From assembly GCA_964023275.1 (NCBI GenBank), contig OZ029928.1:1240001-1304000 (forward strand): a stretch of DNA of 64,000 nucleotides. Reading direction: 5' to 3'. Source of the stretch: Norana najaformis. Lineage: Eukaryota > Annelida > Clitellata > Crassiclitellata > Hormogastridae. A model generated the notes under the pieces. It was given only the letters and a program-made list of their open reading frames with translations. It was not told the origin of the DNA and made no database searches. The translations under genes and the position numbers were made by a program. This document shows, piece after piece, positions 1 through 64,000 of this stretch; position 1 is the first letter of the stretch, and each line of letters opens with the position of its first letter.

Positions 1-597
1 GGTGTGTGATTTTTAACATCTTAATTGTGAGTGAGTGATTTTATTGATCACCAAAATAATTAGCAATTACAACTTCAGTCTGTCGCATACATTGGCGCCA
101 CTGGGCTGATCTAAAAAGAACAGAGTTCCGGTAAGAAGGTCACCTCTTTACATCATAGATTACAAATAGGCGACAGCATTATACTGAACAAGTCAATTAA
201 TAATCTAGAATATAAAAGTGATTAATACAATCAATGTCAGTGCATAAACACAAAAACTTAACTAAGCGCCAAACAAAAACTTAACTAAATGCATGGTGTA
301 GATGAGATTTTAGACTTGTTTTGAACTGATATAAAGTTGGCAACCTCGTAATTACAGCTGGCAGAGAATTCAAGAATGTGCTGCTTCTTTTCGTTCTATA
401 TATTTTCAAGTTAAACTTATATACCTAATTCATAAAATTCATATTATACTTAACTGTACACTTTAAGTTTGTTAATTATAACAGAGGTTATAATAGAGGC
501 GCAAATAAATAAAAAATTTCAGCAGGTTGTTTATTACTTTAACTGGGTGGGTGGACCGTCTTTCATATAAATTATGGTTTGAATTCTTTCTTTTCAG
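1..597. other. Non-coding, upstream of gene C remnant
   Basis: AT-rich sequence with no convincing exon on either strand. If gene C kept an Ig1-like exon it should lie here or outside the window; none is recognisable. The stretch ends in a good acceptor tract just before the first gene C exon. Confidence 0.5.
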
Positions 598-944
598 ACC
601 ATTCTCCAACTATTACGTACAACGATACAAAAGAATAATAGTGGTAAATAAGAACGTCATCATAGCATATACTTTAAATCATAACGGATCTGTGACACCA
701 GATCCTACACTAAGACCCTACTTCTATTGGACGGACTAGAATGGGCAAAATGTTTCAAGTTCCTACTATTCTACGACAGAACGCGGCTGTTTCTCAGTTA
801 ACGGTTATAGCTGGTAGACAAAATATTATTCCAAAGACAAGTCATTCCTATATGAAACTGATACCAACAGCCACTACTGGTTTCGCAAATAACTCTTCAA
901 CTGTCAATTGCAGGGCCAATGCTTCTACTATCAAAATACTATGC
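598..944 (+). pseudogene. Gene C: decayed Ig2-like exon
   Basis: A pyrimidine tract and AG precede position 598. The phase-1 frame starts HSPTITYNDTKE and then stops. Another frame continues with VNKNVIIAYTLNHNGSVT and a conserved Trp (FYWT), which aligns with the second Ig exon of genes A and B (VEGDQLTMTCAVEY ... LNWT). The first canonical Cys appears replaced by Tyr (AYT against MTC). The second half jumps frame again and can be followed only loosely to a possible donor near 944. I read this as a host Ig exon that has decayed through several frame disruptions. The remaining Ig exons of gene C follow downstream on the same strand. Confidence 0.5.
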
Positions 945-2375
945 AAGTATTCTATCGTTTGCAGATTTGATTAGGATAGGCATATCTCTACTCTGATAAT
1001 TACTTGATCCGAGTCTCTTTAAGGATTTTTCTATTTAGCGCGAGTTGACAAGAGGCTAAGCTTGGAGATTTTAAGCCGCAGCGAGAAACAACGGAATAAT
1101 AAAATGATTTCGATGAATGACAAAGACTGAATGTTCACATTCAAAACAGAATATCAATTAAATGTCAAACAGAAAAACTGAAAAACTTAAACCCAGGACT
1201 TCAGTTCAGACCTGGTATCCGACGCTTCTTCTTGCCAGCCTTCCCTAAGCTTCAGCCTATAAGAGTTGGCGTGACGTCTTCGGGATCGATCCGTTGTCAC
1301 AGGCAGTATTCATTCAATCAAACATTCATTCATTCATTCATACAGAGTCCCGAGGTCGTGCAATCACTAGGCCTACTACCGTCTTTCGGCACAGTCCCTT
1401 GTGTGTTTTCCGTTGGGCCTCGGCTTCTTGGAGTCATCTGCGCTGATAGCGAGCGAGTAACTTGAACAGTTTTGTCGCCTTCACGTCATCCCTCAGATCA
1501 TGGTGGCTGGCCTGGACTTCTCAGTCCGTTGAGAGCGAAACCAGAAGCCGTTCCAGTAGTTCCAGTTCCTCTAAACTTTGAGAGGAAGACTCTAGACCCT
1601 TCAATTCGTTCAAGAGGTTAACATTTACTTCCTTTTCGGTCCGTCGAGAAGAGTATCTCCCCTGAAGCATAACCGATATTTGTCACAGTCTCCAAACTAT
1701 TCATACTAGTTTTCTTCCAAGTTAGAAACTTGGTATTTTTATTAAAATGTTTCGGTGTTCAAAGCGTGTCGTCGTTTTGTCTTTCAACATAGTTTTTAAG
1801 CTCATTTTACAAATAATTGGGTTAATAGTAAGCTTATATGTTCAGACTCTGGCTGCGGTTTCTCATCGTCGATGCCACGTCGACGCACTTTTGACATTTA
1901 ATACAGCTGAAATTATGGGACACATTATAATAATAATTATATTTTTGTAATCTATGCAAGAAACTGTACAAATCGACAAAAATCATCTGATTTAGTCTAA
2001 CGTTTCTAGAGATACCAGTTCTCAAAAAGTGGGCATCACGAAGTTTCGCGAAATGTCTTCGGAGGGTGGGTCATGGAATCAAGGATATCTTGGAAAGTAT
2101 TTTAAATACTGCAAAAAATTTGTGGTTTCCCATCCAATACATCTCGCAACATGTGGTTGAAATTTCAGCCAATTCTGAGATTGTCGGGTGGGAGGCATTG
2201 GTTGAGTTGAGCTGGAATGACCCAGTTGTGATTAATTTAGTTTTTATTTTATTTTCTAAGTTTTCTTCTTGTTGTAATTCTATTAAACACTTTTACATTG
2301 TTGTTTCACTTATTATGCCCCTTTCAATGGACGCTGAATAACGCTGAATGACGCTTTCAATGAAACTGCTTTCAG
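945..2375. other. Gene C intron-like region, unassigned
   Basis: No exon recognised. It contains a short (ATTC)n microsatellite near 1308-1341 and a moderately GC-richer stretch at about 1200-1700 whose open frames resemble nothing I know. Confidence 0.4.
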
Positions 2376-2657
2376 ACCCAATTCAGCTGGGAGATATTAC
2401 AAGTGAAGGAAGAAATTCCACTATCAGCTCCTGTGGAATCAGCACAGTCATTTGCAATGGAACGGCTAATCCTGCAGCCAATTATAATTGGGTTGACATG
2501 GAGGAACCTGATAAAATAATCGCTAGTAGTCAGTTATATAACTACGCTGAGTATGGACGATTATATAGCTGCAGTGCGACTAACACCATCAGGAACGAAA
2601 TAAAAACAGATGAAGCAACTTACAAAGTGCAAGATCAATACGGTATCACTACCTGTA
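2376..2657 (+). CDS. Gene C: Ig3-like domain exon (intact)
   Basis: A 282-nt exon, exactly 94 codons, phase 1 at both ends: acceptor ...ctgctttcag, donor after TGT A with GTAAGT. The protein has the Ig core: STVICNGTANPAANYNW (first Cys and Trp), then YAEYGRLYSCSATNTI (Tyr-x-Cys). It ends in a Cys (ITTC) just before the donor, as every Ig exon in this cluster does. It aligns with the third Ig exon of genes A and B (ELTCNSSANP ... W ... NRTYQCTVSN). It would form an extracellular C2/I-type domain. It is open and has good splice sites, although the exons on both sides are damaged, so gene C may be a recent pseudogene or may be expressed in part. Confidence 0.75.
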
Positions 2658-3166
2658 GTAAGTATATACGACAATAAATCTTACTCTACCACTCAATCTT
2701 TTTTGTTGATTGCTTTCAAGATTGCATTAAAATCTGAAATTCAATGTGTTTTTGCACTGACTGCTTATGCCCTCCGTGAGTTGTTCGGATGTAAAAAAAC
2801 TCAGCACAAAGCGTAAAAATTTAAGCTTATACCGTTCACCATAGACTTTAAATAGTGTTGACTAACTAAAAAAGGATTGTAGCAGACGGGTCTGACGGAT
2901 TATTATGAATAATGAAAGTGGTGCAATATAAATGGGAGGCTATATTTTAGGCCTAATACTAGAAAATATTGCCATCTCTTTACTGTATGTAGGTTCTAGT
3001 ATTGTTCAATAACGTATATAATATTAGAGAATACAATTGTTTATATTGCTTCAAAGTATTATCAAGCACAGAATTCCATTTGATATAGGTGTATCTTGCA
3101 ATAATAAGCTACAGGTTAAACTCCTTGTTGTAAGGATCATAACAAAATCTTATTATGAATTTACAG

Positions 3167-3374
3167 AAGGTTGTCATACTACAAATATGAACATCACTGG
3201 TGAAAATTGCTTGGAAAGCAAGTGTGGTTGTCTGCTTAGCTGTAATACAAGTAATACTTGAAAATTCCAACGTACTTAAGGATCCACCTGACGGATTTTA
3301 CTCATGTGTGACTATGAATGTCATCGAAGGAATAACATTTGAAGCCGAAATAGCCGTCGAAGTCGTCAACTGCA
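3167..3374 (+). pseudogene. Gene C: truncated Ig4-like exon
   Basis: Acceptor ...gaatttacag and donor TGCA/GTAAGT bound a 208-nt exon. Phase 1 gives GCHTTNMNITGENCLESKCG, matching the Cys-rich start of the fourth Ig exon in A and B (ADANCDNGTNSCSCV), and then reaches a stop. A different frame gives the end of the domain, PPDGFYSCVTMNVIEGI ... EVVNC. The intact homologues are 288 nt, so about 80 nt of the middle, including the Trp region, is missing and the loss is not a multiple of three. As read, this exon truncates the protein. Confidence 0.65.
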
Positions 3375-4222
3375 GTAAGTAGATAATTTGTTCCTATTTA
3401 TAACTATAACCTCTTCAGGCTACTTTCATTCAACTTCATAAATTTTCAGCGTATTGATATTGGTATGTTCATCTAAGGTAAACACAACTACGTTGCTGTT
3501 GCCACGCCTTCGCGATTCATAGCTTTGAATTACATGATTTGTTATAAGTCCGAAAATATTATGATGGAATATTCTGAGTGAAAATTTAAAAAAACTCAAC
3601 TGTAGTTATTTAACGCTGGGATTTTGACAGTTGAAGTCAATGTAGAGGACCATGTCTTGTTGCAAACGTGCATTCAAGTTTGTTTTAAAACGACCAACTT
3701 CCATGAAAACAGCTGAATACAAGTTGAAATCACGTCATAAATTGATGTCCTGACACATCAAATTTTCAAGATTATTCAGTGAGCCACATTTATATAAATT
3801 TAGCACGATTTGGAAAACAAATAAACAGTTGTGGCCGTTACTAGTGGTGCCTAATTGGTTTTGGCTAATACAGTTTCAGTAGTGAAACAGTGTTAACGAT
3901 ATAATAAGAACTCAATATATTAAACTAAGTGACATTTCTCTTAAATTGTCCATTTCTTGTATGTTAGTTTACTTTCAATATGAAACTTCTTAGGATTAAG
4001 CTGGATTTCAGCATTGTGTAACAAGTAGGTATTCAGTACGGTTCTAATTTTAAACACTGTTGAAATACTAGAGTTATAGTAAAGCTACGACCTTTGACAT
4101 CTGCCGGAATTTTAAGCTCAGCACCTAAAAAACGATGGCCGATTTTGACGAAATAATATTTATATAACCGAAATCGCTTAAATATTCGTGTTCATTAATG
4201 AGATTACATATTCTTTCTGCAG
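3375..4222. other. Gene C intron
   Basis: AT-rich, no recognised exon or repeat. It ends in the pyrimidine tract of the next small exon. Confidence 0.4.
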
Positions 4223-4258
4223 CGAATTGTAGTTGGCCACCGTGGTTGACATATCCAA
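4223..4258 (+). CDS. Gene C: 36-nt stalk exon
   Basis: A strong acceptor (ttctttctgcag) and a GTAAGAG donor bound 36 nt that read NCSWPPWLTYP in phase 1-1. Length and phase equal those of the 36-nt exon at 26733-26768 in gene A, and both lie between Ig and transmembrane exons. The likely role is a short extracellular stalk segment. Splice sites are clear but the exon is too short to prove by content. Confidence 0.5.
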
Positions 4259-6951
4259 GTAAGAGTTTTTAATTGCTGAAATAAACTTTAAAACTATCAC
4301 AGTTTAAAATCTTGTAATCGCGACTTTTAAGGCTTTTAAATTCTACTATTCCTGTGTAGCTTATGATCTTTTTGAATTGTATTGTTGCTTCTGCTTTAGT
4401 ATGTTTTAAGCAGTTTTAATTGTAATTAAATACCAAATGTTTCGCATCTAATTGTATCACACAATTATTGTAAAAACTATACTTTTAATCGCTTAGTCAA
4501 GGCGTTTATATGTCGAGTACATTGAATAAGCCGAGTTCGCGCGATAGAAAGGTATTTATTTATTTATTTCATTTATTAGAACCATTTATAATGCATGCAA
4601 AGTCAGTTAATCTGAATCTGAGGCGCAGAATTAGCCAAAAGGGGCTGATCGATCACCACTGTGCTTTCCAGTTACATTTCTTGGGTGCATATGAGGTTTA
4701 TAGTCAGGTTTTTCTTCATGAAATAATTTATCATCAGTAGAAGAAGAAGGTCAGCCTCTTTAGGTTAACTCCAAGAGGCAGCCACGGTCATGAAGCTCCT
4801 AACGACGTCATTTTTCTCACCTCCGCTCATGACTGGGTGGCCAGTCATCTTCGCTATCTAATCTTCCAACTGACAGTCGATTTAAACCGTTTAGAACTGA
4901 GATCGCAAGTGGATGCTAGCATGAAAGAAATATTTCTGTCCTGTTAAGGATTTAAATATGCAGAGTGCCTTTGCGAAGTTCCAAAAGGTGCTATGCAAAT
5001 ATCCTTATTAAGGCACAAACGCACACATACATACATATATACATAATAACAACCATATAAACACACGCACAAACATGCATAGGCAACACACATTAAATTC
5101 GTCTGCACGCTAACCAGTAGTTGACATGCTTGTGTCTGAAGAAATAGCTGCGCTGAAATTCAGAGTAGTCTGGTTGAAATTCATGCGCGACATTTATACA
5201 TTGACTCGTTTAGTGACTAGTCTTCTTTGATGTCGCACAAAAACATTTTGTTTTAAGCCGAATGTTTTTATACTGTCGAGAGTAAATACGATAAGCAGTT
5301 AATTTGCTTTCAATTGAGACAAGATTTTCACGTAAAATTGAAGCTATGTTCTCGTGAGCTCTACAATTCGCCGCATTAGTTAAACGTGCATTTATTTGTT
5401 CGTATTTAATTGCAATCCAGCGCCAACGTAACCCGCTGCTGTACGTATGCACTCAATATTATGAGTTCAACTTTTCTCGGTTATTTGAATTCAAATTCTT
5501 GCCTAGATTGCATCTGGTTAATGAAAAGAATCACATATAATTCCTCCAGGTTGAAAATAAATAACAAATCTTAACCGTATGGAAGTAGTTAATGTTAGGC
5601 GCATAAAGTAACTTTGACTAATTTTGTATTTTTAGTTCTGAACAAGTGATATTCTCTAGAGATAGTTAAACATCTGTTTTGTCTTATCTGCTAGTGTGTG
5701 ATTTTGCTATTGAAAGGTCAATGCTGTTTTTCTTGACAGCTTATTATCCCACAACAACAACATGTTCTACGGAGAGCACTTTACGTTAGTTATTGTGTTG
5801 TACTTTTTAACCATTCAAATAGTCTAGCGGTTTTATGCTTTGTCATTGTAATTGTAATTTGAAATTTGTAAAGCGCCTCTTCAAGATGAACTCGTCAGAA
5901 GCGCTGTCTGTCCTAACGCTATTTAATGTCATTAAAAACGGAACATTCGTCCATTAGTAAACATTGCTCAGATGACTAGAAGAATCACCAGTGGCAAGCT
6001 CGCGCACAACCCTATCCAACAGGTTCCCAGCTAGAGTTGACCTATAACAGTATGTTCGGAGTTTCTGAAGCATGTAGCGTTGAGGATGAGGAAACGATAA
6101 TGGGCGATGTGGTCCGCCGCCAATGGCTCACGGTTGTCTCACCGTCCAGCAGTCCGTAGTATATCGAAGACGACGCAGCGTCCGGATATCCCTCGAACCG
6201 ACGGATATGCGTAGGATAGGCATTCATCGCCCGACGGCCGGTGGGTAGTTGAGCCATTCCGTGGTTGATGGTCATTGCCGCTCCAAAGACACTTTTCGCC
6301 CTTCCTCCTCCGAATCCATGATTTCCCGGTGAAGGCGGCGTACGTACGGGAGTAGGTCTGAGGCTTGACTGTCCTCTCCCTCCTCCGTTGGTGGGCCATT
6401 CCAGACATAGGTCACGATAGCACTAAACAAAACCGTCCGGTGCGCACTAAATCCGTATTAGAAACGAAAAAAATTATTCCGATAGGCAGACTCGGCAACA
6501 GTAAAAATCCGAACTGCCAGAATTATGCGCAAATTTCACATTTGGACAGTTTCATCCGTCAAAACAACGTGAAGAAATGCCAACGACCTATAATATGGTT
6601 CCTGGAATGCGCAGAATTCCTACATTGATCCATTTCTATCTTCAGTTTTAGGGCGACTTCGCTCTATCTATTTCCTCAATTCCATTTAAGTTAAAACCCT
6701 TCATTTTCGGAGACCCACACTTTTTAGGTAAATTATATAGGTGTCTGACTTTTATTAATAATAATAACAGCATAATCAATTCATCAACTTATTTCTAGTT
6801 GATTTTCAAAAATTAAATGGCTGTTTCTTTGGCGCAGGACAGTCTAATTTATGAAATCCTTATTAAGATATACCCATTAGTTTCCCACTGTCATTACATG
6901 TCTCAGCTTGACTGTGAGAAGAAATTTATCATTTTGTTTTATAAAATTCAG
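4259..6951. other. Gene C intron with old repeat fragments
   Basis: It holds a LINE 3' tail (5843-5930, listed separately) and a GC-richer segment at about 6040-6420 that is open on the minus strand in two frames but resembles no family I can name. The remainder is AT-rich without recognisable content. Confidence 0.4.
5843..5930 (-). mobile_element. CR1/L2-like LINE 3' tail fragment
   Basis: The plus strand reads a TTGTAA-type hexamer run followed by TTTGTAAAGCGCC and a GCGCT partner. This is the reverse complement of the 3' end carried by the LINE copies at 21268, 24734 and 59739. Confidence 0.6.
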
Positions 6952-7061
6952 AATGCTCATCTGCCGAAACTGCGGCAATCGTGTTGGGCGTCTTACTCGC
7001 AATCTCCATCACAGCGCACATAACACTGGACAACAAATTTTTACAAAAGTCATGTTACTGA
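6952..7061 (+). pseudogene. Gene C: transmembrane exon (remnant)
   Basis: Acceptor ttataaaattcag opens a phase-1 frame, CSSAETAAIVLGVLLAIS, closely matching the membrane exon of gene B (AKTAAIILGVLFGVAL). The hydrophobic run is shorter than in B and is followed by polar residues and an in-frame stop at 7059-7061, with no clear donor before it. It is therefore a degraded or truncated single-pass membrane exon. The left end of a DNA transposon lies only about 30 bases downstream. The match to B identifies gene C as a true paralog beyond its Ig domains. Confidence 0.6.
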
Positions 7062-7227
7062 AATGAAATTAGTCAGTTCTTATCAATTTGTATGTGCTGA
7101 ACACGAATATGACAGTGAAAATGCCGAATTGGCTCTAGTTTTTTTGTAATCTGAAATGAAGTAATTTTATATCGCACAATGCATGCCAATAGTGATACAC
7201 TTACAGTTAATATTTGTAAAAACCAGG

Positions 7228-8925
7228 TCATAGACTAGTTCTTAGATTTTTTGCCTGTCTCTTGTACAGCTGTTCGGGAGCATCTCTGCGGAGTGTCCAG
7301 CAGTAGTCAGCCAACATTGTAGTGGACCAGTTTCCCTGGTACATTTGCTCCATTGTTGCGATATCTTGATGAAAACGTTCGCCATGTTCGTCACTAACCA
7401 TACCACAGTTGTCAGGGAAGAAATCCAGATGGGAATGAAGGAAATGCATCTTCAGAGACATATTGCAGCGAAATTTCTGGTACTGCTTGAGCATGTCTTC
7501 TTCTAGTTCCTTGTAGTTTTCTGCCCTAACATTCCCCAGAAAGTCTGTAGACACTAGACGAAAAGCATTCCATGCTTGTTTCGCATCACCCTCCAGCAAG
7601 TTGTTGAAGCGGTCATCTTTGAAGAGTTCTCTAATCTGAGGACCCACAAAAACTCCCTCTTTAATCTTTGCTTCGCTGAGTCGAGGGAATTTTTCATGCA
7701 AGTATCGGAAAGCTGGCGAAGTGCGGTCCATGGCTTTCACTAAGTTAATCACCAAACCTAGTTTGATGTGAAGGGGTGGTAGTAGGATTTTGTGAGCCTC
7801 GACCAGAGCTGGGTGCTGGATATTCTTCTGTCCAACTGCCATGTTTTGTCTGGGAGTCCATTCCTTCCGCACGTAGTGCAACTCTCTTGCTCGGCTATCC
7901 CACTCACACAAGAAACACATATATTTTGTATATCCTTGCTGCAGTCCCATTAAAATGGCAACTACCTTCAAATCACCACACAGGTGCCATTTGTACCTGT
8001 TATAGTCAATGGAATGCAGTAGCTGTTTTAGGTTATCGTATGTCTCTTTCATGTGGACAGCATGCGCTAATGGAGTAGATGGAAGACGGTTTCCATTGTG
8101 CAAAAGCACAGCCTTAAGACTCAGTGTTGAAGAGTCTACAAAGAGTCTCCATTCTTGTGGGTCATGAGTGATCTGTAAGGCATTCATGAGGTCGTCAATA
8201 TTGGAACAGAATACCAGATTACCTTCCTTCATAAAGAAAGGTTCCAACTGCTGATGGCGCTTTCTATATGAAGTAATTGTGACATCTTCTTCTAGAAGAT
8301 TCCATTGTTGGAGTCTTGATCCTAGCAATTCTGCCTTGTTTTTGGATAAGTCCAAATCACGAACAAGGTCATTTAGTTCTTCCTGTGTTATTCTGTGTGG
8401 GGTTGATGATGCACCACAGTGAAAATCGGGATCACTGCACGTTGACGGACCAGGAGAAGAACATGTCGGCTCACCCTTGTCCTCATCAGATGAATCAAGG
8501 AAAATATATTCTGCTGGAGGTTCTGGAATAGGAAGTCCATCACCATGTGGAACTGGTCTCAATGCTGACGGAATGTTTGGGTAGACTATTGTCGACTTCT
8601 TTTGCTTCGTTATTCCACCGGAAAGAGGAGGAACCAAGCAGAAGTAACAGTCATCTACGTGGTTGCTTTGCTCTCTCCACACCATGGGAACTGCAAACGG
8701 CATTGATGGTCTTTTGCCATTCAACCACTGTGAAAGCTGTGTTGTACATGTAGCACAGCATATATGCGGGACCCATGGCTTGTCTTGGTCACCAACCTTG
8801 CATTCGAAGTAAGCATGATATGCCTTCTTGACTTGATAAGTGATACTTTTCTTCTGGTTGGCAAATGTCACTTCCCCACAAATGTAACAAAAGTTGTCCA
8901 CAGTATTTACGCACTTCCGAGGCAT
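7228..8925 (-). CDS. Cys-rich transposon ORF, 565 aa
   Basis: One uninterrupted frame of 565 codons. The N-terminal 100 residues hold CxxC-type pairs (CYIC at 13-16, CCATC at 56-60, CYFC at 93-96), suggesting zinc binding. Residues 140-180 are acidic and Ser/Pro-rich. The C-terminal half has LFVDSS (D264), CGDLKV (D317), CFLCEWDSR (337-345), PPLHIKLG (383-390) and DEHGERFHQD (512-521). I recall closely similar proteins as abundant, mostly uncharacterised copies in many animal genomes (Hydra, aphids, molluscs), which fits a mobile element. The D264, D317 and E516 positions would suit an RNase H-like transposase, but that is my inference. The ORF looks intact and the copy may be young. Start chosen: the first ATG, about 95 nt after a TATA box. 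Confidence 0.75.
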   Translation of the reverse strand: MPRKCVNTVDNFCYICGEVTFANQKKSITYQVKKAYHAYFECKVGDQDKPWVPHICCATCTTQLSQWLNGKRPSMPFAVPMVWREQSNHVDDCYFCLVPPLSGGITKQKKSTIVYPNIPSALRPVPHGDGLPIPEPPAEYIFLDSSDEDKGEPTCSSPGPSTCSDPDFHCGASSTPHRITQEELNDLVRDLDLSKNKAELLGSRLQQWNLLEEDVTITSYRKRHQQLEPFFMKEGNLVFCSNIDDLMNALQITHDPQEWRLFVDSSTLSLKAVLLHNGNRLPSTPLAHAVHMKETYDNLKQLLHSIDYNRYKWHLCGDLKVVAILMGLQQGYTKYMCFLCEWDSRARELHYVRKEWTPRQNMAVGQKNIQHPALVEAHKILLPPLHIKLGLVINLVKAMDRTSPAFRYLHEKFPRLSEAKIKEGVFVGPQIRELFKDDRFNNLLEGDAKQAWNAFRLVSTDFLGNVRAENYKELEEDMLKQYQKFRCNMSLKMHFLHSHLDFFPDNCGMVSDEHGERFHQDIATMEQMYQGNWSTTMLADYCWTLRRDAPEQLYKRQAKNLRTSL

Positions 8926-9034
8926 TACTGTTCTGTATTGTATCTAAATGGATAAAGTAATAATAGTTTTATAAAACAGTAACTTAAACTGTCTCGCACA
9001 AAGTCTGTAATATTGTAAATGCTCAACCGTTCCG

Positions 9035-9080
9035 ACTCGCTTTATATAGTACACTGCTGACGTCATCTTACGTCAGCAGC
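9035..9080 (-). promoter_or_regulatory. TATA box and CRE-like palindrome upstream of transposon ORF
   Basis: On the minus strand a TATATAAAG box (9040-9048) lies about 115 bases before the ATG. Immediately upstream is a perfect 10-bp inverted repeat, CTGCTGACGT and its partner, separated by 6 bases; it contains the full CRE octamer TGACGTCA (9058-9065). This looks like a compact element-borne promoter. Confidence 0.55.
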
Positions 9081-9316
9081 CGACTGGCTGTAGTTTTACA
9101 TTGCATCAGAAAATGACGTAATCAACTGTGCATGATGTGTCCATGATGGGATTATGCAATGAGGTGGAATATTACATCATTCTAGACTTATTTAGGATAT
9201 TGTCGAAGTCCTACTGCATAAATTTACATGGTGAAACATAAAAAATGAACTATATGAAATATTTTCAAAACGAGAGCCAATAAAAATTTTTTATGGTTAT
9301 ATTCGTGTTCAGCACA

Positions 9317-9659
9317 CCAAGATGTTACACATTAGCGCCTTTTCCAGTCAGTAACGATTTCTATGTTGACCAGTGTAATCAGCCTTGTTGTTTTCTATCG
9401 CAAAGGTGACTATTTTCTTTGATTTACTCAAATTCAGAATGTGTCCAGTCAGTGGATGCACTGACAAGACACATATTTATTCTTCTACATTGCATTATTA
9501 CGGGGTATTGAAATGTACAAACCACAAAAGTTTGTGTGCATAAATATTACAATTTTTGCTTTATAAACTTTTCAGTATAGATTGGAAATAACCGTTTCAT
9601 TTAAATTCCAGATCAGTCATTTATGTATTATGTATTTTATCGATGATAATTGCTGAAAG
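9317..9659. other. Gene C intron
   Basis: Nothing recognised between the transposon end and the tail exon. Confidence 0.4.
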
Positions 9660-9793
9660 GTGCCGTCAACCGAAGAGATTCCATTGAGCCTGACGTAGCA
9701 CAGCCAACAAGTAATCCAGAAGAACCGCACTACCAGGACCTCTCCAAAGAAAATATGGCCAAGGGACCTGAATACGAAGAACTTCATCATTAG
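9660..9793 (+). CDS. Gene C: cytoplasmic tail exon with ITAM-like motif
   Basis: A phase-1 exon ending in TAG (9791-9793): 43 codons plus stop. The end of the frame reads PHYQDLSKENMAKGPEYEEL then HH. The two YxxL cores are 10 residues apart and have acidic residues upstream, fitting the ITAM rule YxxL-x(6-12)-YxxL, which in other animals binds tandem-SH2 kinases after phosphorylation. The gene B tail (56715-56917) has the same design. The acceptor (gctgaaag) is weak in pyrimidines, so the exact start is less sure than the frame. Because the upstream exons are damaged, this tail may no longer be made into a full receptor. Confidence 0.65.
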
Positions 9794-11460
9794 ATCCACT
9801 ATTTAGCGAATAACAATTCATAATGAATTCTGGAGCACAGTCTTTAAAGTTAGGCGGTCATGCGCAAATATTTTGTTTTATCTACTGTTTACTTTTAGTA
9901 ATCGTGTAAATAAGGTTTTGTAAGTATCTCGGTCGACTGTGTGATACGAGTGGCAGGACCATGTTATGTGTCGTTGGTTACTGTCTGTACAAGTGGTGCA
10001 GTAGAAATGAATTATTGTTGCATCACTCTGTCGAGTTTTCACTTTCGCAACTTAGGCTTAAAATATTGGTTTATTACATTGACTATAACTCGAAATTAAA
10101 TAACTGATTGACTCTGACATTTTGATTGCTTCAAATTTAGAGTAGCGTTTTGATTTTACACAGTAAGCATCAACCTTAATCAAGATTTGAAAAAGCACTA
10201 ATATGGTACCTGTGTAAATATGCCCATAAAATGTTTTCGTGATCTACAAAAACAACGCTTTAGCATTTTCAAAGACATGCATAAATATGTCTGATGACTT
10301 AACGAAAACTTCATGATTAGAAACATTTGTCAGCATATTAGAATAAGACATGGAATATGTAAACAAACATTTATAATCTAATTTAATAGCTCATCTACAG
10401 CGCTACTGTGACAAACTAATTACAAAATACGCTACCAAGTAATACTGCTTAAGAAAAACGTTGTCTCAGTTGTTAAATTGGTCTTCGATTATGTGAAAAC
10501 TGCCGGATTTCGGACAAATTTTATAAAGTTTTTAACTAATTTTATACAGTTTTTAACTGGTTATTCAATATTTGTTGGTTCATATTTTATGTATAGTTGC
10601 AATTGAAGATTAAATATAAATCCATTATTATAGATCCGTTACTGTGGTTTCACTATGGGTTGAATAAATGCCCATAGGATGCATATCGATTCATATTTTT
10701 GCTGAAGACTTAATTTTAGTCTCTGTGACAAAATCTGTTGTGAAATTTATATGTTTATCTGCCAGTATAGTAAATCTGCTCAGAAAACTAACTTCTTCAT
10801 TGATAGCTGTAGGACACTTACAAAACTCAAAGTACATAGCTTTCCGCTTATTAAATAGGCTATCAGTCCACACTACCTGTACCGCTGGTTTTTCAATATT
10901 TGCTGGCTGTTAGGTCTATCTCGGAGAATACATTGCCCTGCTTTTGCTCTTTGCTCGATAAAGTGATGAGACTAATCTGTCAACGATAAGAGTGATTAAA
11001 CTGCATCACTCCAAAGCTATATTAACTCAACATTAAAAGATTACTGCGTCTAAACAAGTAAGTAATGCATTTGTTAACAAGCAGTATGTCCATCGACTGA
11101 ACAAGGAATCGTTGGCGTCTGACTAAACACCGTTTATATCCTTTCGTATTTACTTGCTCTATAAACCTTTGCATAATTCTGTTTCATGTCTACTAGAGGC
11201 GCTAGAATTTCTAAATAGGGGATGCGGGGTGCCAAAGATTCCAATTGAGCTACAGCCATCTTAGAGTGAACGAAGATACTGTCAGTTTAAAAAAGACTAG
11301 CAAAATTTAGTTTAGGGCAGATGGATCGGTTGCTTTTAGTTCTGCGGCATTCGGGAATGTCTTGAAGAGTGTGTAATTTTTATTAGCGTCATGGCTAAAT
11401 TAATAAGGTAACAAACACTTCAATACAGAACAGGCATTTTAATATAGCTAACTATAAAGA
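9794..11460. other. Non-coding region 3' of gene C
   Basis: AT-rich, no gene, RNA or repeat recognised on either strand. Confidence 0.4.
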
Positions 11461-12560
11461 ACCGCATATATTCGCCAGGTGGCAGATCACGACTCAGCAT
11501 AATAACTGGCGCTGAATTATACACTTCTATTCGCTAGCTGACAGAGAAGTTCGCGACCACTTGCACTTTATGTACCCCAAACAACTTTAATAAACTCTTA
11601 TTCGCCAGGTTGAAGAACAAAACAATCAACACGTTAACTAAAGCGATGCAAGTGATTATGGTACAGAATTTCCATAGGGACGAATAATGGTCATTGCCAA
11701 AGTACACATGAAAACCAGATTTAACCCACAGATCAGATCATAAGTGTTGTAATGGTTTAGCGCTGTAAAGGCACTCCATACGAATTTGTTACACCTGACC
11801 TTATCCATAAGCAAAGTAAAGTTCTCATTTCTCATGAGGAACGTAAGGAAGGCACTCATATCCTTTTCTTAGGCTCTTGAGCCGGCAATGGACGAATTCT
11901 AAGGTCTTTGACACGGGGCCAGTGCATCACAGGACTTGCAGTTTACTTCTCAGTTTACGCCGGTACCGTTCAATTGTTTTAGGCCTTGTCGCTACCTTGA
12001 TACAGGTGCAAGCTTAAAGGCTTGCATTGTAGTATATTACAGGGTTAGGGCCCTTGAATACTAATACGTAGGTCAGCGTACTTTATTATTTTCATAAGTT
12101 ATATTATGCATGTACGTATCTGGGCTTTTGTACAGCGCCCTTTAAGACCTCTCAAAGCGGTATTATGCACATCTTTAGCGTAATTTATGCATGTTAGAGT
12201 GTTTACGCTAGATTGATCTATTGGCCACTAGAGAAGCAGAACAAACAAAGAGACATGCATGGCCTCTTTTGTCGCAGGCCTACGATCGGCTCTGAGACCT
12301 AAACGAAGTGGGATTATATTAAGTGGAAGCTGTAAACCATCTACCTCTTGATGGTCACGATGCATAAACTCGGAGAAATCTTTGGTTTGTCTTAAGATTA
12401 TACTCAGCTTTACTTCCTTGTTCAACTCAGCAATGTTTGCACGTGAATTTCCTGCACTCGAACTCAATGACGTAATTAGCAAGCATCATCAACGCATAAA
12501 TACTTCACCTCGAAAAATAAACCCAACTTCCTGTATCGTCAACTGCGTAAGAATGCAAAT
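11461..12560. repeat. Block homologous to 53.1-55.7 kb (3' flank of gene A)
   Basis: Several colinear same-strand matches to 53.1-55.7 kb: a CCACTTGCA-TTTATG stretch (11562 and 53171), CAGATTTAACCCACAGATCAG (near 11716; its partner near 54902 is diverged), TACAGGTGCAAGCTTAA (near 12001 and 55101), GGCCTTCGATCGG-type sequence (near 12275 and 55347) and GATGGTCACGAT (near 12350 and 55441). The two blocks lie downstream of the minus-strand genes A and B respectively, so they look like the duplicated 3' flank of an ancestral gene. No reading frame is conserved. Confidence 0.55.
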
Positions 12561-14859
12561 CTTCGAAAATTTTCTTAGCGCCACAATGAAGCCGCGTCAG
12601 AAAGACCAGCTTAATCGCCGGAGTTATAACAAGTCAAGACCGGAAGAGCAGATTATTTGGTCACCTTCGGGCGATGGAAATAACAAGATGCTACTGTGGA
12701 AATCGCTGGTGATAGTGGTCACGGGGTGATGCAGGAGCGGAAGCAAGATAGAATAGAATACGTGAAGCTCTCTATCTTCGTAAACTCTTCCCACCTTAAA
12801 TCTAGAAGTTGTGAAGAGTAACAAACACAATCACTTTCATTTGTCCATAAAGAAAAGTAAACTCTTGGAACTTTCTAGATCATTAGCAAAGTATGACAGG
12901 AAACAGGATTCGTGATTCAGAAGCATTTTCTGTTAATGTATACACACTAAAACTAGGGATGTATTTTAGGTGGGAGATAGCCTGAACCAGTCGAAGGGGT
13001 CCACCCTTTCCCTACAACCCGCACCGTGTATATGCCATGTGCACAAGGTGACATTTCTGATGCAAAATGTGAGGTAGCTTATCGTCTGAAAAGGAGCAAA
13101 TATTCATCGACGACAAAGGCCTTGTTCGTGTAGCTTTGCTCCGTCCCTCTGTTGTATTTTTATTAAATGCCTGATGAATGGTTTTGCAAACTATCAAAGT
13201 TTTTAAGACCCAGGTTTATCCTCTTTCATACATTCTATTGCTCGAAATTTAATGGAGAACGCAACTCAATGCCGATTACGCTTGATCCTTTGAGATTTTT
13301 AGGTGTACTCCCTGAACGTTGACTCCTGATTTTGCTCTGTCGATGGATATAAGTGCTATACAATAATGAGTATTTTGCAGGCCGATTTCACGCATTTGTT
13401 TTCTTGTCTGTTTCATTTCGGCAAAATGCATTTGCATCTGTACGCCGCTGGAGAGCTTTACGATGCTTCTATGACCCAACTCATCGTTACCGGTTCAGTG
13501 TCTTAGACGCTCGTTGTCTTAGGCCCCTTAAAATGTCATCCAGGTACTGGACTCTCTAACATAGTGGCATAAACATGTAGCCCAAATGCTTTTAGATAAA
13601 TTCTATATGCCTCAAATGCGTTGGCTTCCCCGGCGGATCCCAGGACCGCGCTGGAGGAACTTACGACACTCCCCAGGCCCGTAGTCGTGAGGGGTTCGCT
13701 GTCCCAGACCCCTTCAATTTCAACCACGTACCAACTTTCTGGCCAAAGAGTTGCGTACGCTACTGCTTGCACTGCTCAGAATATGCAATTAAGCAGGACT
13801 AACAGCGATCAGCAAGTGATCAGGATTAAGTTTACTGATTACTTCGTGTTTCGACAGAACACTGATCAATCTGTAATTCTAATAAGATTTTATGCTTTCG
13901 AGGTTTCTGAATCGTGAATTGGTCAGTACTCAATTGGAGCTAAATTTCTTTTGTCACAGTCACGCTTTCTAACTGAAATTGGTCGAACTCATTCAAAGCA
14001 TACATTCAAATAGGCCTTGTTTCCGTTGCACTAAGCGAACGGCGATTAGCTTACTGCTAGAGCAGTTCGAATTCGTTGCACACTGATTCGATGTTAGACA
14101 CACTCTTAAATTTGCGATGCTTTGATTTTAGTAGCTCTCTATAGGAATAATAAAGGCAATAATTTACTGTCGAACAATGACTAATTGTTTGGCTTGCCAT
14201 TGAGCAAACTGAGGCAATATTTTTCGCCAGATGGCAGCAGTAAGATATTATGCATTGACGGTTTACAGCCGATGGTTTTATCTGCATCGTTCTGCAAACC
14301 ACCAGTTATAGTGGCACCAATTGCACAGAAAAATTAATGTACAGATGGATATCATTTGTGTTTGTGCAACAATTTTGAATATTTCAAATGACAAAAATTA
14401 TACATTTTATTTCTCATACAAATTGCGTTTTAGATGACGGGAAGTAGGCCTATTCCAACGAAATTAAATAATAGCCACGAAGGATGAGTTGCTCTTAAGA
14501 CATGGATCCATAAGAAAGTAAAAAATTACTCAATTCATTGCTTTTGAAAATCCACCTGACGCTACGTTTAATTACAGATCCTGGTTTGGATGATGTTTTT
14601 TCGATCAGCTTTCAAATCAGGTAGAAGGATCCAGGTGCGTTTGAAACCACGCGTTCTCTGCATAATTTATGCAGACAACACAAAGATGGCAAACATCAAC
14701 GGTTTACAGCCGATGTCGTGGTCTGCATCAATCGACCCCGTTAGACCTCAGTCTACCTCTAGACAAACAGTCATGTCATGCCTAACCTTACGACTGCGCA
14801 CCTACAGCCACGTGATGCTCCAGTGTACATGAACCGTAAACAGCCAACCATGCATTGCT
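12561..14859. other. Non-coding, unassigned
   Basis: Several short open frames (for example 13621-13917 plus) but no recognisable protein. A CGCCAGATGGCAG stretch near 14225 resembles one near 11473, suggesting local duplication. Confidence 0.35.
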
Positions 14860-14950
14860 AATTCGTGTTAGCCTCCGCTCCCTTAGAAACCACAAGTATA
14901 TCATGACTAACTTCCTCTTTCGTGCTCAATTATTAGCATAAGGCGTCTAA
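14860..14950. repeat. Outlying part of the block homologous to about 55.9-56.0 kb
   Basis: TTAGAAACCACA followed by ACTTCCTCTTT is shared with 55950-56000 in the same orientation and order, continuing the 11.5-12.6 kb homology after a gap. Confidence 0.45.
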
Positions 14951-17900
14951 TGTATGCAAACACTAAAATGTTATGCAGTGAGAATAATCAGCCGTAAAGC
15001 TCTTGTGTTGTTGGACTGCTTTGTTATCGTGTTTGCGCTTCAATCTGTAAGCTCTTCAAACCCCAGGTCATTGAATCTGAAGAGGTTCTATTAAGGCCAT
15101 CAAGGTTCAGGTGTCACTGCTACCTCTTCCATATGCGTAGGCCTACCCAACTTTACAAACCAAAGTGTATATGTATGGCGTCATGCATAATAAATGAAGT
15201 TGAGAAATAGCTTCGAGCCAGACTGAACCAGTTGTAAATGTACACTTGGAGTTGGGCAAATAGACTGAAAGACAGCACGTTTGATGCATGGTTATTCCCT
15301 GAGCTTCATGGTTAGATGGCTTTCTCCGACGCAGGGCGTCTGTCGTCATGTGAAGACAGGTAAAACACGCGCATGCACTTGATAATCAATGACCCACATA
15401 GACAGAATGACTTCTATGGAAAGCCATGGGCGTCACTTTACAGACAACAACAGATGTAGCGAGACATATTTCTTCTTCTGACTGAAGAGCCAACCAATTG
15501 AAACTTTCCAATTTGCAGTTTAAGGCATTTGCGTTTGATACTCAGCTATGAAAATTCGAAGCCCGCTTGAGCAGACATTACACAAGCGCCAACCATCCAA
15601 TGTAGCCGTCTGATTGTCTACCTGTCAGACCCTTGAAAACTGACCTGATGGAATCGAACCTGTTACCTGCATATAGATTTGTTTTGACTAAGCATCCGTG
15701 AATAAGCTGTTCTTAACGCATGACTTAGCTTTCTTTGGGCGCTGTAGAAATCTAGAGATGATGATTGCGATAGGATTAAGAAAATCGCCACAGTCAGAGA
15801 TTCAAGAAAGTTGGAAGGATAAAAGTCAACTTTATAAACAACCTTTTGGTCTAAGAACAGGTCTATCATATCTGCCATTGTATGTTAGATACAAGGGTCG
15901 TGTGTCTTACAGTTTAAAACTACGATACAATCCTTCGTGTTCCAGTTTTTTCCATTTTCACCATCCAACCTCCATTACATGATACAAGGTTAAATGCATG
16001 TATACATGTAGGCCTGCATAATGTATTGCTCAGTGCATTAACAGTTATGACTGCTAAGCACTTTGCCCTTTGAACTCATAAGATATACGAAATGGCTACC
16101 GCACTGAATAATGGATTGGCGTTAAACATTGTCTTCATATTCTATGTAGCATAGCGCGGACTGTTTTATTAGTAGATATCTGTTTCCGTGGTCGTCTTCT
16201 AGTGTTCGAGGCGCTGTTGTAACTAACAACAGACATTACCCAACTGCATGAAAATGCTGCATTTAAATCTTATTCTTCCTGGTCCTAAAGAAGAGCCGGG
16301 AATGTTGTGTGTTATTCGTGAGTGAATTTATAGCTGAATAAATCAGAGCTTTTATGTTCATCTGGGTCCTACATATAAATCCTAACATAAATACATATTT
16401 TACGAAGAAGCATTCTAGGGCAGCTGTACTTAAGATTAAGTGAGTGAGTGGGTAAGTAAGCATGATAGAAAATATAATATAGGGTGTTTGGGGAGATAAC
16501 CAGAAGTAGATTACGCAACGTTAAGTCATAACTGAGATTCTCCAGAAAAGCAACACATTACTATAAAGACAAAGAATAGCATAAGAAATATATGTTTTGA
16601 GCTGATATTCTCACGAGAATATAAGAAAATGCCTCATATAATGGCATTGTTTCTGAAATTGCCTTTTCAATTTCTAATATTACGGCAACGCAGCAAAGCA
16701 ATCCTTCAACACTTAGTGGTGTAACCTTAAAACCTTTCACTGTGTTGCTTAAAGTTTGTTGAATTCGGTCTTATTTCAGCTATAGGAAAGGTCCTTTTTT
16801 GCAAATAATTAATTAATTTACATAGTGATGATTTCTGGGATGACTATCTCTGGAGCAGAGAACCAGAACCACGCATCTGAAGACTTTTGCCGGGTAAGGT
16901 CAATAAACTTGTAACCAACTTGTATAAGAAACTGTTGTTAGATTCTATTAACCATTTTGTATTGACATATAACCTTTGCGAGATTTAAAAGGCGGTATAT
17001 TAAAAGCAAGATGAAACTCTCGCTAGTATTTCAAACAAGATACATTTTGATCGATTTTCATCATATGTCTGTTGACTTGAACATAGTTTCCTGCACAGCA
17101 GAACATCGTGCACAGGTGTGACGCCTATGGTTCTACCGACGTGTGTAATAATAACAACTGGCCAAGCAGCACGTGTCCTAGACACACTGGGGTCGACATT
17201 TGTTGCAGTGGTTTCTCCATTGAGGGCTCTGTTGCATGCATCAAGAACTTAGGCAGACGCACTCCAAAGTCCAGCGTTTGAAGACGGTAATAAAGAGACA
17301 AAGCTTTATGTTCAAATGAAATTCTGTCAACTATTGTATTTCCAAAATAAATCATAAATATCAAATAGTGCATTATGAGCTCCAAAGAACCCAAATGATC
17401 AACAAATGCAACAAATACAAAACTTAATTCAAAATATCCACTTAAAATGGTGTACAGAGAATACAAATCATGAAATTAATAAAATATTACCGAAATATTT
17501 AAATAGTAAAACGAATCAGTTATCCAATTCACAAAAGCATGATACGGGAATACAATCGCTTATCTTCAAAATAACCACACAAGGCAAATATTGCGAACAT
17601 GTTGATATCCATTAGTAATAACACACCAAGAAAGAAAATCGTTTCCATGTGTGTTAGTAGAACTGCTTTTCAGATGAAACGCTTAATACTATATTCTCCA
17701 AACCGATTATTTTATAAAATAATTTGCATCAGACTTAGTCGCGCTGCAACGCCATTGTGAGGTTCTTAAAACGCGCTATATAAGTCTTTAGATACATTCA
17801 TACGTACATACTTATCTGTGCATTTGAACGACTCCAAATGGGCGCCATATAAATGCTCGACTAACGACTAAAATTACACAAACAACGGAATGAGGTAATG

Positions 17901-19152
17901 ATTACCGAATTAGATAAACATTCTGAAAATGTGAATTCAACGGATCTTAATAGAGCTATGATTATCTTCTGGTCAAAAGTAACATTTCTCATATTTTAGA
18001 ATTATACAGCACAACGTGTCAAATTAATAAGAAACAATACTTGTCCATCTACATTTGCATTATATCATCGATCACACAAAATACTTAGTGCAAGTTCGCT
18101 GTATAATGAATCGCAGTGCGTCAAATGCCATAACCACGGGTATCTGATCTCCCGTCGCATTTTGAAGGAGTGACTTGTTCTAACGTGATTCCTATGTGAA
18201 ATTACTGAGAAGATATAAATTCAGGAAGTTTTCCAGAACGCAACATGAATATTCATAATATGTCTTCTTTAAGTCGTCATAGCTATTGTTAAATTCTGAT
18301 ATTTATTACAGCCATGAAATTCATTTTGAGAAATAATCTCGTCATTAGCCTAAGAAAAGTCACAAAGCCATTTCAAACGAAAACCATAGCATCGTCACCA
18401 TTATTCTGCGACTGTGAAAGAATTAACAAACTTATACCCTGAAAACGAGCAATAGTTCACAATCATGATCATGTCGAAAGCACGATCTTTTCCTTGGGCT
18501 AAATATCAGCAACTTCTGATCACACAACTTTAATTTGTTCTCTTGATTTCTACACAAAACCACAGGTTCGTAAATGCTAAATTGCTCATTGTGCGCATCA
18601 GGTTGTCTAATAATATGCCTGAGGAAAAATTAAATTGTAATGGCAAGTTTCTTACAAATATTACGACATAATTAATGTAGAATTACAGAACTGTTAATAA
18701 CTTGAAAAAAGTTGCTTTCGGTAAAAAGTCTTTTAAAAATAAATCTTTATTAGCGTCTAAGAATTCCAAAGCATATTCTGCGCTTACACACCAAAAGAAG
18801 TGAAGTCAAGCCTTGAACAATTAGGTTAATCAACGATTTTAACATAATGGGAAGCTTGCTTTGGTTACAAAAATGAACATACAGGCCATGTTTTTGTTGT
18901 AACAAAATATTCAACTCACAAAACTTAAACATAAGATATGGAAAACGTTAGAATTGACCAAATTTAGTCTTGGATAAGATTTCCAAGTAATCGAAAACGT
19001 TGTTTGGCTTGAAAGAATTCAAATTTCTAGTTCATTTTCAACGGTGTGAAAGATCATACCAAGTATATAGTTAATCTTATCAAAACTAAATACATTGGAA
19101 ATTAGGATTTCTAAAGCAGACAATACAATATTATGTGATTCGCGTATGAGGT
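14951..19152. other. Non-coding 3' region of gene A
   Basis: No coding exon recognised. It holds a short LINE tail fragment at 15728-15772 and a run of GTGAGTGAGTGG type at 16438-16460. The polyadenylation site of gene A should lie near its upper end, but no canonical AATAAA stands out within the first 100 bases after the stop. Confidence 0.4.
15728..15772 (+). mobile_element. LINE 3' tail fragment
   Basis: TTTGGGCGCTGTAGAAATC matches the 3' end of the LINE at 57652-58336 (TTGGGCGTTGTAGAAATC), followed by a degenerate GAT-rich tail. Confidence 0.5.
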
Positions 19153-19380
19153 CTAAGTGTTCTTCAGAGGCGCATATTGTGGATCAGTTTCCTCAGCCAA
19201 AAACTGAACGGGTGGTAGGGAAGTTGATTGAGACGAAAGATTTATTTCTCCATAAAGGGGAGCATTCGGATTAGGAGCAGGTATTTGATGAGGTGCTTTG
19301 ATTGGTGGCAAAGGAACAGCTGCATTAAGGACAAAGTCATCGTTGTCTGGATTACGTAGTACGGAATAAGCACTGCCTTC
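19153..19380 (-). CDS. Gene A: terminal cytoplasmic tail exon (ITIM-like)
   Basis: Last exon, phase 0 at the start (acceptor ccttttgtag, first codon GAA) and stop at 19153-19155; 75 residues plus stop. It starts EGSAYSVLRN, where SAYSVL fits the ITIM pattern [SIVL]xYxx[LIV]. Further tyrosines are PLYGEI and PQYAPL near the C-terminus, and VPLPPIKAP is a proline-rich stretch. This is a signalling tail for the cytosolic side. Phase 0 is met by the upstream exon 20127-20367 and also directly by the membrane exon 29941-30038, so it can close more than one isoform. In mammals such motifs recruit SH2 phosphatases; here that is inference. Confidence 0.75.
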   Translation of the reverse strand, partial: EGSAYSVLRNPDNDDFVLNAAVPLPPIKAPHQIPAPNPNAPLYGEINLSSQSTSLPPVQFLAEETDPQYAPLKNT

Positions 19381-20126
19381 CTACAAAAGGTACAGACGAT
19401 ATCTTCTTTTATATATTAAAAAGATAAAAAATATATAAAAACACATTTACACGTTATAACAATTCTAATTGGATAATGTTTACAGTCTTAAGACTCTTGC
19501 AATTCCATATGGCAATATGAATTACCTTTCGTAATTTTGCAATTTTAAGTCAAATGATTATGAAGTAACTAATACATATCTCTACTAAATCAAAATAAGA
19601 AGCTATGAGGCTCTAAAGTAGTTGCTCATTTCATAGTATATACCGCCCTCTGTCAGGAACAATTTTAAGAGGTTCCATCCAAGAGCAGAATGAAGCTGAA
19701 TATTGCAAAGAAAACATAAGAAATCTGACACTGATGCTTTTCCAAAAGTTTCATACTGCGATAATGTCCAATGATAATGAATGTTCCGAAATTCCACACG
19801 ACGCAAATGGATTCAAATGGCGAATGCATTGTTGAAAAGCTATGAGGTTGAGATTAGGCTAATAATTAATTGGCTTAACAAAATGTCAAAACTACACTTA
19901 TTCACTTTAAATTGAGAAAGTGAAAATAAGTGAGATGCCATAATTGTCAATCATTTCTCTCGTGAGCCACGATTTGTCTACAAATGTATGGTCTTTACAA
20001 TATGATAAGATTTTAGAAAGCAGTCAGTGAAATGTGACTAGTGCATTTGCTAAGCATCACTGCATTTTATATTGTTGATGCTGCAGGTGTCTGATAGTCA
20101 ATTACGTCAATTTGAGTGAAATTTAC

Positions 20127-20367
20127 CTGATCATCCTTTCTTATTTTCTTTTTATTGACTGGCGTGTAATTGGGTATTACTGACACGTCTTTCTGCTTCG
20201 TTTCTTTGTTTTCATGTGGGTGGGTTTTTGATGGGGGGAAGGTCGTAGTGTTGCACTCTTTGTGCGGCAATGGGTCTCTTGTGGCTTCCAAGGGTCGTAA
20301 GTGGTCTTCGGTTGCCCCTCGTCCGTGACTTCTGGCCGCGTTTTCGTCTCTTTTGTCGCATATTTGG
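20127..20367 (-). CDS. Gene A: cytoplasmic tail exon
   Basis: A 241-nt exon entering at phase 2 (acceptor ctacgtttctgtag) and leaving at phase 0 (GATGATCAG/GTAAAT). It reads QICDKRDENAARSHGRGATE onward, is rich in charged residues and Pro, and ends KKKIRKDDQ. PNYTPV provides one tyrosine motif. An alternative acceptor 21 bases upstream (tatctcag before 20388) opens a phase-1 frame starting GNYVSVAKY that runs to a stop at 20177-20179. That frame cannot join the last exon, so the phase-2 acceptor is preferred; the other could be a shorter alternative terminus. Phase 2 is supplied by the microexons at 21020 and perhaps 29749. Confidence 0.6.
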
Positions 20368-21019
20368 CTACAGAAACGTAGTTACCATCTGAGATATAGT
20401 AAAAACATGATATAGAGCTCGAGTGTATATGGTGGACATAGGGAGGAACTCATATTGAACGAATGATGGTTCGGATGTTACGCACAGTTTAATAGTGCGA
20501 TCTATGTCGATTTAACGTGACGGACCAAGGATGCTCATACTGTCGTCGCTGAGGAGATCAGACCAGTTACGTGAGCTGCCTGTAATACCGAGTATACCTA
20601 GTTTCACTATCAAAGCTCAAAGATGGAGATATTGATGTAAATGTAATCGTATTTAGTCATAATATAGCATAAGAGCCATGCAATGATTTCTGCTGTGAGT
20701 TGTTTTCAGTAAACTGCGAAAAACAAAATCTCTGAAAATATTGTACTATTGGAAAAAAGGTTGTTGACGATTTTATAATTTCCAAAACAAAATATCCGAG
20801 GTAAAGCACTAGAAGTTAAACGGTTATTGCAAATGTATTCAACGAAAAAGTTAATACAACTTAGACCGACAATTATAAGTGTTTGATTGGCAAAATAAAT
20901 AATTAATGAACATTATTTTTTGTTGTTGAATATGCAGCCAAAGGAGGACTTAGTTTTGTAAGCCGAAAGTAGGTTTATGCCAACCTTTCTTGGAAAGTTG
21001 CATGATATAGGATTCTTAC
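20368..21019. other. Gene A intron
   Basis: Apart from the alternative tail start noted for 20388, nothing is recognised. Confidence 0.4.
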
Positions 21020-21038
21020 CTGAACTTCAGTTCCGTTT
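21020..21038 (-). CDS. Gene A: 19-nt microexon (phase 1 to 2)
   Basis: An acceptor (gttttgcgttgtag) and a GTAAGAATC donor enclose 19 nt that read E-TELKF-S when joined to the exons on both sides. It converts the phase-1 end of the membrane exon at 24511 into the phase-2 start at 20367. Without it those two exons are out of frame, and with it the reading frame stays open to the stop at 19153. This frame logic is the main evidence. Confidence 0.6.
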
Positions 21039-21267
21039 CTACAACGCAAAACATTGCATTAGTCAACATATATGTCTCTTGAATGTTAGTCTAATAATGA
21101 TGAGCTAAATAAAACAAAGAGAAAACCATGTGATCCGTACTTTTTTTGAAGGATTTGATAATACTGCTTATTTGTAATTAAAATACCACAAGTAGTCGAT
21201 AAATCATCGATATGGTGTTCAGTAATTTTGTTCGCTTTTCAGTTATTCAACCAAGTTCTGTATTTCC

Positions 21268-21735
21268 TAATCGTAATCGTAAATTTGTAAAGCGCCGCTT
21301 CATGGTAGCCTCATCAGAGGCGTTCCTGGCCCATCCCAGAACTGGGGAATAATACGGTCTTCAAGCGCTTACCTAAGACGGAGGGGAGAGGGAGAGAAGT
21401 TCCCGTCGAAGGTCGGCAGGTAAGTCATTCCAGGAAGCAGGGCCAGCAATAGCAAAGCTGCGGCGCTGAGCGGTTGCAGTCCGAGCTAGAGGGACGGCGA
21501 GATCGCCCTGAACCGACAAACGCAGTGGTCTGCAGCCGGGAATACAAGAATGGGGGATGCAGAGCTCCCTTAGATATAGCTGAGCACAGCCAACAAGACA
21601 GTTCCGCACGGAGGTCAAGATTTTGAAGAGGATACGCTCCCTTTTTGGGAGGCAATGCAATTGATCCAGCATAAATGAAGAAATGCGGCGGAACTTAGAA
21701 ATGCCACCAGTCAGGCGAGCCGCATGGTATTTTTT
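21268..21735 (-). mobile_element. 5'-truncated CR1/L2-like LINE
   Basis: The minus-strand frame carries the C-terminal end of a LINE reverse-transcriptase ORF (LPKRERILFKILTSVRNCLV ... SFAIAGPASWNDLPADLR), aligning with the copy at 59739-60815. The tail has GGCGCTTTACAAATTTACG followed by an ATTACG repeat at the 21268 end. About 0.47 kb remains. Confidence 0.8.
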
Positions 21736-21809
21736 GTTGATGAATGCAAAATTCGATTGAATAATTCGTTCTCAAATCTGACTATCTTTTCTCATGAAAT
21801 TTTTGATGC

Positions 21810-22180
21810 AGTTATACGCCATCTAAAAACCAGCATTTCATTATATTCGTAATTGCTGTAATTTTAACAGTATTATTTCCAATATTTATGAAACTAGTCT
21901 TTTGTGATGCAAACGCTGGAGCCCATTGCAGCAATTACTCCGTACACTGGTAATTCATCTGATCATCAGAAGTACATGGCGCTCTCAAATGACAGTTTGC
22001 CATGAAATCAACATAACAGGAATTACAGTTTCTCGTTTAGTTGATGAATATATTGTGTGCTAACAAATGCTCACACAATTAATGCAGTATATGCCATTTA
22101 AAAACCAGCATTTTATTATATTTCGTAATTGCTGTAATTTCAACAGTATAATTTTCAATATTTATAAAACCAATCTTTTA
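21810..22180. repeat. Local direct repeat, two copies of about 95 bp
   Basis: 21810-21905 and 22084-22180 share TGCAGT-ATACGCCAT and the longer AAAACCAGCATTT, GTAATTGCTGTAATTT and CAATATTTAT blocks in the same order, with scattered substitutions. Nothing between the copies is recognised. Confidence 0.65.
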
Positions 22181-22643
22181 TAGTGTTTAATTAATAATTT
22201 GTGACTTAGCCACCAAATGCTTAAAGTTTATTTACGTAGAAAAGTGCTACGTGTATGCTAATAATAATGGAAGTAAGGTTAAGCATGGCATGATCTTTTA
22301 TAGAATTATTAATTGAATCATGCAAAAGTTAACTTAAGCTTTAAGCAGCGAAATTCATTGAGTAAATGTAAAGTCATAAAAGTAGTTAAAGCTAATGTGT
22401 AGCACGTTGATAGCCAGCTAAATTAAGCAATCTACTTATATATTTCTTGCATGGAGGTAGAAGAGAGAACGACATTAGCTCTCAACTTCCTTAACGATTG
22501 CGTTAACCCTCTCAAGATTTTCGCAATTTTCATTAAACGCGATATAGTGTTGAAATGTGTATAAATGTCAATTGTGTCAAATGTGTTTTTAAAATTTGTA
22601 ACGGCTGAGGGTAATCGAATCTGGTAGTCTGCTATGATAATAA

Positions 22644-23874
22644 TGTAGCGGACTTGCGGACTTGGCTGTGTCTGACCTCCTCCCGCCTGCAGACATAGCG
22701 GAGGCGGCCGTGTCTGATCTCCTCCCGCCTGCAGACTTGGCTGTGTCTGACCTCCTCCCGCCTGCAGACATAGCGGAGGCGGCCGTGTCTGATCTCCTCC
22801 CGCCTGCAGACTTGGCTGTCTGACCTCCTCCCGCCTGCAGACATAGCGGAGGCGGCCGTGTCTGACCTCCTCCCGCCGGCAGACATAGCGGAGGCGGCCG
22901 TGTCTGACCTCCTCCCGCCTGCAGACATAGCGGAGGCGGCCGTGTCTGATCTCCTCCCGCCTGCAGACTTGGCTGTGTCTGACCTCCTCCCGCCTGCAGA
23001 CATAGCGGAGGCGGCCGTGTCTGATCTCCTCCCGCCTGCAGACTTGGCTGTCTGACCTCCTCCCGCCTGCAGACATAGCGGAGGCGGCCGTGTCTGACCT
23101 CCTCCCGCCGGCAGACATAGCGGAGGCGGCCGTGTCTGATATCCTCCCGCCTGCAGACTTGGCTGTGTCTGACCTCCTCCCGCCTGCAGACATAGCGGAG
23201 GCGGCCGTGTCTGACCTCCTCCCGCCGGCAGACATAGCGGAGGCGGCCGTGTCTGATCTCCTCCCGCCGGCAGACTTGGCTGTGTCTGACCTCCTCCCGC
23301 ACCCAGACATAGCGCAGACTTGGCCGTGTCTGAGCCCTCCCGCCGGCAGACATAGCGTGCGGGCTCGTGTGTCTGAGCTCCTCCCGCACGCAGACTTGGC
23401 CGTGTCTGAGCCCCTCCCGCCGGCAGACATAGCGTGCGGACTCGTGTGTCTGAGCTCCTCCCGCACGCAGACATAGCGCCGACTTGGCTGTGTCTGAGCC
23501 CCTCTCGCCGGCAGACATAGCGGTGAACCTGTGTCTGAGCCCCTCCCGCACAAAGACATGGGGCGGTCTATATAAAGGGATGACGTGGTATGACGTGATG
23601 CATGGCGAGCTGATGACGATGGTGAGCTGGTGAGATGATGACGTAAATGAGCTAATGTTTTAGTGTAAGACTAGTTGCTAAATGTATTATCCTCGTTAAG
23701 TTGTGAGAAATAAAGTGCGATTGACGATCGGTTGACTTCATGTTCAGCCTCTTGGGGACCTCAAGAGCCTTACCTAGCGGGCTAGCAGTAGATAGGCGCT
23801 GATAGGGAGCCTTCGGCTAGAGTAGCAGTGAACCAGCGCCTTGACAGGGGATTCGGCACCCCCGGTTTGTCACA
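22644..23874 (+). mobile_element. Probable solo LTR
   Basis: A TG...CA-bounded segment (starts TGTAGCGG, ends TTTGTCACA) flanked by a possible 4-bp target duplication ATAA (22640-22643 and 23875-23878). It contains a TATA box (TCTATATAAAG at about 23567-23577) and an AATAAA signal near 23708, the order expected of an LTR. The first 0.9 kb is a GC-rich minisatellite. No internal coding region accompanies it, so it reads as a solo LTR relic. Family not assigned. Confidence 0.45.
22655..23545 (+). repeat. GC-rich minisatellite of 33- and 42-bp units
   Basis: Tandem units built from GTGTCTGACCTCCTCCCGCC plus GCAGACATAGCGGAGGCGGC (42 bp) or GCAGACTTGGCT (33 bp), with a few shortened or diverged units toward 23300-23540. 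Because most unit lengths are multiples of three, long frames stay open on both strands (280-375 codons on minus; VSDLLPPADIAEAA repeats on plus). These are by-products of the repeat, not genes. Confidence 0.9.
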
Positions 23875-23878
23875 ATAA

Positions 23879-24510
23879 CATAGCTTACTGATTTAAGCTC
23901 TTGACTAGTATTTATGCAAATTTCTGTAAAGGAGCGAGAACATAACAGTTGCCTCTGTTAGTGTATGGTAGCATTAGCAAAAATTGGGATAAATAATTGA
24001 AGAAGGAAATTAGGAAATTCGCTCCATTCTCGGACGAAAATTGTTACTTTGAAGACTTGGCTGAAGCTGCCATGAAGCAATCACTGTGAGCAATGATTTC
24101 AGTTGGGTGACCTTACCCAATTTCAACTAAAACCATGGGATCTGACATTGTTGATAGTTTTGGTAACACTGACAAAACATTACTTAACTTTATAAGTACA
24201 TTTTTAGGTACATTGTTTGGCTTCAAAGCTCTTAAAGCGAAATGAGATGAATACGTAGTGCATCACAAGAGTTTAACTAAGTCAAAATTGACAGTTTTCT
24301 TATGCATAGAAAATACTAACAAATTTCGCTTGTATAAGTCAAGATCTCGTGGATAAAAACTATTTCTTTTATCTTAGACCTAATTTTGATGCAGATGAGT
24401 AGTTCGAAAATATAAATTCCAAAGTCTTTATAGTCACAATAATAATAATATTGCGACTTAAAAGTTAAAATTTGTATGCAAAGAGAATGAAATCTTAAAT
24501 CTGAGATTAC
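23879..24510. other. Gene A intron
   Basis: AT-rich, nothing recognised. Confidence 0.4.
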
Positions 24511-24669
24511 CTTGGGAGATTGACGCAGGCATAGTTGAGGTAGACAAATTGTCCGCCTTATTAGCAGAGAATTTGAGGCTGGATCTAACTAACAGGATTG
24601 GAAAAACAATCAAACCAATTGTAATGGACATAAGCCCAAAAAGAAAAACCCAGACACTGCATCCTCCAC
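24511..24669 (-). CDS. Gene A: transmembrane exon E
   Basis: A 159-nt exon, phase 1-1: acceptor tttttacttttcgcag, donor CAAG/GTAATC. It reads GGGCSVWVFLFGLMSIT, then IGLIVFPILLVRSS, then a polar segment ending PASISQ. One hydrophobic span of about 24 residues ends in Arg, typical of a single-pass segment with the cytoplasm on the C-terminal side. IVFPIL is shared with exon B (VFFPILITV), so the membrane exons appear to be duplicates. It joins the 19-nt microexon in frame. Confidence 0.75.
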
Positions 24670-24733
24670 CTGCGAAAAGTAAAAACAACAAATGTGGCTG
24701 AAGAAAATGGTAAGCTTAAAACATGACCTTTGC

Positions 24734-24905
24734 ACAATTGTAATTGTAATTGTAATTTGAGATTTATAAAGCGCATCTTAGAGGATAAACTTAACAGAGG
24801 TGCTTCCGACCCGAAAAAGTAAAATCACTGTTGAACAGTACAGTCTTCAGGCGCCTGCGTAACACTGAGAGGGGGAGAGAAAGGAGCTCAAGTCGCAATT
24901 CAGGA
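24734..24905 (-). mobile_element. 5'-truncated CR1/L2-like LINE end
   Basis: The tail repeat CAATTGTAATTG type and TTTATAAAGCGC match the other copies. The minus frame reads ELRLELLSLPLSVLRRRLKT, the same ORF end as the 59739 copy. Only about 170 bp remains. Confidence 0.75.
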
Positions 24906-24939
24906 AATAAAAAAATATGCAGCACTGACATACAGTAGA

Positions 24940-25085
24940 GGTGGGACTCGGTAGCCAGTTGATTAGATCGCTCGGCTTGTAAGACAGAGAGGACGGGTCT
25001 GAGCCTCCCCGTCACTCACAATCGCTCAGCGTCATCGATTGATACTCAGTCGGTAGATATCATATTGGCGCATAATAAATAAATG
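24940..25085 (+). mobile_element. tRNA-derived SINE-like element
   Basis: The head has tRNA-like A- and B-box candidates (GTAGCCAGTTGATTAG and GGGTCTGAGCC). The second half (CACAATCGCTCAGCG, CATCGATTGAT, then an AATAAATAAAT tail) is shared with 39345-39575, 44830-44995 and 59280-59505. Confidence 0.5.
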
Positions 25086-25453
25086 CAGAAATAAAAGTAG
25101 ACATAAAAGACCATTCTGGAATATTCCAAGCAACTGTGCATTCGAATATGAAAGTTTTTCGGTTTTCTAGGTTATGTTAAGATTGAAGTGATTAGAAGTA
25201 ATTAAAATGCCTTAATTTAATTTAACCTGAGCATTGTAATTTAAGCAGAACATATTTTCACATAGAGTTTCTGATCTTCACGCAGATAATTATGGAGTTT
25301 GGCAGAAAATCAGAACGATTTCTGTGACAATGGCTCCTACATGTAGTGCCACATTTCAATCCCAGATTAATCACACGCGCTATTTCACTGCAATGCTGCC
25401 AGATACCTCTAATATTAAGAACTTACAGTCGAAATGAAAAATGATGTTCTTAC
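25086..25453. other. Gene A intron
   Basis: Nothing recognised. Confidence 0.4.
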
Positions 25454-25636
25454 CACAGGATTCGTTGAGGCATGGCAACATCAGCTTTAACCAAGAGAAC
25501 GAATAATTCAGCATCTTCTTGTGTTCATGTTTGCCATTTGGGTCTCTTTCGTTGTAGTAAATCAGGAACACGGACATTGCAATTAGGTTGAGTAGCACCC
25601 AACAACAGGGCACAACGACAGCAGGAACTATCTTGT
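25454..25636 (-). CDS. Gene A: transmembrane exon D
   Basis: A 183-nt exon, phase 1-1: acceptor atttcgttggcag, donor TGTG/GTAAGA. It reads KIVPAVVVPCCWVLLNLIAM, continues SVFLIYYNERDP, then a basic His/Lys segment and SFSWLKLMLPCLNESC. The end (WLKLMLPC) parallels exon A (WLDYMLPCVKK), showing a common origin. It forms one membrane span followed by a juxtamembrane segment. Two tiny Ser/Thr-rich exons lie upstream as a possible stalk. Confidence 0.75.
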
Positions 25637-26732
25637 CTGCCAACGAAATAAACGGGATGCACCTTTTAAATTCTTATACACGTTGTATTGCAATAGACAT
25701 AGATAGACAATGTCTTTCTAATGTCGACATGATGCCTTATGACATTTGCTTTATGTCTACTTATATGCGCAAAATATGAGAAATATGGGCGAAATTGTAG
25801 TTTAGTTGCTGACACAAGCAGCTTGAATAAACTGCAAGACGAATATCTAACACGTAATTCCAGTATAAAAGCAATAGTTATAGTTACATTTAGTGACAAG
25901 AGGAAACGAAAAAAGTGTAAAGCTTCAGCAAACTAATGCCATTAATATCCTCCAGGTTTTCATTAACAGATACTTTTGAGATAATATTATGGCTCTTTTA
26001 TACTATTCTGTATTTAATTTCGAACTCCCATAATCAAACCTAGTATTCTTCATTACTAGATCATCTGTCTTAACATGGCTTAAGGTCGACTCTCAGAGAC
26101 ACAAAAGTCGGTTATAGGATTACACGAACCTCTAAGTATTACATGAAGTTTCGTTTAAAACTTACGTCCTAATATGTGAAAATTCAAGGATAAAATATGG
26201 ATGCAATTTTCAAGTTCGCTTAAGTAGTCCGTTTAATGCCTAATTGAAACTACTATTAACTAATTCCAATATTAATTGAAAATCTCACTTTCAATTTAAC
26301 ACAAGGCTTATAGTATTTGCAAACTTGCAAACACAATGCCTTATGACATTTGCTTTATGTCTATTTTGTCTATTTTTTCTTATTAGATATGTACTAAATA
26401 TGCAGTAGACATCGTCATATACATTAACAACTAAAAAAGACGCGTCAAAGGCTGCTTTAATGGTTTTATTAAAACTATCACACAAGCAAGCACATAATTA
26501 CACATTGACTACTGACTACAGGTTAAGTAATTTTAAGCCAAACCTCGAAGCTTCTAATATTACTTGTATAGAAATTTATTGGACCTAAAGGACATTTAAC
26601 TGTTAGGTAAACCTGAATGTGCATGATTTCAGACGCTTTCAAACTTTGAATTGAAACCATTTGATCATGGTTCTTAACTGATTTGTTGTCTAATTTTTTG
26701 TGGGTGAAAATAATAATACTTATAGCACTTAC
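25637..26732. other. Gene A intron with a 30-bp direct repeat
   Basis: A direct repeat starting ATGCCTTATGACATTTGC occurs near 25732 and 26335. Nothing else recognised. Confidence 0.45.
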
Positions 26733-26768
26733 CAGGAGTTGGTACTGAAGATACTTTTGATGTGTTTG
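26733..26768 (-). CDS. Gene A: 36-nt Ser/Thr-rich exon
   Basis: Acceptor gtttttttgctag and donor CCTG/GTAAGT enclose NTSKVSSVPTP in phase 1-1. It equals the gene C exon at 4223 in length and phase. A likely extracellular stalk piece placed before membrane exon D. Confidence 0.55.
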
Positions 26769-27197
26769 CTAGCAAAAAAACCATCAGAACATTTTAAATG
26801 TTTTATAGTGTTATTGCTGATGCATAATGATTATGTATTTCACCACCAACTGTAAATTTAGTTCATAATTACCTTCCGTAATGTATAAAAGACCATTATC
26901 ATGTTGCTATATGAACATTTACTATATGTCCATACTATACATATTAGGTCTTCCTTATATGTATGTTTAAAAGATGTTGACTGAACTTTTCCAGATTTTT
27001 CCAGAGAACTTTTCCAATTTGGACCTTGATTTTACTTTGATTAATATTTATGGTCATATACAAGTCGTTTGATAAGATTTGCTTAAGTTTTATAAAAGAT
27101 TCAAGAAATCTCCTTAAAATAATACATAATCAAAAGAAATTTATGCCTTAAGTCAAAAACATTAACAATCCAATATTAATGTAAAATTTCCACTTAC

Positions 27198-27224
27198 AGT
27201 TGGTTGACGAGGACATTGTACTCG
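27198..27224 (-). CDS. Gene A: 27-nt Ser/Thr-rich exon
   Basis: A strong acceptor (ttgcttctttctgcag) and a GTAAGTGG donor enclose STMSSSTN in phase 1-1. It is Ser/Thr-rich like the next exon, so probably stalk sequence. Content alone cannot prove so short an exon. Confidence 0.5.
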
Positions 27225-29748
27225 CTGCAGAAAGAAGCAACACTTTGAGTCATATTATTATTTTGTTAGGTGTATACAGTAACAGCACATTTGTGGGCTG
27301 ATAGCTTTGGTTCACGTACTACTCATGCTATGTGTCGAGACATGATGCCACTGGAATAATAGAAATTATTGCTTGACAAGCACACGTTTATGAGCAGTTT
27401 AAAATCTATCTTCTAACTTAGAGGATGGTTACAAGCTTTAAAACCGAATATGCATGTGGAATGATTAAGTGCCTTTACATGTGGGTGAAGAAATAGTTTT
27501 CAAACTAAACGTAAGTATTGACTGAATTAAATTAAATTAAACTAAGAATGCATGACAACGATGCGCTGAAATAGTTTTGTTTAATAAATTTCCATTCATA
27601 ATGATCATTAATTGACAATAACTATAACAGTCATTGCATTAATTTTTCTCCTAATAACAAAAGCCACTCGAATATTCATTAACTGTATCAGTATTGGTTA
27701 ATTAAGCTGAAGCAGATGACTTTAAAAATACATCTTTGAGAATGAATATTTACATAAAGAGTTCTTAAGTATAATTTAAACTATGCTTCATTCTGCTGTA
27801 ATTGATATTGTGTAAGGGGAATGGATCTTGGTCTATGCTGAACTGTATGAATAATTCTTATGTAAAACTAGGAGATATGCATGTTCAATATTTAGAACAT
27901 GTGATTCTATGCTTCGAATATATTAAATGTTATTGAATGCTATGACCATTAGTAGATTGTATTCTATAATTTTATATAAAGAACAGTAATAATGATTTTA
28001 GCAAGAGAGAATTCGGTTACTGTATACTGTCTTTTCTGCTATCTGCCCTGTTCTTTGTCGTTAACTAAACGCAATCTACCGAAACTTTATTACGCACACC
28101 TGATTTTGCCATAATATTGCAGCACACACTGACTGAAGAAAGGACTTCAGCTTTCCACTTGTATCAGTTATTCAGCTAGCATGACGTCAAAGCAAATCAT
28201 TTGTAAGTTGCATGTACATCTTGCCGCCATCGTACAATATGAGTACGTACTATTTTCAAGTTGCAAATATCATTGTGCACATGTTACAGTCTTGTCAAAA
28301 TTTTCCTCAACGTTACATAAAATAAAGACGCTTTGGCATGTTTCGCAACATGTTCAAATTGTTACAATATAAAAAAGAATAAAATTGACTACAGCTAAGC
28401 AACAATGATCTGGCCATGCATTGCATAACCAGAACCCAGTTGCATCTTTGAAAGTTAAGAAGTTATTGTCATGTCACAGTTAAAAATTGCCTCAAATTAT
28501 TGCCATACGTTAGAATTTTAACACGATGCCTAGACTCAGTAAAATATTTGAATAAGAATCACAGAAATAGTTATTCTCCTAGGCAGGAACATGGTACGTT
28601 TGTCAGCTACATAATAATAGCTGGAACGGCTTATCCATTTCTTCCAATACGTTTTCGTCATAGTGCACAACTAAGCATAACACAGAAATTAAATTTGAAA
28701 ACCATATGCATTTAAAACTGAAATATGCTAAGGTGAGGCAATTTCTGCGTCTCATTTTTCTGGATCTCAGCTATTTAAGATAAATGGCTCATACAACAAT
28801 TTAAATTATATGTGAATATTGTTGAGAATGAAAAGAAACAAACCACAATTATTCATATTTTATTTTGCTGACGGAAAAGGTTTATTTGCTAGATAATAAT
28901 ATATCTTACAGATGAATTCAAACAAAATCAAATTTAATTTACCCATTCATAATATCAAGAATTATACAATTAAGAACTGATAGCTTATCATATGCAATTC
29001 TGAAATCTTCAAGCCTGAGAAAGTTGGCAGAAAACATGCTATGCCAGAAATTGTCAAGTTCACCAGTTATAGAAGAAATATTCTTGAGTTAATGGCAGGT
29101 AGGCTGCCAGTTGTTAGTGTCAGATGAGTATTTAACTGAAAACAAAAATTCCCTTACTATGCTGAGATTGTCTGCTTGATATCATATCTCTTTTTTTTAT
29201 TTAATAACGTTGCCATGTTAGTCTTCATATATTCTGTTAAACAATTAGAACTTTTCACTGCACCGATTAATTTGCAAAAACAAATATTAACACTTTATCA
29301 CACAATTATAAAAATACATCACACTATTACGGCTTAAAGCATACATAATAAACATCATTCTGAGTCTTACTGCTTAAGTGCCATCTCTAGGAAAAATGGA
29401 TTATCCCGTTCTTTATTGAATAAATGTCACTTGCTGCACAATATTTTGTTCATGAGCAGATTAGCCATTACTTTCAATCACTTATTTGTAGAAATCATTG
29501 TGATTAAAAATAATTCAAAACTTTTTAACAAATATTTTGAGTCAAACTTCTTCAAATGAGATTTTCACTTTCACGTTGCATTAAAAATAAGCTTACACAA
29601 TGCCTTCTATATTAAAGCATTGGTAAAGTTGCGGCAGAAATAATATAATAAGTTGTTATAATCTAACGTGTCTATGTTATGCAGCCTTTTGTAGCACTGA
29701 ACGCCAGTATTGTACATTTGGACAGCGTATCAGGGAGTCACTACATAC
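27225..29748. other. Gene A intron
   Basis: AT-rich, no exon, repeat or RNA recognised across 2.5 kb. Confidence 0.4.
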
Positions 29749-29756
29749 CGGAAGGT
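29749..29756 (-). CDS. Gene A: candidate 8-nt microexon (phase 0 to 2)
   Basis: The polypyrimidine acceptor tgctgttgtttttcag and the donor GTATGT enclose 8 nt (ACCTTCCG). Read from phase 0 it supplies T-F-R when joined to the phase-2 exon at 20367. That is exactly the conversion needed after membrane exon C, which ends in phase 0. Supported by splice signals and frame only. Confidence 0.3.
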
Positions 29757-29940
29757 CTGAAAAACAACAGCAATTACTGTCAGCTGCTCCAAAAAATGAA
29801 AACTGATTTTTATGCGATGATATTCTAAAGACACGCAGTCAAGTATAGTCTAATTCTCACTCTAAATGATTCAACCTTGTCATTAAAGTTTGAAATACTT
29901 CAAAATCGTTCAATTGGATCGAATTAAGCTTGCTGCTTAC

Positions 29941-30038
29941 CATTTGTTCACAGTGAACGAAGTAGACAAGGACAAAAGTGAGTGGAAACATGAAGACAAC
30001 GACTCCAAACCACATCAGGATGATCAGTGGAATCAAAT
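29941..30038 (-). CDS. Gene A: transmembrane exon C (phase 1 to 0)
   Basis: A 98-nt exon: acceptor ttttggaatgttggtag, donor AAATG/GTAAGC. It reads LIPLIILMWFGVVVFMFPLT, then FVLVYFVHCEQM, a single hydrophobic span. Unlike the other four membrane exons it leaves in phase 0, so it can join the terminal tail at 19380 directly, or via the 8-nt candidate to 20367. GVVVFMFP resembles GIVFFP of exon B. Confidence 0.65.
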
Positions 30039-30265
30039 CTACCAACATTCCAAAAGTTGAACGGAATGTGTTCATCACAGTCATATTACCTTAATCCAAT
30101 ACTAGCTGGCATTCATACGCCTGAGTGCGTTGCTTTACCTTTTTATAATGATAGCGAATATAATTACATTAAATGACCACATAATTAACATCAGGGGCAT
30201 ATTTTCAGAATAAAACGTGTCCTACTTTACAGAGATTACAATTTTCAACAAAAGATGTTACTTAC

Positions 30266-30313
30266 ATGCAGGTTTGCCTTTTTCTGCGCCGTTATTCACA
30301 TAATGATCATCTC
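30266..30313 (-). CDS. Gene A: 48-nt exon with YVNN motif
   Basis: Acceptor taatgtttagtag and donor GCAT/GTAAGT enclose DDHYVNNGAEKGKPA in phase 1-1. YVNN fits the YxN pattern that binds Grb2-type SH2 domains when phosphorylated, so a cytoplasmic role just after membrane exon B is likely. Short, but the splice sites and phase are clean. Confidence 0.55.
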
Positions 30314-30726
30314 CTACTAAACATTAAACATGAAGTAACATTGGTAAATCGATAGTTAAACCTTCTAGAAACTTTTGGTAAAAAAGGTAAATTTTCTCCT
30401 TACAGCAACAACATTTAATTCTTTAAATTTCGTTAGCAGAAAGGAACTGGAATCAACGCAGAGCGACCGTTTATGGCGCAATGATATATCTATGTATCAT
30501 AAATAAAAATCTTATCATCATAAAACGGTTTGAAGCAGACGTTAAAATATCATTTTCAAATGTAGCTTGATACAGAACCATAATGTTGCAACTTCAAAGC
30601 AGGCAGGTAAAGAAACACAGTCGTCTGCTATAATTTTTCGTTACTAGACGTTCATGCACCGCGTCTGACAGTTAGGCTAGAGCTAAATATTAGCACATAG
30701 ATTTCTCAGTGGTTGCGATGTATTAC

Positions 30727-30843
30727 CTTTGCTCTTTGGGCTGAAGTATGCGACTGTGATGAGAATTGGAAAAAAAACGATTCCACATGTCACCGACACA
30801 ACAGTGAGCAAAACGACGAAGACGAATATCTTCCACTTAGGCG
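30727..30843 (-). CDS. Gene A: transmembrane exon B
   Basis: A 117-nt exon, phase 1-1: acceptor actttttcttttcag, donor AAAG/GTAATA. It reads PKWKIFVFVVLLTVVSVTCG, then IVFFPILITVAYFSPKSKG. The start (PKWKI) matches exon A (PEWKI). A long hydrophobic span ends in Lys residues, as for a type I stop-transfer segment. Confidence 0.75.
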
Positions 30844-31512
30844 CTGAAAAGAAAAAGTAATTTGACACAACAAAAAGCAAGTTTAGATATCAAATTTCTT
30901 CTTCATGTTGTTGAATTAATAGCAATTAAAACAGAAGCAAACAACCATACCCATTTCTTAAGATTTCTAAAGCTCAAAAGTAGATTATACCAAACACCCG
31001 TTATGGTTTAAAAGCAGTGAAGCGTGTCATGCAAAAACATATCCAGCATCACGAAACACAGTAAAATTCGTATGTGCCTTGCCAAGGCGACACAATAGAT
31101 TAAGTATTTCCATTGCAACCAACTTAATAAATTTAATGCTAAAACTTGTAACTTTATTCTTACTACTTTACATATTAAAATGATGGCATTTATTGATTCG
31201 TGTCTTTATATGTATTTTTTGCGGCACAGCACCAGTTCATTTTCGAATGGTTAAAACGTTCTTTTCAGCTTGAAATAAAATTAGGCGTTTCTGGAAAGAT
31301 TGCTTGTAAAAACTGTGCAAATCTGCATCTGAAACTGATCTATTTCCAAAGAAAATAGCCGAAACTTTAAATTCTTTGCTAAAAAAAGCCTGATTGATTT
31401 TTTACATATATTAGCCAAAATCTGACAAATACACCCGCATCATAGAGGATTTTCCAGCCTTTATCCGTTTCTGAAATATTTTAAAACTTCTCTTCATACG
31501 TCTTTTTCTCAC
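30844..31512. other. Gene A intron
   Basis: AT-rich, nothing recognised. Confidence 0.4.
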
Positions 31513-31785
31513 CAGTGTCTTTGTCAATCACAGTTGTTTTAATCTCAGATGCATTCGCCTTGAAACTCTGCGATCTGGGAGTTTGGGTTAGCGATGTATT
31601 TTTGATTGGTTCCAGTTTTCCTGGTTTTGGTGGCAAAGGTCTTCCGGCTGGAACTGTGGACGATTGTATGCCATTGTTGTAGGGTGGGATTTTAGTTGCC
31701 GGGTCAAGATTTACAGTAGTTTTTTCTCCTTTTCTGCGCTTCTTTTTTGATTTTTCTGGAGAGCAGGTATTCTCTGAGCTCTGAA
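31513..31785 (-). CDS. Gene A: basic and proline-rich cytoplasmic exon
   Basis: A 273-nt exon, phase 1-1: acceptor accatttgctcttcag, donor ACTG/GTGAGA. It starts VQSSENTCSPEKSKKKRRKG, a strongly basic cluster (nuclear-import-like or membrane-binding). It continues with NLDPATKIPPYNNG, then GRPLPPKPGK, where RPLPPKP fits the class I SH3 ligand pattern +xxPxxP. The end is Ser/Thr-rich (TSLTQTPRSQSFKA). Cytoplasmic by composition. It carries no stop and needs a downstream exon. Confidence 0.7.
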
Positions 31786-32542
31786 CTGAAGAGCAAATGG
31801 TTCATTTAGAATGAACTCAAACGGTTAATAGATGCTTAATACATAAATCAGATGTTCCAGCAATAATGCACAACAATATCGCAACATGTTATAACATATC
31901 ATAATCTAGCAAAAACCTTAGTACAAGGGTTAGAAGCAGATCTTGAAAGAACAACGATTACAATTTCGGACTACTTAGGAAAGTGTAATCATGTTATTCT
32001 TAAACATACCTAAAATGGATGAGAGATGTATGCAACATGAAAAGAAATGCAAAAAGCTATAGATTTTGGAATCGTTGTTATACGCTATTTCCTTCTTTAC
32101 GTCACAACCGAGCTAAATAACAGCAGGTCAAATTAACAAAACCAATCAGGGCAAACTAGCTTGAAAAGCATTAACAAGCGATTATTCCTATAAAAAACCA
32201 AGCACCCTTCACCTTTGCATACAATTACAAAGTTATGAAAACTAAAACACGTATCATGAAACACATCTTCTTTTTGATAGGCGTATACTACACTGCTGAC
32301 GTTCAACATAATGCTCCTAAGAGAATTTATTATTACGACATACTGTATTTAAAAATTAAAAAAACAAACTGATACAGTCAGATAACAACCCGCCACATAA
32401 ATATGTCAAGTTTCAGTCATTTCAAACTCTTTACTAGAATTCCTCAGTTTAAGCTTATTGATATTTACATTATCATTGGTTGTTTCTCAATAAAGTAGAT
32501 TTTATGCTTCAAAGTGATGACGGTAGACTGTGGTAGTCTTAC
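31786..32542. other. Gene A intron
   Basis: AT-rich, nothing recognised. Confidence 0.4.
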
Positions 32543-32581
32543 CTGGTGTCGTCTCAGCATTTTCTGCCGCTCTTTGCTGTT
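32543..32581 (-). CDS. Gene A: 39-nt linker exon
   Basis: Acceptor gatttctttttaatag and donor CCAG/GTAAGA enclose QQRAAENAETTP in phase 1-1. It lies between membrane exon A and the proline-rich exon and is polar, probably cytoplasmic. Confidence 0.55.
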
Positions 32582-32828
32582 CTATTAAAAAGAAATCAAT
32601 TTTTGTATTGCACAGCAACTGACTCCACTAAAAACATCAAAATGAGTCACAATGTTCTTATCTAACATAATCTAATTTAACCCTATCTAAAACTTCCATA
32701 ATACCGTTATTATGATGCACAATGTCAATGGTCGCTTCAAGTGAAATTGTAATTAAAATCACAATCAGTTGGAAAAGCCAAAAAGAATTCCGAAAGAGCA
32801 TAATCCTACGATGTTATGAAATTCTTAC

Positions 32829-33002
32829 CTTTGGATTTCTTTACGCATGGTAGCATATAGTCGAGCCAAGGGAATCTGCTGAGCATCTTGACCCTGAATG
32901 GAGTGGCAAGTGCAGCATAACAGACGATAAAGATGGTTGTCACAATCAGACACTCGCCGACCCATGGAATGATGACACTCACTACTATTTTCCATTCGGG
33001 AC
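32829..33002 (-). CDS. Gene A: transmembrane exon A
   Basis: A 174-nt exon, phase 1-1: acceptor gatgtgattag, donor AAAG/GTAAGA. It reads PEWKIVVSVIIPWVGECLIV, then TTIFIVCYAAL, then a basic juxtamembrane part with RFPWLDYMLPCVKKSK. It is the first membrane exon after the Ig exons and joins the end of Ig4 in phase. The start resembles exon B and the end resembles exon D, tying the membrane exons into one duplicated family. It shows no clear similarity to the gene B membrane exon. Confidence 0.75.
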
Positions 33003-35616
33003 CTAATCACATCACAACTAAATAAATTGCTAGTCATTTTGTAGCTTCAGCAAGTATAGAAATATATTTCTACAGATGTAGACACCTAAACAGAAGAACG
33101 ATTATCAAAATAAAAACATCTCATGATAATAAATTGGGCTAAAGTTATCAGCCGAAATGCTATTTGTTAGCTTTTATACAGCAGTTGTTAATCAGTCATA
33201 TTATAGCTGTGTAGAAAAATTGCTAAACTTTGCACAAAGATCTCAATATAATAAAAACTATAAAATGCCACTTTAACACGAGAAATATGCAAAATGCACT
33301 TGCTTTCCAATTTCGATTTTGAATTATTTTATTTCTGCAAAAACTTGGTTTGGCCAACTTACATTTTTCCGGTTATCTTGAGATTATTATTGCTTTTGTG
33401 CCAGTACAGATATTTAAAAATTTGAAAAATAATTCTGACAAACTGATTTCAATCATTTTATTCATTTTGTTCATATGAGCTTCAGTTATTTTAATAAACA
33501 CCATTTGTGAATTGGTATTTGTGTTGTTTTGCCGTCGTAATACATGCAGCGCTGTTAGATTCATTATATATATACATATATATATGTATATATATAATGC
33601 CTTTAAGTACAGTCTAGGTACAGGTTATATGGTTCTGAACAGCAACTTTTTATTGTAAGACGATTGGCAACGGCCAGTCAACGCAGTCTAGCCTTTATTT
33701 GTCCAGAACAGGTCTTTTGTAGAACCGTAGTAAACATGACATGAATTAGAGGTTGGGTAGCAGAAGTATAGAAATGCTGTTATCGCTTGACTAAACGTGT
33801 GCATGTATTATTCTTTGTGAGAAACTACATGCGATAATAACATCTGAATGTAAATCTGCGCAGACAGTAAAAAGACCTTAAATGTAGTTGTGCTTTAACT
33901 GCTGCTTCTGTCCGCTGTATTGTCTGCCAATTAAGCCAAGTCATTCACTGCTGTATCACAACTATTTCCCACATTTAAAACGGTTATCACTTGTCGCTGT
34001 GATGGGTCAACAGGGCAAAGACCGCCACTTTTCAGCCTCAAATAAGGTGCCCTCATCACGCGGTTTAATATTCTGGGTGCGAGTCCCTTATGATAACCCT
34101 TTAATTGCACTTTCTTACACTGTATTACTGTTGCACTTTTCAACCTGTCTTGCAAATTTTGTGTAGGACAGCATGCAAAATGTTAAGGAAAACGTTTTCC
34201 TTTCAACAGTACAGAAGCTAAGCCTAATTTCAATTCAAAAGGTGCAGAATGGAACTGAAAAAGTTAAAAAGTTGATAATTTACCTTTGGGCGCAAAATTT
34301 CATTGAGGCAGAAAGTTTATCTTTCTATCTTTTCTTTTTTCTTTCTCATGCGCATATGCTTCTAAACGAGAAACGCGTACTTCTGAATCCGTATAGCAGA
34401 GGCAGAATTAACAAGTAACCAACTCTCTTTGTATGCTAAATTTTGCAGGCTTGATTTACAGGTTTCTCTGAATTTGGAAAACACGTTAAGAAACATACCT
34501 TAAAATTGAATAATTACTGTTGCTAATGGTCGCGTAGTTGATTTTAAAACAAAATAGTTTGTACCTGGCTTCTTAGCAATCTATCCGTTAAAGTACCACT
34601 CATTTGGATTTAGAATGTCGGCGCGAAAGTGATTTACAAGTAGATATATTCGTGCATTATACACAGAAGCTAATAATTGAAAGCGGTCTATGAAAACCAA
34701 TTACAAGTTCAAGCGAAGCAATAACAACAAATTCTTCTAAAGACAGAGCAGAGAACTGGTTTTCGAGTTTATTCTAGTTAATAGCTTGAAGTCATATAGC
34801 AAGAACCCTAACTTTCTGAAGTTTCTGCAGGTGGCGTTGACGCAAGAGATCGAGCTGAAATAGATTTGAAAGAAACTAGGGCTTGAAGGCTAAATTTTTA
34901 TAAATCTTAAGTTGAACTTGAAAACCATTTATCGGTTGTCTATGTTTTTAGTTACATCAGCATTTGAATTCTAGTTGTAATTTAAAGCTCCTATAATGTA
35001 GTCGACGAATAAACGGGTAGACATGTTTCCGTCCGATATTGGCAAAATTTATAATGTGCCTTTACTTTGTAAAGCTTTTAACACAACTGAGTGTAATGAA
35101 ACAAAATTTATCTACAAAATCAGCTGTGAAGATCGCCACTTGCACTACCATCTTCATGTATGTATTTAGCATTTACAATTTTATATTTATTAATTTGTAT
35201 TCATGCAGTCATGTGCATTCATGTGCTCTCGCATTCAGTTATCATATTTCAGCAAAAGTACTTTAACAAAGTCCTCAGACAGGTGTGTAGGAATCAAACT
35301 ACAAACTGTTGGAACAAAAGCCTCAGTTTTACTTCACCATCTTTTTGAAGACTATTCCATTTCTCTTATCAAACCAACCATGTCTAAATTTCCTATTTTT
35401 CTTTGATCTGTGTTCACCACGCTTTCATTTCTCCAAATCTACATCTAGGTCCAAAACTCATCGAAATTACTAGTGTACCTACTTTTTCTTCGTTCTGGTA
35501 ACAATGACCTAAATCCTGGTCCTTGCGGTCTGGAAACTATTAACTACTGCCACCTTATTGTTCATTCTATCCAGAATAATTCCACGTCTCTTTACAATTA
35601 CATTACATAACCCGGT
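33003..35616. other. Gene A intron (part)
   Basis: No exon recognised. It holds a perfect 36-nt AT palindrome (33562-33597, built on TATATATACATATATATATG) next to a 2.0-kb stretch without identifiable content. Confidence 0.4.
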
Positions 35617-36990
35617 TGATATTACTGCTGTACATGTGACCAGGTCCTCGCCCTCACAACGTACATCGAAAACGGCTTCCAGAACAACCTCAAAACTGGA
35701 GCCGTTTTTCTGGACCTCACAGCAGCATTCGACACTGTTTGGCACACGGGGCTGCTGCTGAAGATCTCAAAGGCATTCCCAACGTGGTTCACGGAGATGA
35801 TAGTGGTCTTCCTCAGAAACAGACGCTTTCGGGTGCACCTAGGCGACAAGATCAGCTCGTGGAGAACCCAACTCAATGGGCTCCCCCAGGGCTCGGTCTT
35901 GTCACCATGCCTTTTCAACATCTATGTCAACGACCTCCCAACAACGCAATCTCGGAAATTTGCGTATGCTGATGACATCGCCCTGGGGGTGCAACGTAAA
36001 ACTCTGGAGGAAGTGAAAGAGGTGCTGAACGCGGACGTTGAGCGGCTGGTGAGGTACTTTAAGATGTGGCGACTCCAACCAAGTGTAACCAAGACAGTCT
36101 CCTGCGCCTTTCATCTCTACAATGCTCAGGCCAATCGAGAGCTGAGAATCTACCTCCACGGGCAGCACATCAGACATGAGCCGTACCCGGTATACTTGGG
36201 TGTGACCCTGGACAGGTCATTGACTTATCACGAGCACATGAAGAAAACAGCGGCCAAGGTTGGTACTCGTAACAACCTTCTAGGCAAACTTGCCGGCTCA
36301 AGCTGGGGAGCCAATGCCCTGACCCTACGCAGTTCAGCACTGGCCCTGTGCTACTCAACAGCTGAGTACTGTGCACCTGTCTGGGCTCGCTCAAGCCACA
36401 CGCGCCTGCTTGATGTAGAGCTGAATACATCAATGCGCATCATCTCCGGCACGCTTCGTCCCACCCCCCTGCCGTGGCTTCCGGTCCTATGTAACATCCC
36501 TCCACCACATCTTAGAAGACAGGAGGCGACGGCGAGACTACTCGCTAAGGTCCAACTGATTGATGGTCTCCCGCTGAACGCTGATATCGCGCTCCATCCA
36601 ACTGTGCGTCTACCGTCGAGACGGCCTGTGTGGCTGAATTCACCAGTGGACATGACGGCTAATTCGGTCTGGAGTTCCGAGTGGTCTGCAACTGATGTTG
36701 TAAACCATTCCCTCGTGTCCGTGCCATCTGTCTGGCCCCCTGGTTTCAGCCTGCCGCGTCGTCTCTGGTCTACTCTGAACCAATTCAGAACCGGTCAGGG
36801 CCGCTGTGCGGCGAATCAGGTTCGATGGAAACAGGCTACCTCCCCTTTCTGCAGCTGTGGAGAAATCCAAACTATGTCCCACATTGTTGATGACTGTACA
36901 ATAACTAGTTTCCCGGGCGGTCTATCCGCACTCCACGTTGCTGATGAGGCTGCTGCATGCTGGCTTAGCGCGAACTGCATACGCTAAATA
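35617..36990 (+). mobile_element. 5'-truncated non-LTR retrotransposon (jockey-like RT)
   Basis: An open frame from about 35620 to the stop at 36985-36987. It has reverse-transcriptase motifs: FLDLTAAFDTVWHTGLL (first catalytic Asp), LNGLPQGSVLSPCLFNIYVN and KFAYADDIAL (catalytic DD). Then come thumb-like sequence (PVYLGVTLDRSLTYHEHM) and a C-terminal C-x-C...H zinc-type end (SPFCSCGEIQTMSHIVDDC). It lacks the 5' half and endonuclease. I recall the family as widespread in animals and annotated as jockey-like; the clade is uncertain. Opposite in orientation to gene A and placed in its intron. The surviving frame is uninterrupted, so the copy is fairly young. Confidence 0.85.
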
Positions 36991-37408
36991 AATTACTGCT
37001 CACAACTTGGCTCCAAACGTCTGACGCATCTTCCTTCAGTTCAGACATAATTCATCACTCTGATACCAATGGACAGTAGGGCCCATTGCGATTCACCTAC
37101 TTACGGACATCGAGACTCGGGCCTTGCCCACGATATCTAAACAGACAAGATCGAGACGAGACCCGAGAAGTTTTGCTCGAAGACCGAGACGTGGGCCAAT
37201 CTGCCCTAGACAAGACCGTGATGAGAGGGAATAGGTAGGTCTCGAGGCCGTCTTCAGGAACAGAGAATGAGACTGCTGGTGACAGCCGAGGCTGTTAGCC
37301 ATAGCTCCCTAAAGGACTTCTTTGGAAATAAAGCACAGAGTAGAAATGGGATAGTGACTTGATAAACCTCAGGAGAAAGGCTTGGTTTGTTGAGAATGGG
37401 TAGACCAA

Positions 37409-37500
37409 ATCATGGCTGTAGCAAGATCGAAATCAACCTTCAGGGAGGAAGAGGTTGACAATAGAAAAAAATAATAGAACCAAAGCATCAAAGCTTGATG
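37409..37500 (+). repeat. Dispersed repeat, inverted relative to 63.4-63.6 kb
   Basis: Shared words with the minus strand of 63440-63550 are GTAGCAAGA/GTGGCAAGA, ACCTTCAG/ATCTTCAG, AGAGGTTGACAATA and AAGCATC. The plus frame begins MAVARSKSTFREEEVDN and the other MDVARRKAIFSKGEVDN, so a short coding-like stretch may have been carried by an unknown element. Confidence 0.4.
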
Positions 37501-38346
37501 AAACTGAAGAATCTTAAGTAGCTCGGTTAAAATAAGATCCAGAGCACAGAGATTCTTGAGGGGCGACAGGATGAGGTTATAAATTTTATACAGAGTTGTT
37601 TGTTTGGAGAAGCTGAGATGGTGTAGAGAAATTTGTGATATAAAAGCATCGAGGGAAGGACTTTGGGAAAGAGTTATCCTGACTTGCAGGAAAAGAAATT
37701 GAAAAATTTCTCAGCAAGCGACGATTTTTGGGAGGAGCTTGATAAGCTATCGTATTTATCGCAGCGATAGATCTGTATCCAGAGGTTGCGGGTTTTCGCC
37801 TGCTAATCGGATTCCGTTAATCGACCGTCGGCATTGCAAGCAGTTGGCGCACACATGTCTCTGTCATCAAGCACCAATCTTACAAGAAGGCAAAAAACTT
37901 GAAGATAAATCCAGGAGAGAAGAGAGATGCCGAAAGAAGACTATAATTCGGAATATGACTCTACTTTTGTCAGCGGCGGTAATGAGGCTGACGATCCAGG
38001 AAACATGCGCAGCGGAAGATGCCAGGCGGGTCAACGAAGGTCTGAATGGGACGCGAACAGTATTGTATCGCAGCAGCTGCCTGATGTATCGAGACAACCC
38101 AACAGCACGCCGATGACAGATGACGAAACTGGCCATCGTAAATCAATTGTGATAATTAAAGCAAAAGCATTTGTCACATTCCTTTCGTGGGGTTTTCTTG
38201 CCAACATTCTTCACAGTACATTCCTTTTCATAAGGTTTTCTTTTGCACAATTTTTTGACAGTTAAAATAATCCGCTGTCGTTCTGTCATGCTGAAAATGC
38301 CACGTTAGCTTTACTTAACACATTACATCGAAAATGTTACGTTAAA

Positions 38347-38378
38347 ATGATGGACTGTCCAAGAGGACAGTCCATCAT
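38347..38378. repeat. Perfect 14-bp stem hairpin
   Basis: ATGATGGACTGTCC, a 4-base loop AAGA, then the exact reverse complement. Too short a context to call a transposon or RNA gene. Confidence 0.7.
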
Positions 38379-38916
38379 GAAGGTTATGAGTTAACGCTAG
38401 CTAAATAGCACTGCATTTCTCACACTACAGAACATACGGGACTGCTTTGACAAGAACTTTGTGGAATGGGAATGTTCAGATAGTCGTCTTTGGACGACAG
38501 TGTTTGATGCATCCTTAGTTATATTACGAACATTTTACATGTATGAAATGGAATTTGAGTCAAAGGTGATATTGGACACAGTGATGATCGTCACTTGAAT
38601 TATACTGTATGAATTAACGTGAATAGCAATCAGTTATGCATTATTGCACAAATTGATTGATATACATTAATGTAATTGAACACAATATTCAAAGTGAGAG
38701 AACTTTAGTGATGATGTAGGTTGGTGAATAAATCACTTAGTTACAATAGAGGAAGAAGGTCGAATTCTTAAGGATAGAACACGGAGCGAGACAGTTTGAG
38801 GCTCGATAAAGTTAACTAGTTGGTTGTAAGCTAGGGTGAAGGTGGGCAGAAATTAGCAATTTATCGCATTCTACTTTGTCAGCATTATCAGATGGAATAA
38901 AATTGTGTTTACGTAC

Positions 38917-39204
38917 AACAATCCGTCACTCTTATGCTTTTGGATGCAGTCGTGTTTGTCATGAGATTAATTTGGTTAGAAGGTCGACATGTGTAGCTGC
39001 CATTCGCTGATGCATTGAAAGAAGAGGTACTGCTTAACACATTTTCGTAGTCATCTATCCATGTGATATTTGGCAAAGGATAGGCATTGGTCACTTCACA
39101 GATCAGGTTAACATGAGAACCATTCACACAACTACAAGAATTTGTTCCATTGTCACAATTTGCGTCAGCGGAATATATCCGGATGTTATCCGTCTTTGCA
39201 GGGA
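38917..39204 (-). CDS. Gene A: Ig4 exon
   Basis: A 288-nt exon, phase 1-1: acceptor tttgcttgattttcag, donor GATTGTT/GTACGT. The start is Cys-rich (ADANCDNGTNSCSCVNGS). Then comes an Ig core: HVNLICEVTNAYPLPNITW and NGSYTCRPSNQI, ending IRVTDC at the donor. It has several N-glycosylation sequons. The extra N-terminal cysteines are a special feature of this membrane-proximal domain. It aligns over its full length with 58857-59144 of gene B but is clearly more diverged than the other Ig exons. Confidence 0.85.
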
Positions 39205-39344
39205 CTGAAAATCAAGCAAAATGTCGTTTAACTTAAATTCCTGTTTCTTAAGTGCACATGCACAACTTTTAACAAAAAAACAAGATAATGCAATTTTTGC
39301 TAATTTTGGAGAATTCATTTTATCTATAGCCACGTTTAACTCCC

Positions 39345-39575
39345 GCCGTTCTGACCGATTGCTTTTCTAGACTCCACATGCATGCCCACCAAACAACAGC
39401 CCAAGTGTCTTATCTTGTAAGTTTTGAGCCGTTTATAATCGCATGACGGAGAGTACCGGCTCGAGCGTCCTCTCAAACGGTTACTGTGTATAGACCTCGA
39501 GTAAGTTCTTCCCTCACAATGGCTCAGCGCCATCGATTGATGTTTAGTCATTAGTTAGTGGCACAAATAAAAATA
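39345..39575 (+). mobile_element. SINE-like repeat
   Basis: The tail half (CCTCACAATGGCTCAGCGCC, ATCGATTGATGTTTAGTCA, CACAAATAAAAATAA) matches the elements at 24940 and 44830. The same copy is present at the orthologous place in gene B (59280), so it predates the A/B duplication. Confidence 0.5.
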
Positions 39576-39976
39576 ATCCAATCTTTTGAAAAGTCACTGG
39601 TTGGGACAACAAATCTTCTAGATTATTTAATAAAAGCATTCAGCTACAAAATATTTTCTTTTCCTCTCTGGAACTACGTCTGCAAGTACGCCAATATGCC
39701 AGCAAAAACCCAATTCATTGTTTGGCATGGAAGAAATGGACATCGTGAAAACTAAGACAACGCGATGTAATAACTGTAATACATGTATATAAGTGCATCG
39801 CATTACGTTATATATTGTGGTTTTTTCAGCTTGTTTGGATACATTTTAAGACTGACATCAGTTGCATCTGACTCCTATTAAATATTTGAGATGTACTATT
39901 TAAGTGTCGATTTTAATATTTTTCTCACATTTATTATGTGAATAATGTTGCATTCATCTGTAGAAACAAAACTTAC

Positions 39977-40248
39977 CACATTGACGAGGTTGCTGATGCC
40001 AGTAGTATAAGCTGCAGACGATGAATTGACTTTGTTAGAAACAGTGCATTGGTAAGTTCTGTTGTCTTCTGCCAACGCCAACACGTTGCCAGTGGCCACT
40101 ACTTTCCTTGTAGTTACATTTGTCCAAGTGTGACTGGGTGATGGGTTGGCAGAGGAATTACAGGTTAGTTCAATGAACGAACAGACGATATCGCTATTTG
40201 CTGTCACGTTCACTGTTCTGCGAGAAATGTTAGGAGTCGTTGGTCCGT
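39977..40248 (-). CDS. Gene A: Ig3 exon with 1-nt deletion
   Basis: Acceptor ttcaattgctttag; core IELTCNSSANPSPSHTW and NRTYQCTVSNKV. The exon is 272 nt against 273 in gene B. One C is missing near the 3' end (GCATCAGC-AACC), so the frame reads SNLVNV instead of SQPRQC and the exon leaves in phase 0 at a canonical GTAAGT donor. Joined to Ig4 this soon meets a stop (after QILVVV). Skipping this exon would restore phase, because Ig2 ends and Ig4 begins in phase 1. Either gene A makes a three-Ig protein, or it is damaged here, or the base is an assembly error. Confidence 0.75.
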
Positions 40249-40588
40249 CTAAAGCAATTGAAGCCATTTTGGTTTCTTTAGAATACCACAACTACCACAT
40301 CTATAATTCGAAACACTCCCTAAAAACTATTTCTCTGCAATGTAAAAACCCGCAATCTCATTCTAAATGAAAAGATAAGAAAGCAAATTCCTGACCGCGC
40401 GTAAAGCTGCTGTTTCATAATAGTTTCTAAATTTTCTTAGAAGCGAGACATTGACCAATTGATTGCCTAAGGTCATCAACTCATGCAAGTAAGTAGAAAC
40501 ACGGAGTTAAATAAATCTATAAAAATAAATAAAAGAAATAAAATGCAGACAGGCAATTGTTCCATCACTTCCAAAACATTTATAAAAC

Positions 40589-41361
40589 GGTAACAGGACA
40601 ATAACCCCCCGGACAATTACCCCCCGGACAATTACCCCCGGACAATTACCCCCATGCAAATAACCCCCCGGACAATTACCCCCCTGACAATTACCCCCAT
40701 ATACAGTAAAGAGTAGACATGAAAGACTTACCACACATCAAAAACGAATTATTAGACAATTATCAGACAACTGGGCACAGAGTAGACATGAAAGAATTAC
40801 CAAACATCAAAAACTAAATATTGGACAATTATTAGACAATTGGGCCCAGACTAGACTCTTTCATGTAGTGTGGTAATTCTTTCACGTCTAGTCTGGGCCC
40901 AATTGTCTGATAATTGTCCAATAATTAGTCTTTGATGTGTGGTAATTCTTTTATGTCTAGTCTGGGCCCAATTGTCTAATAACTGTCCAATATTTAGTTT
41001 TTGATGTTTGGTAATTCTTTCATGTCTAGTCTGGGCCCAATTGTCTGATAATTGTCTAATAATTAGTTTTTAATGTGTGGTAATTCTTTCATGTCTAGTC
41101 TGGGCCCAATTGTCTAATAATTGTCCAATATTTAGTTTTTGATGTTTGGTAATTCTTTCATGTCTAGTCTGGGCCCAATTTGTCTGATAATTGTCTAGTA
41201 ATTAGTTTTTGATGTATGGTAAGTCTTTCATGTCTACTCTTTACTGTATAGAGGGGTAATTGTCCGGGGGTAATTGTCCGGGGGGTTATTTGCATGGGGG
41301 GTAATTGTCCGGGGGTAATTGTCCGGGGGGTAATTGTCCAGGGGGTTATTGTCCTAGAACC
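40589..41361. mobile_element. Foldback (TIR) element with 8-bp target duplication
   Basis: A 773-bp insertion absent from the matching intron of gene B (61717-61722 region), which gives the empty site. It is flanked by TATAAAAC (40581-40588 and 41362-41369). Ends are GGTAACAGGACAATAACC and the inverse of GGTTCTAGGACAATAACC. Each end carries several ACAATTACCCCC units. The inside is a long imperfect palindrome made of repeats of about 70-77 bp containing GTCTGGGCCCAATTGTCT, roughly two or three in one arm and five in the other. No coding capacity. The 8-bp duplication suggests hAT-type mobilisation. Confidence 0.85.
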
Positions 41362-41679
41362 TATAAAACAGCCTGGAATTAGGATTCTAGGCAATTGACG
41401 ATTAAATATGCTAACCGAAAGAATTAAGAATTAGTCTATATGAAAGTGCAAGTGTTCAACTGGTTGTCTTTTTCAAGTCTTACGATAACTGACCCAATTG
41501 TGTTATAGCATTTTCTATTACTGGACCAGAATTGACCCAGCGCATGCGTCAAAACTAGTACACCGAATGTATGGCGTTGATAAATCGCAATATTTTATAC
41601 TGCAATTATAATAAAAATGCATTATATGAAACTATATTTGAAAATGAGTGTAGCTTTAATTGACAACAACACAACTCAC

Positions 41680-42027
41680 AGTAGACCCCAGTGATTGGAT
41701 AAGTTGCTCCTATGTAGACGTTCGATGGTGCGTTGAGAGCTGAATCGGGTTTATTTGCAGGTGGCAGGAATTGTGCTGTGCAGTCGTACGACGGAATTCC
41801 AGCTCTTGTTGCAAAAACGGTGACTGAAGAAGTAACGGAGACGTTTGTTTTTGCAGTAACAGCATTTGGAATGTTTATTCCAGATGTCGTCCAATTGAGA
41901 ATCGGCGCAATTGGAACGGATATCAATGTTTCTGAGGCTGTTCTGTATTCCACAGCGCAAGTCATTGTCAGCTGATCGCCTTCTACCACCTCTGAACCAT
42001 TATTCACCGTCGGTGTACCAGAGGAAC
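41680..42027 (-). CDS. Gene A: Ig2 exon
   Basis: A 348-nt exon, phase 1-1: acceptor gtgatcttttag, donor TACT/GTGAGT. Ig core: VEGDQLTMTCAVEY, ILNWTTSG and RAGIPSYDCTAQF, with a long loop between the first Cys and Trp. It ends GVYC at the donor. It differs from the gene B copy at about 7 of 116 residues and has the same length and splice sites. Several sequons (NVSVTSS). Extracellular, second domain from the N-terminus as far as seen. Confidence 0.85.
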
Positions 42028-42690
42028 CTAAAAGATCACAAAACAACGATATTGTTATGCATCTGCGGTACATTTTCAATTTATAAAGAAATGTGACAGA
42101 AACATAAAGACTGTCTGGTTCTGTATTAGGCGTGTGAAAGCAGGTCAGCTAGTAATAGTTTTCTCCGCAAAAATATTGATTTTAAAGGCAATTTTCAAGT
42201 TCTGTACTTAGCTGCTGTGTTGTGATATTCCAGTTATTGTCGGCCTATTGAGCAACAAGTAATTGCCTTAATCCTGATGGTTAAAGCAAAACCGGAGAAA
42301 AAACATATTTATGTATGAGTAAGTAAGTAGTTACTGTAAATATATTTATGTATGTGTAAGTTAGTAGTTACTGTATTAGCATCTGACAATTGCACATGTA
42401 TTATATTGCAAAGATCAGTTACATATACGTTATACTAGATTATTACATTTACAAATATAACAGATAGACATGCACAACTAAATATAACTGAAGGTGACAT
42501 CGATTCAAAATGCTACTCTTCAACAGTTTAGATTTAACAATAGTTATCATGAAACGGTGTCAATGAAAGGGTGCGTACTGACAGACTGAAGAAATCTGGT
42601 TAGATTTTAATTAGCTCAAACCTAAGTGATAGGGTTAGGGTCAGGGTTAAGTAAGATTAAGCAAGATTAAGTTGGCTGATTTTCAACACT

Positions 42691-42752
42691 TAGCTAGCTC
42701 ATGAGGAGACTGCCTGCATAGCTGTGCAGGCAATTCCTCATGGGCTAGCTAG
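42691..42752. repeat. 62-nt imperfect hairpin
   Basis: TAGCTAGCTCATGAGGA and TGCCTGCA pair with TGTGCAGGCA and CCTCATGGGCTAGCTA around a short loop; arms of about 28 nt with four mismatches. Pre-miRNA-sized, but could be a MITE relic. Confidence 0.6.
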
Positions 42753-44829
42753 CATGGCCTATGAACTGGCCTTAGCTGATAAATGTTCCAGCTTTGGCTA
42801 CAAGCATAAAAACTTAGGTTGTCTGTTGCTGAACAAATACCATTGCTTTGGATGTGGAGAAATTCTAAGTTTTGCATTAGTCAAAAAGGTATTAAACACT
42901 ATGCGAGCAAAACTACGACGAAAGTGTCGGATGTGTGTGTGTGCTGCGATAGTATTATTGTCTTTGTAAGAATGGGTGAATTTGCTAGACAACATGTAAT
43001 AATCAAATCTAGAGTTTTGAATAATTACTGAATTAATTCTTAAAATTTAGAATGAAGCAGAATAAAAATTAATGTTAAGTTATGTTGGTAAAGTCAAATG
43101 TTAAAATGCATGATTTGGTAACTCACCAATGATATTATATTTAAAGTGATTTGCCACCTCTATGTGGAACCCAGAGTTTTTGAGGCATCCCAAGCTGGAT
43201 TACGGTGTTATTCGCAGCCCCAAAATTATTGTAGATTACTACATAACATTATAATGTTTCTGCAAGAGGGCGGATTCTGGAACCACTCCAACCATGACCC
43301 CACCTATGTTTAGAATTCTACACGAAGAACAGGTGTGCAATAACGGATACAAGACTACCACGCCGATCATGGCCTTCCCCAAACTCAGATGCAAGGCATG
43401 GTGTAAATTGGCCCGTGGATCCGCCTATGCCGCTTCATCGCGATCCATAATGATGCTCCTGCCGTAATAATGATGATGTTGATGACGGTGATGATGATGG
43501 TGATTGTGGCGGTGATGATGACGATCATAATGATATTGACATATTCAAGGTTGTGTTTTAAAGAGATTCCAATGTGCCATTCAACGATTGGTTTGAGACA
43601 ATATGCAACAAATTGACTGTGCTTGAGTATTATTCTTATGAAATGGTGCTGCTAATCCAATGGAGACAGAAACATCACGGTTAAGAACCTCTGAATGAAT
43701 AATAGACGAATAATGAGAGATTAACGTGCCAGGCATCAAACCTGAATCAGACTCAGTGGCTCTGGGAGGAAAATAGTAGACGGCGGAAAGATAGGCCTAA
43801 AGCTAACTAACCGATCATTTTACGAAATGAAAGGTTTTAGGGACTGCAGTTGGCCTAAATTAACAAACTGACCCAACCGTCATAAGAAAATACAAAACAA
43901 ATGCTGTCAGATTTTGGTCTTAAATCTTACCATCTATGCTTCTCTAAATTCTTTGGAGAAAAATCATTATGTTTAAAAAATTTGGGTTTCCTGCTGGAGT
44001 GTATTAAAGCAGTTGGGTACGGCAGTTGCTGAAATCGTGCAATCAATTATTGCTTTTGAACAATACCATAGCAATAACATTAATGATAACATTAAACATT
44101 TTATTGTTGAAGATTAATTAAACAATAACAATTACCCTACTTAAGACTGAATATTTTAACTTTTCAAATAGTCTTAACTACCCATATAATACACAAAAAA
44201 AGAATTCTTTGTGTCAGCGTAAAAGCTCGACTTTAATTCAGAGAGTTTCCCATTTCCACGAGGGTTAGCACAAGAGTACACACATGAGTAAGAAAAACAT
44301 ATTGTTGAGATTGTTTGCTCAAAGTGATAACAACGAGCGCTTCGCATCAAAATTAGCAGCGAGTTAGAATGCATATGCAAACTGTGCCGCCTCAGTCTTT
44401 GCAGCCATCGACCTTAACTAACGATAATTTCCGAAAGGCTCAAAACACCAACAAATAAGGTTTTCGGCCCGTTGACGAAATGTCTCACAAGGCGTTGCTG
44501 CCAGTACTGTCACGTGGCTGGTTCTGAAATTACTTAATAGCGGCAGAAGAATTCAGAGCGATAGCCTCTGTCGGCGACAGATAAATAGTTAATGTAGCTG
44601 TGCGCTTAAGTACTGGATGGTTCATAGATAAATGGGATAAGGAATGGTGCTCAATACACAGCTCTTCTAGGGAGTCATTTGATGAAAAAATGATGGCTTA
44701 AACTTTGCAAGCCTAGTATCTAAGTTACTGGGAAAGCTCGAGCCATACTGCCTGTTAGTTCTAAGTTTCTTTACACCTAGGCTTCATATTGGCATAATGG
44801 AAACACTATCGGTCAAATTTACCTCTACT

Positions 44830-44995
44830 CGATGTGGCAGGGTGGTTGATTGGTTGAGCACTCACCTTGTAACATGAAGAGTCTATCCTAAGATGATTAC
44901 TGTGTAAGGACCTTGAGCAGGTCATTCACACACATATGGTTACTGCTATGAACAGGTATCAATTGATTCGTCATCATTAAATATATAATATTTGT
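44830..44995 (+). mobile_element. SINE-like repeat
   Basis: GGCAGGGTGGTTGATTGGTT resembles a tRNA A-box region. ATTACTGTGTAAGGACCTTG and the ATCAATTGATTCGTCAT tail follow the order of the copies at 39345 and 24940. Confidence 0.45.
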
Positions 44996-46319
44996 GTAGT
45001 TTTAAAAAGTTAAGCGCCAAACTGTGATTGGATGCCAGTCAAAACTATTAATCACATTAGCAACCGCTTTTAGCAGACAATACTTTTCGACGAATTCTTA
45101 AGTATTTAGGCTGTGGAAATGTGTGATTCTATTAGCGTTTTAGCTTTGCGCTGCTTATAGAACCTAGGTAAGTAGACATATTTCTTACGCTGTGTAAAAT
45201 CAATCAAATGTCCACACATATTGATACCTACATGTGTAAGATTACACGAGGTTCTTCAGAGGTGTTACAGAACATTAATATCTAGTGTCGTATTGTATGC
45301 ATTCAAACAATTGAAGCGTGAGAAAAAATTATGTACGATAATGAAAATTTGTTTGTGGTAATTGAAGAACATTTGCAATAATCTGATGCAGCACATAATT
45401 TTATTTAGCCAACCCGCGTTTACAGCTATAGCAGGAAACAGCGAGTATTAATGTTAAACTTCGCAGTTTAAGAATGCGGGCTAATGGCTCTATAGAAAAA
45501 ACGCAAGTAAAGCAGCTAAGAAAGCGCCAATTCTCTGTGAACCTTGTTGCTGATGTACCGACAGTTAATCATGCAACACTTCGTCACCCAACACACCGCC
45601 AGCAGTAAATCATGCTACTCTTAATCACCTCAGTGAATACTAAACACAGAGAAATAATAAAGTCAAGCGACATATATCGAAATAAGAACTTCGCGCAAAA
45701 AACGAATCATGTCTTTGCGGATATCGTCTTGTTTGCACCGCTACCTGGTCGTTACCGTTTAATAATATTGAGTTGCAGCGAACTAATGGACGGACTGGCA
45801 AGAATAAAGTGTGTGCTAGCTGATGGGACAATTAAAGTTGTTCCATAATTTTTTCAATTATATGCAATCCATTATCAACAAATCCGAGGCGTAATTCCTG
45901 TTGCAATTTCCTGTCTCTAGAAAATAAGCAACGTGTATCGCTTGTAGGCCTAAATATTTATCCCATTCCTTGACGTTTTGAGTGAATTTCATTCATTACT
46001 TCAATATTTCCTTCCCTTCTGAAATAGTTATTATAAGTGGCTTTACTATTCATCCTGTTGCAGCTAACCATTGCTCTTCAGCATTTCTTGGTATACTGGA
46101 AGGGTTTGACATGAAACAGCTCATTACGTAAGCATACACGCAATAAAGGCAGTCCTTGGACATCTTCATAACTCGTGATTTGCAATCGTTTTACCACCAT
46201 CTCAAAATTTGACTTCCTATTTAAACCGCCTCCAAATTATAAAACTGTTACATTTCACGCTTGGCATTAAATTGATGTAAATAAACTAAAACATGATATC
46301 TTGGTATCTCCATTATGGT

Positions 46320-47545
46320 CACCTCCATCAAAAACAGCTAGTGAGCTGGCTGTGCAGTTCCAGCCCTACTTTAACTGAGCTCCTTCTCAAGCAAAATCCT
46401 TTTAAAACTAAGAGAGTTGCTGAAAGCACACAAGCTTAACTCACCCAATTCTGAAGCTAGACTTTGCATCAGTTAACTAGAGCTTTGGTGGCCCCACTTA
46501 AGACTTTCTTTCTGACCATACACAGTGCAAACTTGTGCTGAAACTTGTTTCATCTGCCAAATCTGCATATTTAACAAATAAATTTAATCATTTCAAAAGT
46601 TCTGCCTCACCAAATAATTTGTGCATGGTTTTGAGTAGGTCATTACAGAGAGTAAAGTTACATTTATCTCCTGCTATGTACTTGACTACTCCGGAGCTTG
46701 CCAGTAAATTCCTAACTTTTTTGTAGATAAATTCATAGCACAGGGCTAAAATTGGTGGGTTCCTCTGTGTGTGATAAATTTCTTCGTCTTCATTCGTCAC
46801 TTTCCGTAAGAGTAGAATGACAGTACTTGTTCATTTGAACAACTGAACAAATGAATCACCTAGTAGACCATGCTGCAGACAATGCTGCATTTGATAACGC
46901 TGACCATTCCTTCTTTTACATCGACTTCAGCACTGCTTTGGAGTTTCTGATCTAGCGCTACAATGGTTTGTTAATTATCTTTAATCTGTGCACTCAATCA
47001 TTATATGCATTTGCTATATAATTATTTGGCTATTGATTTGCGACATTTGGTGTCCCTTGGGTTCTGTGCATGGTTCTCTTTTGTTTATAATTATACGTCA
47101 CACCACTAGATACATTGCTCGACAATCATACACTAGGATATCATTTTATGCTGACAATACTCAAACCTACATTTCATTTGACAGTATGTCTTGTCACCTG
47201 TCTGTGAAGTTGTTCTCCACTGCCTTTGAGGAGGTGCAGTCTTGGAAGGCGGGCAAGAAACTCGTTCCTAAACCGCAAAAACTGAATATCTCCTACTTAG
47301 CGCTCCACAGCAGCTTAAAATGTTTGAATGGCTAAATCTTTCAAACTGGGTGAATCACTTGTTGAGTTGGCTGATGCTAGTCGTAACTTGGGCATTGTTT
47401 TTGATTATACGATGTGTCTCACTGCCTACGAAAATGATATCTGTAAGTTGTCAAACACGTATATTGGCGCTTTATATTTACTGTTTCAAATGTAATATTT
47501 GTATTGTGTTACGCTTGACACTCGTTCCTATAGTGTGAAACATTT
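46320..47545 (+). mobile_element. Degenerate CR1/L2-like LINE
   Basis: Pieces in three frames keep the order of a LINE RT domain: ELASKFLTFL region (46680), FYIDFSTAL (46920), FYADNTQTYISF (the YADD box, about 47145), then a weaker LGIVF segment (47390). Many stops interrupt it; clearly old. Confidence 0.6.
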
Positions 47546-47580
47546 AAAAATACTCTAAATTGTAAACGTTAATAACGTCT

Positions 47581-47830
47581 TATCGTAATCGTAATCGTTA
47601 ACTCGAGATTTTTACAGCGTCCACGTCGAGGGAACCAGCATATTTGCAGGCGCTCAGTCAAAACACAATTGATAGGCAGGAGGCTCATGTCACGGTCGGA
47701 GACATCAGTCTGACGCAGATTCGACAAGGTCTCTTTAAAGGGTCGAGGTAGAGCCGCCGCAGAGAAAGATGTAGCGCAGTGAAAGCAATCAAGACGACCT
47801 CTTGCGTGAGACTCCGCGTAAACTCCGGCC
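47581..47830 (-). mobile_element. LINE 3' end
   Basis: The minus strand ends GACGCTGTAAAAATCTCGAG followed by an ATTACGATTACG run, the same tail as the LINE at 57652-58336. The upstream limit is uncertain. Confidence 0.5.
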
Positions 47831-49689
47831 GGTGTGGCGTAAGAATGAGTCCGGTATGAAGGTGTGTCCGGCTCCGCCCACTTCCGTTGCCAGGACAGAA
47901 TTTCATGACTTTTACGAGATATTGTCCGGCATGAAAATGTGTCCGTCTGTTAAAGAACTACGACGTTTGAAGTATCGTGTTCATACAAAAATTAGATGCG
48001 TTTGTTTGGCATAAAAATATGTCCGACTCCGTCAAAGGGCTACGACGTCTGAAGTATCGTGTTATCATCATATCAAAATTAGATCGGAAGCGATATTTTT
48101 AAAGCGGAAAACTAGAAGCCAAAGCAGTTGCCTTAAAGCACGAGGAGCATGGGTGACGCAAGAGTTCTATTTTTGGAAACAAAATTACCGTGCGCGAAAA
48201 GTCCGTGACGCCAAACATTCCTCGTCGAGACCATAAACATCACGAATATTCATGATGGTCGAGACTGCTGAAGTCGGTCATGGCACAATCCCATTTCGCA
48301 GCGCTTTACTTGATGAACGCATACTGTTTTGACGTTGCAGACATTATTCCCATTGTATAACTTGAAACGTAATGTTATACTTCGTGGTTTCCATAACAGC
48401 GTATGTTGTATACTTATACAATTGACCAATGTGTAATGTTTCCCCAAACGTGAAAACTAAACCACAACGGATTTGCTTTGTTGTATAAAGGCTTTGAAAT
48501 TCTTTAAAAGCATCCAGGCATCTAATCATTGCCTTTACTAATTACTTCAAGCAAAGCACTCTCACGGATTCACCTCGCGGGAGAGGGGGCAAGCTTTTGA
48601 ATTGCCGAACATCCACGTATTGCTTCATAACAATCCTTCATCTTTCGCCGACTGTACAAATATAGAAATTTGTAGCTTCTCTTATTTATATGGCTGCTTA
48701 TCAATATATAAATTCTGTTTGATCTTTACAACAGTTGATCTACTGTTGCTCTGTATTCTGAGCATTTTAACTATAACTGTTTTTAAAGTTGGACATTCAG
48801 ACTGTAAGCCTATATTACATTGTAAATTGACCTTGCATTATATTTCTGTGTGCATTGTTGTTGCAAGGAGCGAGCGTTTGTCTCACTCCACTAACAGATC
48901 ACTTACTTACTTACTTACTTATAATTATATGGCGTTGTTCCAATCATATTAATAGTTAAGCTCATACATACTTACACTCCGTATCTTTGATATATTTGGA
49001 TAATTATCTTGCGTACTGAGTGTCTTTCCCGGACCAAACCTTACGCTCCTATTAAGTTAAGTTTGACGGTTGTTATCTGACGTTATCATCTGTCACGTGA
49101 ACCACTGACAACAATTTTCGGACACATTTTCATGCCGGACACACTCTCACGCCACACCGGCCTAATGTCTAACGGTCACCCGTTAACGATGCCAGGGCCA
49201 TCGGGCAGCTCAGCGCGACGAGCGCTAATTGCCATCTGATGCCACTATCAAAAGAGCTACAAGACTCTTAACGGATCCAACAGATGAAACATTCAAATAA
49301 ACAGTCGGCGATATCAAACTTGGCCAGAAGTGAGCGAAGCCAATATATATGGAGGACTCTCAGTCGCTCAGGATCGATCTCTACAGGGTTCAGCAACTCA
49401 TCGCTGATGGCTGTTGTATCAGATTGACGCTGCTGAACTATTCTTCTGAACTCTCGTTTGCAAGAGCAGCAGCGAAACTCTCTTCGTTGTTATAGATAGA
49501 CTCTCCATGGTTTTAGTAAATAAATTACAGAAACGCCCTTTGCTGTTCGAAAGTGTATACGTCACGATCTTGTCTAACGACGTCACAGTGAAGCAAGGTC
49601 GTGACAGGTCAGAATCAGATTTTGGTCTAGATCCAAGACTCAATCAGGCAGACAGTGAGATAGCTACTTTGGATGGTGTTTGGAATTGG

Positions 49690-49905
49690 ACCGTGACGAT
49701 AGATAGAGGGAAGTAGAGGAATTAGAATAGGATCTGTGGAAGAGGAGTGTTTTCAGTTTTGAGTGAAAGACCTGTGCAGAAATTGCAAGGGTGAATTGTT
49801 ATTGAGTTCGTATTGATCGATGGGAAAATTGTCGTAATTCTGGCGGGAGTTTATTCCAGAGGGGTGGAGCAGCTTTCTAAATTTTAACGATGTGGTAAGG
49901 CACAG
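49690..49905 (-). mobile_element. CR1/L2-like LINE 3' coding fragment
   Basis: The minus-strand sequence aligns with the ORF end of the 57652 element (LWNKLYPEMRPLSH ... FHAKLKTFLFHKSYPDS), with a few frame changes. A (GGA)n tract adjoins its upstream end. Confidence 0.6.
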
Positions 49906-50109
49906 AAGTGTTAGGGAGGAGGAGGAAGAAGTGGAGGAGGAGGAAGAGGAGGAGCTAGTTGAAGGAAGTTGTTGGAATGTAAATAACTGACGGAAATAGG
50001 AAGGTTGTGAGGATTGAAGCGTGCTAGGGGTAAGTGATAGGACTTTGTACTCTATTCATTCAGGTATTTTAAGTCCGTAAAGTGTAGTCTAACAATAGAG
50101 GTGACTTAC

Positions 50110-50421
50110 TTAAAACTGTTAGGACTGCATACTTTGGTGTCAAGGTCAAATCTTGACATGAGTAGATTCCACTTTCTTGTAGTGAAGGATTTAAGATGAT
50201 CAGATTGCACGTGTTACTTCCTTGTCCTTCACCACGGTACCTCGATAAGTAGTTTGACGAAACGCTACAAGATGATCCTAGTTCTATGAGAACAACGTCC
50301 TTCCCCTGCTGTCCAAATTTCCACCCAGGAACACTGTTATTACCAGAACAGTTCAGATACGTCTGGCTGCCGACTTTAGTTGCAGTGTTCTGAGGAGGTG
50401 AAGTTATCGCGCCTTTGACTT
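50110..50421 (-). CDS. Gene A: Ig1 exon (V-type)
   Basis: A 312-nt exon, phase 1-1: acceptor ttaattatatttgcag, donor TTTTAA/GTAAGT. It reads VKGAITSPPQNTATKVGSQT, then YLNCSGNNSVPGWKF (Cys, Trp) and LNPSLQESGIYSCQ (Tyr-x-Cys), with an additional Cys pair (GSSC ... SNTC) that may form a second disulfide. V-set-like. It differs from the gene B copy at only about four residues. Upstream homology with gene B stops about 27 bases before the exon, near a LINE inserted in the opposite orientation, so the signal-peptide exon could not be traced. Confidence 0.85.
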
Positions 50422-50482
50422 CTGCAAATATAATTAAAAGTTCACTAAGATGCAAAATCTGAAAGTAATGTCTAATTCTCTA

Positions 50483-51137
50483 AGCCAGGTTGCTATTTGC
50501 TACAGAATCGCATCATCAGAATTATATTTAATCTACCCTTCAGAATCAGCACTCGATTGTCCTTTCATAGTCAAGGAATATTGCCTTTTGATTGTATTAA
50601 TAAGTTGCAAATAGGTTTATTTATGTTTAAGCTAAAAAATAACCTATTACCTGTGGACTTCTACCAATACTTTTGTATGAATTCAGATGTGCATGGTCAT
50701 TATACACGCTCATCTCATGCGTATCATAAACATTCTGTTCACACTACTAATAGACAGTTTAGTATTATAATTTGCGGACCGTCATTCTGGAATTCTCTGC
50801 CAACTGTTCTTACTAGCTTGCCAACTTTATACCAGTTTAAAACAAGTCTAAGATCTCATATACACTGTGCGCTTAGTTAAGTATTTTTGGTGCTTAGTTA
50901 AGTGTTTTTGTTATGTTTATGCAATGACATTGATTATATTAATTACTTTATATTTTAGATTATTGTTTTACTCAGAATTATGCTGTCACCTATTTGCAAT
51001 CCATGATGTAAATAGGTGACCTTCATAGCGGAACTGTTTGTTCCTTTTAGGTCAGCCCATTGACACCACTGTATGTGACAGACTATGATTGTTTTGTTAA
51101 TTATTTTTGGTTGTGCAATAAAAAAGTCTCTCTCCAT
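50483..51137 (+). mobile_element. 5'-truncated LINE with 3' UTR
   Basis: The frame 50497-50880 reads LQNRIIRIIFNLPFRIS ... FSIIICGPSFWNSLPTVL ... FKTSLRSHIHCALS, the typical C-terminus of a LINE RT ORF. A 250-bp A/T-rich UTR follows, ending in CAATAAAAAAGTCTCTCT. A family different from the hexamer-tailed copies. Confidence 0.7.
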
Positions 51138-53264
51138 CTATTTGAATAGTCCGTCACTATTTAAGCATACCGATGTAAACAATTTAAAACATCGATTTAC
51201 AACTGGCCTTAACCAAGTTGTAGACAAAAGTTTAGTAATGTAATATTCTATATCGAAGTTATCGGCTTATTACCTTTGCCTTAACAATTATTACTTTTTA
51301 AAAATTGTATCACCTGCGTTTTTGCTCAGACAAAAAAGTGCTACATATGGCACAAAGTATTTGATTAGGCGAAGATAAGTTAGAACAAACCTAAATATAT
51401 TCTTACATATTTTGTAGAAAAATTAGTTATTATGCCTTAAAGTTGTAGGTTGAAAAATACGAGTATTAAACTATTGAAACAATCTTTAATACCCACCGGA
51501 CAAACAAAGAAAAAACAAAGCGGATACAAGTTCTCTTGAATTGTTCCAAGAAGTTACCATTTTTATTAGGCCTATGTTCTGCATACGGAATTAACCAAAA
51601 TTCAGTTTTTTTCAGGCAATATAAGTAATTTTTGTATGACGTCTAACTTTGTTGATGAATCCTAATCTCAAATTGCATCCTTTATAACATTCCGAATAAT
51701 CCACATAAGCGAACAGTTCTTCAGATTGCAGTTTCAAAGATTTAGCATTCACAGATAAGAGATATCGTCGACGTGATGCTCCCTATTACTTCGAAAACAG
51801 CGTCGTTGTTGACGAATGCTTATAATATCATAATCTGCCTCAGGTACAACAGCGCCATTTATCAACAGCCTTCACTCCGCCTTGCATTGACACCAGGCTA
51901 ATTCATTCTGTCTAAAATAATGTGGCTCACCCTGTCGTTGGGAATCATCTCATAAGTGAAAGGAATTTGACATTGATAACATGAATATTTTTATTAGATT
52001 GCCACTGCACTAATATGGAGAAATTGTAGTCTCCTACTGTGCTCTCGTTCAAGAAATTGCATTGTTTTTGTTTAGATTCTCTGATATTATTATGGAAGCT
52101 TTTGCGACATTTCACAATCAGTGGAAAATATTCGTAAGAGTGCGCCACGGGCATTTTCAATAAAACACACTTTCAGTCGAATTATTGGCTAAAGGTACTA
52201 AGCAGCTAAAAAAAAAAAAAAGCAGCTACTAATAAATTTTAAGCACTCAGGTCAGTTCAAAACGTTATAGTAATTGATATGATTATAAATAATAAACGCA
52301 TGACAACGTTTGATACAATATTGCTATTTGGTGTTTTTATCACAAAAAGAGAATTGTACGTTAGATCAACCACCTCACTGAGATCAGGCATTTTGCAAAA
52401 AATAACATGGCTGAAAATTACTCTCGTGTTTCTTGGACAAAGTGTGTTTTATTGAATGAACTGCTTTTATTTAAAATTAAATATCGATCTATGTTTAAAT
52501 TCATTAGTCTGAGTTATAAAATTGAAGCTACACAATATGTATAACATAGCAGAACTCTGAATCTCACTGTTAAATAACTTAATGTAAGCAATTCTTAGAA
52601 CTTCTATAGCGCCATTATAAGAATGCACTAGGGATCAATCGATGGCATTTGAAAACAGAGTCGGAAACCAATCAATTTCTAGGGTCAATCCTATAAGACA
52701 GACAGTCTAAGAAGGATATGCACGAGAACGGAAAGACACAAATTACAGATAAGAGCAGACAGATTGGAAAAGTGGAATTACGTCCTGTATAAAATAGACA
52801 GCAACATATAATCACAACACTAGCAAATTTTTATATCTTTCATCATCGTCGTGTCCTTCATGAGTTCGCAGACTAGTTTAGCACTCCTTGACCTCCCGCT
52901 AAGGAAGCTGCAAAAACCGACACTAGTTGTCGCCAGCAAATAGAGATATTCAATCCATAAAACTGCCATACAATTTGTTACTCCCACAGAAACTCTCATA
53001 GGACATCACGCATGAGCTAAAGACTTGGGACCAGACAATAGAACAAATTTCGCAGTATTCAGTAACCGTAATTGAACGTTAAGCAATAGTTAGATGGCAT
53101 ACGAGATTCCATAATTATAGTGACAAATATTGCACACTGCTGTTCGTCAAGTTGCAGAGCAGCACGCAACCACTTGCATTTATGCATCTAATAAATTTAA
53201 CATACATTCACTAGCAACGTTCCGGAACATGAAAACGTACAAGTTAATTGACACTTAATTAGAG
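51138..53264. other. Region between gene A Ig1 and gene B 3' flank
   Basis: The promoter and signal-peptide exon of gene A would be expected here, but I could not identify a hydrophobic start exon. The last 150 bases belong to the block homologous to 11.5 kb. Confidence 0.4.
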
Positions 53265-56000
53265 CAGGGCCGGTTAATGGCCTAGGCAAACTATGCAATA
53301 GCCTAGGGTGCTGAATTTCCGGAGGACGCAAAATTTCAAATAAATAGGAAAACAAAGGCGACAAATCAAATTACGCAATGTACAAAACACAAAACCTAAT
53401 GACGCCCAATGTGCAAAACACAACGCGCTGTCCAGCTGGCCAGCAGCTGAGCTGGCTGAAAACACGTGCCCCGGTAGAATTGCTAAGAAGGCGTACTCGT
53501 GATATTTATATAATGTTTACTAGATGGCTCGCTTGCTATCTAAAACCATCAGAAAAAACTCGAAATGAAGCTCGAGGCATTGGCTTGCAAACTGCAACAT
53601 TAAAAATTATGCCTCCATTGTCATTTGGTGCAAACTTTTGTCTCAAGTAAATATTTATAGTTTAACAATGGAAAAACATGGATTTGGCCACATCTTCTAA
53701 AGAACTTCACACTTCCACGAAGGCCTTTAGTTCTGTATGTTAACGAAGGCTTTGAAGGATCAAGGATTTGAAGAAATGCTGAACGAAGCTAAAGAGCTAG
53801 CTGATTCAATTCAGATTACAGCCGAAAATCCTCCTAAGCCTGTGGTTCGCAGACGAAAGCGAAATTTTTATTATGAATGCCACGATGAGCCAATTACAGA
53901 TCCGATTCAAAACTGTTAGGTCATCTTTTATTATCGCATCCTTGACACAGCTATTGAATCTACAAATGAACGCTTTCAGCAGATTTCCAGGGTCAGTGAA
54001 ACATTTGGTTTACTGTGTGATGCGTAAAAATTCATTTCAAAGGGAAGACGAGAAGTTTTAAAACATTGCATAGATTTGCAAGCCGCTCTTACAGCTGGCG
54101 AAGAATTTTATCTTCCTGTTGAACAAATTTGCAACTCTGCCTGGGAGGAGGGACTTTTTTACTGTACATCACTGACAACGGTCTAGCATCAATTTTTCCC
54201 AATTTATTGATTGTTCTTCTAATGTATTTAACTTTGTCTGTTTATGTTGCCTCCGATGAGCGCAGTTTCTCCAAACTGTAATTAATTGAAACTTACTTGC
54301 GTTCTACTGTTTCTCAACTCAGTCTCAGTGGCATTGCAACAATTTCTATCTAGGCCCTTTTTGTTGGAAAGATAGACTTGAAAGAAATTGTCAAAGATTT
54401 TGCAGCAAGAAAAGCCAAAAAAGCGCCCCTTTAAATAATAAAAATTAATGTTTACACTGATATTCCATGACACTCATAATTATTTAAACATATCGAACAG
54501 CAGTAACCTAGATTTATACCTACAATAATTATCAGTTTACAATTTTTCGCAGACGCTTTTCTATAAGTGTTGTATCGACTTTGATCTTTTTACACGAAAA
54601 TGGATAATTTTTACCTGGATTTAATAACACCGTTTATACATGTTATATCCTTGAGTTTTACCACAGAAAATGGACAAATAGTATTAAACTAGTCTTTACC
54701 GTCTTTTATTCTTTTACTATATAAGGGCGCCGAGTTTGATTCCTGTCTCGGGCGCCAACTGACCTTGAACCGGCCCTGAATTAGACAGCATACCAATTCA
54801 CTCTGCTGTCAGTGATTATTTAACTAGCGTTTTTCATTTCTAAAACTGCATTTATTAAGAACGCAGTCGAAAAAAGTGAGCGTAGAATAATACGTTAAGA
54901 CCAAATTCAATCCAAAGATCAGAAATTCTTATTGTGTTTCTCAGTTTCAAGTAATCTGAACTCATCGGAAAAGTATGCCGCGCAAATTTCTTAGAGCACT
55001 TAGAGCACGTGACCATTTCCATGGATAAGGGTTCTTTATTTTATGATGGCCTGTCAGACAACCTTTCAATTTCTTAAGTAATTTGCTATTTACCTTAATA
55101 CAGGTGTAAGCTTAACTGTGACTCAATGATTTGGACTTCGGAAGTGTGCACTGTATGGTATTGGTACGGCCCTTCAACAACCCAACGTCGAATAGACCAT
55201 GTGCAATTTTTCATATTTAAATTAATATTCGTTGCGAACGCAGTTCTTAATCATAATTTATGTATATTTCAAATGTGTATATACGCTTAACTGGCCATCA
55301 AGAGATCGAGCAAACACCGAGAGATACCTGACCTGTCGTGTTCCAGGCCTTCGATCGGCGGTAACTCTCACTCAGAGACCTGATTGACGTGGTTTTGTAA
55401 GCCTATGCGACTGTGGGCTGTAAAACCATCACCTTCATTGTGATGGTCACGATCCACGAAACACGGGATTTTACACGTAATTTTCTGCATTAAACTAAAC
55501 GCAGCTACACTTCCTCATTTGACTCAGAAATATTTGTACATGAATATCCATAATGATCTCACTCAAATTTAAATTCAAGAACAATATTTGCAGACGTCCT
55601 CGATTTAAGATTATTTTTGCTGCTTGGAATTACACATCAACTTGCTGTATCGTGATCTATGTGTAGACCTATCTACATCAACTATACCCAAGTAAATCAA
55701 CAATTTTAAACCAGTAGGCCTATCATGAACCTGACTTTAGCCTGTGTAACTTCACAATCTGTTCCCCAGTAATCTTATTCGTTCCAAGAAATCGTCACAA
55801 TGATTCAATATTAAACATATTCTTTAGTTTACCCAGCTCTCACATCAGTGGCTTACCAGAGGATTCATAACGGGAATGTAACTGTGGCTCCAGTCTACAT
55901 CAACATAAAGAGCCAACTACGCAAAGCCAAGTCGTATTAATAATTGTTTCCTTAGAAACCACACATAGCTCAATACAAACTTCCTCTTTATTGCCCACGT
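53100..56000. repeat. Block homologous to 11.5-12.6 and 14.9 kb (3' flank of gene B)
   Basis: The partner of the 11461-12560 block, in the same orientation, interrupted here by the hAT element 53265-54778. Non-coding. It begins about 0.7 kb downstream of the gene B stop. Confidence 0.55.
53265..54778 (+). mobile_element. Decayed hAT transposon
   Basis: A 1514-bp element with ends CAGGGCCGG / CCGGCCCTG and an 8-bp duplication AATTAGA[G/C] (53257-53264 and 54779-54786), both hAT hallmarks. Inside are disrupted transposase pieces: FEEMLNEAKELADSI and VVRRRKRNFYYECHDEP (53760-53890), a DTAIESTNERFQQIS stretch (about 53940) and a dimerisation-domain-like end near 54220-54440 (ASDERSFSKL, LSGIATISI in broken frames). 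It has several stops and frame changes and lacks the N-terminal region, so it is not autonomous. Confidence 0.85.
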
Positions 56001-56714
56001 ATTAACGTTATTTAATGATGTTATGTAATATATAGGCCTATAGTAGATAATAAAGCTTTCGTGCGGTTGTACTTGCGTTTCATTTAGCTTGCCACATCTA
56101 ATGTGGTAAAAGAATAGCCCTTGTACTTTTACCTTGCTTCCTTACCCGCTTCACTCACTAGCTCATTCACTTAATCTAATGTAGATCTGTCCTAATAATA
56201 ATTTGTAAAGTACGGTTATAATAGGATTTTAATTTTTGTACGATAACGGTCAATCGGCTCTAAACCCAGTCACGATTAATACACAGCATTCCAGTCTCCT
56301 CTGTATGACCAGGAAGTGCAAGATACAAATGCATCATTTGCATGCAGTCGGTTTATGGTTTATACTTTGTTGTTATTCGAAGCAAGTTGAACTCAGTAGT
56401 AGAGTTTTATTATGACCACTGAAATTGACGTGCAATAATAAAAGTATATGCTATTCAACTCGATCTGAGACGACATCGTAACTATCAGGTTGATATTTAT
56501 TTGTTCACTATGCAGTGCAGTGACATTTCTTCTACCTTATCAGACCAAAGGGCAGGGTGCTTCTTCAAGGCAGTTATTATTGTCAGTGCAATTAACAACG
56601 CCTTAAACATTCCTGTCAGTGTACTCAACCCGATAGTTACGTACTAGTTTACGAGATTTCGGTGAAATCCTATGCACTCGGCACCCGTCATCGAATACAG
56701 TGGACCTTAAATTA

Positions 56715-56917
56715 TCAACCAGTGTTCGTGTCAGTTTTTTCTATATTAATATACTGTGTATCTGGTGTCAATCGCTCGTATTGGTTTGGTTGTTCTCTGT
56801 ATGGTAATGGATTGAGTTCTTGGTAGGCGGATGGTGGAGATGTTTCCATTGGATGATTTACCGTCTCTGGTTTCCAACTATTTTGTCCACGAGTCTTTGA
56901 AGTTTTTGTGTTTTGGT
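56715..56917 (-). CDS. Gene B: cytoplasmic tail exon (ITIM/ITSM-like)
   Basis: Last exon, entering in phase 1 (acceptor catgttcgcttctttag), 66 codons plus TGA. It reads SAYQELNPLPYREQ, NQYERL, DTQYINIEKTD. SAYQEL fits ITIM ([SIVL]xYxxL), TQYINI fits ITSM (TxYxx[IV]), and YQEL to YERL are 11 residues apart, within ITAM spacing limits. Four tyrosines lie in the last 35 residues. This is a cytoplasmic signalling tail for an otherwise intact receptor. Similar in plan to the gene C tail and unlike the longer gene A tail. Confidence 0.8.
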
Positions 56918-57156
56918 CTAAAGAAGCGAACATGTTCAACAGAACAATATAGGGTAGAGCAATCATCTAATGCTTTTATTTTAATGTCCATAATGTGACT
57001 TTTTGATGTTAGCTAGTGCTAATAAAACCAACATAAAGTTTTCATTCATAAAATCTATTAAATAGTATAAACTTTCTATAGCTGTGAGTGCAACTTCTAA
57101 CTGATTTTTTCTTTAAATATCACACATTTCTATCGAGATACTTCTTTAAGAGCTAC

Positions 57157-57309
57157 CTCCATTGGTAGGTATCTTTCGTAGAATGATGAATACGATCAAC
57201 GCTCCGATGACCAACAGTGCAACTCCGAACAACACACCGAGGATAATGGCTGCAGTCTTAGCTGCCTGATATTGCAATGACGTGTCTCCTTGAACAAAAT
57301 ACAACTGCG
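57157..57309 (-). CDS. Gene B: transmembrane exon
   Basis: A 153-nt exon, phase 1-1: acceptor cccttgttctgtgcaag, donor GGAG/GTAGCT. After a short extracellular part (QLYFVQGDTSLQYQ) comes AAKTAAIILGVLFGVALLVI, then GALIVFIILRKIP: one Gly/Ala/Val-rich span with a basic stop-transfer end. It matches the gene C exon at 6952 and not the five membrane exons of gene A. A CTAAACTAATCTAACCTAAC tandem array (57395-57465) precedes it in the intron. Confidence 0.75.
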
Positions 57310-57394
57310 CTTGCACAGAACAAGGGAAATCAGGAAGTAATTTACTTCGTTGTTGCAACATCTGATCTGATCTGAAATGACCTGACCTGATCTA

Positions 57395-57465
57395 AATTAC
57401 CCTAACCTAACATAATCTAAACTAATCTAACCTAACATAATCTAAACTAATCTAACCTAATCTAT
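57395..57465. repeat. Short tandem repeat (about 26-bp unit)
   Basis: Two to three copies of a unit with AACCTAACATAATCTAAACT. Confidence 0.8.
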
Positions 57466-57651
57466 TCTCTTACAATGCACATGACATCAGCAGATGGTTC
57501 ATAAGTAGTGAGCGGAGTTTGAATTTAGCTTCACATGTTACTGCAGACTAATTTAACTAATATTCGCTACAAGTCTTGAGGGCCAACGTGATCTCACTCA
57601 GAAACTAATCTATAGATAGAATGAACGAGATCATAACTGCGCACCTTCTTC

Positions 57652-58336
57652 ACTTTTCCTGAACATAGGCTCCACCCAAATAAGCCGCCTTCAAGCCATC
57701 CAGAATGCTCTTGCTCGTGATGTCACCAAAACCCCCAATACCATCAAATCGCTTCACTGGATTAAAAAACCTGAACGAATCGAGTACAAAGTCCTATCAC
57801 TTATGTACCTACCTACAACACACTTCAATCCTGCCAACCCTCCTATCTTGGTGTGAATTATTTACAATCCAACCACTTAGCTCAACCCGCTCATCCTCTG
57901 CCCTAACTCTTCTCCGCCTGTCCGTCAACTCGTCCTTAAAATTTGTTAATCGCTCCATAGCCACAGCTGATCCGCCACTCTGGAATAAACTTTACCCCGA
58001 AATGCGACCGTTATCTCATCCATTACACAAACTCATCCATGCTCCACCGCTTGCAATTTCTGCTTCGGCCTTTCACGCAAAACTAAAAACATTCCTCTTT
58101 CACAAATCCTATCCTGACTCTCGTTCTTCCTTTTATCTCTCTTTTAGCTCCAATCTCAAACACCACTCACCGTAGCTGCCACGTTGTCTCTCTACCTGAC
58201 TTCTGGATCTTGACCTGGTACCAAAGCCTTTTTGCCTATCGATTTTTTGTTTTGTTTTATATTATGGTGGTCCCCGTGACGTGGGTTTCGTTGGGCGTTG
58301 TAGAAATCTCGGGATTACGATTACCGTTACAATACA
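57652..58336 (+). mobile_element. 5'-truncated CR1/L2-like LINE with 17-bp TSD
   Basis: Perfect target duplication AACTGCGCACCTTCTTC at 57635-57651 and 58337-58353. The coding remnant (RLQAIQNALARDVTKTPN ... SLHWIKKPERIEYKVLSLMY, then PPLWNKLYPEMRPLSH and KLKTFLFHKSYPDS) is the C-terminal end of a LINE RT ORF, with a frame change in the middle. The tail is GTTGTAGAAATCTCGGGATT followed by ACGATTACCGTTACAAT. The exact TSD indicates a recent insertion, opposite to gene B in its intron. Confidence 0.9.
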
Positions 58337-58353
58337 AACTGCGCACCTTCTTC

Positions 58354-58856
58354 GTTGGGTCTCATGGATGACTGCGATAGGATAGATGTGTGCCCTTCTG
58401 GAGATGCGTGCACTAAAATTAAGTGGCATGGTAAACAGCCGACATTACTATTCAAAAGGCGAATGCAGTGAGGAAATTAGGTAAACTTTTTATCACTAAA
58501 TACACATTAAGACAACAGATAAAACAGAAAACGTGCCTTAATTTGAAAAGAATCGATTGCGAAATAGTTCAAATTTAATCTACTATAATTTTTATGGTAA
58601 AAATCGTAATTTTTGGCCCGATCGAAATCCCATGAGTCAGGAAAATCAGAAGTAAGGCTACTGTAAGAAAATAAGTGGGAACAGATGAATCTTAAGTTTA
58701 CACTTGATTGACATTAAAGAACTGACAAAATGGTCAGAAATGATGTTCAGTAAACTTGGATCACCTAGGCCAAGGTAAAAGCGTGCAGATATTAACAATT
58801 TATTGCATGATACTTTGTCGGTATCAAAAGATGAAATAAAATCATATCTTACGTAC
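58354..58856. other. Gene B intron (Ig4 to TM)
   Basis: AT-rich, nothing recognised. The part next to Ig4 is alignable with gene A downstream of 38917 but diverged. Confidence 0.4.
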
Positions 58857-59144
58857 AGCAATCCGTCACTCTTATGCTTTTGGCTGCAGTCGTGTTTGTC
58901 ATGAGATTAATTTGGGTAGAAGGTCGACAGGTGTAGTTGTCACTCGCTGTTGCGTTGAAAGAAGAAGTGCTGCTTAATATATTTCCATACCCATCTACCC
59001 ATGTGATGGTAGGCAAGGGATAGACATGGGTCACTTCACAGAACAGGTTAACATGAGAACCCTTCACACAACTACAAGAATTAGTTCCATTGTCACAATT
59101 TGCGTCCGCGGAATAAATCCGGATGTTATCCGTCTTCGCAGAGA
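58857..59144 (-). CDS. Gene B: Ig4 exon
   Basis: A 288-nt exon, phase 1-1: acceptor ttttattttcag, donor GATTGCT/GTACGT. Cys-rich start (ADANCDNGTNSCSCVKGS) and Ig core HVNLFCEVTHVYPLPTITW, SDNYTCRPSTQI, end IRVTDC. About one residue in five differs from gene A in the Ig core (for example IDDYENV against VDGYGNI), far more than in Ig1 or Ig2. It is the membrane-proximal domain, joined to the TM exon in phase 1. Confidence 0.85.
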
Positions 59145-59279
59145 CTGAAAATAAAACAAAATGTCCTTTAACTTACATTCCTGTTTCTTAAGTGCACATG
59201 TACAACTTTTAACAAAAAAACAAGATAATGCGATTTTTGCTAATTTTTGAGAATTCATTTTATCTATAGCCTCGTTTAA

Positions 59280-59505
59280 CTCCCGCCGTTCTGACCGATT
59301 GCTTTTCTAGACTCCACATGCATGCCCACCAAACAACAGCCCAAGTGTCTTATCTAGTAATTTTTGAGCCGTTAATAATCGCATTACGGCGAGTACCGGC
59401 TCGAGAGTCCTCTCAGACGGTTACTGTGTATGGACGTCGAGCAAGTTCTTCCTTCACAATGGCTCAGCGCCATCGATTGATGTTTAGTCATTAGTTAGTG
59501 GCACA
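59280..59505 (+). mobile_element. SINE-like repeat (shared with gene A)
   Basis: The same element at the same intronic position as 39345-39575, so inherited through the duplication. Confidence 0.5.
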
Positions 59506-59738
59506 AATAAAAATAATCCAAGTACAGCATCTCAGGGCGATTGATACGTGTTAATCTTTGAAAAGTCACTGGTTGGGACAACAAATCTTCTGCATTATTT
59601 AATAAAAGCATTCAGCTACAAAATACTTTCTTTTCCTCTCTGGAACTACGTCTGCAAGTACGCCAATATGCCAGCAAAAACCCAATTCATTGTTTGGCAT
59701 GGAAGAAATGGACATTGTGAAAACTAAGACAATGCGAT

Positions 59739-60815
59739 TGTAATTGTAATTGTAATTGTAAACGAACATTTATAAAGCGCCACTTAGGAAACAGTGGCGC
59801 TCCCGACTTGAACAAACAAAAAGGATTTCAGGCGTTTGCGAGACTGGGTAGGAGAGAGACTAAGTAACTGAAGCCGCAGGTCAAGAGGAAGGCAGTTCCA
59901 GCTGGAAGGGCCAACAAAGGCAAAGCTCCTGGACTGGGCAGTTGTAGTGCGGACGCGAGGGACTACCAAAAGACCACGGGTAGCTGAGCGAAGGGAGGCA
60001 TGGGCAGGCAACGAGGAAACCGGAATACAAAAAGAAGTTAAGTAGGACGGAGCAGAGCCTAGAAGGCAGTTGCGCATAAGGATAAGAATCTTAAACTGGA
60101 TCCTTTGACTGACAGGAAGCCAATGAAGTGAATCACGAATAAAAGTAGATATATGGGCAGACTTTGGAAGACCACCGATAAGGCGTGCAGCAGCATTAAG
60201 TATAGACTGAAGCTTGGAGGTGTTAATTGCAGAAAGTCCAATATAGGCAGCATTGCCAAAGTCAATCCTAGTGCAAATCAGGGCATGGACCAAGGTAGTG
60301 ATCGCATGAAGAGGAAGCGAGTGACGAATAGAGCGGAGTTGTCGTAGGTGGTAAAGACAAGAGCGGGAGATATTATTTACATGGTCAGTCAGAGAAAGAG
60401 TTTGATCCAGGGTGATTCCGAGGTCACGGACTGAGGAAGAGAAGTGGATATGAGGGAAATTAGAGGAAAGGGAACTAAAGTCAATTTTGCCAAGCTGGAC
60501 ACGGCCACCTAGCCAGATATATTGAGTCTTATCAGGATTAAGACAGAGGCGGTTAGAAGACATCCAGAGATCTAGAACAGAGGTGGCCTCAAGGATCCGC
60601 TCAACCATCAGAGTGGCTGAGGCAGCCGGGCCATGAGTAAAGGATTGAGTGTCATCAGCATATTGGTGAGACGAAACACCCAAGGGAAGAAGTATACTGG
60701 CCAGGTCAGCAGTATACAGGATATATAGAAGAGGTGCAAGTACCGAACCCTGTGGAAGACCATAGGGAATGTGAGTCCTGGCAGAGCGAGTGGGCCCAAA
60801 AATAACAGAAAGGGA
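59739..60815 (-). mobile_element. 5'-truncated CR1/L2-like LINE, intact remnant ORF
   Basis: One open frame of about 340 codons from the 60815 end to 59784. It has YGLPQGSVLAPLLYILYTAD and HQYADDTQSF (catalytic DD), FSSSVRDLGITLDQTLSLTD, AARLIGGLPKSAHISTF, LHWLPVSQRIQFKILILMRN and SFAFVGPSSWNCLPLDLR. The 3' end is GGCGCTTTATAAATGTTCG then a TTACAA hexamer run. A short GCGAT duplication flanks it (59734-59738, 60816-60820). The gene A intron is empty at this point (near 39765), so it inserted after the A/B duplication. Confidence 0.9.
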
Positions 60816-61104
60816 GCGATGTCATAACTGTAATACATGTTATAAGTGCATCGCATTACGTTATATATTGTGGTTTTTTCAGCTTGTTTGGATACATTTT
60901 AAGACTGACATCAGTTGCATCTGACTCCTATTAAATATTTGAGGTGTACTTTTTAAGTGTCGATTTTAATAATTTTCTCACATTTATTACCAGAAGTCAA
61001 ATTCATCGGAAGTAATACTATTACAAAATCTTGGTAAAATATATTATACATAATTCAAGAGCCTGACGAATAATGTTGCATTCATCTGCAGAAACAAAAC
61101 TTGC

Positions 61105-61377
61105 CACATTGACGAGGTTGGCTGATGCCAGTAGTATAAGCTGCAGACGATGAATTGACTTTGTTAGACACAGTGCATTGGTAAGTTCTGTTGTCATCTG
61201 CCAATGCCAAAACGTTGTTAGTGGCAACTACATTCCTTGTTATTACATCCGTCCATGTGTAACTGGCCGATGGGTTGGCAGAGGAATTACAGGTTAGTTC
61301 AATGAACGAACAGACGATATCGCTATTTGCTGTCACGTTCACTGTTCTGCGAGAAATGTTAGGAGTCGTTGGTCCGT
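61105..61377 (-). CDS. Gene B: Ig3 exon with GC donor
   Basis: A 273-nt exon, phase 1-1: acceptor ttcaattgctttag. It ends SQPRQC and then G/GCAAGT, so the donor would be of the rarer GC-AG type; the gene A copy has GTAAGT at the same place. Core IELTCNSSANPSASYTW and NRTYQCTVSNKV. The frame is intact. Differences from gene A cluster in the central third of the exon. Confidence 0.8.
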
Positions 61378-62016
61378 CTAAAGCAATTGAAGCCATTTTG
61401 ATCTCTTTAGAATACCATAACTACCACATCTATAATTCGAAACACTCCCTAAAAACTATTTCTCTGCAATGTAAAAACCCGCAATCTCATTCTAAATGAA
61501 AAGACAAGAAAGCAAATTCCTGACCGCGCATAAAGCTGCTGTTTCCTAATAGTTTCTAAATTTTCTTAGAAGTGAGACACTGACCAACTGATTGCCTAAC
61601 GCCATCGACTTATGCAAGTAAGTAGGAACACGGGGTTAAAGAAATTTATAAAAATAAATAAAAGAAACAAACTGCAGACGGGCAAATTATTCCATCACTT
61701 CCAAAACATTTATAAAAGAGCCTGGAATTAGGATTCTAGACAATTGACGATTAAATATGCTAACCGAAAGAATTAAGAATTAGTCTATATGAAAGTGCAA
61801 GTGTTCAACTGGTTGTCTTTTTCAAGTCTTACGATAACTGACCCAAATGTGTTATAGCATTTTCTATTACTGGACCAGAATTGACCCAAAACTAGTACAC
61901 CGAATGTATGGCGTTGATAAATCGCAATATTTTATACTGCAATTATAATAAAAATGCATTATATGAAATTATATTTGAAAATGAGTGTAGCTTTAATTGA
62001 CAACAACACAACTCAC
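61378..62016. other. Gene B intron (Ig2-Ig3)
   Basis: Nearly identical to the gene A intron. It preserves the empty site of the foldback element (TATAAAAG at about 61713-61720). Confidence 0.6.
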
Positions 62017-62364
62017 AGTAGATCCCAGTGATTGGATAAGTTGCTCCTATGTAGACGTTCGATGGTGCGTTGAAAGCTGAATCGGGTTTATTTGCAGGTG
62101 GCAGGAATTGTGCTGTGCAGTCGTACGACGGAATTCCAGCTCTTGTTGCAAAAACGGTTACTGAAGAAGTAACGGAGACGTTTGTTTTTGCAGTAACAGC
62201 ATTTGGAATGCTTATTCCAGATGTCGTCCAATTGAGATTCGGTGCAATTGGAACGGATATCAATGTTTCTGAGGCTGTTCTGTACTCCACAGCGCAAGTC
62301 ATTGTCAGCTGATCGCCCTCTACCACCTCTGAACGATTGTTCACCATCGGTGGACCAGAGGAAC
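62017..62364 (-). CDS. Gene B: Ig2 exon
   Basis: A 348-nt exon, phase 1-1: acceptor gtgatcttttag, donor TACT/GTGAGT. Core VEGDQLTMTCAVEY, NLNWTTSG, RAGIPSYDCTAQF; ends GIYC. It has the same length and splice sites as gene A, with about 94 percent residue identity by direct reading. Confidence 0.85.
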
Positions 62365-62995
62365 CTAAAAGATCACAAAACAACGATACTGTTACGCAAA
62401 TACGGAATAAATCTTAAGCCTCGATAAAGATATATAAATCTGAATATTCAATAAGCGTCAATAACAGTTCTCAAAAACGCTGGAACATGGTTATCTGACA
62501 TTTCTAAAAAGGGGCATTTTCTGTTTAGCTAAAAATATTTATTACGCATCAGTCGGGAGTTAACTTTTCAACAGAAGACTGTTCAAGAAAGCCCCTCAAA
62601 TGAACGAGAAAGTTCGCCGTGCTCGAGTAGGAGTACGGAAGGGCAGGGCAATAATGTCCCAACACGCTACAGGACGCACCAATAGTTCACCTGGCTTACC
62701 TAATACCGGAAGACATGATCAATTTGATAGTACAAACCATTTTACAGAATTGGGCGAAAACTGACAATTTGGGTGAAAATTTACAATTCCATGCAACATA
62801 TTTATTTAACCAGCCGGCATTAGCAAAAGAAAACAGTAAATATTATTGTAAAAGGCTTGATAGTTTAAGAATGGGTGCTAACGCCTATAATTATTAAAAA
62901 GACAGACACAGAGTGATTGCGATTGTTTTTCTTTTAACACAGATTGTAGCGTAAAACGTAAACGTTAAACCGTATGACAGTTGATTGCTACTTAC
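62365..62995. other. Gene B intron (Ig1-Ig2)
   Basis: 0.63 kb, nothing recognised. Confidence 0.5.
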
Positions 62996-63307
62996 TTAAA
63001 ACTGTTAGGACTGCATACTTTGGTGTCAAGGTCAAATCTTGACATGAGTAGATTCCACTTTCTTGTAGTGAAGGATTTAAGATGATCAGATTGCACGTGT
63101 TACTTCCTTGTCCTTCACCACGGTACCTCGATAAGTAGTTTGACGAAACGCTACAAGATGATCCTAGTTCTATGAGAATAACGTCCTTCCCAGGCTCTCC
63201 AAATTTCCACCCAGGAACACTGTTATTACCAGAACAGTTCAGATACGTCTGGCTGCCGACTTTAGTTGCAGTGTTCTGAGGAGGTGAAGTTATCGCGCCT
63301 TTGACTT
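62996..63307 (-). CDS. Gene B: Ig1 exon (V-type)
   Basis: A 312-nt exon, phase 1-1: acceptor ttaattatatttgcag, donor TTTTAA/GTAAGT. It has the same V-like core as gene A (YLNCSGNNSVPGWKF, LQESGIYSCQ) with the extra GSSC/NTC pair. The visible differences are FGEPGKDVI against FGQQGKDVV. From this exon to the stop at 56715 gene B is open for about 525 codons. The exon before it (leader) is outside the window or unrecognised. Confidence 0.85.
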
Positions 63308-64000
63308 CTGCAAATATAATTAAAAGTTCACTAAGCTGAATATTGTGACTGTCATTAACCTCCTTCACCTGTTTTCAGCTTTTTCATGTCAGCATCTCTG
63401 ACTGAAATCCCATTCTCAATGTTTGCTCTGGATTGAACTCGATTCTAACCGTTCTTATTAAGGAATGCTTTGATGTTTTGAACCCTGTCTTTCTCTTTAT
63501 TGTCAACCTCTCCCTTGCTGAAGATTGCTTTCCTTCTTGCCACATCCATGCTCTACCTAATTCTCAAGAAGTAATGATTTTAGAATGTAGTTTTCCTTAG
63601 AAGCGACTATCTATTGATACCTCGTGCAATGCGATAGAGGCGTTGTATAAGTTTCCTGATTAGAATTAGAATAGTGACCACTTTAATTAATCACTGTCGA
63701 CAGTTTTATTCACTAAGCGAATCTATCATCTAGTTTACTAAGTTATGCATTTCTACCTGCTAACTCAACTTTAATTAGTGTTCAACTGCTGCAGCTGATT
63801 AGGTCTATAGAAACACACTGACTAATGTTGCCCTAATTCGGCTGTTGTCGTTGCTTATACCCAATGCAACACGGGCCGGGAACTCTTAGCCTGGTGTCAA
63901 GTGTCAACTCTGAATGGGACTTCATTTGTTGGACTCTACCTGTGTTTCGAAGCCCGTCATTGGTGACGTTTTCAGTTATGTATGCCTCATTTTTTATAGA
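63308..64000. other. Region upstream of gene B Ig1
   Basis: No signal-peptide exon recognised on the minus strand. 63420-63560 is the inverted partner of the repeat at 37409. The remainder is unassigned. Confidence 0.4.

Follow-up and report, generated by a model that had tools for sequence, protein, structure and literature searches.

The stretch of DNA analysed here (the window) comprises 64,000 nucleotides of contig OZ029928.1 from the annelid Norana najaformis, and its minus strand carries candidate exons of two neighbouring receptor genes (Table 1). In gene 1, the upstream paralogue, four Ig-like exons precede a single transmembrane (TM) exon and a terminal exon; in gene 2 they precede five TM exon candidates, interspersed with smaller exons. 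The two genes have a common ectodomain, with DNA identity of 88.5–98.6% over five main matches and a dN/dS of ~0.3 for Ig3 and Ig4.

Table 1 Candidate features of the two receptor genes, all on the minus strand (window coordinates)
Feature	Position	Properties
Gene 1 ectodomain, four Ig-like exons, paralogues of gene 2	58858..63305	
Gene 1 single TM exon	57157..57288	phase 1-1; synonymous codon test 7/500
Gene 1 terminal exon	56715..56917	SAYQEL (ITIM form), YERL, YINI
Gene 2 candidate signal-peptide first exon	51497..51584	ATG 51584 or 51560; phase 1 donor, score 5.5
Gene 2 Ig1, V-type	50110..50421	phase 1-1
Gene 2 domain 2, weakly Ig-like	41680..42027	phase 1-1; C-W-YxC read by eye
Gene 2 Ig3, Ig_2/I-set-like	39977..40248	leaves phase 0
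Gene 2 Ig4, C2/I-set-like	38917..39204	phase-1 donor weak (-0.8)
TM1 (type A)	32829..33002	174 nt, phase 1-1; acceptor weak (-1.0), donor strong (6.4)
39-nt exon	32543..32581	readable phase 1-1
273-nt basic loop exon	31513..31785	RPLPPKPGK SH3-type ligand
TM2 (type B)	30727..30843	117 nt, phase 1-1
48-nt exon	30266..30313	YVNN, phase 1-1
TM3 (type C)	29941..30038	98 nt, phase 1 in, phase 0 out; acceptor weak (-1.1)
Candidate terminal exon, coding start	29730..29756	phase 0, TFRYVVTP then stop; AATAAA at 29417
27-nt Ser/Thr-rich stalk-like exon	27198..27224	readable phase 1-1
36-nt Ser/Thr/Pro stalk-like exon	26733..26768	readable phase 1-1
TM4 (type A')	25454..25636	phase 1-1, TM1 homologue
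TM5 (type B')	24511..24669	phase 1-1, TM2 homologue
Possible terminal exon	20177..20388	phase 1 acceptor, core tyrosine motif NYVSV
Possible terminal exon	19153..19380	phase 0 acceptor, SAYSVL (ITIM form) + YGEI + YAPL

In the PDB, the Ig1 domain of gene 2 weakly matched V domains of antibody light chains and a portion of CD226. Domain 2 bears a weak likeness to Ig in both genes (gene 1: Ig_2, E 0.016; gene 2: Ig_3, E 0.14), and AlphaFold models of domains 1 and 2 (mean pLDDT 34.2 and 47.8, respectively) were too poor for use. The codon-content test did not support the candidate signal-peptide exon, as 278 of 300 null segments scored as high. Ahead of its donor, gene 2 Ig3 is one base shorter than its gene 1 counterpart; the donor is thereby in phase 0 and meets a phase 1 Ig4, so that the Ig3–Ig4 frame is broken. 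This difference may reflect a mistake in the assembly; alternatively, the Ig3 exon could be skipped, since Ig2 leaves in phase 1 and Ig4 enters in phase 1, and the two would then be frame-compatible.

Five hydrophobic minus-strand exons had been predicted from the sequence as a tandem array within one receptor gene, and all five were found at the predicted sites. When both strands of the 64 kb were scanned for TM exons (splice score > 5, KD > 2.0), four candidates were recovered, all on the minus strand, in phase 1-1 and inside 8.5 kb; TM3, with a splice score of 3.9, lies under the cut-off. Forty Markov control sequences contained a mean of 0.775 candidates in any phase (maximum 4) and 0.075 in phase 1-1 (maximum 1). 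The supposed relatedness of all five exons did not survive a shuffle test of the ten possible pairs. Two pairs stood out, TM1 with TM4 (z 8.8, 0/4000 shuffles) and TM2 with TM5 (z 5.5, 1/4000 shuffles), and a five-fold tandem duplication was rejected on this ground. The words PEWKI/PKWKI shared by TM1 and TM2 belong to a pair that does not rise above background (z 1.2, 527/4000 shuffles), and TM3 has no relative among the other four exons, its best partner being TM4 (386/4000 shuffles). The homologous pairs run in the same order, and over 75 aligned codons the copies match at 39, 52 and 28 first, second and third codon positions, a pattern of selection on the protein. TM4 and TM5 resemble an older, incomplete duplicate of TM1 and TM2. 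A homologue of TM3 and its terminal exon is absent elsewhere in the window, and the region after TM5 holds weak hydrophobic stretches only, with zero exon candidates for a third TM at a splice score > 1; the second block is therefore incomplete.

The original prediction further held that four of the TM exons and the five smaller exons among them are phase 1-1, such that any subset can be joined in frame. The phases were confirmed for TM1, TM2, TM4 and TM5, and together with the smaller exons nine of the ten can be read in this way, although phase 1-1 is just one possible reading of three small exons: the 39-nt exon has two open frames, and the 27-nt and 36-nt exons have three each. Joining of any subset fails at TM3, which leaves in phase 0 and hence cannot be joined in frame to later phase-1 exons. 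The best acceptor within 29.9–27.3 kb (score 4.9, 99.1 percentile; next best 4.8) is phase-matched to the TM3 donor, and joining TM3 at this site adds eight codons before an in-phase stop. The exit phase of TM3 and this stop indicate that TM1, TM2 and TM3 most likely make up one membrane end of three passes, whose long basic loop contains an SH3 ligand. Joined computationally in the order TM1, 39-nt exon, 273-nt exon, TM2, 48-nt exon, TM3 and terminal exon, the frame is open up to the TFRYVVTP stop and encodes three spans, the first loop being basic. In this computed product, three successive TM exons, with other exons intervening, supply one span each ahead of a short tail lacking a known signalling motif; the charges flanking TM2 and TM3 leave their orientation unfixed.

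The codon-content test depends in part on amino-acid composition and marks hydrophobic exons down, so a synonymous-only codon test was run, trained on nine stretches of exon taken from both genes, which are near-identical. It favoured the 273-nt exon, TM2 and TM4 (each 0/500), with lesser support for TM3 (37/500) and none for TM1 (136/500) or TM5 (375/500). The 39-, 48-, 27- and 36-nt exons gave 204/500, 91/500, 237/500 and 143/500, respectively, and were likewise unsupported; in the codon-content test the 39-nt exon gave 5/300 and the 36-nt exon 2/300. At 20 kb, the possible terminal exon gave 261/500 and an overlapping frame (20367–20067), likewise open, gave 16/500. The test was unsupportive of the 19-kb exon (441/500).

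The absence of an Ig exon among the TM exons, as predicted, was borne out by searches between and around them. With hits accepted up to E 1, Pfam detected no family in the three minus-strand frames of 24–39 kb, and BLASTP with the gene 2 Ig peptides of the window itself returned no match in the interval from 38.9 to 24 kb. As a positive control, the frame holding known Ig exons scored Ig_3 at 5.4e-9. Weak domains escape whole-frame scans of this kind: neither gene gave a clear detection of its domain 2, and Ig1 and Ig4 of gene 1 reached only 0.063 and 0.045. Hidden Ig or sushi exons were accordingly rejected for three minus-strand frames, with the proviso that weak ones could escape. The same proviso applies to the sushi domain, which was absent at E up to 1 from three minus-strand frames of 9–64 kb; scanning ORFs singly found none either, and no FNIII domain was found. 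The whole-frame Pfam scans covered 9–64 kb of the minus strand and, on the plus strand, 1–15 kb and one frame of 24–39 kb, which yielded a reverse transcriptase alone. Scans with Rfam and for tRNAs (the latter with a tool using the bacterial code) were empty, and of 41 stretches in viral contigs that fit a pattern for V-domain relatives, 0 were confirmed.

We estimate at about one in two the probability that the locus encodes two neighbouring paralogous immune-type receptors with a common ectodomain, gene 1 being one-pass with an ITIM and gene 2 three-pass. The Ig ectodomain of gene 2 would continue, by a putative Ig4–TM1 junction, into three single-span exons. TM1 would cross out-to-in and lead into a cytoplasmic basic loop of ~140 residues with the SH3 ligand; TM2 would return in-to-out, with a short outer loop next, and TM3 would cross out-to-in before a short tail without an ITIM. 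If expressed, such a receptor would signal via its loop, or via a partner with one pass, such as gene 1. The stalk exons downstream, with TM4 and TM5, might then serve as an alternative 3' module or be relics.

A combinatorial receptor, as originally envisaged, would splice one ectodomain to different membrane anchors. Nine exons are indeed frame-compatible on paper, and a choice among a few 3' ends (the run-on stop after the 273-nt exon, the TM3 end and the downstream block) is possible, but free mixing of five interchangeable anchors is not supported. We regard as unlikely a single gene whose combinatorial 3' ends are one-pass with the SH3 ligand, three-pass, or TM4/TM5 with the 20-kb tail. 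Besides the nine phase 1-1 readings, this proposal draws on the stop ending at 31481 when the 273-nt exon is read past its donor, followed by AATAAA at 31194, and on tails in matching phase (20388, phase 1; 19380, phase 0, fitting TM3); a precedent is shrimp Dscam, in which the TM exon comes in two alternative versions and stops alternate too (PMC6851185). However, AATAAA is common in DNA as AT-rich as this (33 AATAAA/ATTAAA in 15.5 kb of the minus strand), TM3 is out of frame with the later phase-1 exons, and an even number of spans would leave the tyrosine tail extracellular. Moreover, the extent of Botryllus fester splicing seen by PCR was, according to a review, not borne out by bulk sequencing (PMC12065747). 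It appears quite improbable that one ectodomain chooses among one-pass SH3-ligand, three-pass short-tail, three-pass ITIM (TM3 with the 19-kb exon) and second-anchor modules; if it did, a single recognition surface could give a silent, an adaptor-coupled or an inhibitory output in turn, while the neighbouring gene would keep a near-identical V domain, perhaps via gene conversion.

Remnants of duplicated genes had been offered as an alternative, and this idea is retained as a rival. That the TM4–TM5 block, perhaps all of gene 2, is decaying seems doubtful to us. Consistent with decay are the one-base break in gene 2 Ig3, the missing third TM, the failure to detect an ectodomain domain between TM3 and TM4, and the lack of codon support for TM5 and for both tails (20388 and 19380). 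Nevertheless, TM4 and TM5 still have open frames and splice sites and are conserved at the protein level, Ig3 and Ig4 have the dN/dS given above, and the Ig3 break may have either of the two innocent explanations already mentioned. The other suggested alternative, a multi-pass protein, is favoured in three-pass form for TM1–TM3, whereas the phase of TM3 forbids joining all five exons in frame and excludes a five-pass protein. A single protein using all the TM exons, or four of them, is in our judgement very improbable: TM1-TM2-TM4-TM5 with the 20-kb tail does read open, but its tail would be extracellular if the Ig end is, and positive C-flanks on TM4 and TM5 favour one orientation for both. 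One three-pass end formed by TM1–TM3, with TM4–TM5 as a duplicate block, is the simpler reading.

Hydractinia Alr and the vertebrate KIR/LILR paired receptors are one-pass and are not known to have a three-span module. They share with the present genes the clustering of Ig receptors and the ITIM or related tails, and differ in the putative three-span module here. Arthropod Dscam is an Ig receptor whose TM exons alternate; in the present genes two pairs of TM exons are homologous, and their alternation would be hypothetical. Unlike Dscam, the present genes have four Ig-like domains, FNIII was not found and ectodomain exon arrays are absent.

The two-gene layout resembles the fester/FcoR allorecognition pairs of the colonial sea squirt Botryllus schlosseri; in the papers found, Botryllus allorecognition is where a three-pass Ig receptor is reported together with a one-pass ITIM receptor. 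Fester has 11 exons, of which exons 8–10 carry one TM each (PMC3549757). None of its PCR splice variants breaks the frame, and a signalling motif is not known from it; FcoR genes adjoin fester genes and are one-pass, an ITIM being present in some (PMC12065747). As described there for the fester family (fester/FF1, uncle fester/FF3), gene 2 would combine an Ig ectodomain with three TM spans in separate exons and a short tail after the third TM without a known signalling motif. A further likeness is the partly duplicated membrane half, as in uncle fester. Fester also has often-skipped exons directly before its TM exons and splice variants that keep the frame, which might have a counterpart here in the nine of ten exons readable as phase 1-1. 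In contrast to fester, gene 2 has four Ig-like domains, no sushi domain found and a long basic SH3-ligand loop, and nine of its exons can mix in frame, whereas, according to the review, randomly mixed fester exons are not all in frame (PMC12065747). The likeness is drawn from published descriptions, and two published fester primers gave 0 matches in the window with up to 3 mismatches allowed.

A single TM and a long tail of the ITIM/hemITAM/core-tyrosine kind, as in FcoR, characterise gene 1. As in the FcoR descriptions, it has a V domain, further domains, one TM and a tail with an ITIM and core YxxI/L motifs, and it adjoins a putative three-span gene. In the same review, the ectodomain of FF is laid out differently from that of FcoR (PMC12065747). 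Unlike FcoR, with its V Ig, sushi and two C2 Ig domains, the present ectodomain has V and C2/I-like domains and a domain 2 that is weakly Ig-like, not sushi, and in a further departure from what is described for FcoR it is near-identical to that of the neighbouring gene. A near-identical ectodomain on both kinds of receptor would show how such pairs can originate, by duplication of one ectodomain onto different membrane ends, and such a locus would allow a direct test of whether both partners bind one and the same ligand and answer it with opposite or complementary signals.

Both Ig genes of the window lie on its minus strand, and the array of transmembrane (TM) exons is part of the second, gene 2. 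Splice sites were scored with generic metazoan tables, which are not specific to this species. At the predicted places we recovered all five hydrophobic exons, and among them the small or cytoplasmic exons of 39, 273, 48, 27 and 36 nt. The original prediction read four of the hydrophobic exons and the five small ones as phase 1-1, with any subset joinable in frame; a phase 1-1 reading is possible for TM1, TM2, TM4, TM5 and the five small exons, and TM3 is entered in phase 1 and left in phase 0. For three of the small exons phase 1-1 is one possible reading, since no frame of the 27- or 36-nt exon contains a stop and the 39-nt exon has two open frames. A hydrophobic-exon scan of both strands (score >5, KD >2.0) returned four exons, all belonging to the array (TM1, TM2, TM4 and TM5); 40 first-order Markov sequences yielded a mean of 0.775 (maximum 4) in any phase and 0.075 (maximum 1) in phase 1-1. 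TM3 and the gene 1 TM scored under the cut (3.9 and 4.8, respectively).

Positions of the genes, exons and other features in the window
Feature	Position	Strand	Remarks
Gene 1	about 63.3-56.7 kb	minus	
Gene 2	start near 51.6 kb	minus	
TM1	33002-32829	minus	
TM2	30843-30727	minus	
TM3	30038-29941	minus	
TM4	25636-25454	minus	
TM5	24669-24511	minus	
Downstream tail exon	20388		phase 1; NYVSV
Downstream tail exon	19380		phase 0; SAYSVL, of ITIM form
LINE-type reverse-transcriptase fragment	59757-60815		gene 1 Ig3-Ig4 intron
774-bp element	40588-41361		gene 2 Ig2-Ig3 intron
42-bp tandem repeat	22664-23523		GC-rich, about 22 copies
571-aa unbroken ORF	7228-8943	minus	
Solitary Ig3-like ORF	2348-2677	plus	E 1e-7 to gene 2 Ig3

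The five hydrophobic exons had been regarded as mutually related. Local alignment scored against 4000 composition-preserving shuffles indicates that this was a misreading, since TM1-TM4 (z 8.8, 0/4000 shuffles) and TM2-TM5 (z 5.5, 1/4000) alone are conspicuous among the ten pairs. None of the remaining eight stood out in this test: TM1-TM2, with the words PEWKI and PKWKI, reached z 1.2 (527/4000) and TM3-TM4 z 1.5 (386/4000), the other non-conspicuous pairs being lower. The gene 1 TM had its best partner in TM5 (z 2.3, 124/4000). BLASTP against 2805 window ORFs, with composition correction off, was consistent (E about 2e-5 and 0.002-0.003). Over 75 aligned codons, 39 matches fell at position 1, 52 at position 2 and 28 at position 3, the pattern that protein-sequence conservation would be expected to leave. 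The array therefore has the order A-B-C (TM1, TM2, TM3) followed by A'-B' (TM4, TM5). TM1 carries a glutamate within its membrane span (WVGEC), and the aligned TM4 has leucine/asparagine (WVLLN). Charged residues inside spans are frequent mediators of pairing with partner spans.

As predicted, no Ig exon was found among the TM exons: three minus-strand frames of 24-39 kb gave no Pfam family, and the four gene 2 Ig peptides no match in 38.9-24 kb, both at E up to 1. A positive-control frame with known Ig exons returned Ig_3 at 5.4e-9 across three stretches; whole-frame scans can overlook a single weak domain. The synonymous-codon test supported the 273-nt exon, TM2 and TM4 (0/500 null segments each) and the pool of TM1, TM2, TM4 and TM5 (2/500), and TM3 weakly (37/500). 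It did not support TM1 (136/500) or TM5 (375/500) singly, the 39-, 48-, 27- and 36-nt exons (204, 91, 237 and 143, each of 500), or the downstream tails (261/500 for the phase 1 exon, 441/500 for the 19-kb tail). Downstream of TM3 the top acceptor is 29756 (score 4.9, 99.1 percentile), followed by 29014 (4.8); the former is phase-matched to TM3 and gives TFRYVVTP and then a stop, with AATAAA at 29417. Reading through the donor of the 273-nt exon leads to a stop at 31481, with AATAAA at 31194; such hexamers are frequent here, and both signals therefore carry little weight. TM3 alone among the array exons has an exit phase fitting the ITIM-form tail exon; a phase 0 exit also occurs in the open frame 20367-20127 and in the shortened gene 2 Ig3.

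Against the PDB, the V domain (Ig1) weakly matched antibody light-chain V domains, CD7 and part of CD226 (best E 5e-5), and domain 4 weakly matched I-set and C2 proteins (best E 0.001); the Ig-likeness of domain 2 is weak. Between the genes, dS is 0.007, 0.058, 0.140 and 0.266 for Ig1 to Ig4; dN/dS is 0.48, 0.31 and 0.29 for Ig2, Ig3 and Ig4, and 2.2 for Ig1, where changes are too few to judge. Divergence rises steadily from Ig1 to Ig4 (63305-58858 versus 50419-38918). By sequence comparison, the V-domain end of both genes looks as if homogenised by gene conversion. DNA likeness ends about 90 bases past Ig4, indicating that the ectodomain is common to both genes and the membrane end is not; in gene 1 a single TM is followed by a final tail that contains SAYQEL, YERL and YINI. 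The gene 2 Ig3 exon has 1 base less than its gene 1 counterpart ahead of the donor and so exits in phase 0, whereas Ig4 is entered in phase 1; at the corresponding donor, gene 1 has GC in place of GT. This difference may reflect decay, an error or the skipping of Ig3. No signal-peptide exon of gene 1 was found in the window; it may perhaps lie beyond the edge.

We put at about 0.5 the probability that gene 2 has a three-pass end. The locus would be one of paired receptors and would also hold a second, partial copy. The Ig end would lie outside the cell and TM1 would cross inward; the loop of the 39- and 273-nt exons is most likely cytoplasmic, because it is basic and contains RPLPPKPGK; TM2 would then cross outward and TM3 inward again, before a short tail. 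The charge of the TM2 and TM3 flanks fixes the orientation of neither. To signal, such a receptor would need its own loop or a partner, for instance the adjoining one-pass ITIM receptor (gene 1), whose recognition part is almost identical. For the TM4-TM5 block, an alternative end and a relic are both conceivable.

By analogy, the locus would probably work like a fester/FcoR pair of Botryllus. One study gives fester 11 exons, of which 8-10 correspond to three TM domains (PMC3549757). According to a review, fester genes combine Ig, sushi and three TMs, uncle fester partially duplicates exons 6-11, and the neighbouring FcoR genes have V, sushi, two C2 and one TM, with ITIM, hemITAM or core tyrosine motif tails (PMC12065747). 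The window is like such pairs in its membrane ends and pairing and unlike them in that Pfam scans of three minus-strand frames of 9-64 kb found no sushi domain, for which reason we do not assign it to these families. The same review states that fester PCR splice variants were all in frame, which exons mixed at random were not, and that the extent of splicing by PCR was unmatched by bulk sequencing (PMC12065747), a mismatch that counsels caution over the combinatorial receptor originally proposed for gene 2. Alternative TM exons and alternative stops in one Ig receptor have been described for shrimp Dscam (PMC6851185). The present arrangement was absent among the literature matches listed, from a coverage mostly outside subscription papers.

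The window has the look of animal DNA; its GC content by 2-kb segment is 30-50%, it contains reverse-transcriptase ORFs, and it gave no Rfam family or tRNA match. The Ig3-like ORF is perhaps a piece of a further, oppositely oriented receptor gene; no Pfam match came from the plus-strand frames of 1-15 kb, which cover it. The 571-aa ORF is possibly of mobile-element origin; no Pfam family passed the cut-off for it, Retrotrans_gag having E 0.088. Several frames are open through the tandem repeat, and Pfam support for it was absent on the minus strand. The LINE-type fragment is missing from gene 2, and a script found no target-site duplication at it. The 774-bp element has inverted ends of GGACAATTACCCCC-type repeats and TATAAAA repeats on its flanks; in gene 1 the site is empty. 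Ig1 and Ig2 are separated by about 0.6 kb in gene 1 (62398-62990) and by about 8 kb in gene 2 (42061-50104).
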